A stretch of 64,000 nucleotides of DNA from Motilibacter peucedani (GTDB lineage: Bacteria > Actinomycetota > Actinomycetes > Motilibacterales > Motilibacteraceae): positions 186,001 to 250,000 of the forward strand of contig NZ_RBWV01000010.1 of assembly GCF_003634695.1 (NCBI RefSeq), in the 5' to 3' direction. The notes under the pieces are model-generated. The model saw only the letters and a program-made list of their open reading frames with translations. It ran no database searches and had not been told where the DNA came from. Below, piece after piece: positions 1 to 64,000 of the stretch; positions within the stretch are counted from its first letter, which is position 1; each line of letters starts with the position of its first letter. The position numbers and the translations under genes were made by a program.

Positions 1-468
1 CAGGTCGGGGCCGGTGACTGCGAGGTGGCCGTCGTGGCGATCGGCACCGACATCGAGGCGAGCATCTTGGCGACCTCGGTGCTGGTCGACATCGGCATCC
101 CGCACATCTGGGCGAAGGCGGTCACCGAGCCGCATGGGCGGATCCTGAGCAGGGTGGGCGCGCACCACGTTGTCTATCCCGAGCAGGACGCGGGGAAGCG
201 GGTTGCGCACCTGCTCACCGAGCGAATCCTCGACTTCATCGACCTCGGCGACGGGCACGCGATCGTCAAGATCAGTGCGCACAGGGGGCTGAGGGGGCGG
301 TCGCTGGCCGAGTCGCACCTGCGGTCGAAGTACGGCGTCACCGTTGTGGCGATCAAGCGGCAGGACGGGAGGATTGATCCTGCTGCGGCGGACACTGTGG
401 TGGGGGAGGGGGACCAGTTGATCGTCATGGGGGAGACGCGGGATACGGAGCGGTTTGCGGCGGAGTAG
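1..468 (+). CDS. TrkA/KtrA-type potassium channel regulatory subunit, 3' part
   Basis: The frame is open from the first base, so the gene starts upstream of the window and only about 155 codons are seen. The visible part covers the end of an RCK_N (Rossmann, NAD-binding) domain, with the typical strand 'VAVVAIG' near the start, and a complete RCK_C domain with 'RGLRGRSLAE' and the closing 'GDQLIVMG'. Such proteins sit on the cytoplasmic face of Trk/Ktr potassium channels and gate them in response to nucleotides. Its channel partner is presumably just upstream. It is the last ordinary chromosomal gene before the defence island. The gene continues beyond the left edge; the GTG at 25 is internal. 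Confidence 0.85.
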   Translation, partial: QVGAGDCEVAVVAIGTDIEASILATSVLVDIGIPHIWAKAVTEPHGRILSRVGAHHVVYPEQDAGKRVAHLLTERILDFIDLGDGHAIVKISAHRGLRGRSLAESHLRSKYGVTVVAIKRQDGRIDPAAADTVVGEGDQLIVMGETRDTERFAAE

Positions 469-677
469 GAGGCGGGTCAACTGGGCGTGCGAGCGCGGCT
501 ACCAAACACAGGAAATGTCGCACTTCGCTGCATCCTCGCTGCCGGGCAATTGTCCGACTCCCGAAGTGCCTGCGTTGGGTTGCGCCAGTGGCGAGGCATC
601 CGGCCAACGGTTGCGACGTTCGCTTTCGTGCTCAAATTGTCGTCGTCGTATTATACTTCGCGCTCGCTGCTCGTTCC

Positions 678-1178
678 TTATTCTTGCGTCGCTGATGCTG
701 GTCCCGAAGGTGGCCGCAGGAGAGCGCTCACACGGAGAGCGGCCGACGCCCCGCGATCGCGATTGATCTCGCATTCCCATAGCCGCAATACGCGGTAGCC
801 CTGTGTCGAAGCCAGTACGCTTGCACGTGCGTCGCGCTCGCGGTTCCGGCTCATCTTCTCTTCCCACAGAGTCGCGTTCGGGCCTTTGAAAGGGGTCTTC
901 CGCCCGTGCTGCGGGCACCCGTGCCAGAAGCACCCGTCAACGAAGATTGCGACGCGGCCCGCAATGAAGATCACGTCAGGCCGGCAGCCGGGTGCCAGCC
1001 GTCGCTGTAGCCGGAAGCGGAGGCCGAGAGCATGCAGAGCGCGGCGAAGAGCGAGTTCGGGTTTCGTGTCCTGGGCTCGTCTGCCCCGCAGGTGCTGACC
1101 CTTCGGCGTCGACAGCCAGCCAGGTGGTTGCACGGCCGCGCCGGGTTCGCCCGTGAAGGACTGCCGAGGGACGCTCAC
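678..1178 (-). CDS. vsr: Very short patch repair endonuclease (Vsr)
   Basis: Vsr nicks DNA 5' of the T in T:G mismatches formed when 5-methylcytosine deaminates, protecting the genome from mutation at sites methylated by a C5 methyltransferase. The protein carries the family hallmarks in order: 'RRAQDTKPELALRR', 'CRPDVIF' with the catalytic Asp, 'FVDGCFWHGCPQHGR', the N-x-x-W-x-x-K block, and 'GYRVLRLWECEI' near the end. The frame is open up to 1325, but the extra N-terminus is not Vsr-like. I chose the GTG at 1178 (about 166 residues), close to the usual 140-150. It is divergent from the cytosine methyltransferase, the classic dcm-vsr pairing. Confidence 0.85.
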   Translation of the reverse strand: MSVPRQSFTGEPGAAVQPPGWLSTPKGQHLRGRRAQDTKPELALRRALHALGLRFRLQRRLAPGCRPDVIFIAGRVAIFVDGCFWHGCPQHGRKTPFKGPNATLWEEKMSRNRERDARASVLASTQGYRVLRLWECEINRDRGASAALRVSALLRPPSGPASATQE

Positions 1179-1341
1179 GGAATCTCGGCCGCACGGTTCG
1201 ACATCGCTCTCCCGCTCGTCAGGACCTCGACTGCGATCGTACCGGGGCTGGCTGGTCAGGCAGCCGCCGGCGCTGAGCAACTCCAGCTCTCGTGGGGCGT
1301 GGTGCCGCGGCCCAGTCGTCCGCACGGGCTAGGTTGGTCGG

Positions 1342-2802
1342 GTGTCAGCCAGACCGGGGACGTCGACAGACGCTCAGTGGACCTTCATCGACCTGTTCGC
1401 CGGGATCGGCGGCTTCCACGCGGCGTTGTCCGCCCTTGGCGGGGAGTGTGTTTGGGCCTCGGAGATCGACAACGCTGCGGCCTCGGTGTACTCGGTCAAT
1501 TGGGGCTTGCGGCCGGATGGAGATATCACCGCGTTCACTCAGCCAGCGGTGACCGAGCACGTGCCCGAGGGCTTCGAGGTCCTTGCCGCCGGCTTTCCAT
1601 GCCAGCCATTCAGCAAGAGCGGCAAGCAACACGGCTTCCGTGACACGACTCGCGGCACCTTGTTCTTTGACATCTGTCAGATCCTTGAGGCGCGCCGGCC
1701 GCAAGTCATACTTCTGGAAAACGTTCGAAACTTGGCGGGTCCACGTCAGCGAGAGACATGGCAAACCATCGTTCGTACGCTGCGGGATCTCGGCTATCGA
1801 GTCTCCGACACCCCGACAGTTTTCAGCCCCCACCTGCTGCCACCCGAACTGGGCGGCACGCCTCAAGTCCGCGAGCGGGTCTTCATCACCGGAACGTACG
1901 TCGGCCCAGAGCGAGCTTGGGCCGAAGCGGAATCCGACGCGCTAGTCCCGCTTCGTCCAGTGGCTGGACACGACCCACAACTATGGGACCTCTCGACGCT
2001 GCTTGACACTCTACCGTCGGAAAATCCTTACACACTGCGCCCAGCAGAGGCACGGTGGATCGATTGTTGGGATGATCTCGTCGCGCGGCTCCTGGAGGAG
2101 CGCAACGGGGTACGCCTCCCTGGCTTCCCTCTGTGGGCTGACCACTTCGTGCCGGATCCGGAGGATGAGGAACCGGAACTACCTGCGTGGAAGGCTGATT
2201 TCCTGCGAAAGAACAGTGCTTTCTTCAACACGCACCGGGAGACCGTCGCAGCGTGGAGACGGAGATGGTTCCCCAACTGGCATCCCGACTGGGACGAGTC
2301 TGAGGAGCGTCTGGTCTGGACGAGCCCTGAATCCGTCGACGGTCCTCGCTACGAGGGGGAGGGAGACGTCTACTTCCCTCCATCGCGCCGCAAGCTCGAG
2401 TGGCAGGCGCAGGATGCGGCTTCTCTCTGGGACACGATCATGCACCTCCGCCCGTCTGGCATTCGAGCCAAGCGCCCGACTTATGTGCCCGCGCTCGTTG
2501 CGATCACCCAAACCAGCATCTACGGGCCCGCCCGGAGGCGCATCACCCCGAGAGAGGCTGCTCGGCTGCAAGGCCTTCCCGAGTGGTTCGCCTTCGCGAG
2601 CGCCACAGGCGAGACACAGCCTGACCCTGCGACGTACAAGCAGCTCGGCAATGGTGTCAGCGTGGGGGCTGCTTACTACGTCCTTCGTCAGCACATTCTC
2701 AGGGACCGCGCGGACCTCGAGAGCAGTGCTCCATCGCTGGTCGACGCCGTCGAGCGGGCGGGTGCAAAGCCGCTCCTCCTTCAGCCGAGGACTTCGCGCT
2801 AG
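1342..2802 (+). CDS. dcm: DNA (cytosine-5-)-methyltransferase
   Basis: It transfers a methyl group from S-adenosylmethionine to C5 of cytosine in a specific site. Motif I 'DLFAGIGG' lies at residues 17-24, motif IV 'GFPCQPF' at 84-90 with catalytic Cys87, motif VI 'ENV' at 126-128, motif VIII-like 'QVRERVF' near 175, a long variable target-recognition region to about residue 390, and motif X 'LGNGVSVGAAYYV' near 435. All catalytic motifs look intact. The length of 486 residues is normal. The start is GTG at 1342. It heads the first defence operon, 106 bp ahead of the Z1 gene, and is divergent from vsr. It is the only methyltransferase found in the island, so it may protect host DNA for one or both operons (inference). 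Confidence 0.93.
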   Translation: MSARPGTSTDAQWTFIDLFAGIGGFHAALSALGGECVWASEIDNAAASVYSVNWGLRPDGDITAFTQPAVTEHVPEGFEVLAAGFPCQPFSKSGKQHGFRDTTRGTLFFDICQILEARRPQVILLENVRNLAGPRQRETWQTIVRTLRDLGYRVSDTPTVFSPHLLPPELGGTPQVRERVFITGTYVGPERAWAEAESDALVPLRPVAGHDPQLWDLSTLLDTLPSENPYTLRPAEARWIDCWDDLVARLLEERNGVRLPGFPLWADHFVPDPEDEEPELPAWKADFLRKNSAFFNTHRETVAAWRRRWFPNWHPDWDESEERLVWTSPESVDGPRYEGEGDVYFPPSRRKLEWQAQDAASLWDTIMHLRPSGIRAKRPTYVPALVAITQTSIYGPARRRITPREAARLQGLPEWFAFASATGETQPDPATYKQLGNGVSVGAAYYVLRQHILRDRADLESSAPSLVDAVERAGAKPLLLQPRTSR

Positions 2803-2908
2803 AGAACCTTCAGGCCTGCCCTTAGGACCGCGTGTCGGTGAAGTGCAGGTTCACGAGTACGCGGACCGATTCACCGCTAGAGTGACCGTAGAGAGCTGGG
2901 AGTCACTC

Positions 2909-5002
2909 ATGGGGCAAGGGGTCGCGACGGAGCGGCAGCGCATGGAGCAGGCGTTCGCAAGCCGCGGGCTATCCCTGCAGACGCGTGCCGCCCTCTGGGC
3001 CTCGGCGGACGACATTTTGTCCCACGGCCCCCTTGCCTGTGGAGACGCGGGCAGTAGCACCGGACTCGCGCTGGGCTACGTGCAGTCGGGAAAGACCACC
3101 GCGATCACAGCGCTCATTGCCGCCGCCGCCGACGACGGCTACCGGGTCATCGTGGCGCTCATGGGCTCGACCAACCTGTTGCTGCAACAGAACCAGGAGC
3201 GGCTGCTTGATGCCCTTGGGGTGGGAGAACGCGAAGACTACCGCTGGGTGCACCTGTCGAACCCAGCCGGAGCTGCGAAAGCCAAAGAGATCCGCGGCTG
3301 GCTCGACCGCGGCCGCGTTGTGCTGGTGCCGGTGCTCAAGCATGCCGGCCGCATTGACGCCCTCGCCAAGGTCCTCAGCACAGCTTGCGGCAAGGAAGTT
3401 CCCGTCCTTGTCGTCGACGACGAAGCGGACCAGGCGAGCCTGAACACCGAGGCGGGGTCAGGGGCCGAGAGCCGTACCTACGCCGCCATCGCGGGCCTTC
3501 GAAGCGCGGTTCCCAAGTTCCTGTACGTCCAGTTCACGGCGACGCCGTACGCGCCGCTCCTCCTCGAGCCTGACGACCAACTGCGCCCCTCCTTCGTGCA
3601 CATGCTGCGGCCCGGTCATGGCTACACCGGCGGGCGCGAGTTCTTCGTCGACCACGCAGACATCGTCGTGCGTGCTATACCCACACTGGACGAACAGCGG
3701 CCGAGAACGCTCCCTACCGTGTTGTCCAAGTCATTGGTGCAGGCTGTCGGCAGCTTCATCGCTGGGACGGCACTGCTTCTGGCTGTGGAAGCTGCTGCAC
3801 CACCGGTATCCATGCTCGTCCACAGCACACAGCGGAACGACGTGCAGGCTCGCTACCACTTCCTCATCAACCGGCTTCTTCAGCGGTGGACAGAGCAAGC
3901 GAAGGCCGCCGCAACGGCTGCGGAATTACCTTCCGAGATCCTGGACGAACGACGAAGAATCACGACGCTCGGCGGACGCGAGGCGGACGACTTCGAGTTC
4001 CTCACACGCGTCCGCTACGTCTTGAGCGAAGCAACTCTCTGGCTCGTGAACTCCGCCAGCGACGTGAACAAAGTTGATTGGAAGGTCGCTCCCGTACACC
4101 TCCTGGTGGGGGGCAACAAGCTTGATAGGGGGTTCACAGTGGAGGGTCTGACGGTCACCTACATGAACCGCCCAGCGAGCGACCAACTCGATACTCTCGA
4201 GCAACGCGCGAGGGCCTTCGGGTACCGCGGCGACCTACTGCCGTACTGCCAATTCTTCGCCACGCCGAGAACCCTCGCCGTTCTCCGAGGGATCGTCGAC
4301 ACTGAGTACGACCTGCGCGCCCGTCTACGCGACTGGCTCGACGAGGGAAAGCCGGTAGGGGACTGGGCGAGAAGCGTCGGGCTCCTGCTGCCGCCTGGCA
4401 CACGCCCAACACGTCAGTCCGTCATCGCGGCGCTTTCGACTTTCAACGCCGGGGGCGGGTGGCACCAGCTGCGACGTCCGAGTCTTGCTCCGCTCGACCG
4501 AGAAGCGAACGCACTCGCCGTCGAAGAGCTCGGTCTGCTGACCGCCCCGAGCCTGGACTACGGACGGCTCCACCACCCCACTCTCCATGCTCCACTGCGA
4601 GCCGTCGCTGCCTTGGTCCGTGAGTGGCGTGGTGCCGGTCCCGGAAGCAGCCCCGGATGGCGGCAGGCGGAGTTGGCGGACCTGCTGGAGCGACAGCCAG
4701 ACCAGTCGCAGCAGACGCCCGTCGTCCTCATGCAGCATCCGGATGGCGGTCCTCGCACCCGCGAGTGGGACGTCGAGCTCGGTTTCGTCAACCTCATGCA
4801 GGGCGCAGACACACGTCGGCGTCCCGATGTGCCCTTCTACGAAGGTGACCGCGCCGTCGGTGGAGTGCGCGAAGACCCGAGCAGGGTTGTCATCCAAGTG
4901 CACCGTGTCATCTCGAGCCGCTCCGGTGAAGTGCCCGAGCTCTACACGCTCGTCGTCCACGCGGGGGAGAAGACCATCGTGAGGAGAGTGTCTGATGGAT
5001 GA
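2909..5002 (+). CDS. Z1-domain ATPase/endonuclease-like protein (first copy)
   Basis: Z1 proteins combine an SF2-like P-loop ATPase with the Z1 domain (PF10593). They are known from restriction-like operons with MutL/MORC ATPases. Visible motifs are Walker A 'GYVQSGKTT' near residue 57, Walker B 'VVDDEADQ' near 168, 'FTATPYAP' near 210, and the Z1 signature 'GNKLDRGFTVEGLTVTYM' near 402-419 followed by 'QRARAFGYRG'. I chose the ATG at 2909 because 'gggag' lies six bases upstream. A GTG at 2843 would add 22 residues. At 697 residues it is shorter than the second copy (942). Its stop overlaps the next gene by 8 bp, so the two are probably translationally coupled. Confidence 0.85.
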   Translation: MGQGVATERQRMEQAFASRGLSLQTRAALWASADDILSHGPLACGDAGSSTGLALGYVQSGKTTAITALIAAAADDGYRVIVALMGSTNLLLQQNQERLLDALGVGEREDYRWVHLSNPAGAAKAKEIRGWLDRGRVVLVPVLKHAGRIDALAKVLSTACGKEVPVLVVDDEADQASLNTEAGSGAESRTYAAIAGLRSAVPKFLYVQFTATPYAPLLLEPDDQLRPSFVHMLRPGHGYTGGREFFVDHADIVVRAIPTLDEQRPRTLPTVLSKSLVQAVGSFIAGTALLLAVEAAAPPVSMLVHSTQRNDVQARYHFLINRLLQRWTEQAKAAATAAELPSEILDERRRITTLGGREADDFEFLTRVRYVLSEATLWLVNSASDVNKVDWKVAPVHLLVGGNKLDRGFTVEGLTVTYMNRPASDQLDTLEQRARAFGYRGDLLPYCQFFATPRTLAVLRGIVDTEYDLRARLRDWLDEGKPVGDWARSVGLLLPPGTRPTRQSVIAALSTFNAGGGWHQLRRPSLAPLDREANALAVEELGLLTAPSLDYGRLHHPTLHAPLRAVAALVREWRGAGPGSSPGWRQAELADLLERQPDQSQQTPVVLMQHPDGGPRTREWDVELGFVNLMQGADTRRRPDVPFYEGDRAVGGVREDPSRVVIQVHRVISSRSGEVPELYTLVVHAGEKTIVRRVSDG

Positions 5003-6083
5003 CCTGCGAGAGGTCAAGTCGACGGGAGAGAGTCGCAGGCTCCCCCTGCAGAGCCTGCTCCTAGACCCGCAGAACCCCCGGTTGCCCAGCGAACTACAGG
5101 GGATGACTCAGGATGACCTCGCGGTGCACCTCGAGCTGGGCTTCGACGCGCTCACCGTCGCGGAGTCGATAGCCTCCCACGGGTTCTTCGGCAGCGAGCC
5201 ACTCATAGCCATCGAAAACGGCTCAGGCCGGTACGTGGTCGTCGAGGGAAACCGACGACTGACTGCCTTGCGCGGTCTCGTGGACGCACAACTCCGCACC
5301 CAGTTTGCGAACCCAGGACCGTGGGAAGCGCTAGCCGGCAAGGCAGGGGTCAAGGCGGACGACCTCGTGCCCGTCGTGGTTGTGCCTAGTCGCAGTGCTG
5401 CTACTCCGATCATCGGGTTCCGTCACATCTCCGGCATCCTCCAGTGGCAGCCGTACGCTCAGGCCAGGTATGTCGCTCGCCTGGTGGATGAGGAGAAGAT
5501 GACTTTCGCTGATGTCGCCGACATGATCGGCGTGGACCGAACCAAGGTCAGCAACCTGTACCGCGACCAGGCTATCGCAACCCAGGCACGCGAGATGGGT
5601 ATCGACACTGGTCCTTTGGAGGAGGCCTTTTCACTGATGACAGTCGCCATGAGCACGCCTCGCCTCCGCGAGCACATCGGCGCGACGCTCGGGTCTCAAA
5701 CAGCGACCGGCGAGCCGCCCATCCCGGCATTTCGAGCTTCGGAACTGCGAGAGCTCATCACCTGGCTTTACGGCGATGGGGAGATCTCTCCTGTCATCGG
5801 AGAGTCCCGAGACATTAGCCGGCTGGGTAATGTGGTCTCCAACCCGGTCGGGCTCGCTGCCCTGCGAAGCGGTGACTCCCTTGAGCTGGCGCTGCAGAAG
5901 ACGCGAGACGCTGACGTGGATCCCCGGCAGCGCCTGCTCCACCGGTTGCGGACCGGTAAGAACTCGCTAACGGCGGCCCTGCAGGACCTGCCTGAGTTTT
6001 TGGACGACAGCGAGGTCAGTGCCGCTGTCGACGAGGCGCGGGCGGCCGCTGACGCGCTCCTGGCAGCTCTCGGCCATGAGTGA
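4995..6083 (+). CDS. ParB/Srx-fold protein with HTH
   Basis: This 362-residue protein has a ParB-like N-terminal domain. The phosphate-binding strand-turn 'VVEGNRRLTAL' lies at residues 82-92, after an 'LLLDPQNPRLP' opening typical of the family. A helix-turn-helix of ParB type follows at about 170-190 ('FADVADMIGVDRTKVSNLY'). ParB folds bind or hydrolyse nucleotides (CTPase in chromosomal ParB, nuclease in others). It is not a chromosomal partition gene by context: no ParA is present, and it overlaps the Z1 gene by 8 bp and the next gene by 8 bp. In known Z1 operons this place is usually taken by a GHKL ATPase. Its function here, perhaps DNA loading or cutting, is inference. Confidence 0.75.
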   Translation: MDDLREVKSTGESRRLPLQSLLLDPQNPRLPSELQGMTQDDLAVHLELGFDALTVAESIASHGFFGSEPLIAIENGSGRYVVVEGNRRLTALRGLVDAQLRTQFANPGPWEALAGKAGVKADDLVPVVVVPSRSAATPIIGFRHISGILQWQPYAQARYVARLVDEEKMTFADVADMIGVDRTKVSNLYRDQAIATQAREMGIDTGPLEEAFSLMTVAMSTPRLREHIGATLGSQTATGEPPIPAFRASELRELITWLYGDGEISPVIGESRDISRLGNVVSNPVGLAALRSGDSLELALQKTRDADVDPRQRLLHRLRTGKNSLTAALQDLPEFLDDSEVSAAVDEARAAADALLAALGHE

Positions 6084-6933
6084 GACGTACGCTCCGACCC
6101 GACGGTCCAACAAAGTCGCTGACTGGGTCGAAACGACGGCGCTGTCCCGCAGGACGTCGCTGGGTAGCGACCTACTGCACCAACTGGGAAGGGACGTCGG
6201 TTACTCGCAGTCCGACGTTGCCCTTGGCCTAACGACGATGAGCCGTCGAGCAAGCCTGCTGGAGGCAGCTTACCCGTTCCGCGTCGGAGGCGGTGGTGCG
6301 GCGGCGACGGCTGACCCCCACACTGCGCCATGGACAGCGCTACTGCTCATGAGTGCCGAGTCGCCTGCGCGGCGTGCCCTGGACATCCCTGCTGCGGCCG
6401 CCCATCTGGAGCGTGTCACGGCATCCGCTCTGCGATCCCTCTTCGGACCAGGCACGTCGTCCCTCCGCTTCGGAGCTGGCGAGGAGGGACGGCCAGCCGC
6501 TTTCTCCGAAGCAATCAAGTGGCTTGCAGGCATGATGCACGTACCCGTCGGAACAGCTTACCGTCCGCCGCACGGAAAAGACGGTGGCGTCGACGTTGTA
6601 GCGTGGCGCCCCTTTCCGGACCGTCGCTCCGGCTTTCCGGTCCTTCTCGCCCAATGCACCTTGGAGAAGGACTTCGTTCAGAAGGCCGCAGACGTGGACG
6701 TACGCGTCTGGGCGGGCTACCTTCGCCTTGACATAGAGCCTTACACCGCTCTAGCCATTCCGGACGTCGTGCCCGCGGGCGAGGAGTGGAACGCTCTCGC
6801 GGCCAAGACGGTCGTGCTCGACCGAGTGCGCCTAGCAGCGATGATCCCCCAGGAGGCTCACTTGGATGATGACTTGCGCCCGGTCTCGAGATGGGCTGAA
6901 GAGCGTCTCGAACTGATGAGGGCTCAGGAGTGA
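6076..6933 (+). CDS. Candidate PD-(D/E)XK-like nuclease of a restriction operon
   Basis: I do not recognise a named family for this 285-residue protein. Near residues 167-195 it has 'GKDGGVDVVAW', then about 15 residues, then 'LLAQCT'. This resembles the D...(E/Q)-x-x core of PD-(D/E)XK nucleases, with Asp173 and Gln193 as candidate metal ligands; no following Lys is obvious. The N-terminal half is helical with no recognised motif. The ATG at 6076 overlaps the upstream ParB-like stop by 8 bp, and the stop overlaps the next start by 4 bp, so it belongs to the operon. It could be the cutting subunit of the Z1 system, or a non-catalytic effector. Confidence 0.5.
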   Translation: MSETYAPTRRSNKVADWVETTALSRRTSLGSDLLHQLGRDVGYSQSDVALGLTTMSRRASLLEAAYPFRVGGGGAAATADPHTAPWTALLLMSAESPARRALDIPAAAAHLERVTASALRSLFGPGTSSLRFGAGEEGRPAAFSEAIKWLAGMMHVPVGTAYRPPHGKDGGVDVVAWRPFPDRRSGFPVLLAQCTLEKDFVQKAADVDVRVWAGYLRLDIEPYTALAIPDVVPAGEEWNALAAKTVVLDRVRLAAMIPQEAHLDDDLRPVSRWAEERLELMRAQE

Positions 6934-7247
6934 GTGTTCGACGTCTTGACTTAGCGTGGGCCAACTCAGCGCAGAAGGCCGACATCGTGGTGGAGATCGC
7001 TGCCCGACTCGGGCTGGCTGCTCCGCCCATGTCGTCAGGTTCTACCGAGCCCAAACTGATCTTCACGATGGTGAACGAGCGTCTAGGGCTAGGACTGAGT
7101 GCCAGGCTGGCCAAGCCCGAGATGGCTAGGGCGATAGTCGAGGCAGCCGGAGACCACTGGCACCCGGACTTCGAGTCACGGGGAGCGACTGTGACAAAGA
7201 ATGGCTTGCTTGCGGTTCTCGACGCCGTCGCGTTCTTCCTCGCCTGA
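6930..7247 (+). CDS. Small conserved-looking protein of the Z1 operon, unknown function
   Basis: This 105-residue protein starts at the GTG overlapping the upstream stop (GTGA, 4 bp), so translation is probably coupled. It has no Walker motif, signal peptide or membrane segment. The centre reads as a compact basic/hydrophobic helical fold ('GSTEPKLIFTMVNERLG', then 'KPEMARAIVEAAG'), and the tail 'GATVTKNGLLAVLDAV' looks like a final helix. It could be a small DNA-binding or specificity subunit, but nothing in the sequence proves that. It is the last gene of operon 1. Coding is supported by tight spacing and sustained codon bias. I assign no function. Confidence 0.55.
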   Translation: MSVRRLDLAWANSAQKADIVVEIAARLGLAAPPMSSGSTEPKLIFTMVNERLGLGLSARLAKPEMARAIVEAAGDHWHPDFESRGATVTKNGLLAVLDAVAFFLA

Positions 7248-7525
7248 CTCGAGCCTCGTTGGACCCCCGCGAGTGCAACGGATAGAAGCCTGTTGCATGA
7301 CCGAGCGGCGAAGGCGGCGGGTATAGCCGGGCGCTTCCCGCTGCGGGCTTGCGCAATCTGATGACCCGATCCGATTGCCGACTTCCGGTCCCTCTGCAAG
7401 GAGACGCTTGTAGTAGCCGGACTCGCTGCCTGCTGCTCGCCAATGCGCTCCACCAGCGGCTTGAAAGAGGTCCAACCGTCGTGAGCTCGCTCGCTGGCTG
7501 CAGACGATGCGGCTCATCGGCAATC

Positions 7526-7693
7526 TGGAGTTGACTCGGGTTGGTGGACACCGGGTTGATGCGGTCATCTTGCCGCGGCAATGAGATGGCGTTGTCCGCA
7601 TGCTGCGGGTGAGAGGTAGCCGAGGGCGGAGTGACTGTGCCAGCGGTCTTTGAACGTCTCGATCCAGTCGGAGATCGCGAGTGCCGTTCGGCG
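7526..7693 (-). mobile_element. IS3-family insertion sequence remnant (right end)
   Basis: On the minus strand the last ~40 codons of an IS3-type OrfB transposase are readable: 'AISDWIETFKDRW' followed by 'HSALGYLSPAA', the conserved end of the DDE domain. The stop is at 7565-7567. Below it lies a terminal-repeat-like sequence beginning TGGAGTTGACTCGGG at 7526, as in IS3-family right ends. Homology stops abruptly near 7693, so only the end survives. It cannot transpose. Confidence 0.7.
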
Positions 7694-8283
7694 GCAATAC
7701 ATGGACGGCGAGCAGGTGCGCTCGAGCTTCCCCGAGACTACGCGGGGCTCGACAGGATCCTCCACCTCGTCGAGCACCTTGACGACTGACCCGAACTGAA
7801 CCGGCTCTTGCCCGTGCACAACGGGTTCGGCGGAAGCGCTTCGGTGGACTACTTCTCTCGCGAACGACGGGCGGGACTATGAGGTGCTGCTCCAGGAGGC
7901 ACTGGAGCTCAAAGAGGGGGAGGACGCTCGCCCCCACGCTCGCCGCGGCTCACGCAGTGGCATGCGCGGCAGAGCTCCGGGCTGACGGCAGGCGCCGGCA
8001 CCACGTCCAGGACGAGGAGGACGAGCCCGCGAAGCTGCACGAAGTTCAGGCAGGAGGTGGCTGTGCGAGCAAGGCCCGCGGTCCGCAGAGCGCGCACGCG
8101 CTCGATCTGGCGAATGCGGGGTCTGGGCTGGCCGTCGCACCGGGCCTCGTGGGAGCGTCTCGTTTCTGCTGCCCAGTAGTCGACGTCGAGGTTCGGTCGA
8201 CTACGGCCGATCCGCCGCGGGCGAACTACAGTCAGGGGCGCCCGGCGGACGTCCAAGAGCGGAGGGCGGGCGTCCTCAGCAGA

Positions 8284-8301
8284 CCCCCACGACGGTGGGG
8301 G
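8284..8301. terminator. G/C hairpin without U-tract
   Basis: Perfect 7-bp stem (CCCCCAC / GTGGGGG) with a GACG loop. No T-run follows, so a factor-independent terminator is uncertain. It lies 300 bp before the second defence operon, within decayed sequence. Confidence 0.3.
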
Positions 8302-8606
8302 GTTGGGGAAGGCAAGCTGCGGGCGCCGGCTAGCGCATCCCTGCTCGCGGCTCCGCTGGCTCCTAACGGCGACGCGCAACTCAGGAGCCGCGTTGATAGA
8401 GACCGACAACCCATTTGGCGGTCGCAGGCGACTCAGACGGCCGGACCCTTTGCCGATTCCAAAGCCATGGAGACGCCCGCCCGTACGGCACCAGATCCCT
8501 CGGGCCCGTTGCGGCAGTCGTGAGCCAGCGGCCCTCCGTGCGGACGATCGCGCTGCCCGAGCAACGACAGCCGTGGTCGACAGGTGTCCCTGGACGTCCA
8601 CCTCTT

Positions 8607-11600
8607 ATGCCAAGTGCCGCTGCGATGTCAGTGCCGGCACGTACAGTGCCGCCTGTGGCCGACCCAGTCCCGCACCGCCTCGACTGGGATGCCGCCATCC
8701 TGCGCGCGTGCAAGGCGCCCTCGCCTGACCAGCGGCACTACCTGTACGTCGATGCGGACGTGCTGGCGGGAGCCAGCGGGCTGCCGCCGCGTGAGGCAGT
8801 CGAGGCCTTCACGCGGTACTTCCGCAACACCCGCGGAGCCAGGCCGTTCGACAATGCACTGTCCCGTGCCCGCAGGTGGCGCCAGCGTGGCTACCCTGGT
8901 ACACCGCCGCTGGTCTCCGCCCTGGCGATGACGGTCCTCGCCGTTACCGAAGACCCGGTGGCGGCGGGAGCCGGTGTCTACCGCACCCAGAACGCGCTGC
9001 TCGGCCTTGACCCGGTAGCAGCCGCACCTCCCGGCTACGGCGAGGACGTCCGTGCCCTGTGGCTGCTGTGGAACGAGTGGCTGGCCGGGCCTGGCGCCGA
9101 GAACGGGCTGCCCAGCGCACGAACTCACGCGCACTGGACTCTGCAGGGCTGGGCCCGGAGCCAGGCGGTAGTCCGCTACCGGGACCGGCTGACCATGGAG
9201 GACTTCTTCGCACAGCAGGCACTGCACCTCCGCGGTCCCCAGCCCGCGACCGCGTTGCTGTCCGAGCTCACCCAGTGGCTGCGCTACCGCGGCCAGGTGG
9301 GAGAGTCGCTGCTGGAGCGGCTCGACGACGAGCCCTCCCGGGAGATCATCTGCGATGTCCTCGCAGAGGAGGCTGCCCGATGGACGGGGGTGCCGCGCGC
9401 CCGCCGATCACAGGGGGAGATCCGGGGCCTACTCGCGTACGACGAGCTCACCGAGTCCTTCGCTGGTGCCGTCACAGTCGACGACTCCTTGCACGGGGTC
9501 CCGCTGGACACCGGTGGGGGCAACTACACCCCCAGCAACTTTGACCAACTGGTCTTGCTCCAGCTCGCCACCCCACCGCAGCAGCTGCTGGGCACGGGCG
9601 CGGTGCACGAACTCGCACCCGGGCGACGGGTCCGCGTCGGTGGCGAGCCGGTCTACGTGCTGCGCGACGACCCCGGCCTTGGCGTCCTGCTACAAGCGCG
9701 GACCGCGACTCTCCACGACCGTGGGCTGCGACTGCTCGGCAGCACCGCTCACCTCAAGGCCGTCGCTAGAGAGCTTGCGCTGCCCGAGGCGAGAACCTGC
9801 CTGGCCGCGCCTGGCTGGTCCTGGATGACTGGACTGCCTGCCTCCGCAGACCCCGCGACTCTGCACAAGCTCCGGCTCGGGTTCCTGGTCAGGCAGCGGC
9901 CCGCCGGTGTGGTTCTGACCGGCGGTCTGCCTGTGCGGTCCGGCATCTACCTCAGCGGCCACGAGCCCGACGTATCTCTGCCCGACGGAGCTGGTCTCGT
10001 CCTCGACGGCGCGCCCGCAGACGTCGAGCACCCGGTGCCGTGGGCCGGCGGCCTGCTGGGGGCGCCTGGCACCGTACGGCTGGCCGACCTCGCCCTTGAC
10101 CCCGGCACACACTCCGTCGGCAGCGAGGGAGAGCAGCACAAACTGACGGTCGTCACCCACGTGCGCGAGGCTGCTGCGGACGGCAATGTGGCCTGGAGAC
10201 TTCCGCTGGGACCCGGTGCCGAGCCTGTCCGCGGTGCGGAGGAGCCCAGGCTGGCCGGTGCGCTGCTGTCCGGCAGTCCGCCCGCATACAGGCTCGTCGT
10301 CCAGCTTCGCCCCGGCCAGGAGCTCCTTGCCCTCTGCGAGGACGGAGCCCTGCTCCAGGTCTTCCCGTCGCTGCCTGCATGGCTCTCCCGCGCAGGGCTC
10401 ACCAGTTGCTCGGTCGACGTCCTGGCCGCGCTGCGCACGCTCGACTCGCCGGCCGCCTTTGTCCTCGTACGCAGCCCGCATAGCAAGCGCATCTTCGGCG
10501 TGGAGATCCCTGCCCAGTACACCCCGCTGCCTGGCCGAGCGCGGACTGCACCCCGTCCCGAATTAGTTGGTCAGGTCTTCGGGGTCGATTGGTCCGGCCT
10601 ACCGGCAAGCGCCATGCGCCGTCGAAGCGACCTCGTCTCCCGGCTCGTGGGATGGGGAGCGCCGGCCCTGCTCAAGGCGTCCGCAAAGGAGCCTGCAAAG
10701 GCGGCCCTAGCGCTGCGCAGCGACATAGTGCAGGGCGCAGTGCCTGCGAATCCCTACGACGACGTCCTCATGTGGCTCTCCGAGAGAGAGTCCGCGCGCT
10801 GCTCGGCGGCGCAGTTCCGCGACGCCTGGGCATGGGCCTGCCTGCGCCACGGGATGAGCGACCTGGCTGAGCAGTGGCGCTTCGCACTGAACGACCTCGC
10901 TGGTCTCGGGCACGTCGAGCGCGACTACGGCCGCCGGCAGGTCAGCGTCGCCCCCGCGGCTCTGCTCGACCTCTCCAACGCAGCCGGCCTTGGGCTGCTC
11001 ACCGGCGCCCGCCCGGTACGGCTCCTCGAGCGGCTTGCCGACGACGAGGATCTCGACGAGGGCGTCGCCGCTGCTGCCGCAGGGCTCGACCTGCACCTGC
11101 GCACCCCCCTCAAGCACGGACTGCCGGCCGGCCCGACCGCCGTCTACGTCGACTGGGACCGACGCAACGCCTCCCAGATGACGGCAGCCCTAGCCGCGCT
11201 TGGCGTCACCCACGTCGGGGCCGTCAGCGACGCCCTATTGGCAGCCATGCCGACCAAGGGGTCAGTCCTCAGGGCGAGCCCCGTGCTCGAGACCTCTCCC
11301 TCGCGTGTCAGCAAGCTGCGCGAGCGGACCGGGCACCTCACCTACCGATACGTAGAGCGGGCAAACGACACCGCACGCGGCCTCTACCGCTACCAGCTCG
11401 CGCACGGTGACGTCTTCGGCTGGCGCGCCGCCGACCAGGGCCCGCTGGTCCGCGTCGACCGGCACCTCGGGGTCTGGCTCGACACCGCCGCGCGAGAGAC
11501 CACTCCGGTCGTTGCCCACCACGAGGTGCGGCAGGCCCTCCTCGTCCCCGCACACCTCCCGCTGCCCGCGCTGGCACACCGTGCCCTCATCCTGCGGACC

Positions 11601-11753
11601 GGCCTGCCGCCGTGGACCAGCCACGGGCTACGCCTCGACGGCCACGGTCCGGGGCACGACTACCGGGTCTACGACAACGTCAACGGACCCACCGCAGAAG
11701 CGATCTTCGCCGTCCTTGGGCTAGCCTCCCACTCGAGCAACGACCAGCTCTAG
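8607..11753 (+). CDS. Large unknown protein preceding a DruE-like helicase (DruH-like by position)
   Basis: I do not recognise a named family in this 1048-residue protein. No Walker A, nuclease core or membrane segment is apparent. The region from about residue 725 to 785 (around 'WRFALNDLAGLGHVERDY' and 'RQVSVAPAALLDL') looks like a winged helix. The rest alternates helical and beta-rich stretches rich in Leu, Pro and Arg. Its stop lies 16 bp before the helicase start, so the pair is co-transcribed. A ~1000-residue unknown directly upstream of a ~1800-residue DUF1998 helicase is the arrangement of Druantia type III (druH-druE), but similarity to DruH itself was not checked. The start is uncertain: ATG 8607 was chosen, with ATG 8625 or GTG 8655 possible. 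Confidence 0.6.
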   Translation: MPSAAAMSVPARTVPPVADPVPHRLDWDAAILRACKAPSPDQRHYLYVDADVLAGASGLPPREAVEAFTRYFRNTRGARPFDNALSRARRWRQRGYPGTPPLVSALAMTVLAVTEDPVAAGAGVYRTQNALLGLDPVAAAPPGYGEDVRALWLLWNEWLAGPGAENGLPSARTHAHWTLQGWARSQAVVRYRDRLTMEDFFAQQALHLRGPQPATALLSELTQWLRYRGQVGESLLERLDDEPSREIICDVLAEEAARWTGVPRARRSQGEIRGLLAYDELTESFAGAVTVDDSLHGVPLDTGGGNYTPSNFDQLVLLQLATPPQQLLGTGAVHELAPGRRVRVGGEPVYVLRDDPGLGVLLQARTATLHDRGLRLLGSTAHLKAVARELALPEARTCLAAPGWSWMTGLPASADPATLHKLRLGFLVRQRPAGVVLTGGLPVRSGIYLSGHEPDVSLPDGAGLVLDGAPADVEHPVPWAGGLLGAPGTVRLADLALDPGTHSVGSEGEQHKLTVVTHVREAAADGNVAWRLPLGPGAEPVRGAEEPRLAGALLSGSPPAYRLVVQLRPGQELLALCEDGALLQVFPSLPAWLSRAGLTSCSVDVLAALRTLDSPAAFVLVRSPHSKRIFGVEIPAQYTPLPGRARTAPRPELVGQVFGVDWSGLPASAMRRRSDLVSRLVGWGAPALLKASAKEPAKAALALRSDIVQGAVPANPYDDVLMWLSERESARCSAAQFRDAWAWACLRHGMSDLAEQWRFALNDLAGLGHVERDYGRRQVSVAPAALLDLSNAAGLGLLTGARPVRLLERLADDEDLDEGVAAAAAGLDLHLRTPLKHGLPAGPTAVYVDWDRRNASQMTAALAALGVTHVGAVSDALLAAMPTKGSVLRASPVLETSPSRVSKLRERTGHLTYRYVERANDTARGLYRYQLAHGDVFGWRAADQGPLVRVDRHLGVWLDTAARETTPVVAHHEVRQALLVPAHLPLPALAHRALILRTGLPPWTSHGLRLDGHGPGHDYRVYDNVNGPTAEAIFAVLGLASHSSNDQL

Positions 11754-11769
11754 GAACCGGGGACGCGAG

Positions 11770-14700
11770 ATGACCGAGGCACCACCGCCGCTGAGCGTGC
11801 TCGGTCTGACTGACTACCTGCAGCAGTGCTTCCTGCGCTTCTACAACACCGCCTACGAACTGCGCGACACCGCCGTGCGCGCCGAGCGGCAGGCGCTGCT
11901 TACCCAGCCCGGCACCGTGTTCGCCGAGCCCTTCCTCGAGCTCATGCCAAGCTACGCGAGCGACACAGCCACGCTGCACGACACCATGGCCGCGTTCGGG
12001 ACCCCCGAGGCCGCGTCCCTTGTACACGCCGGGCTGCTCGATCAGGACTACCCCTACACCCACCAGGCCACAGCGCTACGTCACTCCCACGACGGACGGG
12101 ACGTCGTCGTCGCGACCGGAACCGGCTCAGGCAAGACCGAAGCCTTCCTGCTGCCCGTCCTCCAGCGGCTCGTCGCAGAGTCCCGAACCTGGGAGCCCGA
12201 GACCACCACCAGCGTCCCCTGGTGGTCCGGTGCCGGCGACTACACCGCCTCCCGCCGACCAGGTCCCGGCCGGCCCGCCGCGGTCCGCGCCCTGCTCCTG
12301 TACCCAATGAACGCCCTCGTCGAGGACCAGATGGTCCGACTGCGCAAGTCGCTTGACTCCCCTGAGGCCCGGGCGTGGCTGAACGAGCACCGGCCGGGCA
12401 ACCGGTTCTACTTCGGGCGCTACACCGGCCGCACCCCCGTCCGCGGCACCAGCGCCACGGCGAGCAAGGACCGCACCAACGAGCTGCGCAAGCTGATGCG
12501 CTCCGCTGACCGCCGCCACCAGAAACTCCTCGACAAGATCAAGAAGGACCCGGACGCGGAGCGCAGCCGGTACTTCCTACCCGCGGTGGACGGCGGCGAG
12601 ATGACCAACCGGTGGGACATGCAGGCCGCCCCACCAGACATCCTCATCACCAACTACAGCATGCTCAGCATCGCACTCGGCCGCAGCGACGAGCAGAACC
12701 TGCTCGCTGCCACGCGTGAGTGGATCGCGGCCTCCCCGAGCAACATCTTCACCCTGGTCGTCGACGAGCTCCACATGTACCGGGGTACCGCCGGAACAGA
12801 AGTCGCCTACCTCCTGCGCCGCCTGCTTATGGCCCTCGGCCTCGACACCCGCCCCAGCCAACTCTCCGTCATCGCCACCTCTGCCAGCATCCACGACGAC
12901 GCCGAAGGACGGTCCTTTCTTAGCCAGTTCTTCGCCCGCCCCGCCAGCCGCCCCTTCTCGTTCGTCACCAGCACACACGAGACCGAGGACGGCAGCGACC
13001 TCCTCGAGCGCCTCGGCCAGGACCTGACCACCTCCACGGACGCCGCCGACGTCTCCCTGCCAACCGACGGGTCGCTGCGCCGCGCCCTAGCGCACGCGTG
13101 GACGGAACCAGGGGGCAAGCTCAAGCCACGCTCCTTCGCCGACGCCGCCCGAAGGGCGTTCCCCGCTAGCCGCACCCCCGAGCAGACGCTCGAAGCCCTC
13201 GTGGGCCGGCTCGCTTACGAGCACACCCCCGACGCCCGCTTTCGCGCGCACGTGTTCGTGCGCACCCTGCAAGGACTCTGGGCCTGCAGCGACCCCTCCT
13301 GCCCCCGCGACGCACAGCCACAGGAGGCCGAGCCCCGCTCGGTCGGGCGCATCTACTCAAGCCCCCGGTTCACCTGCGACTGCGGCTCTCGCGTCCTCGA
13401 GCTGCTGTACTGCCAGTCCTGCGGCGAGACGCTCCTCGGTGGCTACGTCACCCGCGTCAAGGGCAAGGAGTTCCTTGTCTCCACTATGAGCGCGCTTGAG
13501 GACCTTCCCGACGCCGCACCAGCCGGCCGCAACGCCGACAACTACCGCGTCTACTGGCCCAGCACCCGCACCCCCGCCGTCGCCGCCTGGACCGCGACCG
13601 GCACGAAGCTCCCCGACGACCCCGTCGCCCCCGGCTACCGATTGAGCTTCGCCAAGGCCAACCTGGCACCCGGAAGCGGAAAGCTCGACCGCCCCCAGCT
13701 CGGCCACACCGGCTACACCTTCCGCATCGAGTCCCCGAACGTACCCGGCGCACCCGCCCGCATGCCCGCCTTCCCCACGCGGTGCCCGTCCTGCGGAGAC
13801 AACTGGGAGTACACGAACAAGGGGGCCGTCGAAGACCCGCAACGCAGCCGCTCGCCCATCCGCACCCAGGGCGTCGGCTTCAACCGCGCCAACCAGGTCC
13901 TCACCGGGGCCCTCAAGCGACGCCTCGACAGCAGCCTCGTCGTCTTCTCCGACAGCCGACAAGGTGCCGCCCGCGTCGCCGCGGACCTCGAGCTCGCGCA
14001 CTACCTCGACCTGGTGCGCGCCCTCGTCCTAGTCGAGCTCGAATCCACCAACGGTGACCTCGCGCTCATCCAGTCCTACCTCGGGGGGGATGAGTCCGCC
14101 GAGCCGACCGCAGCATGGGAGCGGCTCGAGGCCTCCAACCTCAACGCGGCCAACGCCATGTTCAAGAGATCCCTCGGCAAGCAGCTCAGCGACGTCGACT
14201 CGGCCGCCATCAGGCAGGCAGAGGCAGCTCTCTCCGGTACCCCCAGCCTGATCGACCTCGTCAACGCCACCGAACCGCGCCTGCTCACCCTCGGCGTCAA
14301 CCCGGCTGGGGCGGCCAACTCCATGCAGCAGACCAAAGCGAAGGCCCCCCAGCCCTGGACGGAGCTCTACTCCTGGACGAGCAGCCCCGCCCGCGACCGC
14401 GGCGCCGCACTCGACGCTCCACAAGCAGCCCTGCTCGCCGACCTTCGACAGGCGCTGAGCAAGCAGGTCGCTCGCACCGTCTTTGCCGGCGGAGACCGGG
14501 ACATCGAGGCGCTCGGGCTCGCGCATGCCGTTCCCCCGCACAGCATCACGCTGCCCGGTCTGAGCAGCGACACCTCACATGAGATGGCGTGCTCCGTCAT
14601 CCGCATCATGGGCCGCCGCCGCCGGATGGCCTGGTTCAGCGACCACCGACGGTCCTGGCCGCGCGAGGTCACCGACTACGTCAAAGCGGTCGTCCAGGCC

Positions 14701-17130
14701 AACCCCAGCGCACCGGACGCGCAGACCCTGCTCGACGCCCTCGGCGTCACCCTCGGGATCGGCGACCAGAACGGCTACCAGCTCCAGCCGGACAAGGTGC
14801 GACTGACGACTCCCGCTCAGCCACGCACCGTGCACCGGTGCCTGACCTGCCGGACCAGGCACCTGCATCCCAGTGCGGGAGCGTGCGTCGCCTGCGGTCG
14901 CGCCCTCGGAGCGGAGCCTTGGCCCGAGAACCTCGAGCACGAGGCCTACTACTCCTGGCTGGCCAGAGACGGAGGCGGGGCATACCGGCTGCATTGCGAG
15001 GAGCTCAGTGGGCAGACGGACCCGCTCGAGGCCCAGGCGCGGCAGGCTCAGTTCCAGCAGGTGTTCCTCGACGGCGACGAGACCCCGGTGGTCGACCAGG
15101 TCGACGTCCTGTCCGTCACCACGACCATGGAGGCAGGCGTCGACATCGGTGCGCTGCTCGGCGTCGTGATGGCGAACATGCCCCCACAGCGCTTCAACTA
15201 CCAGCAGCGCGTCGGGCGAGCCGGCCGCCGCAGCGAGCACCTCGCCGTTGCGCTGACCGTCTGTCGCGGGGCACGCAGCCACGACGAGTACTACTTCTCT
15301 CACCCCGAGGCCATTACCGGAGACAAGCCACCGCAGCCCTTTCTCGACATGCGCTCGGGCCCCATCCTGCGACGCGCCTATGCCGCCGAAGTCCTGACTC
15401 GCGCCTTCGCCGACCTTTCCGCCGACCTCCCCGACTTCGCGCCTGGCCGCTCCATCCACGGCCAGTTCGGCAGCAGGCAAGGCTGGCTCGACACCCCACG
15501 CCTTGCCCACCTGCTGCAGCGGTGGCTCGACGGCCACGGCGGCGACCTGCGCACCATCGCCGTCCGCCTGCTCGCGGCGACCGCCCACGAGCCTGACAGC
15601 GACCGCACGCTGTCCACGTGGGCAACTACCAGCCTGGTCCCCGAGATCACCCGGATCGTCCGCGAGGGGCGCGGCTCAGAGCTCAGCGAGACCCTCGCCC
15701 GCGGCGGCCTCCTGCCGATGTTCGGGTTCCCCACCAACACGCGACTGCTATACACCGCCCGACCCAAGGACGGCCGGGAGGCCAGCACCCTGGACCGCAA
15801 CGACGACATCGCAGTCAGCGAGTTCGCCCCCGGCAGCGAGGTCGTCCGCGACAAGGCCATCCACACCGCCATCGGCCTCGTCGGCTACTGGCAGACCGGC
15901 AACGGGCACTGGAAGCCCGACCCTGACCCCCTTGGGCCCGTCGACAACGCCGGTATCTGCCGTGCCTGCCTCAGCATTACCAGTAAGCCCACCGACACCT
16001 GCCCCACCTGCGGAGCAGGAGAGCCTCTGTTCCAGCAAACGCCGCTCGCCGAGCCCGCCGGCTACCGCACCACCTACCGCCCCCGCGACTACGAGCAGCT
16101 CTCCGATCCCACAGCACGCGCCGCCCAGCCCAGGCTCAGCCTTCCCCCGGTGGACGGCCGCACGGTCGAGAACGCCACCGTGCGCGTCGCGAACGCCGAG
16201 ATCGTCGCCGTCAACGACAACAACGCCAAGCTCTTCCACTTCACGCGTGCGATGCGCATCTACCAGGGGAAGGCGAGCCCTGCCGACGGGCTCGTCGAGG
16301 CGAGCAGCCTCGTCGCCTACGGCGACGACCGTCCAGCGCTCGACAACCACCAGCGCATCGGCGACGTCCTGCCCGGAGTCGCCCTGGCCGCACGCCGCCG
16401 CACCGACGTGCTCGTCCTCGCAGCGGCGGGTACGCCGCCCGAGTTCACCATCGACATCCGCACCCCCGCCGGAAGAGGAGCCTGGGCCTCCCTGGGCTAC
16501 CTCGTCCGCGACGCAGCAGTGAAGTGGCTCGACATCGGACCTGGGGAGATCGAAATCGGTGTTCACCCTGGCCAGCCTGCCGCAGACGGCAGCGTGGTCC
16601 CCGGCGAGCTCTTCGTCGCCGACACCCTCGCCAACGGAGCCGGCTACGCCGTCCGGCTCGGGCAGGACCCGCACGCACTGCTCGAGCATGCCGGCGCCTA
16701 CGCCAACGAGCTCTCCCGGCACGGTGACCCTGCCTGCGACAGCAGCTGCTACCAGTGTCTCCGGGACTACAGCAACAGGCCGTGGCACGCACTGCTCGAC
16801 TGGCGCCTCGCGTGCGACCTGCTCGACCTTCTCAGCAAGCGGCCCGTCCCGCTCGACAGCCACAGAGATCGGGACCAGCGAGCCCTCGACGCCCTCGCAC
16901 GCGATTTCAAGGCCGAGCCGCTGCCCACCGGACCACTTCCGGCGCTCAGGGCCAGAAACGGCACAGTCCTCGCTGCCACGCATCCCTTCGAGGACACCGC
17001 GCCACACACCGTCGCACCGCGGGTAGCGGCGGCGCGAGCAGCGTGGCCGACAGCCAGACTGGTCAGCAGCTTCGACCTCGTGCGTCGTCCCGAGAGCATC
17101 GTTGGGCACCTCGTGGGGAACTCAACCTAG
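11770..17130 (+). CDS. Giant DEAD/DEAH-box helicase with DUF1998 domain (DruE/MrfA-like)
   Basis: This 1786-residue SF2 helicase has Walker A 'ATGTGSGKTEAF' at 115-126, 'LLYPMNALVEDQM' (motif Ia), 'VVDELHMYRG' near 331 (DEVH-like box) and 'IATSAS' (motif III). The second RecA lobe has 'TTTMEAGVDIGALLG' near 1116 and 'QQRVGRAGRR' near 1145 (motif VI). Several Cys pairs suggest zinc ribbons (about 506-555, 675, 1023-1045 and 1397-1415). A C-terminal DUF1998 block ends with 'CDSSCYQCLRDYSN' near 1656. This layout and size match Druantia DruE and the DNA-repair helicase MrfA family; DrmB of DISARM carries DUF1998 as a separate protein. It probably translocates on DNA and cooperates with the proteins encoded on both sides. 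Confidence 0.85.
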   Translation: MTEAPPPLSVLGLTDYLQQCFLRFYNTAYELRDTAVRAERQALLTQPGTVFAEPFLELMPSYASDTATLHDTMAAFGTPEAASLVHAGLLDQDYPYTHQATALRHSHDGRDVVVATGTGSGKTEAFLLPVLQRLVAESRTWEPETTTSVPWWSGAGDYTASRRPGPGRPAAVRALLLYPMNALVEDQMVRLRKSLDSPEARAWLNEHRPGNRFYFGRYTGRTPVRGTSATASKDRTNELRKLMRSADRRHQKLLDKIKKDPDAERSRYFLPAVDGGEMTNRWDMQAAPPDILITNYSMLSIALGRSDEQNLLAATREWIAASPSNIFTLVVDELHMYRGTAGTEVAYLLRRLLMALGLDTRPSQLSVIATSASIHDDAEGRSFLSQFFARPASRPFSFVTSTHETEDGSDLLERLGQDLTTSTDAADVSLPTDGSLRRALAHAWTEPGGKLKPRSFADAARRAFPASRTPEQTLEALVGRLAYEHTPDARFRAHVFVRTLQGLWACSDPSCPRDAQPQEAEPRSVGRIYSSPRFTCDCGSRVLELLYCQSCGETLLGGYVTRVKGKEFLVSTMSALEDLPDAAPAGRNADNYRVYWPSTRTPAVAAWTATGTKLPDDPVAPGYRLSFAKANLAPGSGKLDRPQLGHTGYTFRIESPNVPGAPARMPAFPTRCPSCGDNWEYTNKGAVEDPQRSRSPIRTQGVGFNRANQVLTGALKRRLDSSLVVFSDSRQGAARVAADLELAHYLDLVRALVLVELESTNGDLALIQSYLGGDESAEPTAAWERLEASNLNAANAMFKRSLGKQLSDVDSAAIRQAEAALSGTPSLIDLVNATEPRLLTLGVNPAGAANSMQQTKAKAPQPWTELYSWTSSPARDRGAALDAPQAALLADLRQALSKQVARTVFAGGDRDIEALGLAHAVPPHSITLPGLSSDTSHEMACSVIRIMGRRRRMAWFSDHRRSWPREVTDYVKAVVQANPSAPDAQTLLDALGVTLGIGDQNGYQLQPDKVRLTTPAQPRTVHRCLTCRTRHLHPSAGACVACGRALGAEPWPENLEHEAYYSWLARDGGGAYRLHCEELSGQTDPLEAQARQAQFQQVFLDGDETPVVDQVDVLSVTTTMEAGVDIGALLGVVMANMPPQRFNYQQRVGRAGRRSEHLAVALTVCRGARSHDEYYFSHPEAITGDKPPQPFLDMRSGPILRRAYAAEVLTRAFADLSADLPDFAPGRSIHGQFGSRQGWLDTPRLAHLLQRWLDGHGGDLRTIAVRLLAATAHEPDSDRTLSTWATTSLVPEITRIVREGRGSELSETLARGGLLPMFGFPTNTRLLYTARPKDGREASTLDRNDDIAVSEFAPGSEVVRDKAIHTAIGLVGYWQTGNGHWKPDPDPLGPVDNAGICRACLSITSKPTDTCPTCGAGEPLFQQTPLAEPAGYRTTYRPRDYEQLSDPTARAAQPRLSLPPVDGRTVENATVRVANAEIVAVNDNNAKLFHFTRAMRIYQGKASPADGLVEASSLVAYGDDRPALDNHQRIGDVLPGVALAARRRTDVLVLAAAGTPPEFTIDIRTPAGRGAWASLGYLVRDAAVKWLDIGPGEIEIGVHPGQPAADGSVVPGELFVADTLANGAGYAVRLGQDPHALLEHAGAYANELSRHGDPACDSSCYQCLRDYSNRPWHALLDWRLACDLLDLLSKRPVPLDSHRDRDQRALDALARDFKAEPLPTGPLPALRARNGTVLAATHPFEDTAPHTVAPRVAAARAAWPTARLVSSFDLVRRPESIVGHLVGNST

Positions 17131-17356
17131 AGACACGCGGCAAGTAGTGGCGTCAGGAGCGGTCACTTCCAGGGGACCGCGCAGCGTCTCAAGGGCGCGA
17201 GTTGCGCCGCCTCCTCTCGACGTGGCACTTCAGTCGGCCGTCGCAGCGACGACACCCGGAGCCGGCTCTCAGGTCCGTGCATGTGCACCGCTGGGATGAC
17301 AAGGTAGGCCGATCGGACGACAGAGCCTCCGGGCTCGCACGCGCGGAGGAGACAAC
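17131..17356. other. Intergenic gap before the DUF262 gene
   Basis: A 226-bp gap within the otherwise tightly spaced second operon. No gene or strong hairpin is seen. It may hold an internal promoter for the DUF262-Z1-DUF4420 part. The only clear signal is the ribosome-binding site 'ggagga' just before 17357. Confidence 0.35.
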
Positions 17357-19231
17357 GTGAGCCAGCACCCCGTCGGTGCCGCCGAGGACGACCCCCGGGA
17401 GGCGCTGGAGCGCGGCATCGCCGAGCTCCTTGCCGAGCTGTCGACAGCGACGGTAATGCCAGCCGGAGTTACGCCCTCCACATCCCCTCTTACGGCCGAC
17501 GCGGTGCGCTTCACTGACACCAGCTGGCTCAGCCACCTGGTGGACAACCAGGGGTGGCTTCGTCTCACGCCCCGGCTCCAGGTCCAGGCCACCGTGGAAG
17601 AGTTCCTGTGCCTGCTAGGGCAGGGCCTGGGCTTCGAGGACCCGCAGCAGGCGATCGAAGGAACGGGCGGGGGAAGCCGACTCTCCTTCATCGGTCTCGA
17701 GCGGCTCAACGACCGTGCTGAGCGAGCCGTCGTGCTCCAGCGGATGTTCGACGAGGCGGCCGAGCAAGGTGACTCCGTCCACGCCGCCAGCCTGCAGTGG
17801 CAGGAGGCCTGGAACGCAGCTCCTGAGGACAACGAGTCGGACGAGGAGGAGCCCGCCACCGGTCCCGTCACCGCGACGGCTGACATCTGGCCCATCATGA
17901 ACTTCAGCGGGCACGCAGAGGACGGACGTCTCAACCTCAGCCCGTCCTACCAGCGCGACGACGTCTGGGCGACGAAGGACTCCCAGATGCTGATCGAGTC
18001 GATCCTCCGGGGGATTCCCCTACCGTCGATCATCGTGCTCAAGCCCGAGCTTCCCGACGCCCCCTATGAGGTCGTCGACGGCAAGCAGCGGCTGACCTCG
18101 ATCCTGCGCTTCATCGGGCGTCACCCCCACGCCGTGTCACACGTCGAACAGACGGAGGCCAGGTACCCGAACAGCGACCTGCTCAGCCTGTTCCAGAACG
18201 ACTACCCCCGCTTCCGCCGTGCGTGGAAGAACCACACCGGCCAGCAGCTGACGGCAACCGTCGAGCGGGACCTGCATTTCCCGTTCAAACTCCGCGCCGA
18301 GAGCCGCGCGCTCCGTGGCGGACTCGAGCATCTGCAGGGCAAGTACTACACCCAGATCAAGCGCGAGCAGATCCAGATCGCCGAAACCCGCTACGAGGTC
18401 CGGCACGTCTTCGAGCGCGTCACCAACTACAAGATCCCCGTCATCGAGTACTCCCAGGCGACACGGCGCCAGATCCACGAGGTGTTCAACCTGTACAACC
18501 GGCAGGGCGTGCAGCTCAACGCGGAGGAGATCCGTAACGCCGTCCACCACCACCTGCCTTTGGTTCCCGGACTGCTGATCACCGCAGGGGACAGCGAGCC
18601 TATGCACGTGGTCGCGCCGTTCCTCGCGCCGGCATGGGGCAAGCTCTCCCTCGTCGGCCCCGCACTCCAGGACTACGGCTTCGGGACCAGCCGCTACCGG
18701 CGCACCAAGGTACTCACGTGGATCGCCGCGCTCCTGCTCCACGACACCCCCAAGCAGCAGTCGACGGCTCACCACCTCGACTCCTTCTTCGAGGCTGTCG
18801 AGGGGGACCCAGCCGGCCCCACGCCGCTGCTGCGGCGTGAGGACGTCGTCATCGAGGCGCTACTCCTACTGGCCGAGGGGATCGAGGCCCACGGCGCAGT
18901 CCCCGGGGCGTGGGGCCCCTCACTCTCCATCGGCAGCAAGTGGCAGGAGCTATCCCTGGTCGCGACCCTGGTGGGCGTCACGATCGGCGCCACCCTGCAC
19001 GGTGCGGACACGGTCAACGTGCTCGAGAAGCACCAAGACGAGATGAAGCAGGCCGCGCGCGGGTGGAAGCGGCTTGAGAACGCCCAGACATCCAGCCAGT
19101 GGGGATTCATTAAGCAGGTGGCTCTCGGCGTCGCAGAGGTGCTGCACGCGGATCTCGACGAGGCATCCCGGCAGCTCGACGCGCGCTTCGGCTCGTCCGG
19201 CATCAAGACGCTGCGCCGCGAGCGGCACTAG
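17357..19231 (+). CDS. DUF262 (ParB/GmrSD-type) family protein
   Basis: DUF262 domains are ParB-fold nucleotide-dependent nucleases, best known from GmrS/GmrD modified-DNA restriction and the SspE and BrxU defence proteins. The signature is complete: 'LSPSYQRDDVW' near 195, 'LIESILRGIPLPSIIV' near 215-230 and 'YEVVDGKQRLTSIL' near 236-249, containing the DGQR-like DGKQR box. There is a 180-residue N-terminal extension with an acidic linker before the domain. The C-terminal half is helical, and no GmrD-type HNH (DUF1524) motif is visible. The GTG at 17357 follows a good 'ggagga' site. The stop is two bases before the next GTG, so coupling with the Z1 gene is likely. Confidence 0.85.
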   Translation: MSQHPVGAAEDDPREALERGIAELLAELSTATVMPAGVTPSTSPLTADAVRFTDTSWLSHLVDNQGWLRLTPRLQVQATVEEFLCLLGQGLGFEDPQQAIEGTGGGSRLSFIGLERLNDRAERAVVLQRMFDEAAEQGDSVHAASLQWQEAWNAAPEDNESDEEEPATGPVTATADIWPIMNFSGHAEDGRLNLSPSYQRDDVWATKDSQMLIESILRGIPLPSIIVLKPELPDAPYEVVDGKQRLTSILRFIGRHPHAVSHVEQTEARYPNSDLLSLFQNDYPRFRRAWKNHTGQQLTATVERDLHFPFKLRAESRALRGGLEHLQGKYYTQIKREQIQIAETRYEVRHVFERVTNYKIPVIEYSQATRRQIHEVFNLYNRQGVQLNAEEIRNAVHHHLPLVPGLLITAGDSEPMHVVAPFLAPAWGKLSLVGPALQDYGFGTSRYRRTKVLTWIAALLLHDTPKQQSTAHHLDSFFEAVEGDPAGPTPLLRREDVVIEALLLLAEGIEAHGAVPGAWGPSLSIGSKWQELSLVATLVGVTIGATLHGADTVNVLEKHQDEMKQAARGWKRLENAQTSSQWGFIKQVALGVAEVLHADLDEASRQLDARFGSSGIKTLRRERH

Positions 19232-19233
19232 CG

Positions 19234-22062
19234 GTGTCGCCAGCACCTCCAGGGGAGGGCGGACTTCCCGTCGTGGAGCGCGTCCGCATGCGGCGACCGG
19301 AGCCGCCTGCCGCGGCGTCCTGGTGGGAGTCCTACCGGTCGACGCTCGACGCGTCCTCCGTTTCCAGCACGGGCAAGTTCGTCCTCGAGATGGACAGCAG
19401 GTACATCCTGCGCCACGGGGTGCTCGGAGCAGGGCCGGCCGGCCACGCCGACTGGCCGGCGACGCGTGTCCGGCGCGGACTCGTCATGGGCTCAGTGCAG
19501 TCGGGCAAGACGGCCTCCATGCTGGGTGTCTCCGCACTCGCCCTCGACGAGGGCCTCGACGCCCTTGTCGTACTCGCCGGAACGCGTGTCTCCCTCTGGC
19601 AGCAGACCATGCACCGCCTGCGCACCCAGCTTGACCTGCCCGAGGGCGCCCACCCCGACCAGCGCCGGATCCTGCGACCGCGTGCTGACAGCGGCGACGG
19701 CGAAGTCCCGCTGTCGCGCGTCTACTCCGTCATGGGGCCTGAAGTACGGCGAGCCCTACAGCTGCGGCGGCCCATGCTCATTGTAGTGATGAAGAACGCC
19801 CACCACTTGCGTGCACTGCGCGACCTCATGCACCAAGAGGTCATCCCCGCCCTCAACGCCGCCGCACGGCCCTTCCATCTCATGGTCCTCGACGACGAGG
19901 CTGACGAAGGCTCCATCCTCGACGCTCGCGCCGAAAGCGGGCTCGATCCCCGGCTCGACGACCTCAAGCAGATCCCACGTGCGATCGTCGACCTCTGGGC
20001 GAGCCGGCCGCACGACGGGTCCTCCGCCTCCCCGCACCTCTACGTGACCTACGTCGGCTACACGGCGACACCACAGGCCAACTTCCTGCAGGCCGGTTAC
20101 AACCCCCTCGCCCCCCAGGACTTCGTCATCGCGCTGCGGACGCCTTACGACCGCGGAGAGACCGAGCCCCGCACCACCACATACCGGGAACGGGCCAAAC
20201 TACGCGGCTACTACACCGGGGGGGAGGCGTTCTACCGTTCCGTCCGCGACCCCGCCCTCACCGTCGAGGCCAGCGGCAACCCACGGGCCGACATCGCTGA
20301 CGCGGTGCGCGCGTTCCTCGTCGCCGGTGCTTTGCGACTGTGGCGCGACCAGGGCTCGCGCCTCACCCCCAGCGAAGCAACCAGCACGTCGTTCGGCACC
20401 CGCGACGAGGCGTCGCGCAGGTCCCCTGAGCCGCATTCCATGCTCCTGCACCCCTCAGGCACCGTCTCCGACCACTTCGACGCGGCAGCCGAGGTCCTCG
20501 CCTGGGCCAACGGAGGCGACAAGGCAGCCGCCGACGCTGCCGTGGCAGCCGGCGAACGGTCCCTTCCCCTCGACCAGCTCCGGCAGCGCGTACTCGACGA
20601 GGACGCCGAGTGGTCAGCCTGGCTGCAGCGCTACCGCGGCACGGCAGGCGCAGTGCGCAGAGCCTTCGACCTGCAGAACGAGCCTCCGGTCCCGGCCGAC
20701 GAGCAGTGGCCCGAGCTGCGCCAGCTGCTCCTCGACGAGGTCCTGCCCGCCGCGCACCTGTCCATCGTGAACAGCGACCCCCGGACCGATGACCGTCCGC
20801 GCTTCGAGCCCGAGCAGCGCGCCGACGGCTCCTGGGAGGCGCCGGCTGACCTCTTCACAATCTTCGTCTCCGGCAACGTCATGTCACGCGGCCTCACACT
20901 GGAAGGCCTTACGACCACACTGTTCCTGCGCCACGCTGACGAGCCGCTCGCCGACACCCAGATGCAGATGCAGCGCTGGTTCGGCTACCGCGGGGCGTAC
21001 CTCGAGCTTTGCCGCGTCTTCCTGCGCCGGGACCAGCTCGACCTGTTCCGGGGCTATCACGAGGCGGACGAGGCGCTCAAGCGCGGCATCATCCGCAGCA
21101 TGAACAGCGACCCGGACACTGCTCCCTCACCTCAGGTGCTGCAAGGGTCGCGCTTCCTCGCCACCGGCAAGCTGGCGAACCTTCGGACGGTTCCGCTGTC
21201 TCCCGGGCCCTGGCCGTTCATCCGCCTGGTCAACGACCGCGCCAACGACCCAAACGCCCACGTCGTCGCCGACCTCTATGCAGGCCGCGACTCTCACGAG
21301 GTCCTGGTTCCCGGACGCCTCGAGCCCGCAGGTCGTCTCCTGAACGCGCCGCTGTCGCTGCTCGAGATCGCCGAGCTCCTTGAGCAACTGCGCTACGACG
21401 CGTACAGCCCCGCCCGCTCCGGGTGGCACGCGGAGCGCTGGGCCTCCCTCGAGGCCCACCTCGGGCTCATCGTCCCTGACGAGGGCGGCGGCGCACCCGC
21501 GCCGGCTCCGCTTTACCGCCCGCCGGGAACCCAGGGATCGGACGAGCAGCAACACCCGTGCCCGTACCAGATCGCGGCCTACCTGAGACTGTGGGACGCA
21601 TGCCTCACACGCCATGCTCGAGGCCTTTTCCCGACCGACGACGCCAGCACCCCGTGGTCCATGCTGGATCTGGCCCGAAAGCAGCGCGAGCAGCCTCGGT
21701 TCCACGTAGGGATCCGCTACGGCCGCGGCAGCGAAGCGACGCGCGGCCCGCTCGCCGACTTGGCGTTCCCTGTGCGCACCATGCAGCGCCAAGTTGTGCA
21801 TGGTGAGCTCGTCGCCACATGGGGGAGCCGCAATCAGGCCCGTGACGGGAGCTACCCGGGCGACCAGTACTTCGACTACCACGACCGCCGCCAGGATGCG
21901 CCACCGCCGACGTCGGGGGAAACGCCTTGGCGACCCGCGGGCGCTCCTGGTCTCCTGCTGTTCCACATCGTTGAGCGCGCTGCCAACACGCCGTCTGTGG
22001 CCCTCGGCCTCGGGCTCCCGCTGGGTGGGCCTGATCAATTCGCCGCTCTGGCGGCCTCGTGA
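19234..22062 (+). CDS. Z1-domain ATPase/endonuclease-like protein (second copy)
   Basis: This full-length Z1 protein (942 residues) carries Walker A 'GSVQSGKTASM' near 86-96, Walker B 'VLDDEADEGS' near 219-228, 'GYTATPQANFLQ' near 275, and the Z1 signature 'NVMSRGLTLEGLTTTLFL' near 549-566 followed by 'QRWFGYRG'. It is clearly diverged from the copy at 2909-5002, so the two are not a recent duplication. The start is GTG at 19234, two bases after the DUF262 stop; a GTG at 19273 is an alternative. In known systems Z1 works with a GHKL ATPase and the DUF4420 nuclease. Here the DUF4420 partner follows directly, but no GHKL protein is present. Confidence 0.9.
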   Translation: MSPAPPGEGGLPVVERVRMRRPEPPAAASWWESYRSTLDASSVSSTGKFVLEMDSRYILRHGVLGAGPAGHADWPATRVRRGLVMGSVQSGKTASMLGVSALALDEGLDALVVLAGTRVSLWQQTMHRLRTQLDLPEGAHPDQRRILRPRADSGDGEVPLSRVYSVMGPEVRRALQLRRPMLIVVMKNAHHLRALRDLMHQEVIPALNAAARPFHLMVLDDEADEGSILDARAESGLDPRLDDLKQIPRAIVDLWASRPHDGSSASPHLYVTYVGYTATPQANFLQAGYNPLAPQDFVIALRTPYDRGETEPRTTTYRERAKLRGYYTGGEAFYRSVRDPALTVEASGNPRADIADAVRAFLVAGALRLWRDQGSRLTPSEATSTSFGTRDEASRRSPEPHSMLLHPSGTVSDHFDAAAEVLAWANGGDKAAADAAVAAGERSLPLDQLRQRVLDEDAEWSAWLQRYRGTAGAVRRAFDLQNEPPVPADEQWPELRQLLLDEVLPAAHLSIVNSDPRTDDRPRFEPEQRADGSWEAPADLFTIFVSGNVMSRGLTLEGLTTTLFLRHADEPLADTQMQMQRWFGYRGAYLELCRVFLRRDQLDLFRGYHEADEALKRGIIRSMNSDPDTAPSPQVLQGSRFLATGKLANLRTVPLSPGPWPFIRLVNDRANDPNAHVVADLYAGRDSHEVLVPGRLEPAGRLLNAPLSLLEIAELLEQLRYDAYSPARSGWHAERWASLEAHLGLIVPDEGGGAPAPAPLYRPPGTQGSDEQQHPCPYQIAAYLRLWDACLTRHARGLFPTDDASTPWSMLDLARKQREQPRFHVGIRYGRGSEATRGPLADLAFPVRTMQRQVVHGELVATWGSRNQARDGSYPGDQYFDYHDRRQDAPPPTSGETPWRPAGAPGLLLFHIVERAANTPSVALGLGLPLGGPDQFAALAAS

Positions 22063-22075
22063 GGAGCAGACGACG

Positions 22076-23185
22076 ATGACTCCACCGCAGCGCAGTTACG
22101 AGCACCAGCTTGAGCTGGTGCTCGGCCTCGAGCGGCCAGCCGACCCCAACGAACGGCTCATCACCTGGTGCGCGGGATCCGGGCCGGTCGGCCTCGCCCG
22201 CGACTCCGCAGGCCACATCGAGATCTTTCTCGAGGGCCCACCGCTACCGGCCAGATCGCGCACGGTGCGCGATGCGCTGGAGCACCAGCCGTGGCAGCGG
22301 CAGGCAGACGCGCCGGACCTCCTTGCGTCTCGGCTGCTGCTGCCAGCCGCGGGGCACTATGACCAGGTTGCCGCATTCCTCTGCACGGAACTTCTGCGCA
22401 ACGGAGCCGAGGAGGACGTCCGCGCCGCATTTCAGCTCACCGAGCCGGTGATCGAGCTTGCGCTCGAGCGCCTGCGCATCGCTGACCGCGCTCTGCTCGG
22501 CCTTGCCGGCGAGCTGCTCGTCCTCGAGGCACTGCTGCGGTGCGCCGGCGACCACCACGTCGAGGCCCTGCTCGCGTCGTGGACGGGGTACCTCGAGGCG
22601 CCGCGCGACTTCCAGGTTGGAGACGTAGGCGTCGAGGTCAAGACCACCACCCGCACCTCGTCCTCTCACCTCGTGCAGGGGTACCAGCAGGTTGACGTCG
22701 GGCACGGCGTTGATGGGGTCGATGAGCACGCCCTGCTCCTCGTGAGCATCGGGCTTGAGTGGGCTCACGTCGACGAGGACGAGAGCACCTCGACGACGCT
22801 GCCCGGACTCGTCGAGGCCATCTTGGGCCGCGTTCACGCCACGATGGGGCGCGCGGCCGGCCCCGCGGTCGCGCGCCTGCTCGCCAACACCGAGGCCTAC
22901 GGGGAGCCGAACCAGATCGGCTACCAGCACCTGACGATGGCCACGAACGCGGCGTACACGCGACGCTTCCGCCACACGTTCGTCCGGTGCTACGACATGT
23001 CGGACGGCCTGATCGAGCTTCTACGGGAGCACGACATCCGCCGCGCCACTCACGTCGACCCGGACTCCGTCAGGTACCGCCTCAGCCTGCCCGACGAGGT
23101 GCGTGGGGACATGAACCCGGTCCGCGGGCTCACATCCGCCGTCTCCGAGATCCTGCGCCGCTCCTACGGCGGGGGGACGCCGTGA
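22076..23185 (+). CDS. DUF4420 PD-(D/E)XK motif protein
   Basis: This 369-residue protein shows the DUF4420 (PF14390) core: 'GLAGELLVLEALL' near residue 141, then 'PRDFQVGDVGVEVKTTTR' near 176-193. The Asp and the E-x-K pair form a PD-(D/E)XK nuclease site, and all appear intact. The family is the usual nuclease partner of Z1 proteins in restriction-like operons. The ATG at 22076 lies 13 bp after the Z1 stop with a 'gaggag' ribosome-binding site over the stop. It is the last gene of the second operon and the likeliest DNA-cutting subunit there. The frame is open further upstream inside the Z1 gene but has no ribosome-binding site. Confidence 0.87.
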   Translation: MTPPQRSYEHQLELVLGLERPADPNERLITWCAGSGPVGLARDSAGHIEIFLEGPPLPARSRTVRDALEHQPWQRQADAPDLLASRLLLPAAGHYDQVAAFLCTELLRNGAEEDVRAAFQLTEPVIELALERLRIADRALLGLAGELLVLEALLRCAGDHHVEALLASWTGYLEAPRDFQVGDVGVEVKTTTRTSSSHLVQGYQQVDVGHGVDGVDEHALLLVSIGLEWAHVDEDESTSTTLPGLVEAILGRVHATMGRAAGPAVARLLANTEAYGEPNQIGYQHLTMATNAAYTRRFRHTFVRCYDMSDGLIELLREHDIRRATHVDPDSVRYRLSLPDEVRGDMNPVRGLTSAVSEILRRSYGGGTP

Positions 23186-23488
23186 TGCAGACGCGCCGCT
23201 TGTGCGGGCCCTAGATGACATGTCTGACTCCCGCCCTTCCCGCTCTGCTGGACTCCACCCAGCGGAGCCGTTTGTCTGACGCAGGAGCATCGTCCCGCCG
23301 ACAGTTCACGGCGCCACGGATCTGAAGCCGTCGTCTCACTCCGCCCCACTGCTTGGGCCGTGGTTCCGGTCGCTGTGGCGGCCAACGATGAAGGAGGGGC
23401 CCTCGAGCGGTCCTTCCAGGCTCGTTCGGCCTCGCCCCGTTGAGAAGCAAGCAGGCACTGCACTGTAGAGCGAGCACGAGGAGACACA

Positions 23489-23596
23489 ATGGCCGAGGTA
23501 GATCCAGGCACGGACGCCTCTGGCGAGGTGGCGGACGAGACCCACGCAGCTGCCAACCTTGCTACCCCTCGACGATATAGGGAACCTTCCTCGTAG
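23489..23596 (+). CDS. Possible small protein or truncated gene start
   Basis: A 35-codon frame starting ATG at 23489, five bases after a strong 'gaggag' ribosome-binding site. The product is acidic at first ('MAEVDPGTDASGEVADE') and basic at the end. It resembles no family I know. It may be the N-terminus of a longer gene now frameshifted just before the IS481 insertion, since coding-like sequence resumes on the far side. Confidence 0.3.
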   Translation: MAEVDPGTDASGEVADETHAAANLATPRRYREPSS

Positions 23597-23680
23597 TCAG
23601 TAGCTTGTCAGCCGGGTTCGGACCGAATCTGGAGCCGATCGCTCACCTGGCAAGGAACACGAGAAGGGAGTCGTCCGAGC

Positions 23681-23686
23681 GCTAGC
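23681..23686. repeat. IS481 target-site duplication, left copy
   Basis: GCTAGC immediately before the left terminal repeat. The same hexamer follows the right end at 24754-24759. This fits the NCTAGN target preference known for IS481. Because the hexamer is a palindrome, it could also be read as part of the inverted repeats. Confidence 0.7.
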
Positions 23687-24753
23687 TGTAGTGCCCACGG
23701 ACCTTGTTGACGGCGTGGCTACTTGATCAAGGGCGAGACCTCCGGCCGTAGTGGGTGTGTCTAGGACTCACCACGCCGGAGGTCTCGTGTCGCAGGTTAT
23801 GCCGCAGCTGTCGGTCTACGGGCGCTGGCTGCTGGTCCAGCGCGTGTTGGAGGGTCGTCCCGTCGCGCACGTCGCGGCCGGGCTGGGGGTGAGTCGGGCG
23901 ACCGGCTACAAGTGGTGGCGGCGCTGGCGTGAGGAGGGCGTGGCGGGGCTGCAGAGCCGGTCGAGCCGGCCGCGGACCAGCCCGCGGCGTACCAGCGCCG
24001 AGGTCGAGGAGCAGGTCCTCGCGTTGCGACGGGAGCGCCGGCTTGGGCCGGCCCGGATCGCCGGGATCGTGGGCCTGCCCGCCTCGACGGTCCACCGGGT
24101 CCTCACCCGGCACGGCGTGCCACGGCTGGCGTGGCTGGACCGGCCGTCGGGCACGCCGATCCGCTACGAGCGCGACGAGCCCGGTGATCTGGTCCACGTC
24201 GACATCAAGAAGCTCGGCAAGCTGCGCGACGGCGGTGGCTGGCAGGCCCACGGGCGCGGCAGCGCAGCAGACCTCGCCGCTCACCGCGCCCGCTCCGCCG
24301 GCCAGCGGGTCGGGCACGAGTACGTCCACAGCGCGGTCGACGACCACTCCCGGCTCGCCTACTGCGAGGTGCTGCCCGACGAGCAGGCCGCGACCGCCGT
24401 GGCGTTCTGGTCCCGGGCGCAGGCGTTCTTCACCGCCCACGGGATCACCGTCCGACGGGTGCTGACCGACAACGGGGCCTGCTACCGCAGCCACCTGTGG
24501 GCCGCGGCCCTGCGCTCGGCCGGCATCACACACAAGCGGACCCGCCCCTACCGGCCGCAGACCAACGGCAAGGTCGAACGCCTCAACCGCACCCTGCTCA
24601 CCGAGTGGGCCTACCGCGAGGTCTTCACAAGCAACCAAGAGCGCACCGCGGCCCTGTCATCCTGGCTCCACAACTACAACCACCACCGCGCCCACACCGC
24701 ACTCGAAGTCAAGCCCCCAGTCAGCCGCGTCAACAACCTCCCGGGGCACTACA
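23687..24753 (+). mobile_element. Intact IS481-family insertion sequence, 1067 bp
   Basis: Terminal inverted repeats of about 25 bp begin TGTAGTGCCC on both ends and agree at about 21 of 25 positions (left 23687-23711, right 24729-24753). A single transposase gene fills the element, and a 6-bp GCTAGC duplication flanks it. It is inserted in decayed sequence next to the defence island. All parts look intact, so the element may be recent and active. Confidence 0.85.
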
Positions 24754-24758
24754 GCTAG
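23787..24758 (+). CDS. IS481-family transposase
   Basis: DDE transposase of 323 residues. An N-terminal helix-turn-helix ('HVAAGLGVSRATGYKWWRRW') and an HTH_29-like linker are followed by the rve/DDE integrase core: 'DLVHVDIKKLG', 'AVDDHSRLAY', 'VLTDNGACYRS' and 'PQTNGKVERLNRTL' carry the catalytic acidic residues. The closing 'YNHHRAHTAL' is typical of the family. The GTG at 23787 has 'ggagg' five to nine bases upstream. The TAG stop (24756-24758) lies in the duplicated target hexamer, outside the element proper, so the insertion site supplies the stop codon. The frame is complete with no internal stop. Confidence 0.9.
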   Translation: MSQVMPQLSVYGRWLLVQRVLEGRPVAHVAAGLGVSRATGYKWWRRWREEGVAGLQSRSSRPRTSPRRTSAEVEEQVLALRRERRLGPARIAGIVGLPASTVHRVLTRHGVPRLAWLDRPSGTPIRYERDEPGDLVHVDIKKLGKLRDGGGWQAHGRGSAADLAAHRARSAGQRVGHEYVHSAVDDHSRLAYCEVLPDEQAATAVAFWSRAQAFFTAHGITVRRVLTDNGACYRSHLWAAALRSAGITHKRTRPYRPQTNGKVERLNRTLLTEWAYREVFTSNQERTAALSSWLHNYNHHRAHTALEVKPPVSRVNNLPGHYS

Positions 24759-24759
24759 C
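24754..24759. repeat. IS481 target-site duplication, right copy
   Basis: GCTAGC directly after the right terminal repeat, identical to 23681-23686. It contains the TAG that ends the transposase frame. Confidence 0.7.
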
Positions 24760-25386
24760 CGAGAGCGCGGGACTCCTAAACGTCGCGACGCAGGCAGCCA
24801 GTGCGTCCGCAAGCGCACGGTGCATCGTACGGCTGGCGCCTGAGACCCTCGCAGCGCTACGAGCTGGTGCGACGGCCCTAAGCAAAGGAGGCCGGCGGCT
24901 CAGCACCATCGTTAGCGGCGGCAAGATCGCCACGTCCCTGCGCTGGGCTCTCGTAGATGCAACTGGCGCGGCAAGCGTCTGTGGCGCCGTGGGGCCTGCG
25001 CTCGCGCTGTCCAGTGGCAGCTCAACGAAAATAGCCAGCGGTCGAACGCAACATCGATCTCAAACCGCAACGTACTCGACGACCTGCGCGAAGCGGCTTT
25101 GGTACGAGCTCGACGCCGCCGCGAGGATCGTTCTCGACCCTGGACGAGGAGCCCAGGCCGTAGGAGAGCTCACAGCCAGGTCGCCCTGGCGGCGACCTAA
25201 TCGCGCAGTCGCGGACGCCGTTGGGGCACAGCGTGGGGCGATGCTGATCCTTCCAACAAGGACAGGATCGTTACAGGGGAAGTGTCAACCGGACCCTGGG
25301 CAGACCCAAACGCCGGCAGTGGCGGGTCCAGCCTCTTCCGCCTTGATGAGGCATCCTGACCCCGACGCATAGCAGAGGAGTGCCAC
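24760..25386 (+). pseudogene. Decayed coding sequence interrupted by IS481
   Basis: About 630 bp with no intact gene. One frame after the IS reads like a real protein for ~85 codons ('CIVRLAPETLAALRAGA', 'RRLSTIVSGGKIATSLRW'), then coding-like sequence continues in another frame ('NRNVLDDLREAALVRA', near 25070-25115), suggesting a frameshift near 25010. If the IS is removed, the first part joins the frame to its left that ends 'KGVVRAL'. I do not recognise the family. It could instead be chance open frames in GC-rich DNA. Confidence 0.3.
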
Positions 25387-27021
25387 ATGCCGAGATGTCT
25401 GCCTGAGCACCCAAACTTTACGACGACCTCCGAGAAGGTTGCTTGGGAGGCGGTCAGGGCCGCGCTCGGGCCGGACGACGTACTCGTCAGCAACCTGCGC
25501 ATCACTGATGAGACCCAAGACTACGAGGCCGACCTCGTCGTGATCCTGCCGGGCTTCGGGACCGTCGTCGTCGAGGTCAAGGGCGGCAACGTCTACCACG
25601 ACGGGCAGAACTGGCGTACGACCGCACGCGACGCGCCGATCGACCCGGTCAACCAGGCGCTGAGGGCGAAGCACGCGCTGCAGCGCTACCTCAGCCGCGA
25701 TCCGCGGTGGGGACGAGGGAGAACCCGGATGGCACACATGGTCTGCTTCCCGTTCACGGACCTGCCGCAGGGGTTTCGTCGGCCCAATGCACCGCGCTAC
25801 ATGATGCTCGACCGCGGCAACCTGACCGCCGACCCGGGGGAGTGGTTGCGCCAGGTCCTTCGGCGGCAGGACTCGGAGAACCCGGAGCCGGACCACGACA
25901 CCGTCGCCGACATCGTGGAGATCCTCGCCGGCCGCATGCTGCCGCAGCCGAGCCTGCTCGCCGAGATGCGCGAGCGGGAGGCCCAGGTCGAGCTCCTGAC
26001 CGAGCGGCAGGCAGTCATCATCGGCGCACTCGGCCTGCTCCCGCGGGTCGAGGTCCTCGGCGGCGCCGGATCGGGCAAGACGTGGCTCGCGGTCGAGCAG
26101 GCCAAGCGCCTGGCGAAGGACGGCAAGCGGGTGGCGCTCGTCTGCTACTCCCGAGGTCTCGCGGCCTTCATGGACCGCCGCGTGGCGACGTTCGACCGCC
26201 GACACCGCCCCGCTTACGTCGGGACGTTCCACGACCTCGGCCTCCAGTGGGGCGCTCAGCCCGGTGCGGATGACGACAGCGACTACTGGGAGCGCCGGCT
26301 GTCCCAGGAGATGCTCGAGCGCGCTGCGGAGCAGAAGAAGGGCCGCCTGTTCGACGCGATCATCGTCGACGAGGCGCAGGACTTCGCCGACTCCTGGTGG
26401 CCCGCGCTGCTGGCCGGGCTCAAGGACGAGGAGCAGGGCCGGCTGTTCGTCTTCGCCGACGAGGGGCAGCGCGTCTTCGCCCGGCAGGGCCGCGCACCCG
26501 TGTCGCTCGTGCCGATCATGCTCGAGGAGAACCTGCGCAACACCAAGCCCATCGCGCGTACGTTCGGCAGCCTGACGTCGCTGCCGATGCGTACGCGGGG
26601 TGGCGAGGGCGCGCCCGTGCGCTTCGTCTCCTGCTCCGCTGAGGACGCGCTGTCGGTCGCCGACGACCAGATCGACGTGCTGCTCGAGGAGGGCTGGTCC
26701 CCGGAGCACGTCGCCCTGCTGACCACCGGGAAGCGCCACCCTGAGCAGACCGAGCGGCAGGCGGCCGGGCAGAAGGAGTACTGGGAGAGCTTCTGGGACA
26801 AGGACCAGGTCTTCTACGGTCACGTCCTCGGCTTCAAGGGGCTCGAGCGGCCCGCAGTCGTCCTCGCGCTCAACGGCTTCGGCAAGGACCGCGCCAAGGA
26901 GAAGCTGTATGTCGCGCTGTCGCGCGCTCGGGACCTGCTCGTCGTGTGCGGTGATCCGAAGGACATCTCCGAGATCGGGGGAGAGTCAGTCCTCAGGTCG
27001 ATCAGCACGCCGGTCAAGTAA
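25387..27021 (+). CDS. NERD nuclease-domain SF1 helicase (UvrD/PcrA-like)
   Basis: This 544-residue protein fuses an N-terminal NERD domain (about 10-130; Asp49, then 'VVVEVKGG' at 60-67 with the E-x-K pair of a PD-(D/E)XK-like fold) to an SF1 helicase. Walker A 'GGAGSGKTWLA' is at 225-235, Walker B 'IIVDEAQDF' at 325-333, and the UvrD_C_2 tail has 'KGLERPAVVLAL' and 'LYVALSRARDLLVV'. It probably unwinds and cuts DNA. Such proteins are common in defence islands, and this one sits at the right edge of the island. The ATG at 25387 follows a 'gaggag' site. It is transcribed alone and faces the CBM2-like gene across a hairpin. Confidence 0.85.
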   Translation: MPRCLPEHPNFTTTSEKVAWEAVRAALGPDDVLVSNLRITDETQDYEADLVVILPGFGTVVVEVKGGNVYHDGQNWRTTARDAPIDPVNQALRAKHALQRYLSRDPRWGRGRTRMAHMVCFPFTDLPQGFRRPNAPRYMMLDRGNLTADPGEWLRQVLRRQDSENPEPDHDTVADIVEILAGRMLPQPSLLAEMREREAQVELLTERQAVIIGALGLLPRVEVLGGAGSGKTWLAVEQAKRLAKDGKRVALVCYSRGLAAFMDRRVATFDRRHRPAYVGTFHDLGLQWGAQPGADDDSDYWERRLSQEMLERAAEQKKGRLFDAIIVDEAQDFADSWWPALLAGLKDEEQGRLFVFADEGQRVFARQGRAPVSLVPIMLEENLRNTKPIARTFGSLTSLPMRTRGGEGAPVRFVSCSAEDALSVADDQIDVLLEEGWSPEHVALLTTGKRHPEQTERQAAGQKEYWESFWDKDQVFYGHVLGFKGLERPAVVLALNGFGKDRAKEKLYVALSRARDLLVVCGDPKDISEIGGESVLRSISTPVK

Positions 27022-27127
27022 TCGCCGGGCGGGATTCGCCAGTCCCGCGTACGACCGTGGCGCGAGGATCCTCGAGGTAGACGACGAGACTCGGCTGGTC
27101 AAGGACGACCTCCGGCGCTGACCGCGC

Positions 27128-27158
27128 CACCGGCCGAGGGCACTGCCCCCGGCCGGTG
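27128..27158. terminator. Hairpin between convergent genes
   Basis: Stem CACCGGCC / GGCCGGTG extended by a GGGC/GCCC inner pairing, between the ends of the NERD helicase (plus) and the CBM2-like gene (minus). It is likely a shared bidirectional terminator. There is no clear T-run on either side. Confidence 0.55.
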
Positions 27159-27171
27159 ATGCTCGATCTCG

Positions 27172-27645
27172 TCAGTGGGCCGTGCAGCCCGCCGAGCTCA
27201 TCTCGAGGTCGTCGAACTTCGGGAACCCGCCGTCGCCCACGAGCCCTATGGTCAGCGTCTTCCCCGGCTGGAGGACGCGGTCCCACGACTGCGGCGACAC
27301 GTGGAAGATCGACCCGTCGGCGCGCCACGTCGCCGGCTCGTCGTCGCCCAGCCACAGCTTGGTCACGTGGGTCGTCGGCTCGGCGCCGTAGTCCCAGCTG
27401 ATGTTCCAGATGACTGGCGCTGCGCCGAGGTTCGTGACCTTGATCGTGGCCTGCCACCCGACCGTGCGGCCGCTCTTCGCGCTCCAGCTGGTGCGAGCCG
27501 TCTTGATCGTGGCGACGCAGTCCGTCGCGACCGTCGTCGGCGCCGGCTTCTTGTCCTTGTGAGCGGCGAAGGCTGGAGTGGCCGGGGCCGACAGGAGTGC
27601 GGCGGCAGCCAGCGCACCTGCCACTCGTCCGGTGCGTGTTGTCAT
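27172..27645 (-). CDS. Secreted CBM2-like carbohydrate-binding protein
   Basis: A 157-residue exported protein. The N-terminus has a twin-arginine-free signal peptide (charged start, alanine-rich core, 'PAFA' cleavage region near residue 27). The mature part resembles a stand-alone family 2 carbohydrate-binding module: 'TVGWQATIKVTNLG' with conserved Trp, 'VIWNISWDYG', and 'LQPGKTLTIGLVG' near the end, plus two Cys for the usual disulfide. No catalytic domain is attached. It lies next to and divergent from the GH6 glucanase, suggesting a shared role on cellulose or a related glucan. ATG 27645 is preceded by 'agaagga' on the minus strand. The frame is open further upstream but the extension is not signal-like. 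Confidence 0.75.
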   Translation of the reverse strand: MTTRTGRVAGALAAAALLSAPATPAFAAHKDKKPAPTTVATDCVATIKTARTSWSAKSGRTVGWQATIKVTNLGAAPVIWNISWDYGAEPTTHVTKLWLGDDEPATWRADGSIFHVSPQSWDRVLQPGKTLTIGLVGDGGFPKFDDLEMSSAGCTAH

Positions 27646-27850
27646 CTGCGTCCTTCTCTTCGTCGACCCGGGCCAGGCGGCCCGCCGGGTGAGCGTAGTG
27701 AGTGCGTCCGACATCGTCCTGACGACACGACCCGCACACGGCTTGCTCAGCGGAGAAACGCCACCGAGTACACCGTTGACATCTCGCCCGGAAGGACGCA
27801 GCATCCCTGAGAGCGCTCTCCCGCTCGCCGAATCGACACAGGAGTCGACC

Positions 27851-29170
27851 TTGTCCCACTTGCGCCGCCGCTCCGCCGTGGTCCTCACGGCAGCAGCCGC
27901 CCTGGCCGCTGTGACGGCCCTCCCGGCCTCCGCCGCCACCGGCCCCTTCGACGCCAACCGCCTCTACGTGCCGCCCGCGCCTCCCGGGTCGGCCGCCCAG
28001 ATCGCCGCCCTGAAGGCGGCCGGCAACACCCAGGACGCGGCGCTGGTCGCCAAGGAGACCAAGACCGCCCAGGCGGTCTGGTTCACCAGCGGCACGCCCG
28101 ACCAGGTCCGCAAGGCCGTCCGCCGCACGATGCACGACGCCAAGAAGCAGGGCGCCGTCCCGACGCTGGTGATCTACAACCTGCCCTACCGCGACTGCGG
28201 GCAGTACTCCTCGGGCGGCGCGGCCGACACCAAGGCCTACAACGCCTGGGTGGACGCCTTCGCCGATGGCCTCGCCAGCCACCGCGCCGACATCATCCTC
28301 GAGCCCGACGGCCTGGGCCTCATCCCGAACTACACCTCGCCGCTCGACGGGTCGAGCAACTGCACCATCGCCCCGCCGCCCGGTGTCGACCTCAACGCCG
28401 ACCCCGGGGCTGCGCCCAGCGCGGCCAACCGGTTCGAGCAGCTCAACCACGCCGTCAAGGCGCTGGCCAAGAAGTCCGGCACCCGGGTCTACCTCGACGC
28501 CACGCACACTGCCTGGCAGAACGTCGGCGAGTCCGCCGACCGGTTGGTCAAGGCAGGCGTGCAGAAGGCCGCCGGGTTCTTCGTCAACGTGTCGAACTAC
28601 CAGTGGACCCAGAACCTCACGCAGTACGGCGACTGGGTCTCGCAGTGCATCGCCTACACCACGACGGTGCCCGGCAAGACCGGCAACGACTGCCCGAACC
28701 AGTACTGGAACGGCGGCCCGAGCAACGGCTACAACGGCGTCGCGCTCGACAACTTCGGCGTGTGGAGCGACACCGCCACCAACCCGGCGCTGAACACGCT
28801 CGGCATCAACGAGCGCTACGCCTCGATGATGGCCGGCATCACGCCGAAGGCGCACTTCGTCATCGACACCAGCCGCAACGGCCAGGGTCCCTGGGCGCCG
28901 ACCGCGACGTACCCCGACAAGCAGGACTGGTGCAACCCTCCCGGCCGCGGCCTCGGTGAGCGGCCGACCCGCAACACCGGCGACCCGCTGCTCGACGCCA
29001 AGCTCTGGATCAAGACGCCGGGGCAGTCCGACGGGCAGTGCAACCGCGGCATCGCAGGCAGCACCACCGACCCGGAGTGGGGCGGCATCACCGATCCCGC
29101 GGCCGGCGGCTGGTTCCCGCAGCAGGCGCTGCAGCTCGCCCAGCTCGCGGTGCCGCCACTGCAGCCGTAG
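27851..29170 (+). CDS. Secreted glycoside hydrolase family 6 (endoglucanase/cellobiohydrolase)
   Basis: GH6 enzymes hydrolyse beta-1,4-glucans with inversion. The 439-residue product begins with a Sec signal peptide (basic start, Ala/Val-rich core, 'ASA' cleavage near residue 28). Family marks follow: 'LVIYNLPYRDCG' with Asp115, the acid region 'IILEPDGLGLIPNY' with Asp153, 'FFVNVSNYQWT', 'FVIDTSRNG', and the C-terminal 'DAKLWIKTPGQSDGQC'. No attached CBM is seen, but a separate CBM2-like protein is encoded next door on the other strand. The TTG at 27851 has 'aggag' six bases upstream; the longer open frame lacks a signal. The substrate is probably cellulose or mixed glucan, not proven. Confidence 0.9.
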   Translation: MSHLRRRSAVVLTAAAALAAVTALPASAATGPFDANRLYVPPAPPGSAAQIAALKAAGNTQDAALVAKETKTAQAVWFTSGTPDQVRKAVRRTMHDAKKQGAVPTLVIYNLPYRDCGQYSSGGAADTKAYNAWVDAFADGLASHRADIILEPDGLGLIPNYTSPLDGSSNCTIAPPPGVDLNADPGAAPSAANRFEQLNHAVKALAKKSGTRVYLDATHTAWQNVGESADRLVKAGVQKAAGFFVNVSNYQWTQNLTQYGDWVSQCIAYTTTVPGKTGNDCPNQYWNGGPSNGYNGVALDNFGVWSDTATNPALNTLGINERYASMMAGITPKAHFVIDTSRNGQGPWAPTATYPDKQDWCNPPGRGLGERPTRNTGDPLLDAKLWIKTPGQSDGQCNRGIAGSTTDPEWGGITDPAAGGWFPQQALQLAQLAVPPLQP

Positions 29171-29192
29171 GACCCCTCCCGCGGCTCGGATA

Positions 29193-29231
29193 GCCTGCCC
29201 CTCCACACGTGTCACGAGTGGAGGGGCAGGC
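29193..29231 (+). promoter_or_regulatory. 14-bp perfect hairpin burying the DUF2505 ribosome-binding site
   Basis: GCCTGCCCCTCCAC (29193-29206) pairs perfectly with GTGGAGGGGCAGGC (29218-29231) around an 11-nt loop. The right arm contains the GGAGG ribosome-binding site and ends two bases before the ATG at 29234. It lies only 23 bp after the GH6 stop. It could terminate the GH6 transcript, block translation of the next gene, or both. A TAGCCT -10-like box overlaps the left arm (29191-29196). Confidence 0.6.
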
Positions 29232-29233
29232 CC

Positions 29234-29704
29234 ATGAAGAAGGTCGACTACAGCGGCGAGGTCGCCCGCACGCCCGACGACGTCTACGCGGCGCTGACCT
29301 CCCCGGAGTTCTGGCGCTCCTACGCCGAGGCGAACAAGCTCCCCGCCCCGCAGGTCGAGACGGTCGACGAGGGCGGCGCCACCGTCACGCGCAGCAGCAT
29401 GACCGTCCCCGTGCCGAGCCAGGCGCGTGCGCTCGCAGGCGACTCCGCCGCTGTCAGCACCACCACCCGGTGGGCCAGCCGCAGCGCGGGTGACGTCCGC
29501 GTCGACGTCGTTGCCAAGCACAAGGCCGACGTCACCGGCACCGTACGCATCGAGCCAGCACCCGCCGGCAGCCGCCTGAGCTTCGCCGGCGAGCTCAACG
29601 TACGCGTCGCGTTCCTCGGCGGCGTCGCCGAGGGCCAGGCGGTCAAGTACGTGCCGCAGGCCTTCGCCGACCTCGCCCGCCGGCTCGCTGCCTGGCAGGG
29701 GTGA
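29234..29704 (+). CDS. DUF2505 family protein (SRPBCC-like fold)
   Basis: A 156-residue cytoplasmic protein of the actinobacterial DUF2505 family, related in fold to polyketide-cyclase/START-like ligand-binding proteins. It begins 'MKKVDYSGEVARTPDDVY', has a conserved early 'SPEFWRSYAE' helix, mixed beta strands ('VRVDVVAKHKADVTG'), and a final long helix ('AFADLARRLAAW'). No catalytic residues or signal peptide are apparent. The ATG at 29234 follows a ribosome-binding site held within a perfect hairpin. The biological role of the family is not known to me. It is unlikely to be linked to the neighbouring secreted glucanase except through shared transcription. Confidence 0.8.
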   Translation: MKKVDYSGEVARTPDDVYAALTSPEFWRSYAEANKLPAPQVETVDEGGATVTRSSMTVPVPSQARALAGDSAAVSTTTRWASRSAGDVRVDVVAKHKADVTGTVRIEPAPAGSRLSFAGELNVRVAFLGGVAEGQAVKYVPQAFADLARRLAAWQG

Positions 29705-29806
29705 CGGCGCAGGCCGTCGAGACGCCGCGCCGTACGCGTATGGACCCGTCCCGCACCCTGCGCTAGCGTCCGGACCCTGGCCGGTCCGTCGCCCTCGGGG
29801 GGAACG

Positions 29807-31144
29807 ATGTACGCGTCCCGCACCTTGCTCGCCCGCACCCGCCTGCGGGCGGGCGCGGTCCTCGCCGCCGGGCTCGCGCTCGTCCTGGGACCGGTTCTCG
29901 CCGCCGGCCCCGCGGCCGCCCTGACCTCGCAGGACATCGACACCTCGTGGGGGAGCGCGGGGCAGCGCGCCGATGTCGGCTGGGCGGCGCTCGTGCAGCG
30001 CGACGCCGCGACCCTCACCTACTCCAGCGACCAGCGCAGCGGCGACCTCGTGCTCAGCCGGCTGACGGCTGGCGGTGCGCTCGACCCGGCCTTCGGCGGC
30101 GGGAGCGGCCGGGTCCGCCTCGCCTACCCGCGGCCCGGTGAGCCGACCTTCAGCCCGCTCGAGCTGCACGGCGTCGTCGAGCTCCCCGACTCGCGGCTGC
30201 TCCTCTCCGCGACGTCCGGCAACCTCGTCGAGCTGGTCCGCCTGCTGCCCTCCGGGGCGCCCGACACGAGCTTCGGTCCCGGCGGCGCCCGGGCGGTGTC
30301 CTTCCCGCTCGACCCGGCGTGGTTCGGCGCCCAGGTCGCGGGACCGGTCCTGCTGCCCGGCGGCGGCTCCGTCCTCGCGGTCTCGCAGAGCTCGCCGCGC
30401 CTGCTGCGCTTCGACGCCGCCGGGAGGCAGACCGGCTCGACGCTGCTCCCGCCCACTCCCTGTGGCTTCGTCGACCCCGACGCCTGCGACCTCGAGCTCG
30501 CCGCGCCGGGGATCGGTCTCGCCGCCCGCCCCGACGGCACGGTCGACGTGCTGATGGCCGCGTCCGGCAAGCCGTACCTCACCAGGGTGACGCCGTCGGG
30601 CGCCCTCGACACGGCGTACGGCACCGGCGGCATCCTGCCGTTGCCGCTGGGCAGGGCGAGCAACCTGGTGCTCGCGCCCGGCGGTGACCTGGTGGTCTCG
30701 GGCTCGGTGCTGCCCTCGGGTGGGCACGTGCCCCCGCCGGTCACCGTCGTCCGGCTCAGCTCCACGGGAGCGCTCCGCACCACGTGGGGACGCGGCGGGG
30801 TCGCGACCGCCTACAACGGGCTCGCGATCGATCCCCACAACGCCACGAGCGCCAGCATCGGGCAGGGTGCGGCAGTTGACGGGCAGGGTCGCGTCGTGGT
30901 CGCCGGCCTCGGGCTGAGCACCGTCCACCCCGACCGGCGCTACTGCTCGGTCACCCGCTTCACGACGACGGGGGCGCTGGACCGGTCGTTCAGCCTCGAC
31001 GGTGACGGCACGTCCACCGACGGGCGCCGCAACGCGGACTGGTGCCCGAGCGTCTACGTCGACCCCGCCGGCGGCTACCTCGTCAACGGGCTCACCCTCG
31101 TCACGAACGGCACGTCCGACTACGTGGAGCGCTTCCGCCCCTGA
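29807..31144 (+). CDS. Secreted delta-60 repeat protein
   Basis: A 445-residue exported protein. An arginine-rich start and a long Ala/Leu/Gly core form a signal peptide ending near residue 38 ('AAGPAAA'). The mature part contains delta-60 repeats (PF17164), beta-propeller-like units marked by recurring 'GALDPAFGGG', 'GAPDTSFGPGG', 'GALDTAYGTGG' and 'GALDRSFSLDG', each about 50-60 residues apart. Such proteins are extracellular and of unknown activity. The ATG at 29807 has a 'ggggggaa' ribosome-binding site. A -10-like TAGCGT lies about 40 bp upstream. It is transcribed alone and convergent with the TetR gene. Confidence 0.8.
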   Translation: MYASRTLLARTRLRAGAVLAAGLALVLGPVLAAGPAAALTSQDIDTSWGSAGQRADVGWAALVQRDAATLTYSSDQRSGDLVLSRLTAGGALDPAFGGGSGRVRLAYPRPGEPTFSPLELHGVVELPDSRLLLSATSGNLVELVRLLPSGAPDTSFGPGGARAVSFPLDPAWFGAQVAGPVLLPGGGSVLAVSQSSPRLLRFDAAGRQTGSTLLPPTPCGFVDPDACDLELAAPGIGLAARPDGTVDVLMAASGKPYLTRVTPSGALDTAYGTGGILPLPLGRASNLVLAPGGDLVVSGSVLPSGGHVPPPVTVVRLSSTGALRTTWGRGGVATAYNGLAIDPHNATSASIGQGAAVDGQGRVVVAGLGLSTVHPDRRYCSVTRFTTTGALDRSFSLDGDGTSTDGRRNADWCPSVYVDPAGGYLVNGLTLVTNGTSDYVERFRP

Positions 31145-31163
31145 GCTCCGGAGCTCCGGAGCT
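31144..31163. repeat. 20-bp perfect palindrome between convergent genes
   Basis: Three AGCT units joined by CCGG form a perfect palindrome that overlaps the last base of the delta-60 gene and lies 22 bp before the end of the TetR gene. It has no loop, so it is a weak terminator candidate. It may be a simple duplication. Confidence 0.4.
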
Positions 31164-31185
31164 GGAACATCCGCCCCGGCACGCG

Positions 31186-31752
31186 TCAGGTGCGTAGACC
31201 CGCCAGCACGACCTCGAGCAGCCGCTCGTTCTGCTCGGCCGTGCCGGTCGCCGACATGCAGATGCCGCCGACCAGGCGCAGCAGGTCGTCGCCGCTGACG
31301 TCGGCCCGCACCGCCCCGGCCTCCTGCGCGCGCCCGAGCACCCGGGTCGCCGCGGCCGAGAGCCGCTCGCGCAGCTGCAGCTTCAGCCCCGGGTCGCGCT
31401 CGAACGCCTCCTGCAGCTCCTTGAGCAGGTTGCGCTTGTTCGAGGCGTAGGTCGCGTAGGCGTGCAGCCAGCGCGTGAGCCCGGCGTAGGCGTCCGGCAT
31501 CTCCTCGGCCTCGTCGACGGTCGCGATGAGGGTGTCGATCTCCTCGGCGTAGACCGCCTCGACCAGGTCGATCCGCCGCGGGAAGTGGCGGTAGAGCGTT
31601 CCGACGCCCACGCCGGCCCGCCTCGCGATGTCCTCGATGGCCGCGTCGTGGGCCCGCTCGGCGAACTCCTCGCGCGCGGCGGCCACGAGCCGGTCGTAGT
31701 TGCGGCGCGCGTCCGCCCGCATGGGTCGGGGAGCGGTCGCCGGCGTGGTCAC
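31186..31752 (-). CDS. TetR family repressor of the adjacent MFS pump
   Basis: A TetR regulator of about 188 residues. The N-terminal helix-turn-helix is clear: 'RNYDRLVAAAREEFAERA', 'AIEDIARRAGVGVGTLYRHFP'. The C-terminal ligand domain includes a conserved 'LLRLVGGICM'. It is divergent from a DHA2-type exporter, and an array of inverted repeats (31795-31833) fills the gap between them, so it most likely represses the pump and itself until a toxic ligand binds. The start is uncertain: GTG at 31752 was chosen, with ATG at 31773 (seven residues longer) or ATG at 31722 as alternatives. None has a strong ribosome-binding site. Confidence 0.85.
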   Translation of the reverse strand: MTTPATAPRPMRADARRNYDRLVAAAREEFAERAHDAAIEDIARRAGVGVGTLYRHFPRRIDLVEAVYAEEIDTLIATVDEAEEMPDAYAGLTRWLHAYATYASNKRNLLKELQEAFERDPGLKLQLRERLSAAATRVLGRAQEAGAVRADVSGDDLLRLVGGICMSATGTAEQNERLLEVVLAGLRT

Positions 31753-31794
31753 CCCTCCATGGTGCCACGTCATCCGAGAAGAGGAGTGGACAAC

Positions 31795-31833
31795 CGGAGG
31801 AACCCTCCGTATGGTTAGCGGAGGCAGTCTCCG
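31795..31833. promoter_or_regulatory. TetR operator array between repressor and MFS pump
   Basis: Alternating half-sites CGGAGG (31795-31800), CCTCCG (31804-31809), CGGAGG (31819-31824) and CTCCG (31829-31833). The pair 31804-31824 is a 6-9-6 inverted repeat typical of TetR operators. The array lies between the divergent starts and would cover both promoters. Confidence 0.6.
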
Positions 31834-31857
31834 TTTCCTAGCCGAAGGGCCCTCGCC

Positions 31858-33300
31858 ATGGCTGAGGCCACACTCGAGAGCGTCACCGCCCTCCCCACCG
31901 CTCCTCCCGCTGCTCCAGCCGCACCGCCCCGCCGGACGCTGCTCCTGGCCGTGATCCTCCTGACCCAGCTGATGGTCGTGCTGGACGGGACGATCGTGAA
32001 CGTCGCGCTGCCCGAGCTCCAGCGCGCGCTCGACTTCACCCCGGCGCGTCTGTCGTGGGTCATCAACGCCTACGCGCTCACGTTCGGCGGACTGCTGATG
32101 TTCGGCGCGCGGTGCGGCGACATCCTCGGCCGGCGCCGCGCCTTCCTGCTCGGCATCGTCGTGTTCGTGGTCGGCTCGCTGCTCGGCGGCGTGGCCACGC
32201 AGGACTGGATGCTGCTGTTGGCCCGCGGCGTCCAGGGCGTCGGTGGCGCGCTCGCCGCGCCGGCCGCGCTGGCGCTGCTGACCACTGCGTACCGCGACCC
32301 CGCCGAACGCGTACGCGCCCTGGGCCTGTACGCAGCGGTCTCGGTCGGCGGCGCCGCCACCGGCCTGCTCGCCGGAGGAGTGCTGACCGAGTACGCGTCG
32401 TGGCGCTGGGTCTTCCTCGTCAACCTGCCGTTCGGGCTGGCGGCCCTCGTCGTCGGCTCGCGCGTGCTCGGTGAGACGGCGCGCGCCCGCGTGTCGTTCG
32501 ACGTCGCCGGCGCGCTGACCTCCACCGCCGGCGTCGGCTCGCTCGTCTACGGACTGGTCGAGAGCACGTCGGCCGGCTGGGGGTCGCCGCGTACGCTCGT
32601 GCCGCTCGCCCTGGGCGCGGCGCTCCTCGCCACCTTCGCCCTCGTCGAATCCCGTGCGGCGCAGCCGATCCTGCCCCTCCGTCTGCTGGCGAGCGCGCCG
32701 CGCTCCGGCGCCAACGCCGCCCGCGGGCTCCTCTACGCCGGTGCCTACGGCATGTTCTTCTACCTCACGCAGTTCCTGCAGGAGGTACGCGGGTTCTCGC
32801 CCGTCGAGGCCGGCCTGGCCTTCCTGCCGCTGCCGCTCTCGGTCTTCACGGCCTCGCAGCTCACCGCCCGGTGGCTCTCGGTGCGCTACCCGGCCCGCCT
32901 GCTGATGCTCGCCGGGCTCACGATCTCCGGCGTCGGGCTGGCGCTCGACACCCAGCTCTCGCCTGGCACGCCGTTCGCGCTGGTGCTGGTGAGCCTCGTG
33001 CTGTTCGGCTTCGGCAACGGCATCTCGTTCGTGACGCTGACCGGTGCCGCGATCTCCGGTGTGGCACCCGAGGACGCGGGAGCCGCGTCCGGTCTGGTCA
33101 ACGTGTCGCAGCAGCTCGGCGCGGCGCTCGGGGTCGCCCTGCTAGTGACCGTGTTCGGGCGCTCGGCGGACTTCGGCGTGCACACCGCTGCCGGCGTCCT
33201 CCGCTTCACCACCGGGATCGACCACGTCTTCCTCGGCGCGACGCTGTTGGTCCTGGGCTCGCTCGCCATGATCTCCGTAACAAACCGCCGACAGGGCTGA
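31858..33300 (+). CDS. DHA2-type MFS drug exporter (EmrB/QacA family)
   Basis: A 480-residue inner-membrane protein with about 14 hydrophobic segments. Motif A is present as 'GARCGDILGRRRAF' between helices 2 and 3, and the family opening 'QLMVVLDGTIVNVALPEL' (DHA2 signature in helix 1) is clear. 'ARGVQGVGGAL' marks helix 4, and motif C-like 'GLLAGGVLTEYASWRWVF' follows helix 5. It should export drugs or toxic metabolites using the proton gradient. The ATG at 31858 is clear. The divergent TetR gene and the operator array upstream indicate substrate-induced control. The C-terminus is short and cytoplasmic. Confidence 0.9.
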   Translation: MAEATLESVTALPTAPPAAPAAPPRRTLLLAVILLTQLMVVLDGTIVNVALPELQRALDFTPARLSWVINAYALTFGGLLMFGARCGDILGRRRAFLLGIVVFVVGSLLGGVATQDWMLLLARGVQGVGGALAAPAALALLTTAYRDPAERVRALGLYAAVSVGGAATGLLAGGVLTEYASWRWVFLVNLPFGLAALVVGSRVLGETARARVSFDVAGALTSTAGVGSLVYGLVESTSAGWGSPRTLVPLALGAALLATFALVESRAAQPILPLRLLASAPRSGANAARGLLYAGAYGMFFYLTQFLQEVRGFSPVEAGLAFLPLPLSVFTASQLTARWLSVRYPARLLMLAGLTISGVGLALDTQLSPGTPFALVLVSLVLFGFGNGISFVTLTGAAISGVAPEDAGAASGLVNVSQQLGAALGVALLVTVFGRSADFGVHTAAGVLRFTTGIDHVFLGATLLVLGSLAMISVTNRRQG

Positions 33301-33391
33301 CGTTACGGGGGTCCGCCTGTTGACACCCGCCCGTTCGCCGTTGATCCCCGAGTTCAGTGGTACATAACGGCCCCGACCTGCGCGTTCAGGC

Positions 33392-34580
33392 GGTCAGTGC
33401 AACACCTCGCCGAGTGCTTGTGATGGTGTCCTGAAGCCAAGGGTCTGTCGAGGGCGCTCGTTCAGCTCACGCGCGATGACGTCGAGGTCGTCCTGGCTAA
33501 GCGTGCGGAAGTTGAGGGTCCGAGGCAGGTACTGGCGCAGCATACCGTTGGTGTTCTCATTGCTGCCTCGCTGCCACGGCGATTTCGGGTCGCAGAAATA
33601 AACAGTCATTCTATTCTTGGCGGAGAAGCGTTGATGCTGCGCCATCTCGTGCCCGAGGTCCCAGGTCAGCGACTTCGCCAGATGGTGCGGCAGCGTGGTG
33701 ATGGCGGCCGCGAGGGCATCGGCGACGGCGTCGGCCTGGTGGTCCCCGCGCGGCAGTGCCACGAGCATCAGGTAGCGGGCCGAGCGCTCGACCAGGGTCG
33801 CGACCGGGCTCATCGCCCGGCCGAACACCAGGTCGCCCCCTCAGTGCCCGGGCACTGCCCGGTCGTGCGCTTGGGCGGGACGCTGGGAGATGTGCAGCGT
33901 GTTCGGCCGCCCACCGCGCCCGTCGGGGAGCCGGACGCCTCGAGTACCCGGGAGACCCGACCATCAGGTCTCACACGAGAGCATCTACCTCAGCTTCTAC
34001 GTGCAGTCCCGGGGCGCGCTAGTAAGGAGCTCACCCGCTACCTGCGCTCCGGGCGGGTGCTGCGTCGCCCGCAGCCAGCCGGCGATCTGCGCAGGTGACC
34101 ACCGGTGCTCCAGTCTGTCCTGCACGACCCGCCGCAGCTCGGTGTTGACCGCGAGCTTGCAGCGCTTCGGCCGCGCTGCCCGGACCCAGGCGTCCTGATC
34201 CGCGCGAGCGGCTCGGTAACGGCATCGACCGCCGTGACGAGCGACTTCACGGCAGACCGTCGAGGGCGCCCGGCCCAGCTCACTAGCTATTCGGCGCAGC
34301 GATTTCCCGGCGGCCAGCCCACGGGAGATCTCCTCCCTTTCCTGGAGCCCTAAACGGTCACGGGCACGCTGCCGCGGCTCCCGACGCACTCCGCCACAAC
34401 GAATCAGGTAAGCCCGCACCGTGCCCGGGCACAGCCCGAGCGAGCGGGCCGCGGGCTGGGCCGCCACCCCCGATCGCAGGCACCCACAGCGCGTCGACGG
34501 TCTCCGGCGTCAGCTTACGTAGTCACCATGCGGCACGACACCCTCCGTCCCTGGCGGATCCAACGAGTGTTGCGCTGACC
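33392..34580 (-). mobile_element. Degenerate IS30-family element
   Basis: Imperfect terminal inverted repeats bound it: GGTCAGTGCAACAC (33392-33405) and GTGTTGCGCTGACC (34567-34580), one mismatch between the arms. Inside is a broken transposase gene on the minus strand, with an internal block in opposite orientation. No clear target duplication is seen. The element is about 1.19 kb, near full length for IS30, but cannot make transposase. Confidence 0.7.
33394..34467 (-). pseudogene. IS30-family transposase, broken and partly inverted
   Basis: The N-terminal third is readable on the minus strand at 34071-34467 ('LQEREEISRGLAAGKSLRRI', 'LGRAPSTVCREVARHGG', 'RWSPAQIAGWLR'). The catalytic C-terminal part is on the minus strand at 33394-33943 ('GGDLVFGRAMSPVATLVER', 'YFCDPKSPWQRGSNENTNG'). 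The block that should join them ('QVSHESIYLSFYVQSRGAL', 'ELTRYLRSGRVLRR') is instead on the plus strand at about 33944-34070. In addition the conserved 'GHWEGDL' motif has become GH-stop-GGDL (TGA at 33841-33843, minus strand), and the inverted block carries frameshifts. The gene is dead. Confidence 0.75.
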
Positions 34581-34717
34581 CACTAGACCGCCCCCAAGAT
34601 CGAACACTGACCGACGGCTTTGAGTAGAGCAGTCGATCCGGCGGGCCCCCCAAGGACTATCGCCGGCCCGAAGCTAGGAATAGCGACGGAAGTTCCAATC
34701 TCCTCCGTCTGCTGTCG
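34581..34717. other. Gap between IS30 remnant and NTPase gene
   Basis: 137 bp of lower-GC sequence following the IS right end. No gene or strong terminator hairpin is seen. Confidence 0.3.
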
Positions 34718-36808
34718 TCACCTTGGAATGCTTCGCAGGTAAGCCCAGAGTTCCGGAGTCGTGCCATACGACTCTACGTCGGAGAAATTCATGTTGAGGC
34801 CACTGAGGAAGCCTTGATTCAGTCGGTACTCCTTTCCGTTATGCGTGACATCGCCCGACCTCTCCAGCGCAGCGAGCAACCTCCTTGCGCGTTCGTCCGT
34901 TCGAAGGATGTAGACCTGCAATTGTTCGCGGTCCGCCGCAAGGAAACCCGCCGGCACATGCTGCGTCCTGCGGAAGAAGCGAAGGAGGCGCCTTAGACTC
35001 CGATAGAGGTCGCGTTCGGCGTCCTCCGCTGCCAACTGCGGTCGCGCCTTAGCGTAGCGTTGGACCCACCCTTCGGTTTCTTCGGCAAATACTTGCAGCT
35101 TGGCGCCTCGCAGCGTGACTGTCTGATCCCAATTGGTTATAAAGACGTCAGCTGCGAGTGTGACGAAGTCGGTGGCTTCGATGTGACATTCGTCCGCTGT
35201 CAATGATGCGATAGACGCCTCAATACTGACTTTGGGACCGATTTGAATTGTTCTTCCTCGAACCTCTACCTCGCGATCCGTGTCCACGGTTGTGTCGCGC
35301 AAGCGTTCGGGAAGTCGCAGTGCACTACTGCTCCCGTCAACGGGCACGAGTATGCGATTGTGCTGCACTCCGTCAATGTTTGTATCCACTATGAGGTTGC
35401 CCTCGTCGGCTCGTATCGAGAGCTCGCATGAGAAACGTACTCGAGAGTCTTGGCGAAGGTACAAGGACGACAAGACAAGGTCGACCAATCCTGCGGGTAG
35501 AGCGGCCTTCCGTTCCTCGAGTAAAGCTAGGGCAAAGGGCCCCAGCCCGCTGCTCATCTGATTCTTGTCGCTTCTGATCCTGGACTGCACCTCTCGACCT
35601 CGCTCACCGGTAGCATCATCAAGAAGCATGGTGGCGACAGCAAAGTCTTGAAAGACTGGGCTAACAAACGTCGTCGAGTTACTGATGAATGGGTGATTCG
35701 CGAGTTGGCTGTCAACTGCCTCTTCGTAAGAAGCGCGCAGGGGCTCCGGTATATGCACTAGTCGATCCGGCCGTGGTTGCCGCAGCATCGTCAATGACAG
35801 CAAGCGGTCGCACTGCTCCGCAGGTGTGTATATGAGCTCGAGGGCCTCAAGGCTGTCAAACATCGCCCTCGTCGGGTCGTCTACCCAATTCTGGATGAAT
35901 TTGTCCTGCTCTCGCTGCAAAAGTCGTATGTTCAAGGACGTTAAGAGGCTCCACTCTCGTAGCGCCCCGCCCACTTCCACAGGTACGTCGAGTGCCCGAT
36001 GGTCAGACACTGCCAGAAAGGACGCTAACCCCTCCAATACGGGGCTATAGCCGAGAAGCCGCCCTCCGTCCAGCGCTTCCCAAGTCGCGTCAATCGATGC
36101 GTAGCCGAGCGCATTGGCGAGGCGCTGGTACAGCGAAGCCTTCGCCGCCTCGAAAGGCCGACGATGTGTGCGATGAACCAAAGGGCTCTGCGCCCTTTGG
36201 TAAAGAGAGTCAAGCTTGCGGTCCAGGTATTCATCCGACTGTGATCGCGTGAAGTAATTCAATTCGAATTCACGCAGGCCGACGCCCTCGTTCTCGAAGA
36301 CATACCTCACCCAGTTGGAGGTTTCGGCTCGAGCGAAGAGTACAACATTGCCGTCCGCGATTGACGTGCGGAGATACCGGCATAAACCTGTCAAAAAGGC
36401 AACGAAAGCTGTTTCGCCACTCGTAACATGGATTTCGTCCAGTGCGTCCAAGATCAAAGCCGATCTACCAGCCCGTAGGTCCCTCCGAAACTGCAGACCT
36501 GCTTCTTCGCCGAGAGCCTCTTCGAGTAGCCCTAGGAAACTACCGTCTCCGACGCGTCGCCCGGCGAGGTCTGCGTAAAGCGCTCCGCTCGTCGCGGCGA
36601 TCGCCATTGCAGACGTCGACTTTCCTGCGGCGGCTGGAGCGGTGATCAAAGTGGCACGTGCGTCAGCGTCCGCTCTGAGTAAGGTCAGGTTTGGCGGGAC
36701 GTAATCTTGTTTCTGTTCCACATCATCTTGGAAGCCTGAACCGGTCGCCTGCACGTATACGGCATCGCCGACACGCGGGAGCCCCTCAGCTAGCTCAATG
36801 ACATTCAA
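34718..36808 (-). CDS. NACHT/STAND-like P-loop NTPase, candidate defence protein
   Basis: A 696-residue protein with a Walker A-like 'APAAAGKSTSA' at 57-67 (the usual first Gly is Ala) and Walker B 'SALILDALDEIH' at 116-127, whose D-x-x-DE form is characteristic of NACHT-type STAND NTPases. 'VVLFARAETSNWV' near 155-167 resembles the sensor-1 strand. No N-terminal effector domain precedes the NTPase (only ~50 residues). The C-terminal 350 residues are unrecognised and mixed alpha/beta. Base composition is clearly less GC-rich than the neighbours, indicating transfer, and an IS30 remnant lies next to it. The TTG at 36808 follows 'gggag' on the minus strand. NACHT-like NTPases are frequent anti-phage sensors; that role is inference. 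Confidence 0.6.
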   Translation of the reverse strand: MNVIELAEGLPRVGDAVYVQATGSGFQDDVEQKQDYVPPNLTLLRADADARATLITAPAAAGKSTSAMAIAATSGALYADLAGRRVGDGSFLGLLEEALGEEAGLQFRRDLRAGRSALILDALDEIHVTSGETAFVAFLTGLCRYLRTSIADGNVVLFARAETSNWVRYVFENEGVGLREFELNYFTRSQSDEYLDRKLDSLYQRAQSPLVHRTHRRPFEAAKASLYQRLANALGYASIDATWEALDGGRLLGYSPVLEGLASFLAVSDHRALDVPVEVGGALREWSLLTSLNIRLLQREQDKFIQNWVDDPTRAMFDSLEALELIYTPAEQCDRLLSLTMLRQPRPDRLVHIPEPLRASYEEAVDSQLANHPFISNSTTFVSPVFQDFAVATMLLDDATGERGREVQSRIRSDKNQMSSGLGPFALALLEERKAALPAGLVDLVLSSLYLRQDSRVRFSCELSIRADEGNLIVDTNIDGVQHNRILVPVDGSSSALRLPERLRDTTVDTDREVEVRGRTIQIGPKVSIEASIASLTADECHIEATDFVTLAADVFITNWDQTVTLRGAKLQVFAEETEGWVQRYAKARPQLAAEDAERDLYRSLRRLLRFFRRTQHVPAGFLAADREQLQVYILRTDERARRLLAALERSGDVTHNGKEYRLNQGFLSGLNMNFSDVESYGTTPELWAYLRSIPR

Positions 36809-37163
36809 CTGCTTCTCCCATGTCGGTACGCGCGGCGTTCGATCCGGTCACGACGGCCAGACCGATGCTGACCTTGCCGCTGACTGTAGGAGAGGTGGTC
36901 CTGTCAGTCCACCACTGGAGCGTGTCTTCTGCCGACCGGGCAGACGCCGTGGGGTGAGCACCCTGCCGAGGCTGCCTCACTCAGGTACGCCACGGAGTCG
37001 CTGTTCAGTTCTGGTCTTGTTGTCGCGTCAAGCCTGAAGGGGCGCCATCGACCCCCTATCAGCGAGAGTCACTCGACGAATGTCCCTGATCGCTGCTGTC
37101 TCGAGGCGACTTGCTGTTCGCTCTGTCGGGTCGCCGACTCGCCGTCGCGCCGGGTCAGGCCGG
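36809..37163. other. Intergenic region upstream of the NTPase gene
   Basis: 355 bp without a convincing gene. It holds the NTPase ribosome-binding site at its left end. A minus-strand frame of 61 codons (36795-36980) overlaps the NTPase start but shows no family resemblance. A short imperfect repeat around 36893-36914 (GGTGG/CCACC) is the only structure seen. Confidence 0.4.
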
Positions 37164-37646
37164 CTACGCATGCAGCGTCCGCAGGATCCGCAGCAGTTCG
37201 GCGCGGTCCGCCTCCGGCAGGCGGCCGAACAGCCGACCCGCCTCCTCGGCGCGCGCTGCGCGCATCGCCTCCTGGAGCTCGCGGCCTGCGTCGGTGAGCG
37301 CGACGAGGGTCGCGCGGCGGTCGGCCGGATCCGTACGCCGCTCGGCCAGCCCGCGCTCGGCCAGCGTGTCGACGACCTCGGTCGCCGAGCGCGCCGCGAT
37401 GCGCAGCCGCTCCGCGAGCGCGCTGAGCCGCACCGGGTCGCCGGAGGCGATGGCGCGCAGGGCACGGGCGTGCGAGGGGGAGAGGTCCCACGCGGCCAGG
37501 CCGACCATCGACTGTCGGCGCAGCGTCTTGGACACCGACCAGAACGCGTCGGCGAGTTCGGCGTCGGTGGGCTGCTCGTGCGCGGCGTGCTCGGGAATGG
37601 CGGCGGCCTCCTCGCGGTTGGGTGGATAGTGAGGTAACCTCAGCAA
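37164..37646 (-). CDS. MarR family transcriptional regulator
   Basis: A 160-residue winged-helix regulator. The MarR core is clear: 'LSPSHARALRAIASGDPVR', recognition region 'LAERLRIAARSATEVVDTL', and the wing 'GLAERRTDPADRRATLVAL'. The closing dimerisation helix contains 'LLRILRTL'. It is divergent from an ABC exporter, the usual arrangement where MarR represses an efflux pump. A perfect 13-bp palindrome lies between and partly within its 5' end. The only plausible start upstream of the first helix is TTG at 37646. That would put the palindrome over the first codons, so the transcript may be nearly leaderless. The ligand is unknown. Confidence 0.85.
   Translation of the reverse strand: MLRLPHYPPNREEAAAIPEHAAHEQPTDAELADAFWSVSKTLRRQSMVGLAAWDLSPSHARALRAIASGDPVRLSALAERLRIAARSATEVVDTLAERGLAERRTDPADRRATLVALTDAGRELQEAMRAARAEEAGRLFGRLPEADRAELLRILRTLHA
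37630..37642. promoter_or_regulatory. MarR operator palindrome
   Basis: TGAGGT-A-ACCTCA, a perfect 6-1-6 palindrome between the divergent marR and ABC exporter genes, 49 bp before the exporter start. Position and symmetry fit an autoregulatory MarR site. Confidence 0.6.
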
Positions 37647-37690
37647 CGAGGACCTCGTCCCACATCTTCCCTCGCAGGAGGTCGCCCCAC

Positions 37691-39490
37691 GTGGCAGGAC
37701 ATCCCCAGCGCGGCTCAGACCGCCGCCCCACCGGCCAGCAGCGCGCCGCCGAGAAGCAGCAGGCCCAGCAGGTCTCGCTGCGCCGCATCGCGCGGCTCTT
37801 CACGCCCTACGGACTCCAGCTCACCACCGTCTCGGCGACCATCGTCGCGAGCTCGCTCGCGGGTCTGGCCTCGCCGTTCCTGCTCCGTGCGCTGCTCGAC
37901 TCCGCGATCCCGCGGCAGGACGTCGGCCTGCTCGTCGGCCTCACGCTCGCGATGGTCGGCATCACCGCGGCGACCGCCGCGCTCGGCGTCGTGCAGACCT
38001 GGATCAGCACCCGGGTCGGTCAGCAGGTGATGCACCGGCTCCGGACCGACGTCTTCACGCACCTGCAGCGCCAGTCGCTCGACTTCTTCACGCGCACCCG
38101 CACCGGCGAGGTGCAGTCGCGCATCACCAACGACATCGGCGGCATGCAGTCGGTCGTCACCTCGACCGCGACCTCGATCGCCTCGAACCTCACGACCACG
38201 GTCGCGACAGCGGTCGCCATGGTGGCGCTCTCGTGGCGGCTCTCGCTGCTCACCCTGCTGGTCATGCCGCCGGCGGTCCTGCTCAGCCGCCGCGTCGCGC
38301 GCATGCGCCGCACGATCACGGCCGAGCGGCAGCGCGAGCTCGCCGACCTCAACGTGACGATCGAGGAGAGCCTCTCGGTCGGCGGCGTACAGCTCAGCAA
38401 GACCCTCGGCACCAGCCGCCACCTCGTCGACCGGTTCACGCGCTCGTCGGAGCGCCTGGTCGACCTCGAGCTGCGCTCCGACCTCGCCGGCCGCTGGCGC
38501 ATGGCGTCGATGAGCATCGTCTTCGCGGCGATCCCGGCGCTGATCTACCTTGCCGCGGGGCTCCCTGCGACCTCGGGCGGCATGACCATCGGCACGCTGG
38601 TCGCCTTCACCTCGCTGCAGGCCGCGCTGTTCCGGCCGCTGATGGGCCTGCTCGACGTCGGGGTCAGCCTGACCAGCTCGCTCGCGCTGTTCGCCCGCAT
38701 CTTCGACTACCTCGACCTGCCCGTGGAGATCGCCGACCCGGTGGAGCCCAGGCACGTCTCGCCGCGCGAGGTCCGCGGCGACCTGCGCTTCGAGGACGTC
38801 ACCTTCGCCTACGAGGGCTCCGACACCGCCGCTCTCGCGGGCATCAACCTGTCTGTGCCGGCGGGGTCGTCGTTGGCCCTCGTCGGCGAGACCGGCTCGG
38901 GCAAGACGACCCTCGCGTCCCTCGTCTCCCGCCTGCACGACCCGACCTCCGGGCGCGTGACCATCGACGGCATCGACCTGCGCGACCTCCGGCTCGAGGA
39001 CCTCGCCGGCATCGTCGGGGTCGTCAGCCAGGACACCTACCTCATCCACGCGACCGTGCGCGAGAACCTGCGCTACGCCAAGCCTGACGCCACCGACGCC
39101 GAGATCGAGCGGGCCGCCCGCGCCGCGCAGATCCACTCGCTCATCGAGGGGCTGCCGCTGGGCTACGACACCGTGGTGGGCTCGAACGGCCACCGCTTCA
39201 GCGGCGGCGAGAAGCAGCGGATCGCCATCGCGCGTACGCTGCTCCGCGACCCGCGGGTGCTCGTCCTCGACGAGGCCACCAGCGCCCTCGACAACGAGAC
39301 CGAACGCGCTGTGCAGCAGGCGTTCGACCGGCTCGCCGAGGGTCGCACGATCCTCACCATCGCCCACCGGCTCTCGACGGTCCGGCACGCCGACCAGATC
39401 GCGGTGCTCTCCGCGGGGCGAGTGGTCGAGACAGGTACGCACGACGACCTCCTCGCCGTCGACGGCACCTACGCAGCCCTCGCCGCCTGA
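37691..39490 (+). CDS. ABC exporter, fused permease-ATPase
   Basis: A 599-residue half-transporter of the MsbA/MDR type. Six transmembrane helices occupy about residues 40-330 with the coupling motif 'LDFFTRTRTGEVQSRI'. The ATPase domain follows: Walker A 'GETGSGKTTLAS' near 399, signature 'FSGGEKQRIAIAR' near 503, Walker B 'VLVLDEATSALD' near 525 and the H-loop 'IAHRLSTV'. It acts as a homo- or heterodimer in the membrane and probably exports a drug or lipid-like compound. The GTG at 37691 has 'aggagg' ten bases upstream. It is divergent from the MarR gene, which likely represses it. The substrate cannot be read from the sequence. Confidence 0.9.
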   Translation: MAGHPQRGSDRRPTGQQRAAEKQQAQQVSLRRIARLFTPYGLQLTTVSATIVASSLAGLASPFLLRALLDSAIPRQDVGLLVGLTLAMVGITAATAALGVVQTWISTRVGQQVMHRLRTDVFTHLQRQSLDFFTRTRTGEVQSRITNDIGGMQSVVTSTATSIASNLTTTVATAVAMVALSWRLSLLTLLVMPPAVLLSRRVARMRRTITAERQRELADLNVTIEESLSVGGVQLSKTLGTSRHLVDRFTRSSERLVDLELRSDLAGRWRMASMSIVFAAIPALIYLAAGLPATSGGMTIGTLVAFTSLQAALFRPLMGLLDVGVSLTSSLALFARIFDYLDLPVEIADPVEPRHVSPREVRGDLRFEDVTFAYEGSDTAALAGINLSVPAGSSLALVGETGSGKTTLASLVSRLHDPTSGRVTIDGIDLRDLRLEDLAGIVGVVSQDTYLIHATVRENLRYAKPDATDAEIERAARAAQIHSLIEGLPLGYDTVVGSNGHRFSGGEKQRIAIARTLLRDPRVLVLDEATSALDNETERAVQQAFDRLAEGRTILTIAHRLSTVRHADQIAVLSAGRVVETGTHDDLLAVDGTYAALAA

Positions 39491-39522
39491 CGCGCGTGTC
39501 CGGCTGCTCCTCTCGGGCCGCT

Positions 39523-39566
39523 GCGTGTGCACTTCAAGCTGTCCTGGCGACACGAGACGCACACAC
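39523..39566 (+). repeat. Nuclease-associated inverted-repeat element, copy A
   Basis: GCGTGTGC (39523-39530) and GCACACAC (39559-39566), starts 36 bp apart, with the inner block GACACGA. Copies B (40514-40557) and C (42042-42086, opposite strand) have the same spacing. It ends 30 bp before the HNH gene start and is likely a shared operator or promoter-proximal stem-loop. Confidence 0.6.
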
Positions 39567-39596
39567 AACGGTTCAGCCATCTGCCAAGCTGCGGGC

Positions 39597-40502
39597 ATGC
39601 CATCGCCAGACCACGAGCTGGGGATTCGTCTCGCGGCCATGGACTGGCTGCGAGTGCGGACGAACGACGGCCTGGACACGATCACGTTCGAGGAACTGCG
39701 TGAGTTCGAGTACGGGGGCGGACGCGTGCCGCTCATGGACGCGCAGCGTGGCATCCGCAAGCCGCAGAGCCTCGGCGCGGCGCTCTCCATCCGGACCGTC
39801 TACCGCCGGGAAGGCGCCGAGCGTCCGTACGAGGACGGGCTGCGTCCCGATGGGCTCATCGACTACAAGTGGCGTGGCGACGACGGCAACCACTCGGAGA
39901 ACCGGGCCCTGCGCGCGGCGATGGAACAGCACCTCCCACTCATCTGGTTCGTGGGCATCGCACCGGGCGTCTACCAGGCTGCCTTCCCTGTCTACTTCGT
40001 CGCTGAGGAACCCGAGAAGCAGCAGTTCGTCGTCTCGCCGGAGAGAGACATCCGCCTCGGTGGCAGCCCAGTGGAGGAGCACCTCAAGCGGTACCTGCTG
40101 CGAGAGACCAAGCAGCGTCTGCACCAGCCGGTGTTCCGCGCGACGGTGATGCGGGCCTACGAGACGCGCTGCGCCGTGTGTGCCCTGCGGCATGCTCAGC
40201 TCCTCGATGCGGCGCACATCGTGCCGGACAGCGATGAGTCGGGCATCGCCTCGGTCCGCAACGGGCTGGCGCTCTGCAAGATCCACCATGCTGCGTACGA
40301 CAGCCACATCTTGGGCATCCGGCCGGACCATGTCGTCGAGATCCGAGCTGACCTTCTCGACGAAGTGGATGGGCCGATGCTTCAGCACGGCCTGAAGGAG
40401 CGGCACGGGCAACCGCTGATGAAGGTCCCCTCGGTACGCCGGGAGCGCCCCGACCGGGAACTGCTGGAGATCGGCTATCGGCGATTCCTCTCGGCGTCCT
40501 GA
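39597..40502 (+). CDS. HNH endonuclease (HNH_2 type) with N-terminal recognition domain
   Basis: A 301-residue protein. The C-terminal HNH_2 nuclease domain has Cys192-x-x-Cys195 ('RCAVCALRHAQLLDAAHIVP'), His207, Asn222 ('VRNGLALCKIHHAAYD') and His230/231. The N-terminal 150 residues form a separate domain ('LMDAQRGIRKPQSLGAALSI', 'GLIDYKWRGDD', 'IWFVGIAPGVYQAAFPVY'). It recalls N-terminal domains of McrA-like type IV restriction enzymes, including the sulfur-DNA-binding type, but I am not sure of that. It could cut modified foreign DNA. ATG at 39597, preceded by repeat A. It lies in the cluster HNH - Vsr-like - DUF559, all with nuclease folds. Confidence 0.8.
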   Translation: MPSPDHELGIRLAAMDWLRVRTNDGLDTITFEELREFEYGGGRVPLMDAQRGIRKPQSLGAALSIRTVYRREGAERPYEDGLRPDGLIDYKWRGDDGNHSENRALRAAMEQHLPLIWFVGIAPGVYQAAFPVYFVAEEPEKQQFVVSPERDIRLGGSPVEEHLKRYLLRETKQRLHQPVFRATVMRAYETRCAVCALRHAQLLDAAHIVPDSDESGIASVRNGLALCKIHHAAYDSHILGIRPDHVVEIRADLLDEVDGPMLQHGLKERHGQPLMKVPSVRRERPDRELLEIGYRRFLSAS

Positions 40503-40513
40503 GATCGGCGCTT

Positions 40514-40557
40514 GCGTGTGCGTTCTGCGTCGTGGTGCCGACACGACATGCACACAC
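40514..40557 (+). repeat. Nuclease-associated inverted-repeat element, copy B
   Basis: GCGTGTGC (40514-40521) and GCACACAC (40550-40557), again 36 bp apart. The inner block CGACACGA matches copy A. It ends 50 bp before the Vsr-like gene start. Confidence 0.6.
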
Positions 40558-40607
40558 GAGTCGAGGGCCATCGGGTGTCGTCAGGGGTCGCGCCTAGCGT
40601 CCGCTGC

Positions 40608-41045
40608 ATGGACGCCCTGCCGCCGACTCCGGCCCCCTCGTCCGAAGCTGCTCGTCGCCTGCTGTCACGCACGAAGCGGCGGGACACCGCGCCGGAGATC
40701 GCCGTACGCCGGTGCCTGCGCGAGCTGGGCATCGGCTACCGGGTGGACCCGACGCCCGAGGGACTGAGCCGGCGTCGGCGCGCTGACATCGTCATCTCGC
40801 GCGGCCGAGTAGCGGGCTTCGTCGACGGCTGCTTCTGGCACTCGTGTCCCGTGCACCTGCACCCGCCGAAGGCGAACGCGGAGTGGTGGCGGCTCAAGCT
40901 CGCCTCCGTCGTCGAGCGCGACCGCGACGACGACCGGCAGTTGCTGGCGGCCGGGTGGCTGCCCGTACGCGTCTGGGAGCACGAGGACCCGGCAGATGCA
41001 GCGCTGCGCATCGCCCTCGCGGTGGAGGACCGCCGCGGGCGGTGA
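40608..41045 (+). CDS. Vsr-family endonuclease without adjacent methyltransferase
   Basis: A 145-residue Vsr homologue: 'RRDTAPEIAVRRCLRELGIG', 'RRADIVI' with the catalytic Asp, 'FVDGCFWHSCPVHLH', an N-x-x-WW-x-x-K block and 'GWLPVRVWEHED'. All catalytic positions appear present. It differs clearly from the Vsr at 678-1178 and has no cytosine methyltransferase beside it, so it may act in another repair or defence role. ATG at 40608, 50 bp after repeat B. It is co-directional with the HNH gene 105 bp upstream and convergent with the DUF559 gene, with 6 bp between the two stop codons. Confidence 0.85.
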   Translation: MDALPPTPAPSSEAARRLLSRTKRRDTAPEIAVRRCLRELGIGYRVDPTPEGLSRRRRADIVISRGRVAGFVDGCFWHSCPVHLHPPKANAEWWRLKLASVVERDRDDDRQLLAAGWLPVRVWEHEDPADAALRIALAVEDRRGR

Positions 41046-41051
41046 GGGCGG

Positions 41052-41981
41052 CTACGGCAGCATCGTGCACGCGCGGGAGCAGCGCCGGGGCGTACCCGAC
41101 CAGCCACCGCGCCGCAGCCCGACCACCACCTGCGACGCGACACCGCATCGCCGCGCCAGGACGTCGGACCATCCGAACCGCAGGGTGACCTCCGCGGCCA
41201 GTGCGGCGGCATTGTCACGCTCCATGTCGCGGTGGCGCCCGGCGACGTCGGAGTGGCCCAGCCGTCCGTCCAGCTCGACCAGCAAGCCGTAGCCGCGGTA
41301 GTCGACGTCACGGAACACTCGTCCACGCGCGCCCCGGGCCGGCGACTGCCGCACCCCGACCGGCAACCCGTGAGCTCGCTCGACTCCGTGCAGGTAGTGC
41401 ATCTCCAGGGCTGAATGAGCCCCGCTCGTCGCGGCGTCGAGCGCGAGGAGCAGCTCCTTCCTGAACCGCAGGCGCTCCCGGCGGCCCGCCTCCGCGGCGA
41501 CGAGCGCGGGGGTGGTCAGCCGCCGCTGCACCGCCGAGCCCGCCACTGCCAGCACCTCGTCGAGCCGGGACGCGGAGGAGGCGAGGTCGACCACGGTCGC
41601 CTCGACGGTGGTCACAGCGGGCGTACGGGTCGGGTGCACGAGGGGAGCCAGCTGCCGCGTACGCGTCACCTGCAGTCCGGGCACCACAGGTGCCCGTCGG
41701 GTGGCTGGGATGCGCACGTGCACGGCCGGGCTGGGTGAGGGTGCCAGGTCCCACATCGCCGCTGCGGAGGCGTGGCTCAGCACCGCGCCAGGACCGGCCG
41801 CCAGCAGTCGACCCCATGCCTGAGCCGGCGCCGGCACCGGACCGGAGTGGACGTAGAACACCCCTGGCCACAGCACCTGCCACCGCCCTCGCGACACCTT
41901 CCAGCGCAGCGAGGCGATCGTCTCGCCGGAGGTGAGCGCCTGCGCGCGGGTCACCACACCCGCCCGTCGCGCCGACTCCAT
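41052..41981 (-). CDS. AbiEi-like/DUF559 protein
   Basis: A 309-residue protein of a common actinobacterial type: an N-terminal winged-helix like that of AbiEi antitoxins ('GVVTRAQALTSGETIASLRW', 'GRWQVLWPGVF'), a middle region, and a C-terminal DUF559/Vsr-like nuclease fold ('GYGLLVELDGRLGH', 'RDMERDNAAAL', 'TLRFGWSDVL'). Annotated members are often called type IV toxin-antitoxin AbiEi proteins, but no AbiEii-type toxin is adjacent, so a TA role is doubtful. The ATG at 41981 lies 61 bp downstream (minus strand) of repeat C. Its function is unknown; DNA binding and nuclease-like fold are inferred. Confidence 0.75.
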   Translation of the reverse strand: MESARRAGVVTRAQALTSGETIASLRWKVSRGRWQVLWPGVFYVHSGPVPAPAQAWGRLLAAGPGAVLSHASAAAMWDLAPSPSPAVHVRIPATRRAPVVPGLQVTRTRQLAPLVHPTRTPAVTTVEATVVDLASSASRLDEVLAVAGSAVQRRLTTPALVAAEAGRRERLRFRKELLLALDAATSGAHSALEMHYLHGVERAHGLPVGVRQSPARGARGRVFRDVDYRGYGLLVELDGRLGHSDVAGRHRDMERDNAAALAAEVTLRFGWSDVLARRCGVASQVVVGLRRGGWSGTPRRCSRACTMLP

Positions 41982-42041
41982 GCGTCCGAGGATGCCGGGG
42001 ATGCTGACCCGAGAGGGCGAGCTCGACCGGCACCTGTGGAC

Positions 42042-42086
42042 AGCGTGTGCAGCAGGTGTCACCACGACGACGCGACCTGCACACCC
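42042..42086 (-). repeat. Nuclease-associated inverted-repeat element, copy C
   Basis: On the minus strand GGTGTGC and GCACACGC lie with the same 36-bp period, and the inner block GCGTCGT...GACAC matches copy B in order and spacing. It precedes the DUF559 gene, so all three copies have the same orientation relative to the gene they precede. Confidence 0.55.
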
Positions 42087-42097
42087 AGCGGGTTGGG

Positions 42098-42952
42098 TCA
42101 GCGGTTGAGGGACTGCCAGTGGCCGGGTGGGACACCCACCTCGCGGCGGAAGAACGCCGAGAATGCAGACGCGTCGGGGAAGCCGAGCCGGGTGGTCACT
42201 TGCGCGGCAGTGAGGCCGTCGTGCGCGAGCAGGCGCTTGGCCTCCGTGACCAGCCGCTCGTCGATGACGTCCTTGGCGGTGCGGCCCGTGGCGCGGAGCG
42301 CGGCGCGGGAGAGGGTACGCGGTGCGACCCCCAGCGCCCGGGCGTAGGACCCGGCGTCGTGCCGCCCGGCGAAGCCGCGCTCGAGCGCGGCCTGGAAGCG
42401 GCGGAACAGCTCGTCGCCGGACGGGGCCAGCGACACGGGCGGCTGGAGCCGGGCGAGCAGAACCGCCAGCAGGCAGCCGAGCACCTCCGGGCCGGGGTCT
42501 TCGGACGAGCACTCCTGCTGCAGGTGCTCCACCGCAGCGGTCGCCAGCGGCAGGGCGTCCGCCCGCACCGGCCAGCAGCCCGCGCGACCCGGCACCGACG
42601 TGAGCTCCCGCGCCGACGGGGTCGCCGGCGCGGTCGGGGTGAAGAGCACGAGCGCGCCTTCCAGCGACGTGATGTCGAGCCACCGGTGGACGACGCCCGG
42701 CCCGACCCACAGCGCGTCACCCGGCCCGAGTCCCCGGCCGGCGAAGTCGAGCGCCACCGAGCCCGCGCCGCCGGTCACCAGCGCCAGCACGTGGAAGTCG
42801 CCGCGCTGGGTGGCGCCGCGGTCGAGCTCGCGCAGCCGTGAGAACGACATCACCTCGACCGGCGCCGAGGCGTCGGCGGGCGGTGAGTAGGTCAGCTGCC
42901 GGATCGGGGCCACGTGTCCATCTTCCTCAATGCGCGGTCCATCGTCGCTCAT
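42098..42952 (-). CDS. AraC family transcriptional regulator
   Basis: A 284-residue regulator. The N-terminal cupin-like sensing domain covers about 1-150 ('FHVLALVTGGAGSVALDFAG', 'GDALWVGPGVVHRW'). The C-terminal AraC domain has two helix-turn-helices: 'SYARALGVAPRTLSRAAL' and 'TAAQVTTRLGFPDASAFS', followed by the family ending 'FFRREVGVPPGHW'. It is divergent from an alpha/beta hydrolase gene with 74 bp between, and probably controls it. The frame is open to 43051, but ATG at 42952 starts a normal-length protein. The ligand is unknown. Confidence 0.88.
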   Translation of the reverse strand: MSDDGPRIEEDGHVAPIRQLTYSPPADASAPVEVMSFSRLRELDRGATQRGDFHVLALVTGGAGSVALDFAGRGLGPGDALWVGPGVVHRWLDITSLEGALVLFTPTAPATPSARELTSVPGRAGCWPVRADALPLATAAVEHLQQECSSEDPGPEVLGCLLAVLLARLQPPVSLAPSGDELFRRFQAALERGFAGRHDAGSYARALGVAPRTLSRAALRATGRTAKDVIDERLVTEAKRLLAHDGLTAAQVTTRLGFPDASAFSAFFRREVGVPPGHWQSLNR

Positions 42953-43026
42953 GACGCTGGGATGACGGAGCAGTGGACTGGCGGCAGGTCGAACGACGGC
43001 CGTGAAGCACCAGGAGGAGAGCCAGC

Positions 43027-43800
43027 GTGACCACCGACACGACGACACCACTGCCCACTTTCGACCACCGCCCCGGCCGCGGTCCCGCGCTCGTGCTGCT
43101 GCACTACTGGGGCGGCTCGGCCCGCACGTGGACCCCGCTGCTGGACCACCTCGGCGACCGGGAGACCGTAGGCATCGATACGCGCGGCTGGGGCCGCTCG
43201 CGCGCGCTGCCCGGCCCCTTCGACCTGCACCGCCTCGCCGACGACACCGCCGCCGTCATCGAGTCGCTCGGCCTGGCCGACTACGTCGTGGTCGGCCACT
43301 CCATGGGCGGCAAGGTCGCCCAGGTCCTCGCCGCCAGGCACCCCGCCGGCCTTCGCGGACTCGTCCTCGTCGCGCCCGCACCAGCCCGGCCGGCCGACGA
43401 GGTGACACCCGCCTACCAGGCGCAGCTCGCCACCGCGTACGACAGCGCCGAGTCCGTCGCCGGCGTCCGCGACGCCGTGCTGACCGCGACCGCCCTGCCG
43501 GGCGAGCTCGGGACCCAGGTCGTCGAGGACTCGCTGGCGAGCGGCAGTGAGTACGCGCGTACCGAGTGGCCGCTGCGCGGCATCGCCGAGGACGTCAGCG
43601 CCGAGACCGCGCGCATCGGCGTACCCGTGCTCGTGGTCGCCGGCGAGCACGACCGCGTCGAGCCGGTGGCGGTGGTGCAGGCGCACCTGATGCCGTTCCT
43701 CCAGCACGGCCGACTGACCGTGCTCCGGGGGAGCGGGCACCTGGTCCCGCTCGAGGCGCCGGCGGAGCTGGCTCGGGCCATCGCCGCGTTCCTCGACTGA
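43027..43800 (+). CDS. Alpha/beta hydrolase
   Basis: A 257-residue soluble hydrolase. The oxyanion-hole strand 'LVLLHYWGGS' is near residue 22, the nucleophile elbow 'VVGHSMGG' (Ser nucleophile) near 88-95, a catalytic Asp in 'VAGEHDRVEP' near 205, and the catalytic His in 'LRGSGHLVPLEAP' near 238. The fold is that of esterases and epoxide hydrolases; the substrate is unknown. The GTG at 43027 has 'ggaggag' nine bases upstream. It is divergent from an AraC regulator that likely controls it. No signal peptide. Confidence 0.88.
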   Translation: MTTDTTTPLPTFDHRPGRGPALVLLHYWGGSARTWTPLLDHLGDRETVGIDTRGWGRSRALPGPFDLHRLADDTAAVIESLGLADYVVVGHSMGGKVAQVLAARHPAGLRGLVLVAPAPARPADEVTPAYQAQLATAYDSAESVAGVRDAVLTATALPGELGTQVVEDSLASGSEYARTEWPLRGIAEDVSAETARIGVPVLVVAGEHDRVEPVAVVQAHLMPFLQHGRLTVLRGSGHLVPLEAPAELARAIAAFLD

Positions 43801-43807
43801 GGCCTCG

Positions 43808-43866
43808 CTGTGTCCGAGGCGACGCGGGCATCGGCGCAGGTCGGCGGGCGATGGGTTCGGACACAG
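43808..43866 (+). repeat. 10-bp inverted repeat upstream of the DUF72 gene
   Basis: CTGTGTCCGA (43808-43817) and TCGGACACAG (43857-43866), perfect, 39 bp apart, ending 27 bp before the DUF72 start. The layout (GTGTcc...ggACAC before a gene) recalls repeats A-C but the sequence and spacing differ. Confidence 0.5.
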
Positions 43867-43893
43867 GGACAGCCCCAGGTGCAGACTGCTGCC

Positions 43894-44769
43894 GTGGGCA
43901 CGCTCAAAGTCGGCACGGCGTCGTGGACGGACAAGACGCTGCTCGAGTCGGGCTGGTACCCGAGCGACGCCACGAGCGCCGAGGACCGGCTGAAGTTCTA
44001 CGCCGAGCAGTTCCCGCTCGTCGAGGTCGACTCGACCTACTACACGCCGCCGAGCGAACGGAACAGCGAGGCCTGGGCCGCGCGGACCCCCGAGGGCTTC
44101 ACCTTCAACATCAAGGCGTTCTCGCTGCTCACCCAGCACCCGACGCGGGTGTCCGCCCTCTACAAGGAGCTGCGTCCCGAGACGGAGAAGAAGAGCGTCT
44201 ACCTCAAGGACCTCGACGACAAGGCGGTCGACGAGGTCTGGGCCCGCTTCCTCTCAGCCCTCAACCCGCTCGCCGACGCCGGCAAGCTGGGCGTCATCCT
44301 GCTGCAGTTCCCGCCGTGGTTCACCGCGAGGAGCAGTAACCGCGACTACATCCTGCAGTGCAAGGAGCGGGTGGAGCCGTGGCGGATCGCGGTGGAGTTC
44401 CGGCACAAGTCGTGGTTCGAGGACGAGAAGAACACCGACCGTACGCTCGACTTCCTGCGTTCCTACGGCCTGCCGTTCGTCTGCGTCGACATGCCGCAGG
44501 GCCACACGTCGTCGATCCCTCCGGTGGTGGCGGCGACCTCCGACCTGGCTGTCGTCCGCTTCCACGGGCACAGCGACAAGTGGACCTCGAAGGACATCTA
44601 CGAGCGGTTCGGCTACGAGTACTCCGAGCCCGAGCTGCGGGAGTGGGCGCCGAAGCTCGAGGGGCTCGCCGAGAAGGCCGAGACCGTGCACGTGCTGATG
44701 AACAACTGCTACCGCAACTACGCGCAGGTCAACGCGCGCCAGCTGGCGGACATGCTGCCGGACGCCTGA
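43894..44769 (+). CDS. DUF72 domain protein
   Basis: A 291-residue DUF72 (YecE-like) protein with a TIM-barrel fold. Typical marks are 'LKVGTASWTDKTLLESGWYP', 'QFPLVEVDSTYYTPPS', 'FNIKAFSLLTQHPT', 'GVILLQFPPWF', 'IAVEFRHKSWF' and 'ADMLPD' at the end. The family's activity is not firmly known; nuclease or isomerase roles have been suggested. It is cytoplasmic. GTG at 43894 was chosen because the barrel starts immediately after it. An earlier GTG at 43810 would place the inverted repeat within the gene. It is not obviously linked to its neighbours. Confidence 0.85.
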   Translation: MGTLKVGTASWTDKTLLESGWYPSDATSAEDRLKFYAEQFPLVEVDSTYYTPPSERNSEAWAARTPEGFTFNIKAFSLLTQHPTRVSALYKELRPETEKKSVYLKDLDDKAVDEVWARFLSALNPLADAGKLGVILLQFPPWFTARSSNRDYILQCKERVEPWRIAVEFRHKSWFEDEKNTDRTLDFLRSYGLPFVCVDMPQGHTSSIPPVVAATSDLAVVRFHGHSDKWTSKDIYERFGYEYSEPELREWAPKLEGLAEKAETVHVLMNNCYRNYAQVNARQLADMLPDA

Positions 44770-45096
44770 GGCCTCGAACAGCGCCGCGGCCGTCGCGCTC
44801 GGTGTCGGCGGACGCCTCGACCGGCACGCCGTGCCAGCAGGTGCGCCGGCAGCCGCAGGCCTTGACCGCAACTGGCCCGCCACGTCGGGTTGTCGCCATG
44901 AGTGGGTACCTCGGGTTCGTTCGTCGCAACGTCTCGTCGCAGGTGGATCGGCAGATGGGGAGCCCGGCCTGAGCACTGGTTGCAGGACGAAGGACTGCTC
45001 CCAGCGTACCCGCGGAACGCCCGGTTCGCGGGGACGCCCCCGCGTGCGAGACCATGGCGGCAGCGACCCGTACGTCACACCGAGCGAAGGAGCCAC
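44770..45096. other. Leader region upstream of rnj
   Basis: 327 bp with no convincing gene on either strand. In many actinobacteria dapA precedes rnj; it is absent here. The region ends in a ribosome-binding site 'gaaggag' four bases before the TTG start of rnj, and probably holds the rnj promoter. Confidence 0.4.
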
Positions 45097-46782
45097 TTGA
45101 GCCACCCACACCCCGAGCTCGGACGCCCGCCGAAGCTGCCCCGCGGAGGCCTGCGCGTCACCGCGCTGGGCGGTCTCGGCGAGATCGGCCGCAACATGAC
45201 GGTGCTCGAGCACGAGGGCAAGCTGCTGGTCATCGACTGCGGCGTGCTCTTCCCCGAGGAGCACCAGCCCGGCGTCGACGTGATCCTCCCGGACTTCTCC
45301 TCGATCCGCGACCGGCTCCAGGACATCGTCGCGGTCGTGCTCACCCACGGCCACGAGGACCACATCGGGGGGGTGCCCTACCTGCTCAAGGAGCGGCAGG
45401 ACATCCCGGTCGTGGGCTCCAAGCTGACGCTGGCCTTCATCGAGGCCAAGCTCAAGGAGCACCACATCATCCCCAAGCTGGTCGAGGTCAAGGAGGGCCA
45501 GCGCCGCGGCTTCGGCCCGTTCGACCTCGAGTTCGTCGCGGTCAACCACTCCATCCCCGACGGCCTGGCGGTCGCCGTGCGCACCGGCGCCGGCCTGCTG
45601 CTGGCCACCGGCGACTTCAAGATGGACCAGTTCCCGCTCGACAACCGCATCACTGACCTGCGCGCCTTCGCGCGGCTCGGCGAGGAGGGCGTCGACCTCT
45701 TCCTGACCGACTCGACCAACGCCGAGGTGCCGGGCTTCACGGTCAGCGAGACCGAGCTCAACCCGGCCATCGAGACGGTCTTCCGCACGGCGCCCCGGCG
45801 CGTCATCGTCTCCAGCTTCGCGAGCCACGTGCACCGCATCCAGCAGGTGCTCGACGCGGCCGCCAAGTACAACCGCAAGGTCGCCTTCGTCGGCCGCAGC
45901 ATGGTCCGCAACATGGGCATCGCGCGCGAGCTGGGCTACCTCGACGTCCCCAAGGGCCTGGTCGTCGACCTCAAGCAGCTCGAGAAGATGCCTGACAAGC
46001 AGATCGCGCTGGTCTGCACCGGGTCGCAGGGCGAGCCGATGGCCGCGTTGAGCCGCATGGCCAACCGCGACCACATGATCCGCATCGGCGAGGGCGACAC
46101 CGTCCTGCTGGCGAGCAGCCTGATCCCGGGCAACGAGAACTCGGTCTACCGGGTCATCAACGGGCTCACCCGCTGGGGCGCCAACGTCGTCCACAAGGGC
46201 AACGCCAAGGTGCACGTCTCGGGCCACGCGAGCGCCGGCGAGCTGGCCTACTGCTACAACATCGTGCAGCCGAGCAACGTCATGCCGGTCCACGGCGAGT
46301 GGCGCCACCTGCGGGCCAACGGCGACATCGCGATCAAGACCGGTGTCGAGCCCGACCGCGTGGTGCTCGCCGACAACGGCGTGGTCGTCGACCTCGTCGA
46401 TGGGCGCGCCAAGGCGGTCGGCAAGGTCGCGGCGGGCTACGTCTACGTCTCCGGCACCACGGTCGGCCAGGTCACGGAGGCGTCCCTCAAGGACCGTCTG
46501 ACGCTGGCCGCCGAGGGCGTGATCACGGTCGTAGCGATCGTCGACACGCGTACGGGCCAGCTGGCCGAGCCGCCGGACTTCCTCGTGCGCGGGTTCGCCC
46601 ACGACACCGAGGCCGTCGAGAAGTCGGTGCCCGCGATCGAGGCCGCGCTGGCCAAGGCCGCCGGCGAGGGCGTCGGCGACCGGCGCCAGCTCGAGGAGCT
46701 GATCACCCGAGCGGTCGCGCAGTGGGCGTGGCGCACGCACCGGCGCAACCCGATCGTCCTGCCGGTGGTCATCGAGGAGTAG
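45097..46782 (+). CDS. rnj: Ribonuclease J
   Basis: A 561-residue beta-CASP metallo-beta-lactamase nuclease with 5'-3' exo- and endoribonuclease activity in RNA maturation and decay. The zinc site '[10 protein letters not shown]' is at 83-92, preceded by '[12 protein letters not shown]' near 23-34. Later motifs include 'NHSIPDG' (motif 3), 'ATGDFKMDQ' and '[11 protein letters not shown]'. The C-terminal domain is present and the length is normal. The TTG at 45097 has a strong 'gaaggag' site; the longer open frame upstream is not conserved. It is transcribed before the ProVWX-type operon but spaced 55 bp from it with its own end, so co-transcription is possible but not needed. Confidence 0.95.
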
Positions 46783-46837
46783 CCCCCTGCGCGCCGACTA
46801 CGATGTCGAGTCCCCGACGCGCGGAGGAGCCGCACGC

Positions 46838-47932
46838 ATGGCGATCCACCCGCAGGAGCAGGCGCGGCTCGCGGGCCGCCCCGCCTCGCCGGGGAACGCC
46901 GCCGAGCCGGTCTTCGCCGTCCGCGGGCTCTGGAAGGTCTACGGCCCGAAGGCCGGCGCGCTCCTGACCTCGCCGGAGCTCAAGGCGCTGTCGGCGCCGG
47001 AGCTCAAGGCGCGTACGGGTGCGGTGGCCGCCGTGCGCGACGTCAGCTTCGACGTCGTGCCCGGCGAGGTGTTCGTCGTGATGGGCCTGTCGGGCTCGGG
47101 CAAGTCGACCCTGGTCCGCTGCCTGACCCGGCTGGTCGAGCCGACGGCGGGGGAGATCGGCTTCGAGGGCACCGACCTGCTCGACGCGGGCGCGGGCACG
47201 CTGCGCGACCTGCGCCGGCACAAGATGGCGATGGTCTTCCAGCACTTCGGCCTGCTGCCGCACCGCCGGGTGCTCGACAACGTCGCCTACGGCCTCGAGA
47301 TCCGGGGCGCCGGGCGGGCCGAGCGCTACGCCCGCGCCCGCGAGGTGCTCGAGCTGGTCGGGCTCTCGGGCTCCGAGGGGTCCTACCCCGACCAGCTCTC
47401 CGGCGGCATGCAGCAGCGCGTGGGCCTGGCCCGCGCGCTCGCCGGCGACCCCGACGTGCTGCTCTTCGACGAGCCGTTCTCCGCGCTCGACCCGCTGATC
47501 CGGCGCGACATGCAGAACGAGGTGCTCCGCCTGCACCACGAGGTCGGCAAGACCCTCGTCTTCGTCACCCACGACCTGTCGGAGGCCCTGCGCCTGGGCG
47601 ACCGCATCCTGATCATGCGCGACGGCGGGCTGGTCCAGCTGGGCACCGGCGCCGAGCTGGTCGGCGCCCCTGCTGACGACTACGTGCGCGACTTCGTCAG
47701 CGACATCCCCAAGGCCCAGGTCCTGACCCTGCGGTGGGTGCTGCGCGAGCCGCGCCCCGGCGACGACCTCGAGGGCCCGGTGCTCGGCCCCGACGTGCTG
47801 GTCAGCGCCGCGGCCCGTGCGGTGCTCGCCGACGACCGCACCGTACGCGTCGTCGAGCACGGGCAGCTGCTGGGCGTCGTGGGGCGCGAAGAGGTCGTCG
47901 CGGTGCTCGCGGGCGTCGACGACGCGACCTGA
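46838..47932 (+). CDS. Glycine betaine/proline-type ABC transporter ATP-binding protein
   Basis: A 364-residue ProV/OpuAA-like ATPase. Walker A 'GLSGSGKST' is near residue 86, the Q-loop '[18 protein letters not shown]' near 140, signature '[15 protein letters not shown]' near 188, Walker B '[14 protein letters not shown]' near 208, and the H-loop '[10 protein letters not shown]' near 246. The insertion before Walker A ('[13 protein letters not shown]') is typical of this subfamily. After the ATPase there is one degenerate CBS-like tail. It energises uptake of a compatible solute such as glycine betaine. ATG at 46838 with 'ggagga' upstream. The stop overlaps the permease start (TGATG). Confidence 0.9.
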
Positions 47933-49929
47933 TGGCCCTGCTCGACACCGTGCGCGCGGTCCCGCGCCGCACCACCACCCTCGTCCGGGTCGACCGGCGC
48001 GGCGCGGCGCTGCTGACGCTGGTCGCGTGGCTGGTGCTCTTCGCCTGGCTCAAGGGTCGCGACACGCTGCGGCTCGAGCAGTCCGACGTGACCGGCCTGC
48101 ACACCTGGCTCAACACCGTCGACGACCGCGTCGGCGACGCCCGGCAGGACAACCCGGCCTTCCGCAACGTGGTCGGCGGCATCCGCGACACGATCGACGC
48201 GGTGGCCACCGCGCTGCAGCACCTGCTCTCCTCGCCCGTCGGCGACCGGCCGCTGCCCCTGGTCGGCTGGCTCGGCGTCGTCACGGTCGCCACGCTCGGC
48301 GCCTGGGCGGTGTCGGGTGTGCGGCTCGCGCTGCTGACGATGCTCGGGCTGCTGTTCATCGGCAGCCAGGGGCTGTGGCAGCCGAGCATGGACACGGTCG
48401 CCCTCACGCTCACCGCGGTGCTGTTCAGCCTCTTGGTCGGCATCCCGCTGGGCATCGCCACCGGGCTCTCACGCCGCGTGCGGCTGGTCGTGACCCCGCT
48501 GCTCGACCTCGCCCAGATCCTGCCGGCGTTCGTCTACCTCGCGCCGCTCGCGCTGTTCTTCTCGATCGGCCCGGCGTCGGCGACGATCGCCACACTGGTC
48601 TACGCCGCCCCGCCGGTGGTCCGCCTCACCGCCCTCGGCATCACCGAGGTGCCGCGCGCCACGATCGAGTCGGCGACCTCGCTCGGCGCCACCCGGTGGC
48701 AGGTGCTCCGCACCGTCCAGCTGCCCAGCGCCCGCCGCACCATCGTCGTGGGCATCAACCAGACGGTCATGGCCGCGCTCGCGATGGTCACCATCGCCGC
48801 GCTCATCGACGCGCCCGGGCTGGGCCGCGTGGTGCTCGACGCGCTCAACCACCTCGACATCGGCACGGCCTTCAACGGCGGGCTGGCCATCGTCGTGCTC
48901 GCGGTCGTGTGCGACCGCGTCACCACCGCCGCGCGCCGGCCGCGCACGCAGGTCGGCGGCGGCCCCCGCGTACGCCTCGCCGTCACCGTGCTCGCGACGG
49001 CGCTCGGAGCCCTCGCCGTCTACCTCAGCTACACCTACCTCTGGGCGGCCCGCTTCCCGGCGAGCCCCGACCTCGGCACGCCGATCGAGGAGCGCACGAC
49101 CACGGTCGTCGACTGGGTGCAGGCGCACTTCGGCGGGGCGACCGGCTGGGTCAAGGACGAGGTCACCCGCGGGGTGCTCGACCCGGTGCAGAGCCTGCTC
49201 GTCGACTCGCCGTGGTGGCTGACCGCCGCCGCGCTGGTCGCGCTGGCCGCGATCGTGGGCAGCGCCCGGGCCGCGCTGACCGCCGCCGTGTGCGTCGGAC
49301 TCATCATCGGCACCGGGCTGTGGTCCGACGCGATGGCCACCTTGGCGGCCACCCTGCTCGCGACCGCCGTCGTCGTCGTCCTCGGCGTGGTGCTCGGCGT
49401 CTGGATGGGGCGCAGCCCGCGGGTCGACCGCACGATCCGGCCGGTCCTCGACGCCGCCCAGGTCATGCCGGCGTTCGTCTACCTGGTGCCCTTCGTCGCG
49501 CTGTTCGCCGCGAGCCGCTTCACCGGCATCGCCGCGGCGGTCGTCTTCGCCGCGCCCGTGGTGCTCAAGATCGTGGCGGACGGCATCGCGGGGGTGCCCC
49601 GGGCCGCGGTCGAGGCAGCCACCGCGGCAGGGTCCAGCACGTGGCAGACCGTGACAAAGGTGCAGTTGCCGATGTCGCTGCGTACCCTCGTGCTGGCGAC
49701 CAACCAGGGGCTCGTCTACGTCCTGTCCATGGTCGTGGTCGGCGGCCTGGTCGGCGCCGGGGCGCTGGGCTTCGACGTCGTGTCGGGCTTCCGCCAGGAG
49801 AAGTGGTTCGGCAAGGGGATCGCCGCAGGTGTGGCCATCGTCCTGCTGGGCGTTCTGCTCGACAGGGTGCTGCAGGCCGCCGCGGCCCGCGCACCACAAG
49901 CACCGCGAGAGAGGCACCGCGCTCCATGA
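47932..49929 (+). CDS. Betaine/proline-type ABC permease, two fused permease domains
   Basis: A 665-residue inner-membrane protein made of two ProW-type binding-protein-dependent permease domains in tandem. The first has the EAA-like loop near 'VPRATIESATSLGATRWQVL', the second 'VPRAAVEAATAAGSSTWQTV'. Each is preceded by the 'LDLAQILPAFVYLAPLALFF' / 'LDAAQVMPAFVYLVPFVALF' helix pair. Fusion removes the need for a homodimer. Between them is a periplasmic or linker stretch of about 100 residues with an extra helix. ATG at 47932 overlaps the ATPase stop by one base, and its stop overlaps the binding-protein gene by 4 bp, so the three are one operon. Confidence 0.9.
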   Translation: MALLDTVRAVPRRTTTLVRVDRRGAALLTLVAWLVLFAWLKGRDTLRLEQSDVTGLHTWLNTVDDRVGDARQDNPAFRNVVGGIRDTIDAVATALQHLLSSPVGDRPLPLVGWLGVVTVATLGAWAVSGVRLALLTMLGLLFIGSQGLWQPSMDTVALTLTAVLFSLLVGIPLGIATGLSRRVRLVVTPLLDLAQILPAFVYLAPLALFFSIGPASATIATLVYAAPPVVRLTALGITEVPRATIESATSLGATRWQVLRTVQLPSARRTIVVGINQTVMAALAMVTIAALIDAPGLGRVVLDALNHLDIGTAFNGGLAIVVLAVVCDRVTTAARRPRTQVGGGPRVRLAVTVLATALGALAVYLSYTYLWAARFPASPDLGTPIEERTTTVVDWVQAHFGGATGWVKDEVTRGVLDPVQSLLVDSPWWLTAAALVALAAIVGSARAALTAAVCVGLIIGTGLWSDAMATLAATLLATAVVVVLGVVLGVWMGRSPRVDRTIRPVLDAAQVMPAFVYLVPFVALFAASRFTGIAAAVVFAAPVVLKIVADGIAGVPRAAVEAATAAGSSTWQTVTKVQLPMSLRTLVLATNQGLVYVLSMVVVGGLVGAGALGFDVVSGFRQEKWFGKGIAAGVAIVLLGVLLDRVLQAAAARAPQAPRERHRAP

Positions 49930-50930
49930 GGCTCATCCCACGTCGACGACCCGTCCGCCTGTTCGCCACCCTCGCCGCAGCGGGGCTGGTGGCTGCTTGC
50001 GGGGGCACGAAGGTGGGCTCGGAGCCCGACGCCGCAGGCGGCACCGCCTCGGCGGGCGGCTCGAGCGCAGGCGCGAAGGCGCCGTGCGGCAACGTCAACC
50101 TGGCGGTCTACAACTGGGTCGGCTACGAGGCCGACGCGGCCGTCTTCAGCTACGTCGCCCGGCAGCGCCTCGGCTGCACGGTCACGGAGAAGAACCTCGA
50201 CGAGCAGGTCTCGTGGCAGGGCTTCGGCACCGGCGAGGTCGACGCCGTGCTCGAGAACTGGGGCCACGAGGACCTGGCCAAGAAGTACATCACCGACCAG
50301 AAGGTCGCCCAGGACCTCGGGCCCGACGGCAACACCGGCAAGATCGGCTGGTACGTGCCGCCCTGGTTCGCGGAGGCGCACCCTGACGTGCTCGACTGGA
50401 AGAACCTCAACAAGTACGCCGCGATGTTCAAGACCTCCGAGTCGGGCGGCAAGGGCCAGCTGCTCGACGGCGACCCCGGCTTCGTGACCAACGACGAGGC
50501 CCTGGTCAAGAACCTCAAGCTCGACTACAAGGTCGTCTACTCCGGCTCCGAGGCCGCCCTGATCGCCAGCTTCAAGCAGGCGGAGGCGGCCAAGAAGCCG
50601 CTGATCGGCTACTTCTACGAGCCGCAGTGGTTCCTCTCCGAGGTCGCGCTGAAGAAGGTCGCGCTCCCCGCGTGGACCGAGGGCTGCGACGCCGACGCCG
50701 CCAAGGTGGCGTGCGACTACCCCGACTACACGCTCAACAAGGTCGTGAGCACCAAGTTCGCCCAGAGCGGCAGCCCGGCCTACGACCTGGTCAAGAACTT
50801 CCGGTGGACCAACGACGACCAGAACCTCGTCGCGAAGTACATCGCGGAGGACAAGCTGAGCCCCGAGGCGGCCGGCAAGAAGTGGGTCGAGGCCAACCCC
50901 GACAAGGTCGCCGCCTGGCTGGGCGGCTGA
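49926..50930 (+). CDS. Betaine/proline-type substrate-binding lipoprotein
   Basis: A 334-residue ProX/OpuAC-type solute-binding protein. The signal peptide ends in a lipobox 'LVAAC', so it is anchored as a lipoprotein outside the membrane. The family fold is visible: 'LAVYNWVGYEADAAVFSYV', 'GEVDAVLENWGHED', 'GKIGWYVPPWF' and 'LIGYFYEPQWF', with Trp and Tyr residues for an aromatic cage that binds quaternary amines. It delivers ligand to the fused permease encoded just before. ATG at 49926 (ATGA overlap). The same frame is open far upstream inside the permease gene, but that is not coding. Confidence 0.92.
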   Translation: MRLIPRRRPVRLFATLAAAGLVAACGGTKVGSEPDAAGGTASAGGSSAGAKAPCGNVNLAVYNWVGYEADAAVFSYVARQRLGCTVTEKNLDEQVSWQGFGTGEVDAVLENWGHEDLAKKYITDQKVAQDLGPDGNTGKIGWYVPPWFAEAHPDVLDWKNLNKYAAMFKTSESGGKGQLLDGDPGFVTNDEALVKNLKLDYKVVYSGSEAALIASFKQAEAAKKPLIGYFYEPQWFLSEVALKKVALPAWTEGCDADAAKVACDYPDYTLNKVVSTKFAQSGSPAYDLVKNFRWTNDDQNLVAKYIAEDKLSPEAAGKKWVEANPDKVAAWLGG

Positions 50931-50952
50931 CCGGCCGGTCGGCGGCCAGCGG

Positions 50953-51915
50953 CTAGGCCGGCAGGCTCGCCCCGTGCCGGTCGCGCGCCTTGAGCCGCAC
51001 GCTCGGCAGGGCGGGCGCCGGCAGCCGTTCGGCGTCGCAGCGCACGACGCCGAACCGGTCGCCGTGCTCCCATTCCTCGCGCGCCTGCACGACCTCCTCG
51101 TGCGTGCGGGCGACGAAGTTCCACCACATGACCAGCGGCTCCTCGAACGGCTCCCCGCCGATGACGAACAGCCGGGCCGGCTGACCGCTGGTGACCTCGA
51201 GCAGCCGCGAGCCCGGCGGCACGTAGAGCAGCGACCCCGGCTCGAGGGCCAGGCCGTCGACGGTCGCCGCGCCGGTCAGCACCAGCACGCCGTGCTCGAA
51301 GGCCGGGTCGAGCTCGAGCCGCAGGGGCGCCGACGCGTCGGTGCCGAGCTCCAGGGCGAGCAGCGGCGAGTGCACCTGCGCGGGGGAGTGCACCCCTGCG
51401 TACGCGCCGACGACCACGGTCGCACGGCCGCCCTGGAGCGCGACCTGGGGAAGCTCGGCGTGGTGCTCGAACCGGGGCGCGGTGCCGCGGGCGGAGTCGG
51501 GCAGCGCGATCCAGAGCTGCAGCCCGTGCATCGTCGGCGGGTGGTCGGCCGGTGACATCTCCGAGTGCGAGATGCCGCGACCGGAGGTCATGAGGTTGAG
51601 CTGGCCGGGCCGGATCGCCTGGTCGTGCCCGACGCTGTCGCGGTGGACGATCTGGCCCTCGACCAGCCAGGTGACGGTCTGCAACCCGCAGTGCGGGTGG
51701 GGCGCCACCTGCATGCCCGGCCGCCCGCTGACGTCCTCGGGCCCGAACGCGTCGACGAAGCACCAGGCGCCGACCATCCGGCGCGGGCGCTGGGGCAGCA
51801 GGCGGCGCACGGTGGTGTAGCGGCCGAGGGGTACGTCGTGGCCCGCCAGCAGCACGCTCTCGGCGTCGGTCACGGGCGAGGGGTCGGCGGGCAGGACGCG
51901 CGGCTGGGGGCTCAC
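50953..51915 (-). CDS. Pirin family protein
   Basis: A 320-residue bicupin pirin. The N-terminal cupin has the metal-binding 'APHPHCGLQTVTWLVEG' and 'GHDQAIRPGQLNLMTSGRGI', with a conserved 'HSEMS' following. The C-terminal cupin includes 'LVLTGAATVDG' and the family end 'FEEPLVMWWNFVARTHEEV'. Bacterial pirins bind iron; some act as quercetin dioxygenases or redox regulators. All metal-binding His residues look intact. The GTG at 51915 is the only start close to the conserved region. It is convergent with the binding-protein gene and 76 bp downstream of the glucoamylase gene on the same strand. Confidence 0.9.
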   Translation of the reverse strand: MSPQPRVLPADPSPVTDAESVLLAGHDVPLGRYTTVRRLLPQRPRRMVGAWCFVDAFGPEDVSGRPGMQVAPHPHCGLQTVTWLVEGQIVHRDSVGHDQAIRPGQLNLMTSGRGISHSEMSPADHPPTMHGLQLWIALPDSARGTAPRFEHHAELPQVALQGGRATVVVGAYAGVHSPAQVHSPLLALELGTDASAPLRLELDPAFEHGVLVLTGAATVDGLALEPGSLLYVPPGSRLLEVTSGQPARLFVIGGEPFEEPLVMWWNFVARTHEEVVQAREEWEHGDRFGVVRCDAERLPAPALPSVRLKARDRHGASLPA

Positions 51916-51991
51916 CGGGCCATTGTCCCGCCGGACGCGGAACGGCCGCCGCGGTTGCCCGCGACGGCCGTCCGTTCCAGCGTGTCGAGCG

Positions 51992-54900
51992 TCAGCTCAC
52001 CGGCACGCCCTGCAGGCGCACGGGGCCCTGCGTGGGGTCGAGCTCGGTGGCCTGGCTGACCCCTGCGGGCGTCAGCACGTCCATGACCTTGGGCGCCGTG
52101 CCCGGGTCGATGGAGCAGATCGGGCTCGACACCGAGGCGCTCGCGCAGAGCCCGAACTGGTAGTCCTGCGGCAGCGGCTGGAAGCCACGGGCCTGGTCGG
52201 GGCTGAACCCGTCCTGACCGTGCAGCGCGACCGTGAACTTCCACCCGGCGCCCGGCGTGCCGCCCAGCGCCGCCTTCGGGATCACCACCGCGATCGTCTT
52301 GCTGATCGAGCTGGAGATCACGGTGACCGCGCCCTGGTTGGTGCCGGCCGCGTCGATGAACACCGGCGACACGAAGCCCTGGATCTCCAGGCGCTTGGTC
52401 CAGGCCGAACCGGGGTCGATCGTGAAGTTGCGCGACGCCGGCCCGGGGGAGGTCGAGGTCGTGCCGCCACCCGGCTGCTGGACGTAGATGTCGAGCAGCT
52501 GGGCGCCGATCGGCGAGCCGAACGTCGGCGTCAGGTCGCCCAGCGTGGAGCGCAGGGTGACGGTGTCGCCGCTGTCGATGACCTCGAAGCGCCGCAGGTC
52601 GTAGGCACCGGCGTGGAAGTCGGCAGCGAGCGGGTACGCGTAGGTCCCCGGCCCGTTGTCGTCGCCCGTCGGGTCGGTCACGTCGAGCACCGTGGTGCCC
52701 GGGATGAACGACGAGACCACGGTGACCCGCGCGACACCGGTGGCGCCGGCCAGCTCGGCCGCCGCGCTGATGTCAGTGGTCCCCGGGCCGGTGGGCACGT
52801 CGGCGCTGAAGGAGCCGTCGGAGCCGGCGGTCACCACGACGTCGGTCGCGCCGGTCTCGGAGCCCTCGAGCAGGGCCTGCACCGTCACGGTCGCGCCGGG
52901 CGCGGTCGTGCCGGTGACGGTGGTGGTGGCACCGGTGACCTCGGTGGCGTTGGCCGGCGAGGTGATCGTGACCGGCACCGCCGCGACCGCGCCGTGCAGG
53001 TAGCGGGCCTTGACCGCGGCCGGCTGCTCGACGACGGTCCCCGTCGCGATGGCGCGCGCCAGGCGTACCTCCTGGGCCTGCGCCCAGGTCAGCGGCGAGG
53101 CAGAGCCGGCCGCCTTGCCGGTCTGGAAGCCGATCGACGCGATGGCCGGGTCGGTGCCGTAGGGCGACTTGGGCAGGCTCGGGTCCTCCCACGCCTGCTC
53201 GGGCACGAGCCCGACTCCGGACGACGACGCGATCATCATCCGCAGCCGCTTGGCGGCCTCGGTGCGCACACCGCGGGCGATCTCGTCCTCGCCACGCTCA
53301 CCGGAGAGCACCGGCCACACGTGCCCGGACCCCGCCTGCGAGGTCGGCCAGGGCTGGCCGTCGACCGGGCAGTTGGTCGGGTCGGCGACCCAGCAGTCGC
53401 CGTAGCCGTCCTCGGAGCCGGGGGTCGAGGTGCCGTAGCGGTAGTAGCCGCGCCCGGTGGGCATCGAGCGGCTGATGACCTTGTCGAGCAGCGGCACGGT
53501 GGCCCGCACGTCCGGGTCGTTCGGCGAGAGGATGCCGAGCCGCGTCAGCTCGAGGAAGCCGCCGTCGAGCACCGAGCGCTGGTCGGCCGTGACCGAGCCG
53601 TTGCCGAGGCCGTAGGAGACCGCCTCGTCGGGGTTGCCGTTCTTCGACAGGCGGATGAAGTAGCGCCCGTTGCCGTAGGTGCCGGTGGTCGTGACCGTCC
53701 AGGCCTTGATCTGGCGCTGGAACGAGTCGGCCGTCGCGCGGTAGAGCCGCGCCGACGCGGAGTCGCCCTGCTGGTCGGCGATCTTGGCAGCAGCGACCAG
53801 GCCGCCGATCTCGGCGGCGATCGTCGAAGGGGAGTAGCCGGACTGCTCCTCCCAGCGCTCGTTGCCGAACGACGGGCCGTGCGCCACGACGAAGTCGGCG
53901 GCCGGCTTGATGCCGGTGGTGTAGAGCTCCGAGTCGCCGCCGAGCCCTGCCTGCCACGCAGCCAGGATCGGGAAGGCGCTCTCGTCGAGCTGGTCGCCTG
54001 CGCTGTCGAAGTTCTTCTGGCCGTTGAGGAGCGAGTTGCGCGGGAACCTGCCGTCGGGCTGCTGCTGGTACTGGAACAGCCAGCGCACGATCGCCTGCTC
54101 GGTCGCGGTGTCGCCTGCGGCGAGGAAGCCCGTGAAGGCCTCGTAGAGGTCCCGGGCGAAGATCTCGCGGTAGGAGCCGAACCACACCGGCAGCCCGGTG
54201 TTGGCGTCGCGCGCACCTGCGTCGAGCGCCTGGCCCCAGGGGCTCGCGAGCGACGCGACGACCGCGCCGCGGAAGGTCTTGTCCTCGCTGGCCTTCAGGA
54301 CGTTGACGCTGAGCCAGTACTGCGCCTTGGCCTGCGCGGCCGCGGCGGCCGACTGGCCGGGCAGCGTCGCGGGCGGCGGGTTCAGCTTGGCGTCGTACGT
54401 GTGCCACGTGTCCAGGTAGCCGCCGCGCAGGGAGGCGAACGGCGTACGCGCGCTCTTCCACGCGGTGTGCGCGGCGCGCCCCGCGTTGCGCGAGTCGTAG
54501 CCGAGCGCCAGCGTGAAGTCCTTGCCCGCGCTGAGCGCGATGCGCCCGGTCTGCACGACGTTGCCGTCGGCGGCCGGCGCCGCGTTGCTCGCCAGGCCGT
54601 GCGTCGCGTCGAGCTCGGTGAGCCCGTCGCTCGCGGTGCCGGCGTAGCCGTTGCGCACCGCGGTGAACGGTCGGTCGGCGGCCAGCGCGGCGTAGACGGG
54701 CTTGGCGTAGTCGCGGTTGACCGCCTGGGTCGCGGTGCTGGTGTCGGAGGCGACCAGCGCACTGCGGGACGCGTCGTACGTCGCGGTGTCGCCCCCCGCG
54801 TTGGCCTCGCCGCCGCCACCGTTGCCGTTGACCGTGGCGTCGTAGCGCACGTAGACCGAGAGGTTCTTGCGGCTCGTCACGAGCTTGGTGTGCATGACGA

Positions 54901-55420
54901 CCGCGTCGGTCTTCGGGTCGGTGACGTACTCGGTGACCAGCTTGTAGCCGTGGGCCTTGCTGGTGCTGGTGACCTCGCACGACATGCCGGACACGTCGGT
55001 GGTCCGGACGGTGTACGTCGTGTCGCGGGTCTGCAGGTCGGTGAAGCTCGAGCCGTCGGTGACGACGTACTGCAGCGTCTCGACCTCGGTGTTGTCGATG
55101 GTCGGCCAGTAGACGTCGGACAGGACGCCGTCGGCGACGGTGAACCACACCTTCGAGCGGCCGTTCTGCGCCGTGCCGACGCAGTCCTTGCGGGCCAGGT
55201 CGAAGTGCGAGGAGGTGCCGCGCGCGGGAGCGCCAGCGGCCGCTGCCGGGGACGCGGCGCTCGCTGCGGGCGAGGCGCTGGCGGCGACCGGCGCGGCCAG
55301 CGCGCCCGAGAGTGCCAGGGCGCCCGCGGCGGTGAGGGCTGCCGGCTTCGGCCGGCGGGTGCGTGCCGGCGACTGCCGGCTGGAGAGTGGTGTCGGCGAC
55401 TGCCGACGGCTGGTTCGCAT
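51992..55420 (-). CDS. Secreted GH15 glucoamylase/glucodextranase
   Basis: A large exported enzyme (~1142 residues). The signal peptide has an Arg-rich start and an Ala-rich core, ending near residue 50. An N-terminal beta-sandwich domain ('DLARKDCVGTAQNGRSKVWF', 'DVYWPTIDNTEVETLQYVV') precedes the GH15 (alpha/alpha)6 barrel, recognisable by 'PVWFGSYREIFARDLYE', 'QPDGRFPRNSLLNG', 'DYVVAHGP'-like helix starts and 'GLVPEQAWEDPSL' near 750 with a candidate catalytic Glu. A bacterial Ig-like domain and a C-terminal glucodextranase-type DOMON-like domain follow ('DVTDPTGDDNGPGTYAYP'). It should release glucose from alpha-glucans. ATG 55420; GTG 55426 is also possible. Confidence 0.9.
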   Translation of the reverse strand: MRTSRRQSPTPLSSRQSPARTRRPKPAALTAAGALALSGALAAPVAASASPAASAASPAAAAGAPARGTSSHFDLARKDCVGTAQNGRSKVWFTVADGVLSDVYWPTIDNTEVETLQYVVTDGSSFTDLQTRDTTYTVRTTDVSGMSCEVTSTSKAHGYKLVTEYVTDPKTDAVVMHTKLVTSRKNLSVYVRYDATVNGNGGGGEANAGGDTATYDASRSALVASDTSTATQAVNRDYAKPVYAALAADRPFTAVRNGYAGTASDGLTELDATHGLASNAAPAADGNVVQTGRIALSAGKDFTLALGYDSRNAGRAAHTAWKSARTPFASLRGGYLDTWHTYDAKLNPPPATLPGQSAAAAAQAKAQYWLSVNVLKASEDKTFRGAVVASLASPWGQALDAGARDANTGLPVWFGSYREIFARDLYEAFTGFLAAGDTATEQAIVRWLFQYQQQPDGRFPRNSLLNGQKNFDSAGDQLDESAFPILAAWQAGLGGDSELYTTGIKPAADFVVAHGPSFGNERWEEQSGYSPSTIAAEIGGLVAAAKIADQQGDSASARLYRATADSFQRQIKAWTVTTTGTYGNGRYFIRLSKNGNPDEAVSYGLGNGSVTADQRSVLDGGFLELTRLGILSPNDPDVRATVPLLDKVISRSMPTGRGYYRYGTSTPGSEDGYGDCWVADPTNCPVDGQPWPTSQAGSGHVWPVLSGERGEDEIARGVRTEAAKRLRMMIASSSGVGLVPEQAWEDPSLPKSPYGTDPAIASIGFQTGKAAGSASPLTWAQAQEVRLARAIATGTVVEQPAAVKARYLHGAVAAVPVTITSPANATEVTGATTTVTGTTAPGATVTVQALLEGSETGATDVVVTAGSDGSFSADVPTGPGTTDISAAAELAGATGVARVTVVSSFIPGTTVLDVTDPTGDDNGPGTYAYPLAADFHAGAYDLRRFEVIDSGDTVTLRSTLGDLTPTFGSPIGAQLLDIYVQQPGGGTTSTSPGPASRNFTIDPGSAWTKRLEIQGFVSPVFIDAAGTNQGAVTVISSSISKTIAVVIPKAALGGTPGAGWKFTVALHGQDGFSPDQARGFQPLPQDYQFGLCASASVSSPICSIDPGTAPKVMDVLTPAGVSQATELDPTQGPVRLQGVPVS

Positions 55421-55540
55421 GGGCACAACTAAGCACCGGGAGGACGGTTCGGCAAGGCCTTCTGCCGGAATCTTGCAGAGATTGACGTGATCTTGCGGGC
55501 CGCTCCGAGGTGGGTCCAGGGCCGCCGGCCGTGTGCGATA

Positions 55541-56731
55541 GTGACGCCCGTGTCAGTCGATGGAGACCTGGCGGTCGTCGGCGTCGTGGCCGCGGTCGCG
55601 GGCATCGGCGTGACGGTCGGGGTGGCGCTGCGTACCTGGCGGCTGCCCGAGCCGCTGCCCTGGCGGCGCTCCCTGCGCATCCCTACGGAGTCGCCCGCCG
55701 GCCGCGTGCTGGCACAGCTGGGCCGAGCCAGGGACACGGCTCGACGCGTGCTGGCTGCACTGGGCCGGCGCCCGCGCGAGAAGGACTACTCCGGCGACGG
55801 GCTGGTCGCCTTCGCCGCCGTCGCCTTCGTCGTGTTCGTCGCGCTCGCGGTCGCCTCCATCACCTTCGCCCGCATCGAGAAGGACGCGCTGCGGGTCGTC
55901 GCCGTCGCCTCCGTCGTGGCCAGCTGTGCGCTGGTCGGCGTGCTGCTGCGCTGGGGGTCGCGCATCCGCATGCGCCGTGCGCTGCCCTGGCTGGTGCTGG
56001 TCTTCCTCGGTGACGCCGGCATCGCGCTGGCGCCCGCCACCTTCGCGAAGCCGTGGTTCGCCCAGGGCCGCTTCGACCACCGCGCGCAATGGCTGCCGCA
56101 GCAGGGCGGCCTGCTCGACCGGGCCAAGGCGGCGCTGAAGATCTGGGACCTCGAGCTCGTCTTCCACGTGCTCGCGCAGTCGCTCGGGCTCACCATGCTG
56201 CTGGTTGCCGTCATCAGCTCGGCCGGCTACGTCGTGCGGCTCTCGCGGCGCACCCGGCCGCGCACCGGCGTGCGCTCGCTGGTCGGTGCCACGTCGCTGG
56301 TGGTCGTGGGCGCCGTCCTTGCGTCCGGTGCGCTCGCGACAGTCCCCGCGCGCCTCCTCGGGACCTCGGTGTGGGAGGCGAGCGCCTCGGAGTCGTCGGT
56401 GAGCGCCGAGTCGACGCCGCCGGTCGCGCTGCAGGCCGACGCGCGCGGCCGGGTGGCGCTGCTCTTCGCCCGCTGCGGCCGCGACCGGATCCTCGACCTC
56501 ACGATCGACGGCAAGCCTGTCGGGCAAGCCTTCCTCGGCGTGCCGGCCACCTCGCCGGTGACCCGCATCGCGCTGCCCGCCGGCACCGGGACGATGACCG
56601 TGCGATTCCGCACGACCCGCAGCTTCTCGCGCACCGTCGTGTTCCCCAGCAGGCCCAAGCCCAAGGGCTTCCTGCCGGCCAAGCGCGGGGTCACCGTGCA
56701 GCAGTTCTCGAAGGCGGGCTACGCCTGTTGA
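55541..56731 (+). CDS. Membrane protein of unknown function
   Basis: About 396 residues with roughly six hydrophobic segments: one at the very start, two around residues 90-145, one near 150-170, and two in the middle ('LGLTMLLVAVISSAGYVV', 'SLVVVGAVLASGAL'). The C-terminal ~130 residues are soluble and probably extracellular, with a beta-rich 'RILDLTIDGKPVG' and 'TMTVRFRTTRSFSRTVVF'. I do not recognise a family. Start uncertain: GTG 55541 or GTG 55550; GTG 55487 is less likely. It lies alone between the divergent glucoamylase gene and the chitinase gene. Confidence 0.6.
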   Translation: MTPVSVDGDLAVVGVVAAVAGIGVTVGVALRTWRLPEPLPWRRSLRIPTESPAGRVLAQLGRARDTARRVLAALGRRPREKDYSGDGLVAFAAVAFVVFVALAVASITFARIEKDALRVVAVASVVASCALVGVLLRWGSRIRMRRALPWLVLVFLGDAGIALAPATFAKPWFAQGRFDHRAQWLPQQGGLLDRAKAALKIWDLELVFHVLAQSLGLTMLLVAVISSAGYVVRLSRRTRPRTGVRSLVGATSLVVVGAVLASGALATVPARLLGTSVWEASASESSVSAESTPPVALQADARGRVALLFARCGRDRILDLTIDGKPVGQAFLGVPATSPVTRIALPAGTGTMTVRFRTTRSFSRTVVFPSRPKPKGFLPAKRGVTVQQFSKAGYAC

Positions 56732-56823
56732 GACGGCCGAGGGATTTTTGTACACCCTCTTGACCTAAAAACTCCGCCGGTCGGACAGTGGGCCGTCACG
56801 CCCACAGGCCCAGGAGGTCCGTC
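56732..56823 (+). promoter_or_regulatory. AT-rich promoter region of the chitinase gene
   Basis: 92 bp containing an unusually AT-rich patch (56749-56778) with TTGACC as a possible -35, and the ribosome-binding site 'aggagg' six bases before GTG 56824. A TTTTT/AAAAA outer symmetry surrounds TTGTACACC and may be an operator. Confidence 0.4.
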
Positions 56824-58226
56824 GTGCCCCACATCCGTCCCCGACCGGCCGCGGCGGCGCTCGTCGCGCTCGCCACGGCGGTCCCGCTCGCCGTCTCGAG
56901 CGCGCCCGCGTCCGCAGCGCCGGCCCGCGCCGCCGCCCAGCCCGCCAAGGTCGTCAACGCCTACTTCGCCGACTGGGACGTCTACGCCCGCGGCTACTTC
57001 GTCAAGGACATCCCCGCGGCGAAGCTCACCCACATCACCTACGCGTTCGGCTCCGCGACGGCCGACGGGCTCTGCGCGCCCGCCGACGCGTGGGCCGACT
57101 ACCAGCGACCCTTCGAGGCGTCGCAGACCGTGGACGGCACCGCCGACACCTGGGCCGACCCGCTGCTCGGCAACTACAAGCAGATCCTGGAGCTGAAGGC
57201 GAAGTACCCCCACCTCAAGGTGAACATCGCCCTGGGTGGCTGGACGCTGTCGACCAACTTCTCCGACGTCGCCAAGAAGTCGGCCACCCGCAAGAAGTTC
57301 GTCGCCAGCTGCATCGACCGCTTCATCAAGGGCAACCTGCCCGGCCTCGCCCCCGGTGCGGCCAAGGGCGTCTTCGACGGCATCGACCTCGACTGGGAGT
57401 ACCCCGGTGTCGACGCCGGCAACGCGGCCCACTTCTCCAAGGACGACAGGCACAACGCGACCCAGCTGCTGCGCGAGTTCCGCAGCCAGCTCGACGACGC
57501 CGCCGGCCCGGGGACCCACTACGAGCTGACCGCGGCCCTGCCCGCGACGTCGAAGGCGTCGCAGTACTGGGAGCTGGAGAAGGTCGCCCGCACCCTCGAC
57601 TTCGTCGACCTGATGACCTACGACTTCCACGGCGGCTACGAGCCCTTCAGCTCGTTCAACTCGCCGTTCACCACCGACCTCACCGACCCGAACCCGGGCG
57701 TCGACGCGACCTGGAGCACGACGGGCACCGTCGCGCACTACCTCGCCAACGGCGTACCGGCCTCGAAGATCGTGGTGGGCACGCCGTTCTACGGCAAGCA
57801 GTACATCCGGGTGGGCACCACGGGCGACGGGCTCTACTCGTCCTTCGACAACACAGGGCTGACCGGCGACGTGCTCACGGTCTCGGGGTCGACGACGCCG
57901 ACCTACCGCGAGATCGTCGACGGGGCAGGGATCTTGAAGAGCGACGGTACGTCGCCGGCCGCCGGGTGGGTGCCCGCTGGAACGCCGCGGCCGGGTCGCC
58001 CTACCTCTACAACCCGGCGGCGCAGCACGTGCTCGCCGACGGCAGCACGGTGACGGCACCGACGTTCATCTCCTACGACGACCCGCAGTCGCTCGCGCAG
58101 CGGGTGGGCCTCGTGCAGGCCCGCGGGCTGCGCGGCGTCATGGCCTGGGAGATCAGCCAGGACTCCGACGACTCCGCGCTGGTCGACACCTTCGCCCCGC
58201 TGCTGCCGAGCGCGCCCCGGCGCTGA
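56824..58226 (+). pseudogene. GH18 chitinase gene with a frameshift near 57970
   Basis: A secreted family 18 glycoside hydrolase: signal peptide ('AAALVALATAVPLAVSSAP', cleavage near residue 30), 'VNAYFADWDVYARGYFVKDI', strand 'KVNIALGGWTLSTNF', active site 'DGIDLDWEYPG' at 185-195 with catalytic Glu192, and 'DLMTYDFHGGYEPFSS'. After 'GTSPAAGW' near base 57970 the frame runs out of homology and stops at 58053. The proper continuation ('ARWNAAAGSPYLYNP', 'FISYDDPQSLAQRVGLV', 'RGLRGVMAWEISQDSDDSAL') is in the +2 frame to 58226. One base seems missing near 57970-57976. It could be a true null allele or a sequencing error. Confidence 0.8.
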
Positions 58227-58233
58227 CGGGAGC

Positions 58234-59412
58234 TCAGGCGATGAGCGGCCTGGGCCGCAGGACGTGGCCCTGCTCCTGGGCGGCGAGCGCGAAGCCGCCC
58301 AGGACGCCGGCTCGCGTGCCGAGCCGGCCCCGCAGCACCTCCACCGCGCGCGCGGAGCCCCGGCGGTCGACGGCCTCGGCGACGCCCTCCTGCAGGGCGG
58401 TGCCGAGGCCGCCGACAGCGCCGCCGGTGACGACGGCACCCAGGTCGAGCGTCGCGCACACCGGCGCGAGCACGCGGCCGACGGCGAGCCCCGCCGTACG
58501 CAGGATCCGTTGCGCAGCAGTCGATCCCTCGGCCGCCAGCGAGGCGAGGAGCTCGAGGTCGGCCGGGCTGCCGAGCTCGTCGGAGAGGGCAGCCAGCACC
58601 TGGGGCGCGGACGCCACCGTCTCGAGGCAGCCGGTGCTGCCGCAGCGGCACGGCCGGCCGCCCTCGTGCACCACCTGCACGTGGCCGATCTCGCCGGCGA
58701 TGCCGGAGGTGCCGCGGTGCAGCCTGCCGTCGAGCACGAGCCCGGCCCCGATGCCGTCGCAGAGGTCGACGACGACGAGGTCGCGGTGGCCGGCGCCGGC
58801 GCCGTAGGTCGCCTCCCCGAGCGCCACGAGGTTGGCGTCGTTGTCGGCCGTGACCGGGACGCCGAGCAGCCCGCCGAGGCGGGCGACGGGGTCGAGGTCC
58901 GCCCAGCCCGGCAGCAGGACCCCCGACCGGACCACCCCGGTGCGCGGGTCGAGCGGCCCCGGCACGCCGAGGACCACGCGCGAGAGGTCCTTCGCCCCCA
59001 CCTCCACCTGCAGCTCCCGGACCGTACGCGCCGCGACCTCGAGCGCCGCAGTGCCGGACGAGCGGGTGTCGACCCGCACCACCCGCTCGGCCCGCACCCG
59101 CGGCTCCAGCGTGCCCAGCGCGACCCGGAGCGAGCCGACGGCGACCTCGACCACCGCGGTGAGGCCGGGGGGCGGTGCCAGGGCGAGGCGGCCGGCGGGG
59201 CGCCCGCGGGTGCCGGTGCGTGGACCGTCGACGCTGCGTACGAGCCCGTCGTCGCGCAGCTCGGCCACGACGGAGGTGACCGTCGCGCGCGAGAGGTGCG
59301 TCTCCCGGCACAGGTCTGCGTTGGTGCCCGACCCCAGGCGCGCGAGCGCCTCGAGCACGCGGCGGCGGTTGGCCGCGCGCAGGGGGTCGCGTCGGGCGGT
59401 GCCCTCGCGCAA
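58234..59412 (-). CDS. ROK family transcriptional regulator
   Basis: A 392-residue NagC/XylR-type protein. The N-terminal winged helix is at about 10-70 ('RVLEALARLGSGTNADLCRE', 'LSRATVTSVVAELRDDGLV'). The ROK sugar-kinase-like domain follows, with 'VVLGVPGPLDPRTG', 'DNDANLVALGEA', the zinc cluster 'CRCGSTGCLE' and 'GTSGIAGEIGH' before it. It probably senses a sugar or aminosugar. It ends 7 bp from the convergent chitinase gene, which suggests control of carbohydrate use. TTG at 59412 with 'gggagg' upstream. It lies 58 bp downstream of an epimerase gene on the same strand. Confidence 0.9.
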   Translation of the reverse strand: MREGTARRDPLRAANRRRVLEALARLGSGTNADLCRETHLSRATVTSVVAELRDDGLVRSVDGPRTGTRGRPAGRLALAPPPGLTAVVEVAVGSLRVALGTLEPRVRAERVVRVDTRSSGTAALEVAARTVRELQVEVGAKDLSRVVLGVPGPLDPRTGVVRSGVLLPGWADLDPVARLGGLLGVPVTADNDANLVALGEATYGAGAGHRDLVVVDLCDGIGAGLVLDGRLHRGTSGIAGEIGHVQVVHEGGRPCRCGSTGCLETVASAPQVLAALSDELGSPADLELLASLAAEGSTAAQRILRTAGLAVGRVLAPVCATLDLGAVVTGGAVGGLGTALQEGVAEAVDRRGSARAVEVLRGRLGTRAGVLGGFALAAQEQGHVLRPRPLIA

Positions 59413-59470
59413 CGTCCGCCTCCCGCCTCGCTGCTGAAGAGTGGGCCGATGCTAGCGGCGGACGCGGCAG

Positions 59471-60418
59471 TCAGGCGGCTCTCCCAGCAGCCAGGCGCTC
59501 CCGCCACCAGGCGACGGTCTCGGCGAACCCCTGCTCGACCGGGGTGGCCGTCTCGCCGAACTCGGCTTCGTAGGCCGAGCTGTCGATGACGTAGGTGCGC
59601 TGCCACTGGTAGCGCATCTTCCACAGCTCGAGCGCAGGCTTCTGCACGACCCCGACGGCGCGCAGCACCGGCCACGGCAGGCTCGAGACCTCGGGGACCG
59701 GCACGCCGGCCGCCGCCGCGAGACCGGCGACGGCCTGCCGCCGGCTCATCGGGGGAGCGCTCGGCACGTGCCAGGCCCGGCCCCACGCGCGCTCCTCCCC
59801 GCCCAGGCGCACCAGGGCGCGGGCGACGTCACGCACGTAGGTGAAGCTGTGCACGGTGTCGGGGTCGCCGATCACCTGCGGCCTGCGGCCCCGGAGCAGC
59901 GCCGGCACGACGCGGTCGGCCAGGTGGCCGGTCGAGAGCACGCCGGGGCCGTAGAAGTCCGACGCCCGCGCCTCGGTCGCCCGGATGCGCCCGGCCTCGT
60001 GGAGCTCGCGCGCCTCGCGCCACATCCGGGCCCGGATCCGGCCCTTGACGTCGGTCGCCGCGTCGGGCAGCGCCTCGGTCATGGGCACGTCGACCGGGCC
60101 GTAGACGTACAGGTTGCCCATCGTGACCAGCACCGCGCCGGTGCGCTCTGCCGTCGTGAGCAGCGAGGCGCTGAGCGGCGGCCACTGAGCCGACCACTGG
60201 TCGTAGGGCGGGTTGGCGCAGTTGTAGAGCACCGCGGCGCCCTCGGTCGCCCGGGTGAGCGCAGCGGCGTCGGACGCGTCGGCCCGGACGCTCTGCGCGC
60301 CTGCGACGCGGGCGGTGCCCGAGCGGGTGACGACGCGGACGTCGTGGCCCTGCGCGAGCAGCAGCTCGGCGGTGCCCGAGCCGATCGCGCCCGAGCCGAC
60401 GATGACGTGGAGTGCCAT
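59471..60418 (-). CDS. NAD(P)-dependent epimerase/dehydratase (extended SDR)
   Basis: A 315-residue short-chain dehydrogenase-like protein. The Rossmann dinucleotide site is 'IVGSGAIGSGTAELL' near residue 6. The catalytic Tyr is probably in 'TMGNLYVYGP' near 100-109, or replaced; the classic Y-x-x-x-K is not obvious. 'ASDFYGPGV' near 153 and 'SFTYVRDVARALVRLG' near 190-205 are typical of NAD-dependent epimerases. The substrate is unknown. The ATG at 60418 has a 'gaggaag' site. It is divergent from a TetR regulator, and two copies of an inverted repeat in the gap suggest direct repression. Confidence 0.87.
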   Translation of the reverse strand: MALHVIVGSGAIGSGTAELLLAQGHDVRVVTRSGTARVAGAQSVRADASDAAALTRATEGAAVLYNCANPPYDQWSAQWPPLSASLLTTAERTGAVLVTMGNLYVYGPVDVPMTEALPDAATDVKGRIRARMWREARELHEAGRIRATEARASDFYGPGVLSTGHLADRVVPALLRGRRPQVIGDPDTVHSFTYVRDVARALVRLGGEERAWGRAWHVPSAPPMSRRQAVAGLAAAAGVPVPEVSSLPWPVLRAVGVVQKPALELWKMRYQWQRTYVIDSSAYEAEFGETATPVEQGFAETVAWWRERLAAGRAA

Positions 60419-60439
60419 GGTGCTTCCTCTCGTGTGGAA

Positions 60440-60456
60440 CGAGAGCGGTGCTCTCG
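60440..60456. promoter_or_regulatory. TetR operator, copy 1
   Basis: CGAGAGC-GGT-GCTCTCG, a perfect 7-3-7 inverted repeat, 22 bp before the epimerase start. A second copy lies at 60492-60508. Confidence 0.65.
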
Positions 60457-60491
60457 ACGCGGACCACTGTTCTCGGTTATGGATCGATTGT

Positions 60492-60508
60492 CAAGAGCGG
60501 TGCTCTCG
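60492..60508. promoter_or_regulatory. TetR operator, copy 2
   Basis: CAAGAGC-GGT-GCTCTCG, nearly the same inverted repeat as copy 1 and 52 bp from it. It touches TTGACA on the minus strand (60489-60494), a likely -35 for the epimerase gene, and lies 33 bp before the tetR start. Confidence 0.65.
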
Positions 60509-60541
60509 GGATGGAGCGCCGCTTCCGGTAGGGTCGTCCGC

Positions 60542-61261
60542 ATGGACGCACCGCGTACGGCCCGGGCTCGCGCACGCGCCGAGCTCACCACCGCGATCGC
60601 CGACGCGGCGCGTACGCAGCTGGCCGAGCAGGGCGCCTCCGCGCTGAGCCTGCGGGCCGTGGCGCGGGAGCTCGGCATGGCGTCGTCGGCGGTCTACCGC
60701 TACGTCGCCTCGCGCGACGAGCTGCTCACGATGCTCATCGTCGAGGCCTACGACGCCCTGGGAGCGGCGGCCGAGGACGGCGAGCGCACCGCCCGTGAGG
60801 CCGGCGGCGGCCCAGGGACGCGCTGGCTCGGCGCGGCCCGCGGCTTCCGGGCGTGGGCGCGCGCCCACCCGCACGAGTACGCGCTCGTCTACGGCTCGCC
60901 GGTGCCGGGCTACGCCGCGCCCGCCGCGACCGTCGCCCCGGCCGTGCGCACGGCGCGGGTCCTCATCGCGATCCTGCGCGACGCCGTCGACGCCGGGCAG
61001 CTCGAGGCGCCCCGGGCCCCGCTGGGCCGTAGCGTCGTGGCGGCCCCTGTGCTCGAGCTGTCCGGCGGCCTGCCGCCCACCCCGTTCGAGGACCTGCCGG
61101 AGCGCGCGCTGGTGCTGCTGTCCTCCCTCACCGGACTGGTGACCTACGAGTTGTTCGGGCACCTGGTGAACACCGTCTCCGACGTCGACACGTGGTTCGA
61201 CGCGTCGGTCGCCTGGGTGGCCTCGGTGGCCGGCCTGGTGGTGGAGGTCGAGGCGTCCTGA
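60542..61261 (+). CDS. TetR family regulator with WHG-type C-terminal domain
   Basis: A 239-residue TetR regulator. The helix-turn-helix is 'ALSLRAVARELGMASSAVYR' with 'YVASRDELLTMLIVEAYDAL' following. The C-terminal domain resembles the WHG (TetR_C) type: 'FRAWARAHPHEYALVYGSP' and 'GLVTYELFGHL'. It is divergent from the epimerase gene and lies 124 bp from it. Two matching inverted repeats in the gap suggest autoregulation and repression of the epimerase gene. ATG at 60542. The frame is open far upstream but the extension is antisense to the epimerase gene. Confidence 0.9.
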   Translation: MDAPRTARARARAELTTAIADAARTQLAEQGASALSLRAVARELGMASSAVYRYVASRDELLTMLIVEAYDALGAAAEDGERTAREAGGGPGTRWLGAARGFRAWARAHPHEYALVYGSPVPGYAAPAATVAPAVRTARVLIAILRDAVDAGQLEAPRAPLGRSVVAAPVLELSGGLPPTPFEDLPERALVLLSSLTGLVTYELFGHLVNTVSDVDTWFDASVAWVASVAGLVVEVEAS

Positions 61262-61308
61262 GCGACCCCCGTGGAATGGGCGGCGGACGCGTACGGTTCG
61301 CTTCCGGC

Positions 61309-62253
61309 ATGAGCAGCAGCAGCGGCGGTACGCGGCGCGACGGCACGGGCTGGGTCGCGCTGGCCGCGGCGCTGTGGGGGAGCGACGCGCTGCTGCGCGC
61401 GCACCTGGTCAAGGCGGTGCCCTCGGCCACCATCGTGCTGGCCGAGCACGCGATCGCCGTGGTGCTGCTGCTGCCGGTGCTCGTGCGCACCTTCCCGGCC
61501 GTCCGGCGCCTCGACCTGCGCGGCAAGCTGGCGCTGATCGGCATCGGCGGTGGCGCCTCCGCGCTCGCGACCGTGCTGTTCACCGAGGCGTTCACCTACG
61601 GCGACTACATCGCGCCCGCCCTGCTCCAGCAGGCCCAGCCGCTCATCGCCATCGCCGGCGCCCGCCTGCTGCTCGGGGAGCGCCCGCGACTGCGCTTCGC
61701 GCCGTTCGTGGCCGTGGCGCTGGTCGGCGGGTTCCTCGTGGCCTTCCCGCACCCGGGCGACGTCGCCGTCTCGTCGGTGCGCGGCGCGCTGCTCGCGCTG
61801 GCGGCCGCGACGCTGTGGGGGAGCGGCACCGTGCTCGGCCGCCTGCTCTCGGTCTCGCTCAGCTTCGAGGCCACGACGGCCTGGCGCTTCGCGGTCGGGC
61901 TGCCCACCGCGCTGGTGCTCGCGCTGCTGCTCGACGCGCCCGTCGTGCCGCCCGCCGCGGACCTGCCCGCGCTCGCGGGGCTCGCGCTCGGGCCCGGCCT
62001 GCTCTCGCTGCTCCTCTACTACTGGGGCCTCCAGCGGACGCCCGCCGCGCGTGCCACCCTGGCCGAGCTCGCCTACCCGGTGACCGCCGCCGTGGTGGGC
62101 GTGCTGTTCCTGTCCGGCTCGCTGACGGCCACCCAGGTGCTGGGCGGCGTGCTGGTGGCCGGCACGGTGACCCTGCTGGCCCTGGCCTCGCAGCGTCGTG
62201 GTGCCGCGACGGTGGAGGCCCCGCCGCCCCCGGTGCTCGTCGAAGCCGGTTAA
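61309..62253 (+). CDS. EamA/DMT family transporter
   Basis: A 314-residue membrane protein with ten hydrophobic segments, two EamA repeats in tandem (first about 15-140, second about 160-295). Marks include 'WVALAAALWGSDALLRAH', 'AFTYGDYIAPALLQQAQPL', 'GALLALAAATLWGSGTVLGR' and 'LAELAYPVTAAVVGVLFL'. DMT transporters export metabolites, amino acids or drugs; the substrate is unknown. ATG at 61309, preceded by a -10-like and no strong ribosome-binding site. It lies 47 bp downstream of the tetR gene in the same direction, so co-transcription with it is possible. Confidence 0.87.
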   Translation: MSSSSGGTRRDGTGWVALAAALWGSDALLRAHLVKAVPSATIVLAEHAIAVVLLLPVLVRTFPAVRRLDLRGKLALIGIGGGASALATVLFTEAFTYGDYIAPALLQQAQPLIAIAGARLLLGERPRLRFAPFVAVALVGGFLVAFPHPGDVAVSSVRGALLALAAATLWGSGTVLGRLLSVSLSFEATTAWRFAVGLPTALVLALLLDAPVVPPAADLPALAGLALGPGLLSLLLYYWGLQRTPAARATLAELAYPVTAAVVGVLFLSGSLTATQVLGGVLVAGTVTLLALASQRRGAATVEAPPPPVLVEAG

Positions 62254-62336
62254 GGATTCGGCCACAACCGGGCTCAGCCGGTCAGAAAGTGGCACCCGGG
62301 GTGACTCGCGGAGCGCGAACCGACACAATCGTCCCC

Positions 62337-63440
62337 GTGACCCAGACGATCGATGACGAGACCCAGCGGATCCTCGACGCCTACGGCTTCGACGAGGCGA
62401 CGTTCACCGACCTGCGCGAGCGCGTACGCACCGGGAGCCTCGGCCCCGCCACCAACGTGGTCGACGGCGTCGTGGGCCCGCCCGACCCTGCCGACGTGGT
62501 CGAGCTCCCGGCGCCGGGCAGCGAGGCCTACGACGCGGCTCGCGAGGCCGGCCTGCGCGCGCTGCGCGCCGGCGAGGTCGCCTCCGTGGTGCTCAACGGC
62601 GGCATGGCGACCCGCTTCGGCGGAGTCGTGAAGGGCGTCGTCGAGGCCGTCGACGGCAAGAGCTTCCTCGAGGTCAAGATCTCCCAGGCGGCCGAGATCG
62701 CGCAGGCCCTGGGCGCCGACGTGCCCGTCGTCGTCATGACGAGCTGGGCCACCGACCGGGCGACGCGCGAGTTCCTCGCCGAGCGCGGGGTGCCGGAGCC
62801 GATCTACTTCAGCCAGTACGTCTCGCTGCGCCTCGAGCCCGACGGCGGGCTGTTCCGCACCGGCGAGGGCGAGGTGTCGCCGTTCAGCCCTGGGCACGGC
62901 GACTTCCTCATCGCCTTCCGCGCCTCCGGCACGCTGCAGGCGCTGCGCGAGCGCGGGGTGAAGTACGTGATGGTGTCCAACGTCGACAACCTCCCGGCGC
63001 GCGTGGACCCGGTCGTCATCGGCGCCCACATCAACGCCGGCCGCCCGGCGAGCTTCGAGTCGGTGCCCAACGAGGGCGACGTCGGCGGTGCGCCGGCCAG
63101 CGTCGACGGCCGCAGCCGCGTGCTCGAGTCGATGCAGTTCCCGCCGGACTTCGACCACAGCACGCTGCCGTTGACCAACGTCAACACCGCGACCTTCGAC
63201 CTCGACGCCCTCGACCGCGACTTCGACCTCACCTGGGTCTACGTCGAGAAGAGCGTCGAGGGCCGCAGCGCCGTGCAGCTCGAGCGCCTCTACCACGAGG
63301 CCTCGCGCTTCCTCCCCACGACGTTCCTCGCCGTGCCGGCGAGCGGGCCGCAGGGCCGGTTCCTGCCCATCAAGAAGCCCGACGACCTGGTCGCCGCGCA
63401 GGACGAGCTGCGCGAGCTGGTGGCCCGGCCGGCCGTCTGA
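62337..63440 (+). CDS. UTP-glucose-1-phosphate uridylyltransferase, UDPGP (eukaryotic-like) type
   Basis: A 367-residue enzyme that makes UDP-glucose from UTP and glucose-1-phosphate for cell-wall and glycogen-like polymers. It is of the UDPGP (UGP2-like) family, not the bacterial GalU family. The nucleotide-binding loop is 'LNGGMATRFGGVVKG' at 86-100, followed by 'FLEVKISQAAEI', 'VVMTSWATDRATREFL', the metal-site 'VMVSNVDNLPARVDP', and 'PLTNVNTATFDLDAL'. The length is short for the family but common in actinobacteria. The GTG at 62337 was chosen, after which the protein begins cleanly. It is transcribed alone. Confidence 0.9.
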   Translation: MTQTIDDETQRILDAYGFDEATFTDLRERVRTGSLGPATNVVDGVVGPPDPADVVELPAPGSEAYDAAREAGLRALRAGEVASVVLNGGMATRFGGVVKGVVEAVDGKSFLEVKISQAAEIAQALGADVPVVVMTSWATDRATREFLAERGVPEPIYFSQYVSLRLEPDGGLFRTGEGEVSPFSPGHGDFLIAFRASGTLQALRERGVKYVMVSNVDNLPARVDPVVIGAHINAGRPASFESVPNEGDVGGAPASVDGRSRVLESMQFPPDFDHSTLPLTNVNTATFDLDALDRDFDLTWVYVEKSVEGRSAVQLERLYHEASRFLPTTFLAVPASGPQGRFLPIKKPDDLVAAQDELRELVARPAV

Positions 63441-63637
63441 GGCTCTCAGGCCGCGCTCCTCTGGGCGTCCGCCGATCGCAGTCCCCGATCGCGAGGATTG
63501 CGTTCGGCAATGACCGGAAACGCTCTCGCTTAATGCGGCTCCGCTCGGGCAGAATGGTTGCTGGCGGTTCCGGACGGCGCAGTCCGAGGGTGCGCCGATC
63601 CCCACCCGTCACCAGGCCCTGAGGTCCTCGCCCCGTC

Positions 63638-64000
63638 ATGTCTGTCGCGACCGTCCGCGCCCTGTCCTACCGCTACGCGACCAGCACGACCGCTCCGGCC
63701 AGCCGCCGGCAGCGCATCAAGCTCGTCACCGTGCTCGGGCTGCTCACTGCCCTCGGGCCCTTCACCTTCGACATGTACCTCCCGGCGCTGCCGAAGCTGA
63801 CCACCAGCCTGCACACGACCGACTCCGCCGTGCAGCTGACGCTCACCGGCACGCTGGTCGGCGTCGCCCTCGGGCAGTTGGCGATCGGCCCGCTCTCCGA
63901 CGCGATGGGCCGCCGCCGCCCGCTGCTTGCCGGCATCTGCGTGCACATCGTCGCCAGCGTCCTGTGCGCCGTCGCGCCGACCGTGGCCTTCCTCGGCGTG
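63638..64000 (+). CDS. Bcr/CflA-type MFS drug transporter, 5' part
   Basis: The first 121 codons of a drug-resistance MFS pump, cut off by the window edge. After a basic cytoplasmic start, helix 1 carries the family sequence 'LGPFTFDMYLPALPKL'. Helices 2-3 follow with 'VQLTLTGTLVGVALGQLAIG' and motif A 'GPLSDAMGRRRPLLAG'. It should have 12 transmembrane helices when complete. The ATG at 63638 was chosen. The 197-bp gap upstream is long enough for a promoter. Confidence 0.85.
   Translation, partial: MSVATVRALSYRYATSTTAPASRRQRIKLVTVLGLLTALGPFTFDMYLPALPKLTTSLHTTDSAVQLTLTGTLVGVALGQLAIGPLSDAMGRRRPLLAGICVHIVASVLCAVAPTVAFLGV

What the first reader, a model, noticed from the sequence alone, without database searches (positions are those of the whole stretch)
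8607..23185. Druantia-like DruH/DruE pair fused to a Z1-DUF4420 restriction module
A 1048-residue unknown plus 1786-residue DUF1998 helicase resembles Druantia type III, but the operon continues with DUF262, Z1 and DUF4420 genes at 2-13 bp spacing. Druantia types are not known to me with these partners. The helicase may replace the GHKL ATPase as the motor that recruits the nucleases.
Basis: partly seen in the sequence, partly recalled or inferred. Interest (0 to 1): 0.72.

Follow-up and report, generated by a model that had tools for sequence, protein, structure and literature searches.

The report
Druantia defence beside separate restriction cassette
This stretch of an actinobacterial genome is an antiviral defence island in which a known kind of phage-defence system (Druantia, closest to type IV) sits next to a separate DNA-cutting cassette that elsewhere occurs without it; the parts are mostly known, but this neighbour pairing was not seen in 80 relatives.

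Summary
The genes are real, but most of the reading changes. The 1048-residue "DruH" is a long DruF whose last ~320 residues are DruL (PADLOC DruF4/DruL4; no DruH hit). The helicase is DruE4 (1739 bits). The core is therefore Druantia type IV, not III. It is followed, after 226 bp rather than 2-13 bp, by an intact DUF262-Z1-DUF4420 cassette. That cassette occurs without Druantia, behind its own C5-methyltransferase, in another actinobacterium and on a Neorhizobium plasmid. None of 80 DruE relatives has Z1 or DUF4420 within 10 kb. DUF262, not DruE, occupies the slot that the GHKL ATPase fills in MT-GHKL-Z1-DUF4420 operons, and Z1 carries its own SF2 motor, so DruE is not needed as a substitute motor. 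Best reading: a defence island with a Druantia IV core, a Z1 restriction cassette, and a second Z1 cassette upstream that holds the genome's only C5-methyltransferase. Two by-products: DruL is the detached C-terminal third of long DruF (18/18 long DruFs), and the gene slot after DruE is variable (DruK, NERD-UvrD, PtuA+HNH, EcoRV-like), so functional coupling here is unproven but not excluded.

The parts
8655..11753 (+).
   Evidence: PADLOC DruF4 4.8e-30 and DruL4 9.6e-31, no DruH; 36-39% identical to long DruFs of L016 and L017; DruL profile hits residues 701-1023 at 9e-47; first ~23 residues from 8607 are disordered in the AlphaFold model
11770..17130 (+). DruE, YprA-family SF2 helicase with MZB/DUF1998-type domain
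   Evidence: PADLOC DruE4 1739.5 bits over residues 9-1780; DEAD, Helicase_C, MZB; motifs GTGSGKT, DELH, QRVGRAGR; PDB relatives 9wae (2e-155), 9tu7 (3.5e-52) and YprA/MrfA 6znp
17131..17356 (.). 226-bp gap that separates Druantia from the cassette
   Evidence: no promoter or terminator consensus and no unusual fold
17357..19231 (+). DUF262 / GmrSD_N protein, DGKQR motif, no GmrSD C-terminal nuclease domain found
   Evidence: Pfam GmrSD_N 2.5e-26; 44% to L128, 34% to L009; motif
19234..22062 (+). Z1b, SF2 helicase with Z1 domain
   Evidence: Pfam Z1 2e-29; Walker A GSVQSGKT, DEAD, DTQMQMQRWFG; 49% to G186 full length, 41% to L009
22076..23185 (+). DUF4420 PD-(D/E)XK nuclease
   Evidence: Pfam DUF4420 5e-15; invariant E146, D178, E187-x-K189 in five relatives; 46% to L128 and 31% to L009
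1342..2802 (+). C5-cytosine methyltransferase, the only one found in the genome
   Evidence: Pfam 2.5e-66; genome-wide search finds one; PADLOC DruM2 1.1e-178
678..1280 (-). Vsr mismatch endonuclease
   Evidence: Pfam Vsr 5.2e-19
2843..5002 (+). Z1a, second Z1 helicase (upstream cassette)
   Evidence: Pfam Z1 3.1e-32; 36% to the Z1 of the GHKL-type operon L129
4995..6083 (+). ParB-like protein
   Evidence: 28% over 284 aa to a gene of the Neorhizobium cassette, 5.5e-29; weak ParB HTH matches; PADLOC PD-Lambda-5_A 1e-19
6076..6933 (+). Unknown protein with a possible PD-(D/E)XK-like stretch, candidate nuclease
   Evidence: 29% to the next gene of the Neorhizobium cassette, 5.6e-17; alignment; no Pfam match; nuclease reading is inference
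6930..7247 (+). Small unknown ORF (105 aa) ending the upstream cassette
   Evidence: ORF list, no Pfam match
23681..24759 (+). IS481-family insertion sequence with 32-nt inverted ends
   Evidence: rve_3, LZ_Tnp_IS481; inverted repeat I1
25387..27021 (+). NERD-UvrD helicase, relative of a gene found beside other Druantia loci
   Evidence: Pfam NERD and UvrD; 50-52% to copies in L025 and L060, 25-27% to the gene next to DruE in L093-L095

Best explanation
This is a chromosomal defence island in which a Druantia type IV system (long DruF-DruL fusion plus DruE helicase) lies upstream of a self-contained, ATP-driven restriction cassette (DUF262 - Z1 helicase - DUF4420 nuclease). The two are most likely separate systems that ended up side by side. 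In the cassette the DUF262 protein would sense or gate, the Z1 protein would translocate, and the DUF4420 nuclease would cut DNA not protected by C5-methylation, by analogy with the Z1 motor in CglI/NgoAVII. In Druantia, DruF-DruL would be the trigger or adaptor and DruE the helicase acting on phage DNA intermediates. Shown: gene identities, intact motifs, independent occurrence of each part, and a single C5-MTase in the genome. Inferred: the biochemical roles, and that the island's MTase protects against one or both Z1 cassettes.
For: DruE4, DruF4 and DruL4 matches; no Z1 or DUF4420 near any of 80 DruE relatives; the same DUF262-Z1-DUF4420 order behind a C5-MTase without Druantia in G186 and on a Neorhizobium plasmid; DUF262 in the slot of GHKL in MT-GHKL-Z1-DUF4420; 226-bp gap, against overlapping or abutting partner genes in most loci with DruK; intact catalytic motifs; Z1 proteins as ATP-driven motors with a separate nuclease (PMC4267653).
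Against: Same orientation and same codon composition (GC3 0.83-0.88) of the two halves, unlike the upstream cassette (0.70-0.76), so they may have arrived together. The cassette lacks its own adjacent MTase, which its relatives have. A variable slot after DruE hosts nucleases in many loci, so recruitment of this nuclease is conceivable.
Confidence: 0.68

Rival explanations
1. One composite system: DruF-DruL and DruE detect and open phage DNA, and the DUF262-Z1-DUF4420 genes, in the variable slot after DruE, supply the nuclease that type IV DruE lacks, in the place DruK occupies elsewhere.
For: Slot after DruE holds DruK (PD-(D/E)XK) in 20 of 80 loci and other nuclease-linked genes in more; window has no DruK; similar base composition; DruE of types I/II carries an inactivated nuclease domain (PMC12458937).
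Against: 0 of 80 relatives show it; cassette is complete without Druantia elsewhere; 226-bp gap; 22 of 80 loci have no codirectional gene within 250 bp after DruE, so a downstream nuclease gene is not obligatory.
Confidence: 0.14
2. One Z1 restriction system in two blocks: the upstream MTase - Z1a - ParB-like - candidate nuclease and the downstream DUF262 - Z1b - DUF4420 belong together and share the single MTase, with Druantia lying between them.
For: On the Neorhizobium plasmid relatives of the MTase, DUF262, Z1b, DUF4420, ParB-like and next gene stand in one operon; only one C5-MTase in the genome.
Against: Different codon composition of the two blocks (GC3 0.70-0.76 against 0.84-0.88); there are two Z1 proteins instead of one, and Z1a is closer to the GHKL-operon type (36% to L129); G186 has the cassette without the ParB-like gene.
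Confidence: 0.12
3. The DUF262-Z1-DUF4420 cassette works without a protecting MTase here and attacks modified phage DNA (type IV-like restriction), while the MTase is Druantia's self mark.
For: All 10 loci of the window's DruE clade, window included, have a C5-MTase in the stretch examined, as do 44 of 80 overall. PADLOC DruM2 is the best match of the MTase. DUF262 is the GmrS-type domain of modification-dependent enzymes (established knowledge of GmrSD).
Against: Relatives of the cassette have an adjacent MTase, the layout of a methylation-protected system. The window's MTase is nearest to one in a GHKL-Z1 operon (46%, L129) and is 44% to the one beside Druantia in Actinotalea, so it cannot be assigned by similarity.
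Confidence: 0.06

Closest known systems
Druantia type IV (DruE, DruF, DruL; PADLOC, PMC8565338)
   Same: DruE4-type helicase and DruF/DruL homologues directly upstream in the same order
   Different: DruF and DruL are one polypeptide; downstream DruK nuclease absent, another cassette follows
Druantia type III
   Same: YprA-family DruE helicase preceded by one large protein
   Different: the large protein is DruF-DruL and not DruH; DruE3 models score far lower (393 against 1739 bits)
MORC/GHKL-Z1-DUF4420 restriction operons (Iyer 2008, PMC2292703) and the MZA system (MzaC, MzaD)
   Same: Z1 SF2 helicase followed by a DUF4420 nuclease, usually with a C5-MTase
   Different: DUF262 in place of GHKL; scores far below the curated MzaC/MzaD cut-offs
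CglI / NgoAVII restriction-modification systems (PMC4267653)
   Same: C5-MTase, DEAD-Z1 motor protein and separate nuclease gene
   Different: nuclease is DUF4420 PD-(D/E)XK, not PLD-B3; additional DUF262 protein

Membership tests
Druantia type IV | DruE helicase | tested here: met
   DruE4 1739.5 bits, whole length
Druantia type IV | DruF | tested here: met
   DruF4 4.8e-30; homologous to DruF of relatives
Druantia type IV | DruL present | tested here: met
   DruL4 9.6e-31 to residues 782-1102 of the ORF from 8415; fused, not a separate gene
Druantia type IV | phage defence activity | not testable with these tools
   needs phage assays
Druantia type III | DruH | tested here: not met
   no DruH model among PADLOC hits of the protein at E <= 0.01
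Druantia type III | DruE3-type helicase | tested here: not met
   DruE3 393 bits against DruE4 1739 bits
Druantia type II | DruM methyltransferase and DruG | tested here: inconclusive
   a DruM2-like C5-MTase lies 5.9 kb upstream of DruF; no DruG match among the scanned proteins, but not every ORF was scanned
MZA system | MzaC and MzaD at NCBIfam equivalog cut-offs | tested here: not met
   MzaC 108 bits (cut-off 1500), MzaD 25.8 bits (cut-off 420)
GHKL/MORC-Z1-DUF4420 restriction operons | GHKL ATPase gene before Z1 | tested here: not met
   DUF262 occupies that position
GHKL/MORC-Z1-DUF4420 restriction operons | Z1 motif DThhQxuRhFG and nuclease E-D-ExK | tested here: met
   DTQMQMQRWFG; E146, D178, E187-x-K189
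   0 of 80
   needs RNA and phage assays

The most novel reading that the evidence does not exclude
One C5-methyltransferase gates a three-engine island: a Druantia IV helicase complex and two Z1 restriction motors read the same methyl mark, and the DUF262-Z1-DUF4420 cassette has been plugged into the variable nuclease slot after DruE, giving a Druantia whose cutter is a methylation-sensitive, ATP-driven Z1 nuclease.
Probability: 0.12. Interest if true: 0.65.

Novelty: new variant of a known kind. Interest (0 to 1): 0.4.

Why it matters
It corrects a plausible misassignment (type III) and shows that DruL, the protein used to define Druantia type IV, is the detached C-terminal third of long DruF, so the type II/IV border is partly gene fission or fusion. 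It also shows that the slot after DruE is exchangeable (DruK, NERD-UvrD, PtuA-HNH, EcoRV-like, here possibly a Z1 cassette) and that C5-MTases recur beside Druantia II/IV loci, in all 10 of the window's clade. That makes it testable whether Druantia IV recruits a nuclease and uses a methyl mark for self-recognition. The DUF262-for-GHKL swap in Z1-DUF4420 operons is a small variant worth naming.

Tried and rejected
Type III (DruH) reading: rejected by the PADLOC scan. GHKL replacement by DruE: rejected, DUF262 occupies that slot. MZA membership: rejected at curated cut-offs. An early script used out-of-frame starts for the window's DruF, DruL, Z1a and DUF4420 queries; those results were discarded and redone in frame; the MT, DUF262, Z1b and ParB-like queries of those calls were in frame and are used. 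I first labelled the 4995-6083 protein NaeI-like without evidence; searches show a ParB-like protein. Promoter/terminator search and RNA fold of the 226-bp gap: nothing above chance. Plasmid search with the DruF protein and viral-contig search with Z1b: no match; phage records gave only partial Z1 matches. Foldseek of the DruF-DruL model (mean pLDDT 78.9, pTM 0.42): no PDB match (all E > 0.1). Empty-site comparison: homology with same-family genomes stops just after trkA at about 430-465, right border not found. NERD-UvrD as the original DruE partner later displaced by the cassette: attractive but unproven.

Full report
WHAT IS THERE. The window lies in contig 10 of a 4.19-Mb genome; named relatives of its DruE are mostly actinobacterial. 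Five codirectional genes occupy 8655-23185: a long DruF (1032-1048 aa), DruE (1786 aa), DUF262/GmrSD_N (624 aa), Z1 helicase (942 aa) and DUF4420 (369 aa).

TYPE OF DRUANTIA. PADLOC gives DruE4 1739 bits over the whole helicase, against 1567 (DruE2), 630 (DruE1) and 393 (DruE3). The upstream protein matches DruF4 at its N-terminus and DruL4 at its C-terminus; DruH is not among its matches. PADLOC's authors define type IV as DruE+DruF+DruL (PMC8565338). A profile of separate DruL proteins matches the C-terminal ~300 residues of all 18 long DruFs, including those of Bacteroidota and Proteobacteria, and PADLOC's own ~1000-residue DruF2 models cover a long DruF end to end. In a DruE tree the window groups with Actinotalea, Dactylosporangium and Micromonospora loci (support 1.0), nested among actinobacterial loci with separate DruF and DruL, so its fusion looks independent of the type II-like long DruFs.

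THE CASSETTE ON ITS OWN. Z1b and DUF262 have relatives along nearly their whole length in G186 and on a Neorhizobium plasmid (where the MTase and Z1 reading frames are each broken in two). Both have C5-MTase - DUF262 - Z1 - DUF4420 in that order and no Druantia in the stretches read. In G165 and a Nocardioides the order is C5-MTase - GHKL - Z1 - DUF4420 followed by PglW and PglX, so DUF262 and GHKL are alternatives in the same slot. Iyer et al. (PMC2292703) described the MORC operon type with an SFII helicase bearing a DThhQxuRhFG motif and an E-D-ExK nuclease; both signatures are intact here. Z1 N-proteins of CglI/NgoAVII hydrolyse ATP and drive a separate nuclease (PMC4267653). The cassette therefore needs no outside motor.

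ARE THE TWO LINKED? Of 80 DruE relatives (best of 563), none carries a Z1 or DUF4420 gene in the fetched flanks of up to 10 kb, while 44 carry a C5-MTase. Some flanks are cut by contig ends (in 7 loci no gene follows DruE). Z1 occurs anywhere in 5 of 34 actinobacterial Druantia genomes. In one of these (Nocardioides) and in G165 a GHKL-type Z1-DUF4420-Pgl array lies about 20 kb from a long-DruF Druantia, so the two kinds can share islands. Base composition puts Druantia and the cassette together (GC3 0.83-0.88), apart from the upstream Z1 cassette (0.70-0.76) and the host (about 0.93). Adjacency is thus real but so far unique, and co-acquisition is possible.

THE SLOT AFTER DruE. In relatives the next gene is DruK, a PD-(D/E)XK nuclease (20 loci), an f6-f9-Hsp70 set (9), PtuA-like AAA+HNH (4 of the 80, plus G243), NERD-UvrD (3) or an EcoRV-like enzyme (1); 22 loci have no codirectional gene within 250 bp. 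DruK and NERD-UvrD genes mostly overlap or abut DruE. The window has no DruK. Bell et al. (PMC12458937) state that DruE of types I and II carries an inactivated Vsr domain, which leaves room for an outside nuclease; I did not test this for the window's DruE. The idea that DUF4420 fills this role is therefore reasonable but unsupported by recurrence.

THE METHYLTRANSFERASE. The genome holds one detectable C5-MTase, at 1342-2802, beside Vsr, Z1a, a ParB-like protein and a candidate nuclease. The ParB-like and candidate-nuclease proteins have homologues in the Neorhizobium cassette. All 10 loci of the window's DruE clade have a C5-MTase in the stretch examined. Whether it marks self for Druantia, for one Z1 cassette or for both cannot be decided from sequence.

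LITERATURE. Full-text searches found no paper that links Druantia with DUF4420-type Z1 cassettes: the one paper naming both Druantia and the Z1 domain lists them separately, and the one Druantia+DUF262 hit, on domains shared by defence systems, I did not open. The library lacks most subscription journals. That the MZA system combines MutL-type ATPase, Z1 and AIPR proteins is from memory.

VERDICT. A Druantia type IV member with a fused DruF-DruL, beside an autonomous DUF262-Z1-DUF4420 restriction cassette in a defence island. The composite-system idea is possible but disfavoured.

Noticed in passing
L129 with L013 (G165), and L146, L147, L060 (Nocardioides): A conserved array C5-MTase - GHKL - Z1 - DUF4420 - PglW - PglX - two further large proteins, with a long-DruF Druantia following in the same order, 52-70% identical in two lineages.
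   Followed up: partly
window 40608-41045: A second Vsr gene without a neighbouring C5-MTase.
   Followed up: no
window 25387-27021; L025 256-1974; L060 21688-23343: The same NERD-UvrD helicase (50-52% identical) lies within about 10 kb of Druantia IV in three actinobacterial genomes; a distant relative directly follows DruE in three proteobacterial ones.
   Followed up: partly
window 34718-36808: A 696-aa ORF in a stretch of low G+C (0.56-0.60 per kb at 35-37 kb against about 0.72 around) with no Pfam match; may be another insertion.
   Followed up: no
L033 18368-20050 and 8 relatives: A three-gene set ending in an Hsp70-like protein directly after DruE in Streptomyces and relatives, without PADLOC match.
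   Followed up: no
window 7248-8606: A 1.3-kb stretch between the upstream cassette and DruF without a convincing gene; it reads like transposase remnants (not tested).
   Followed up: no
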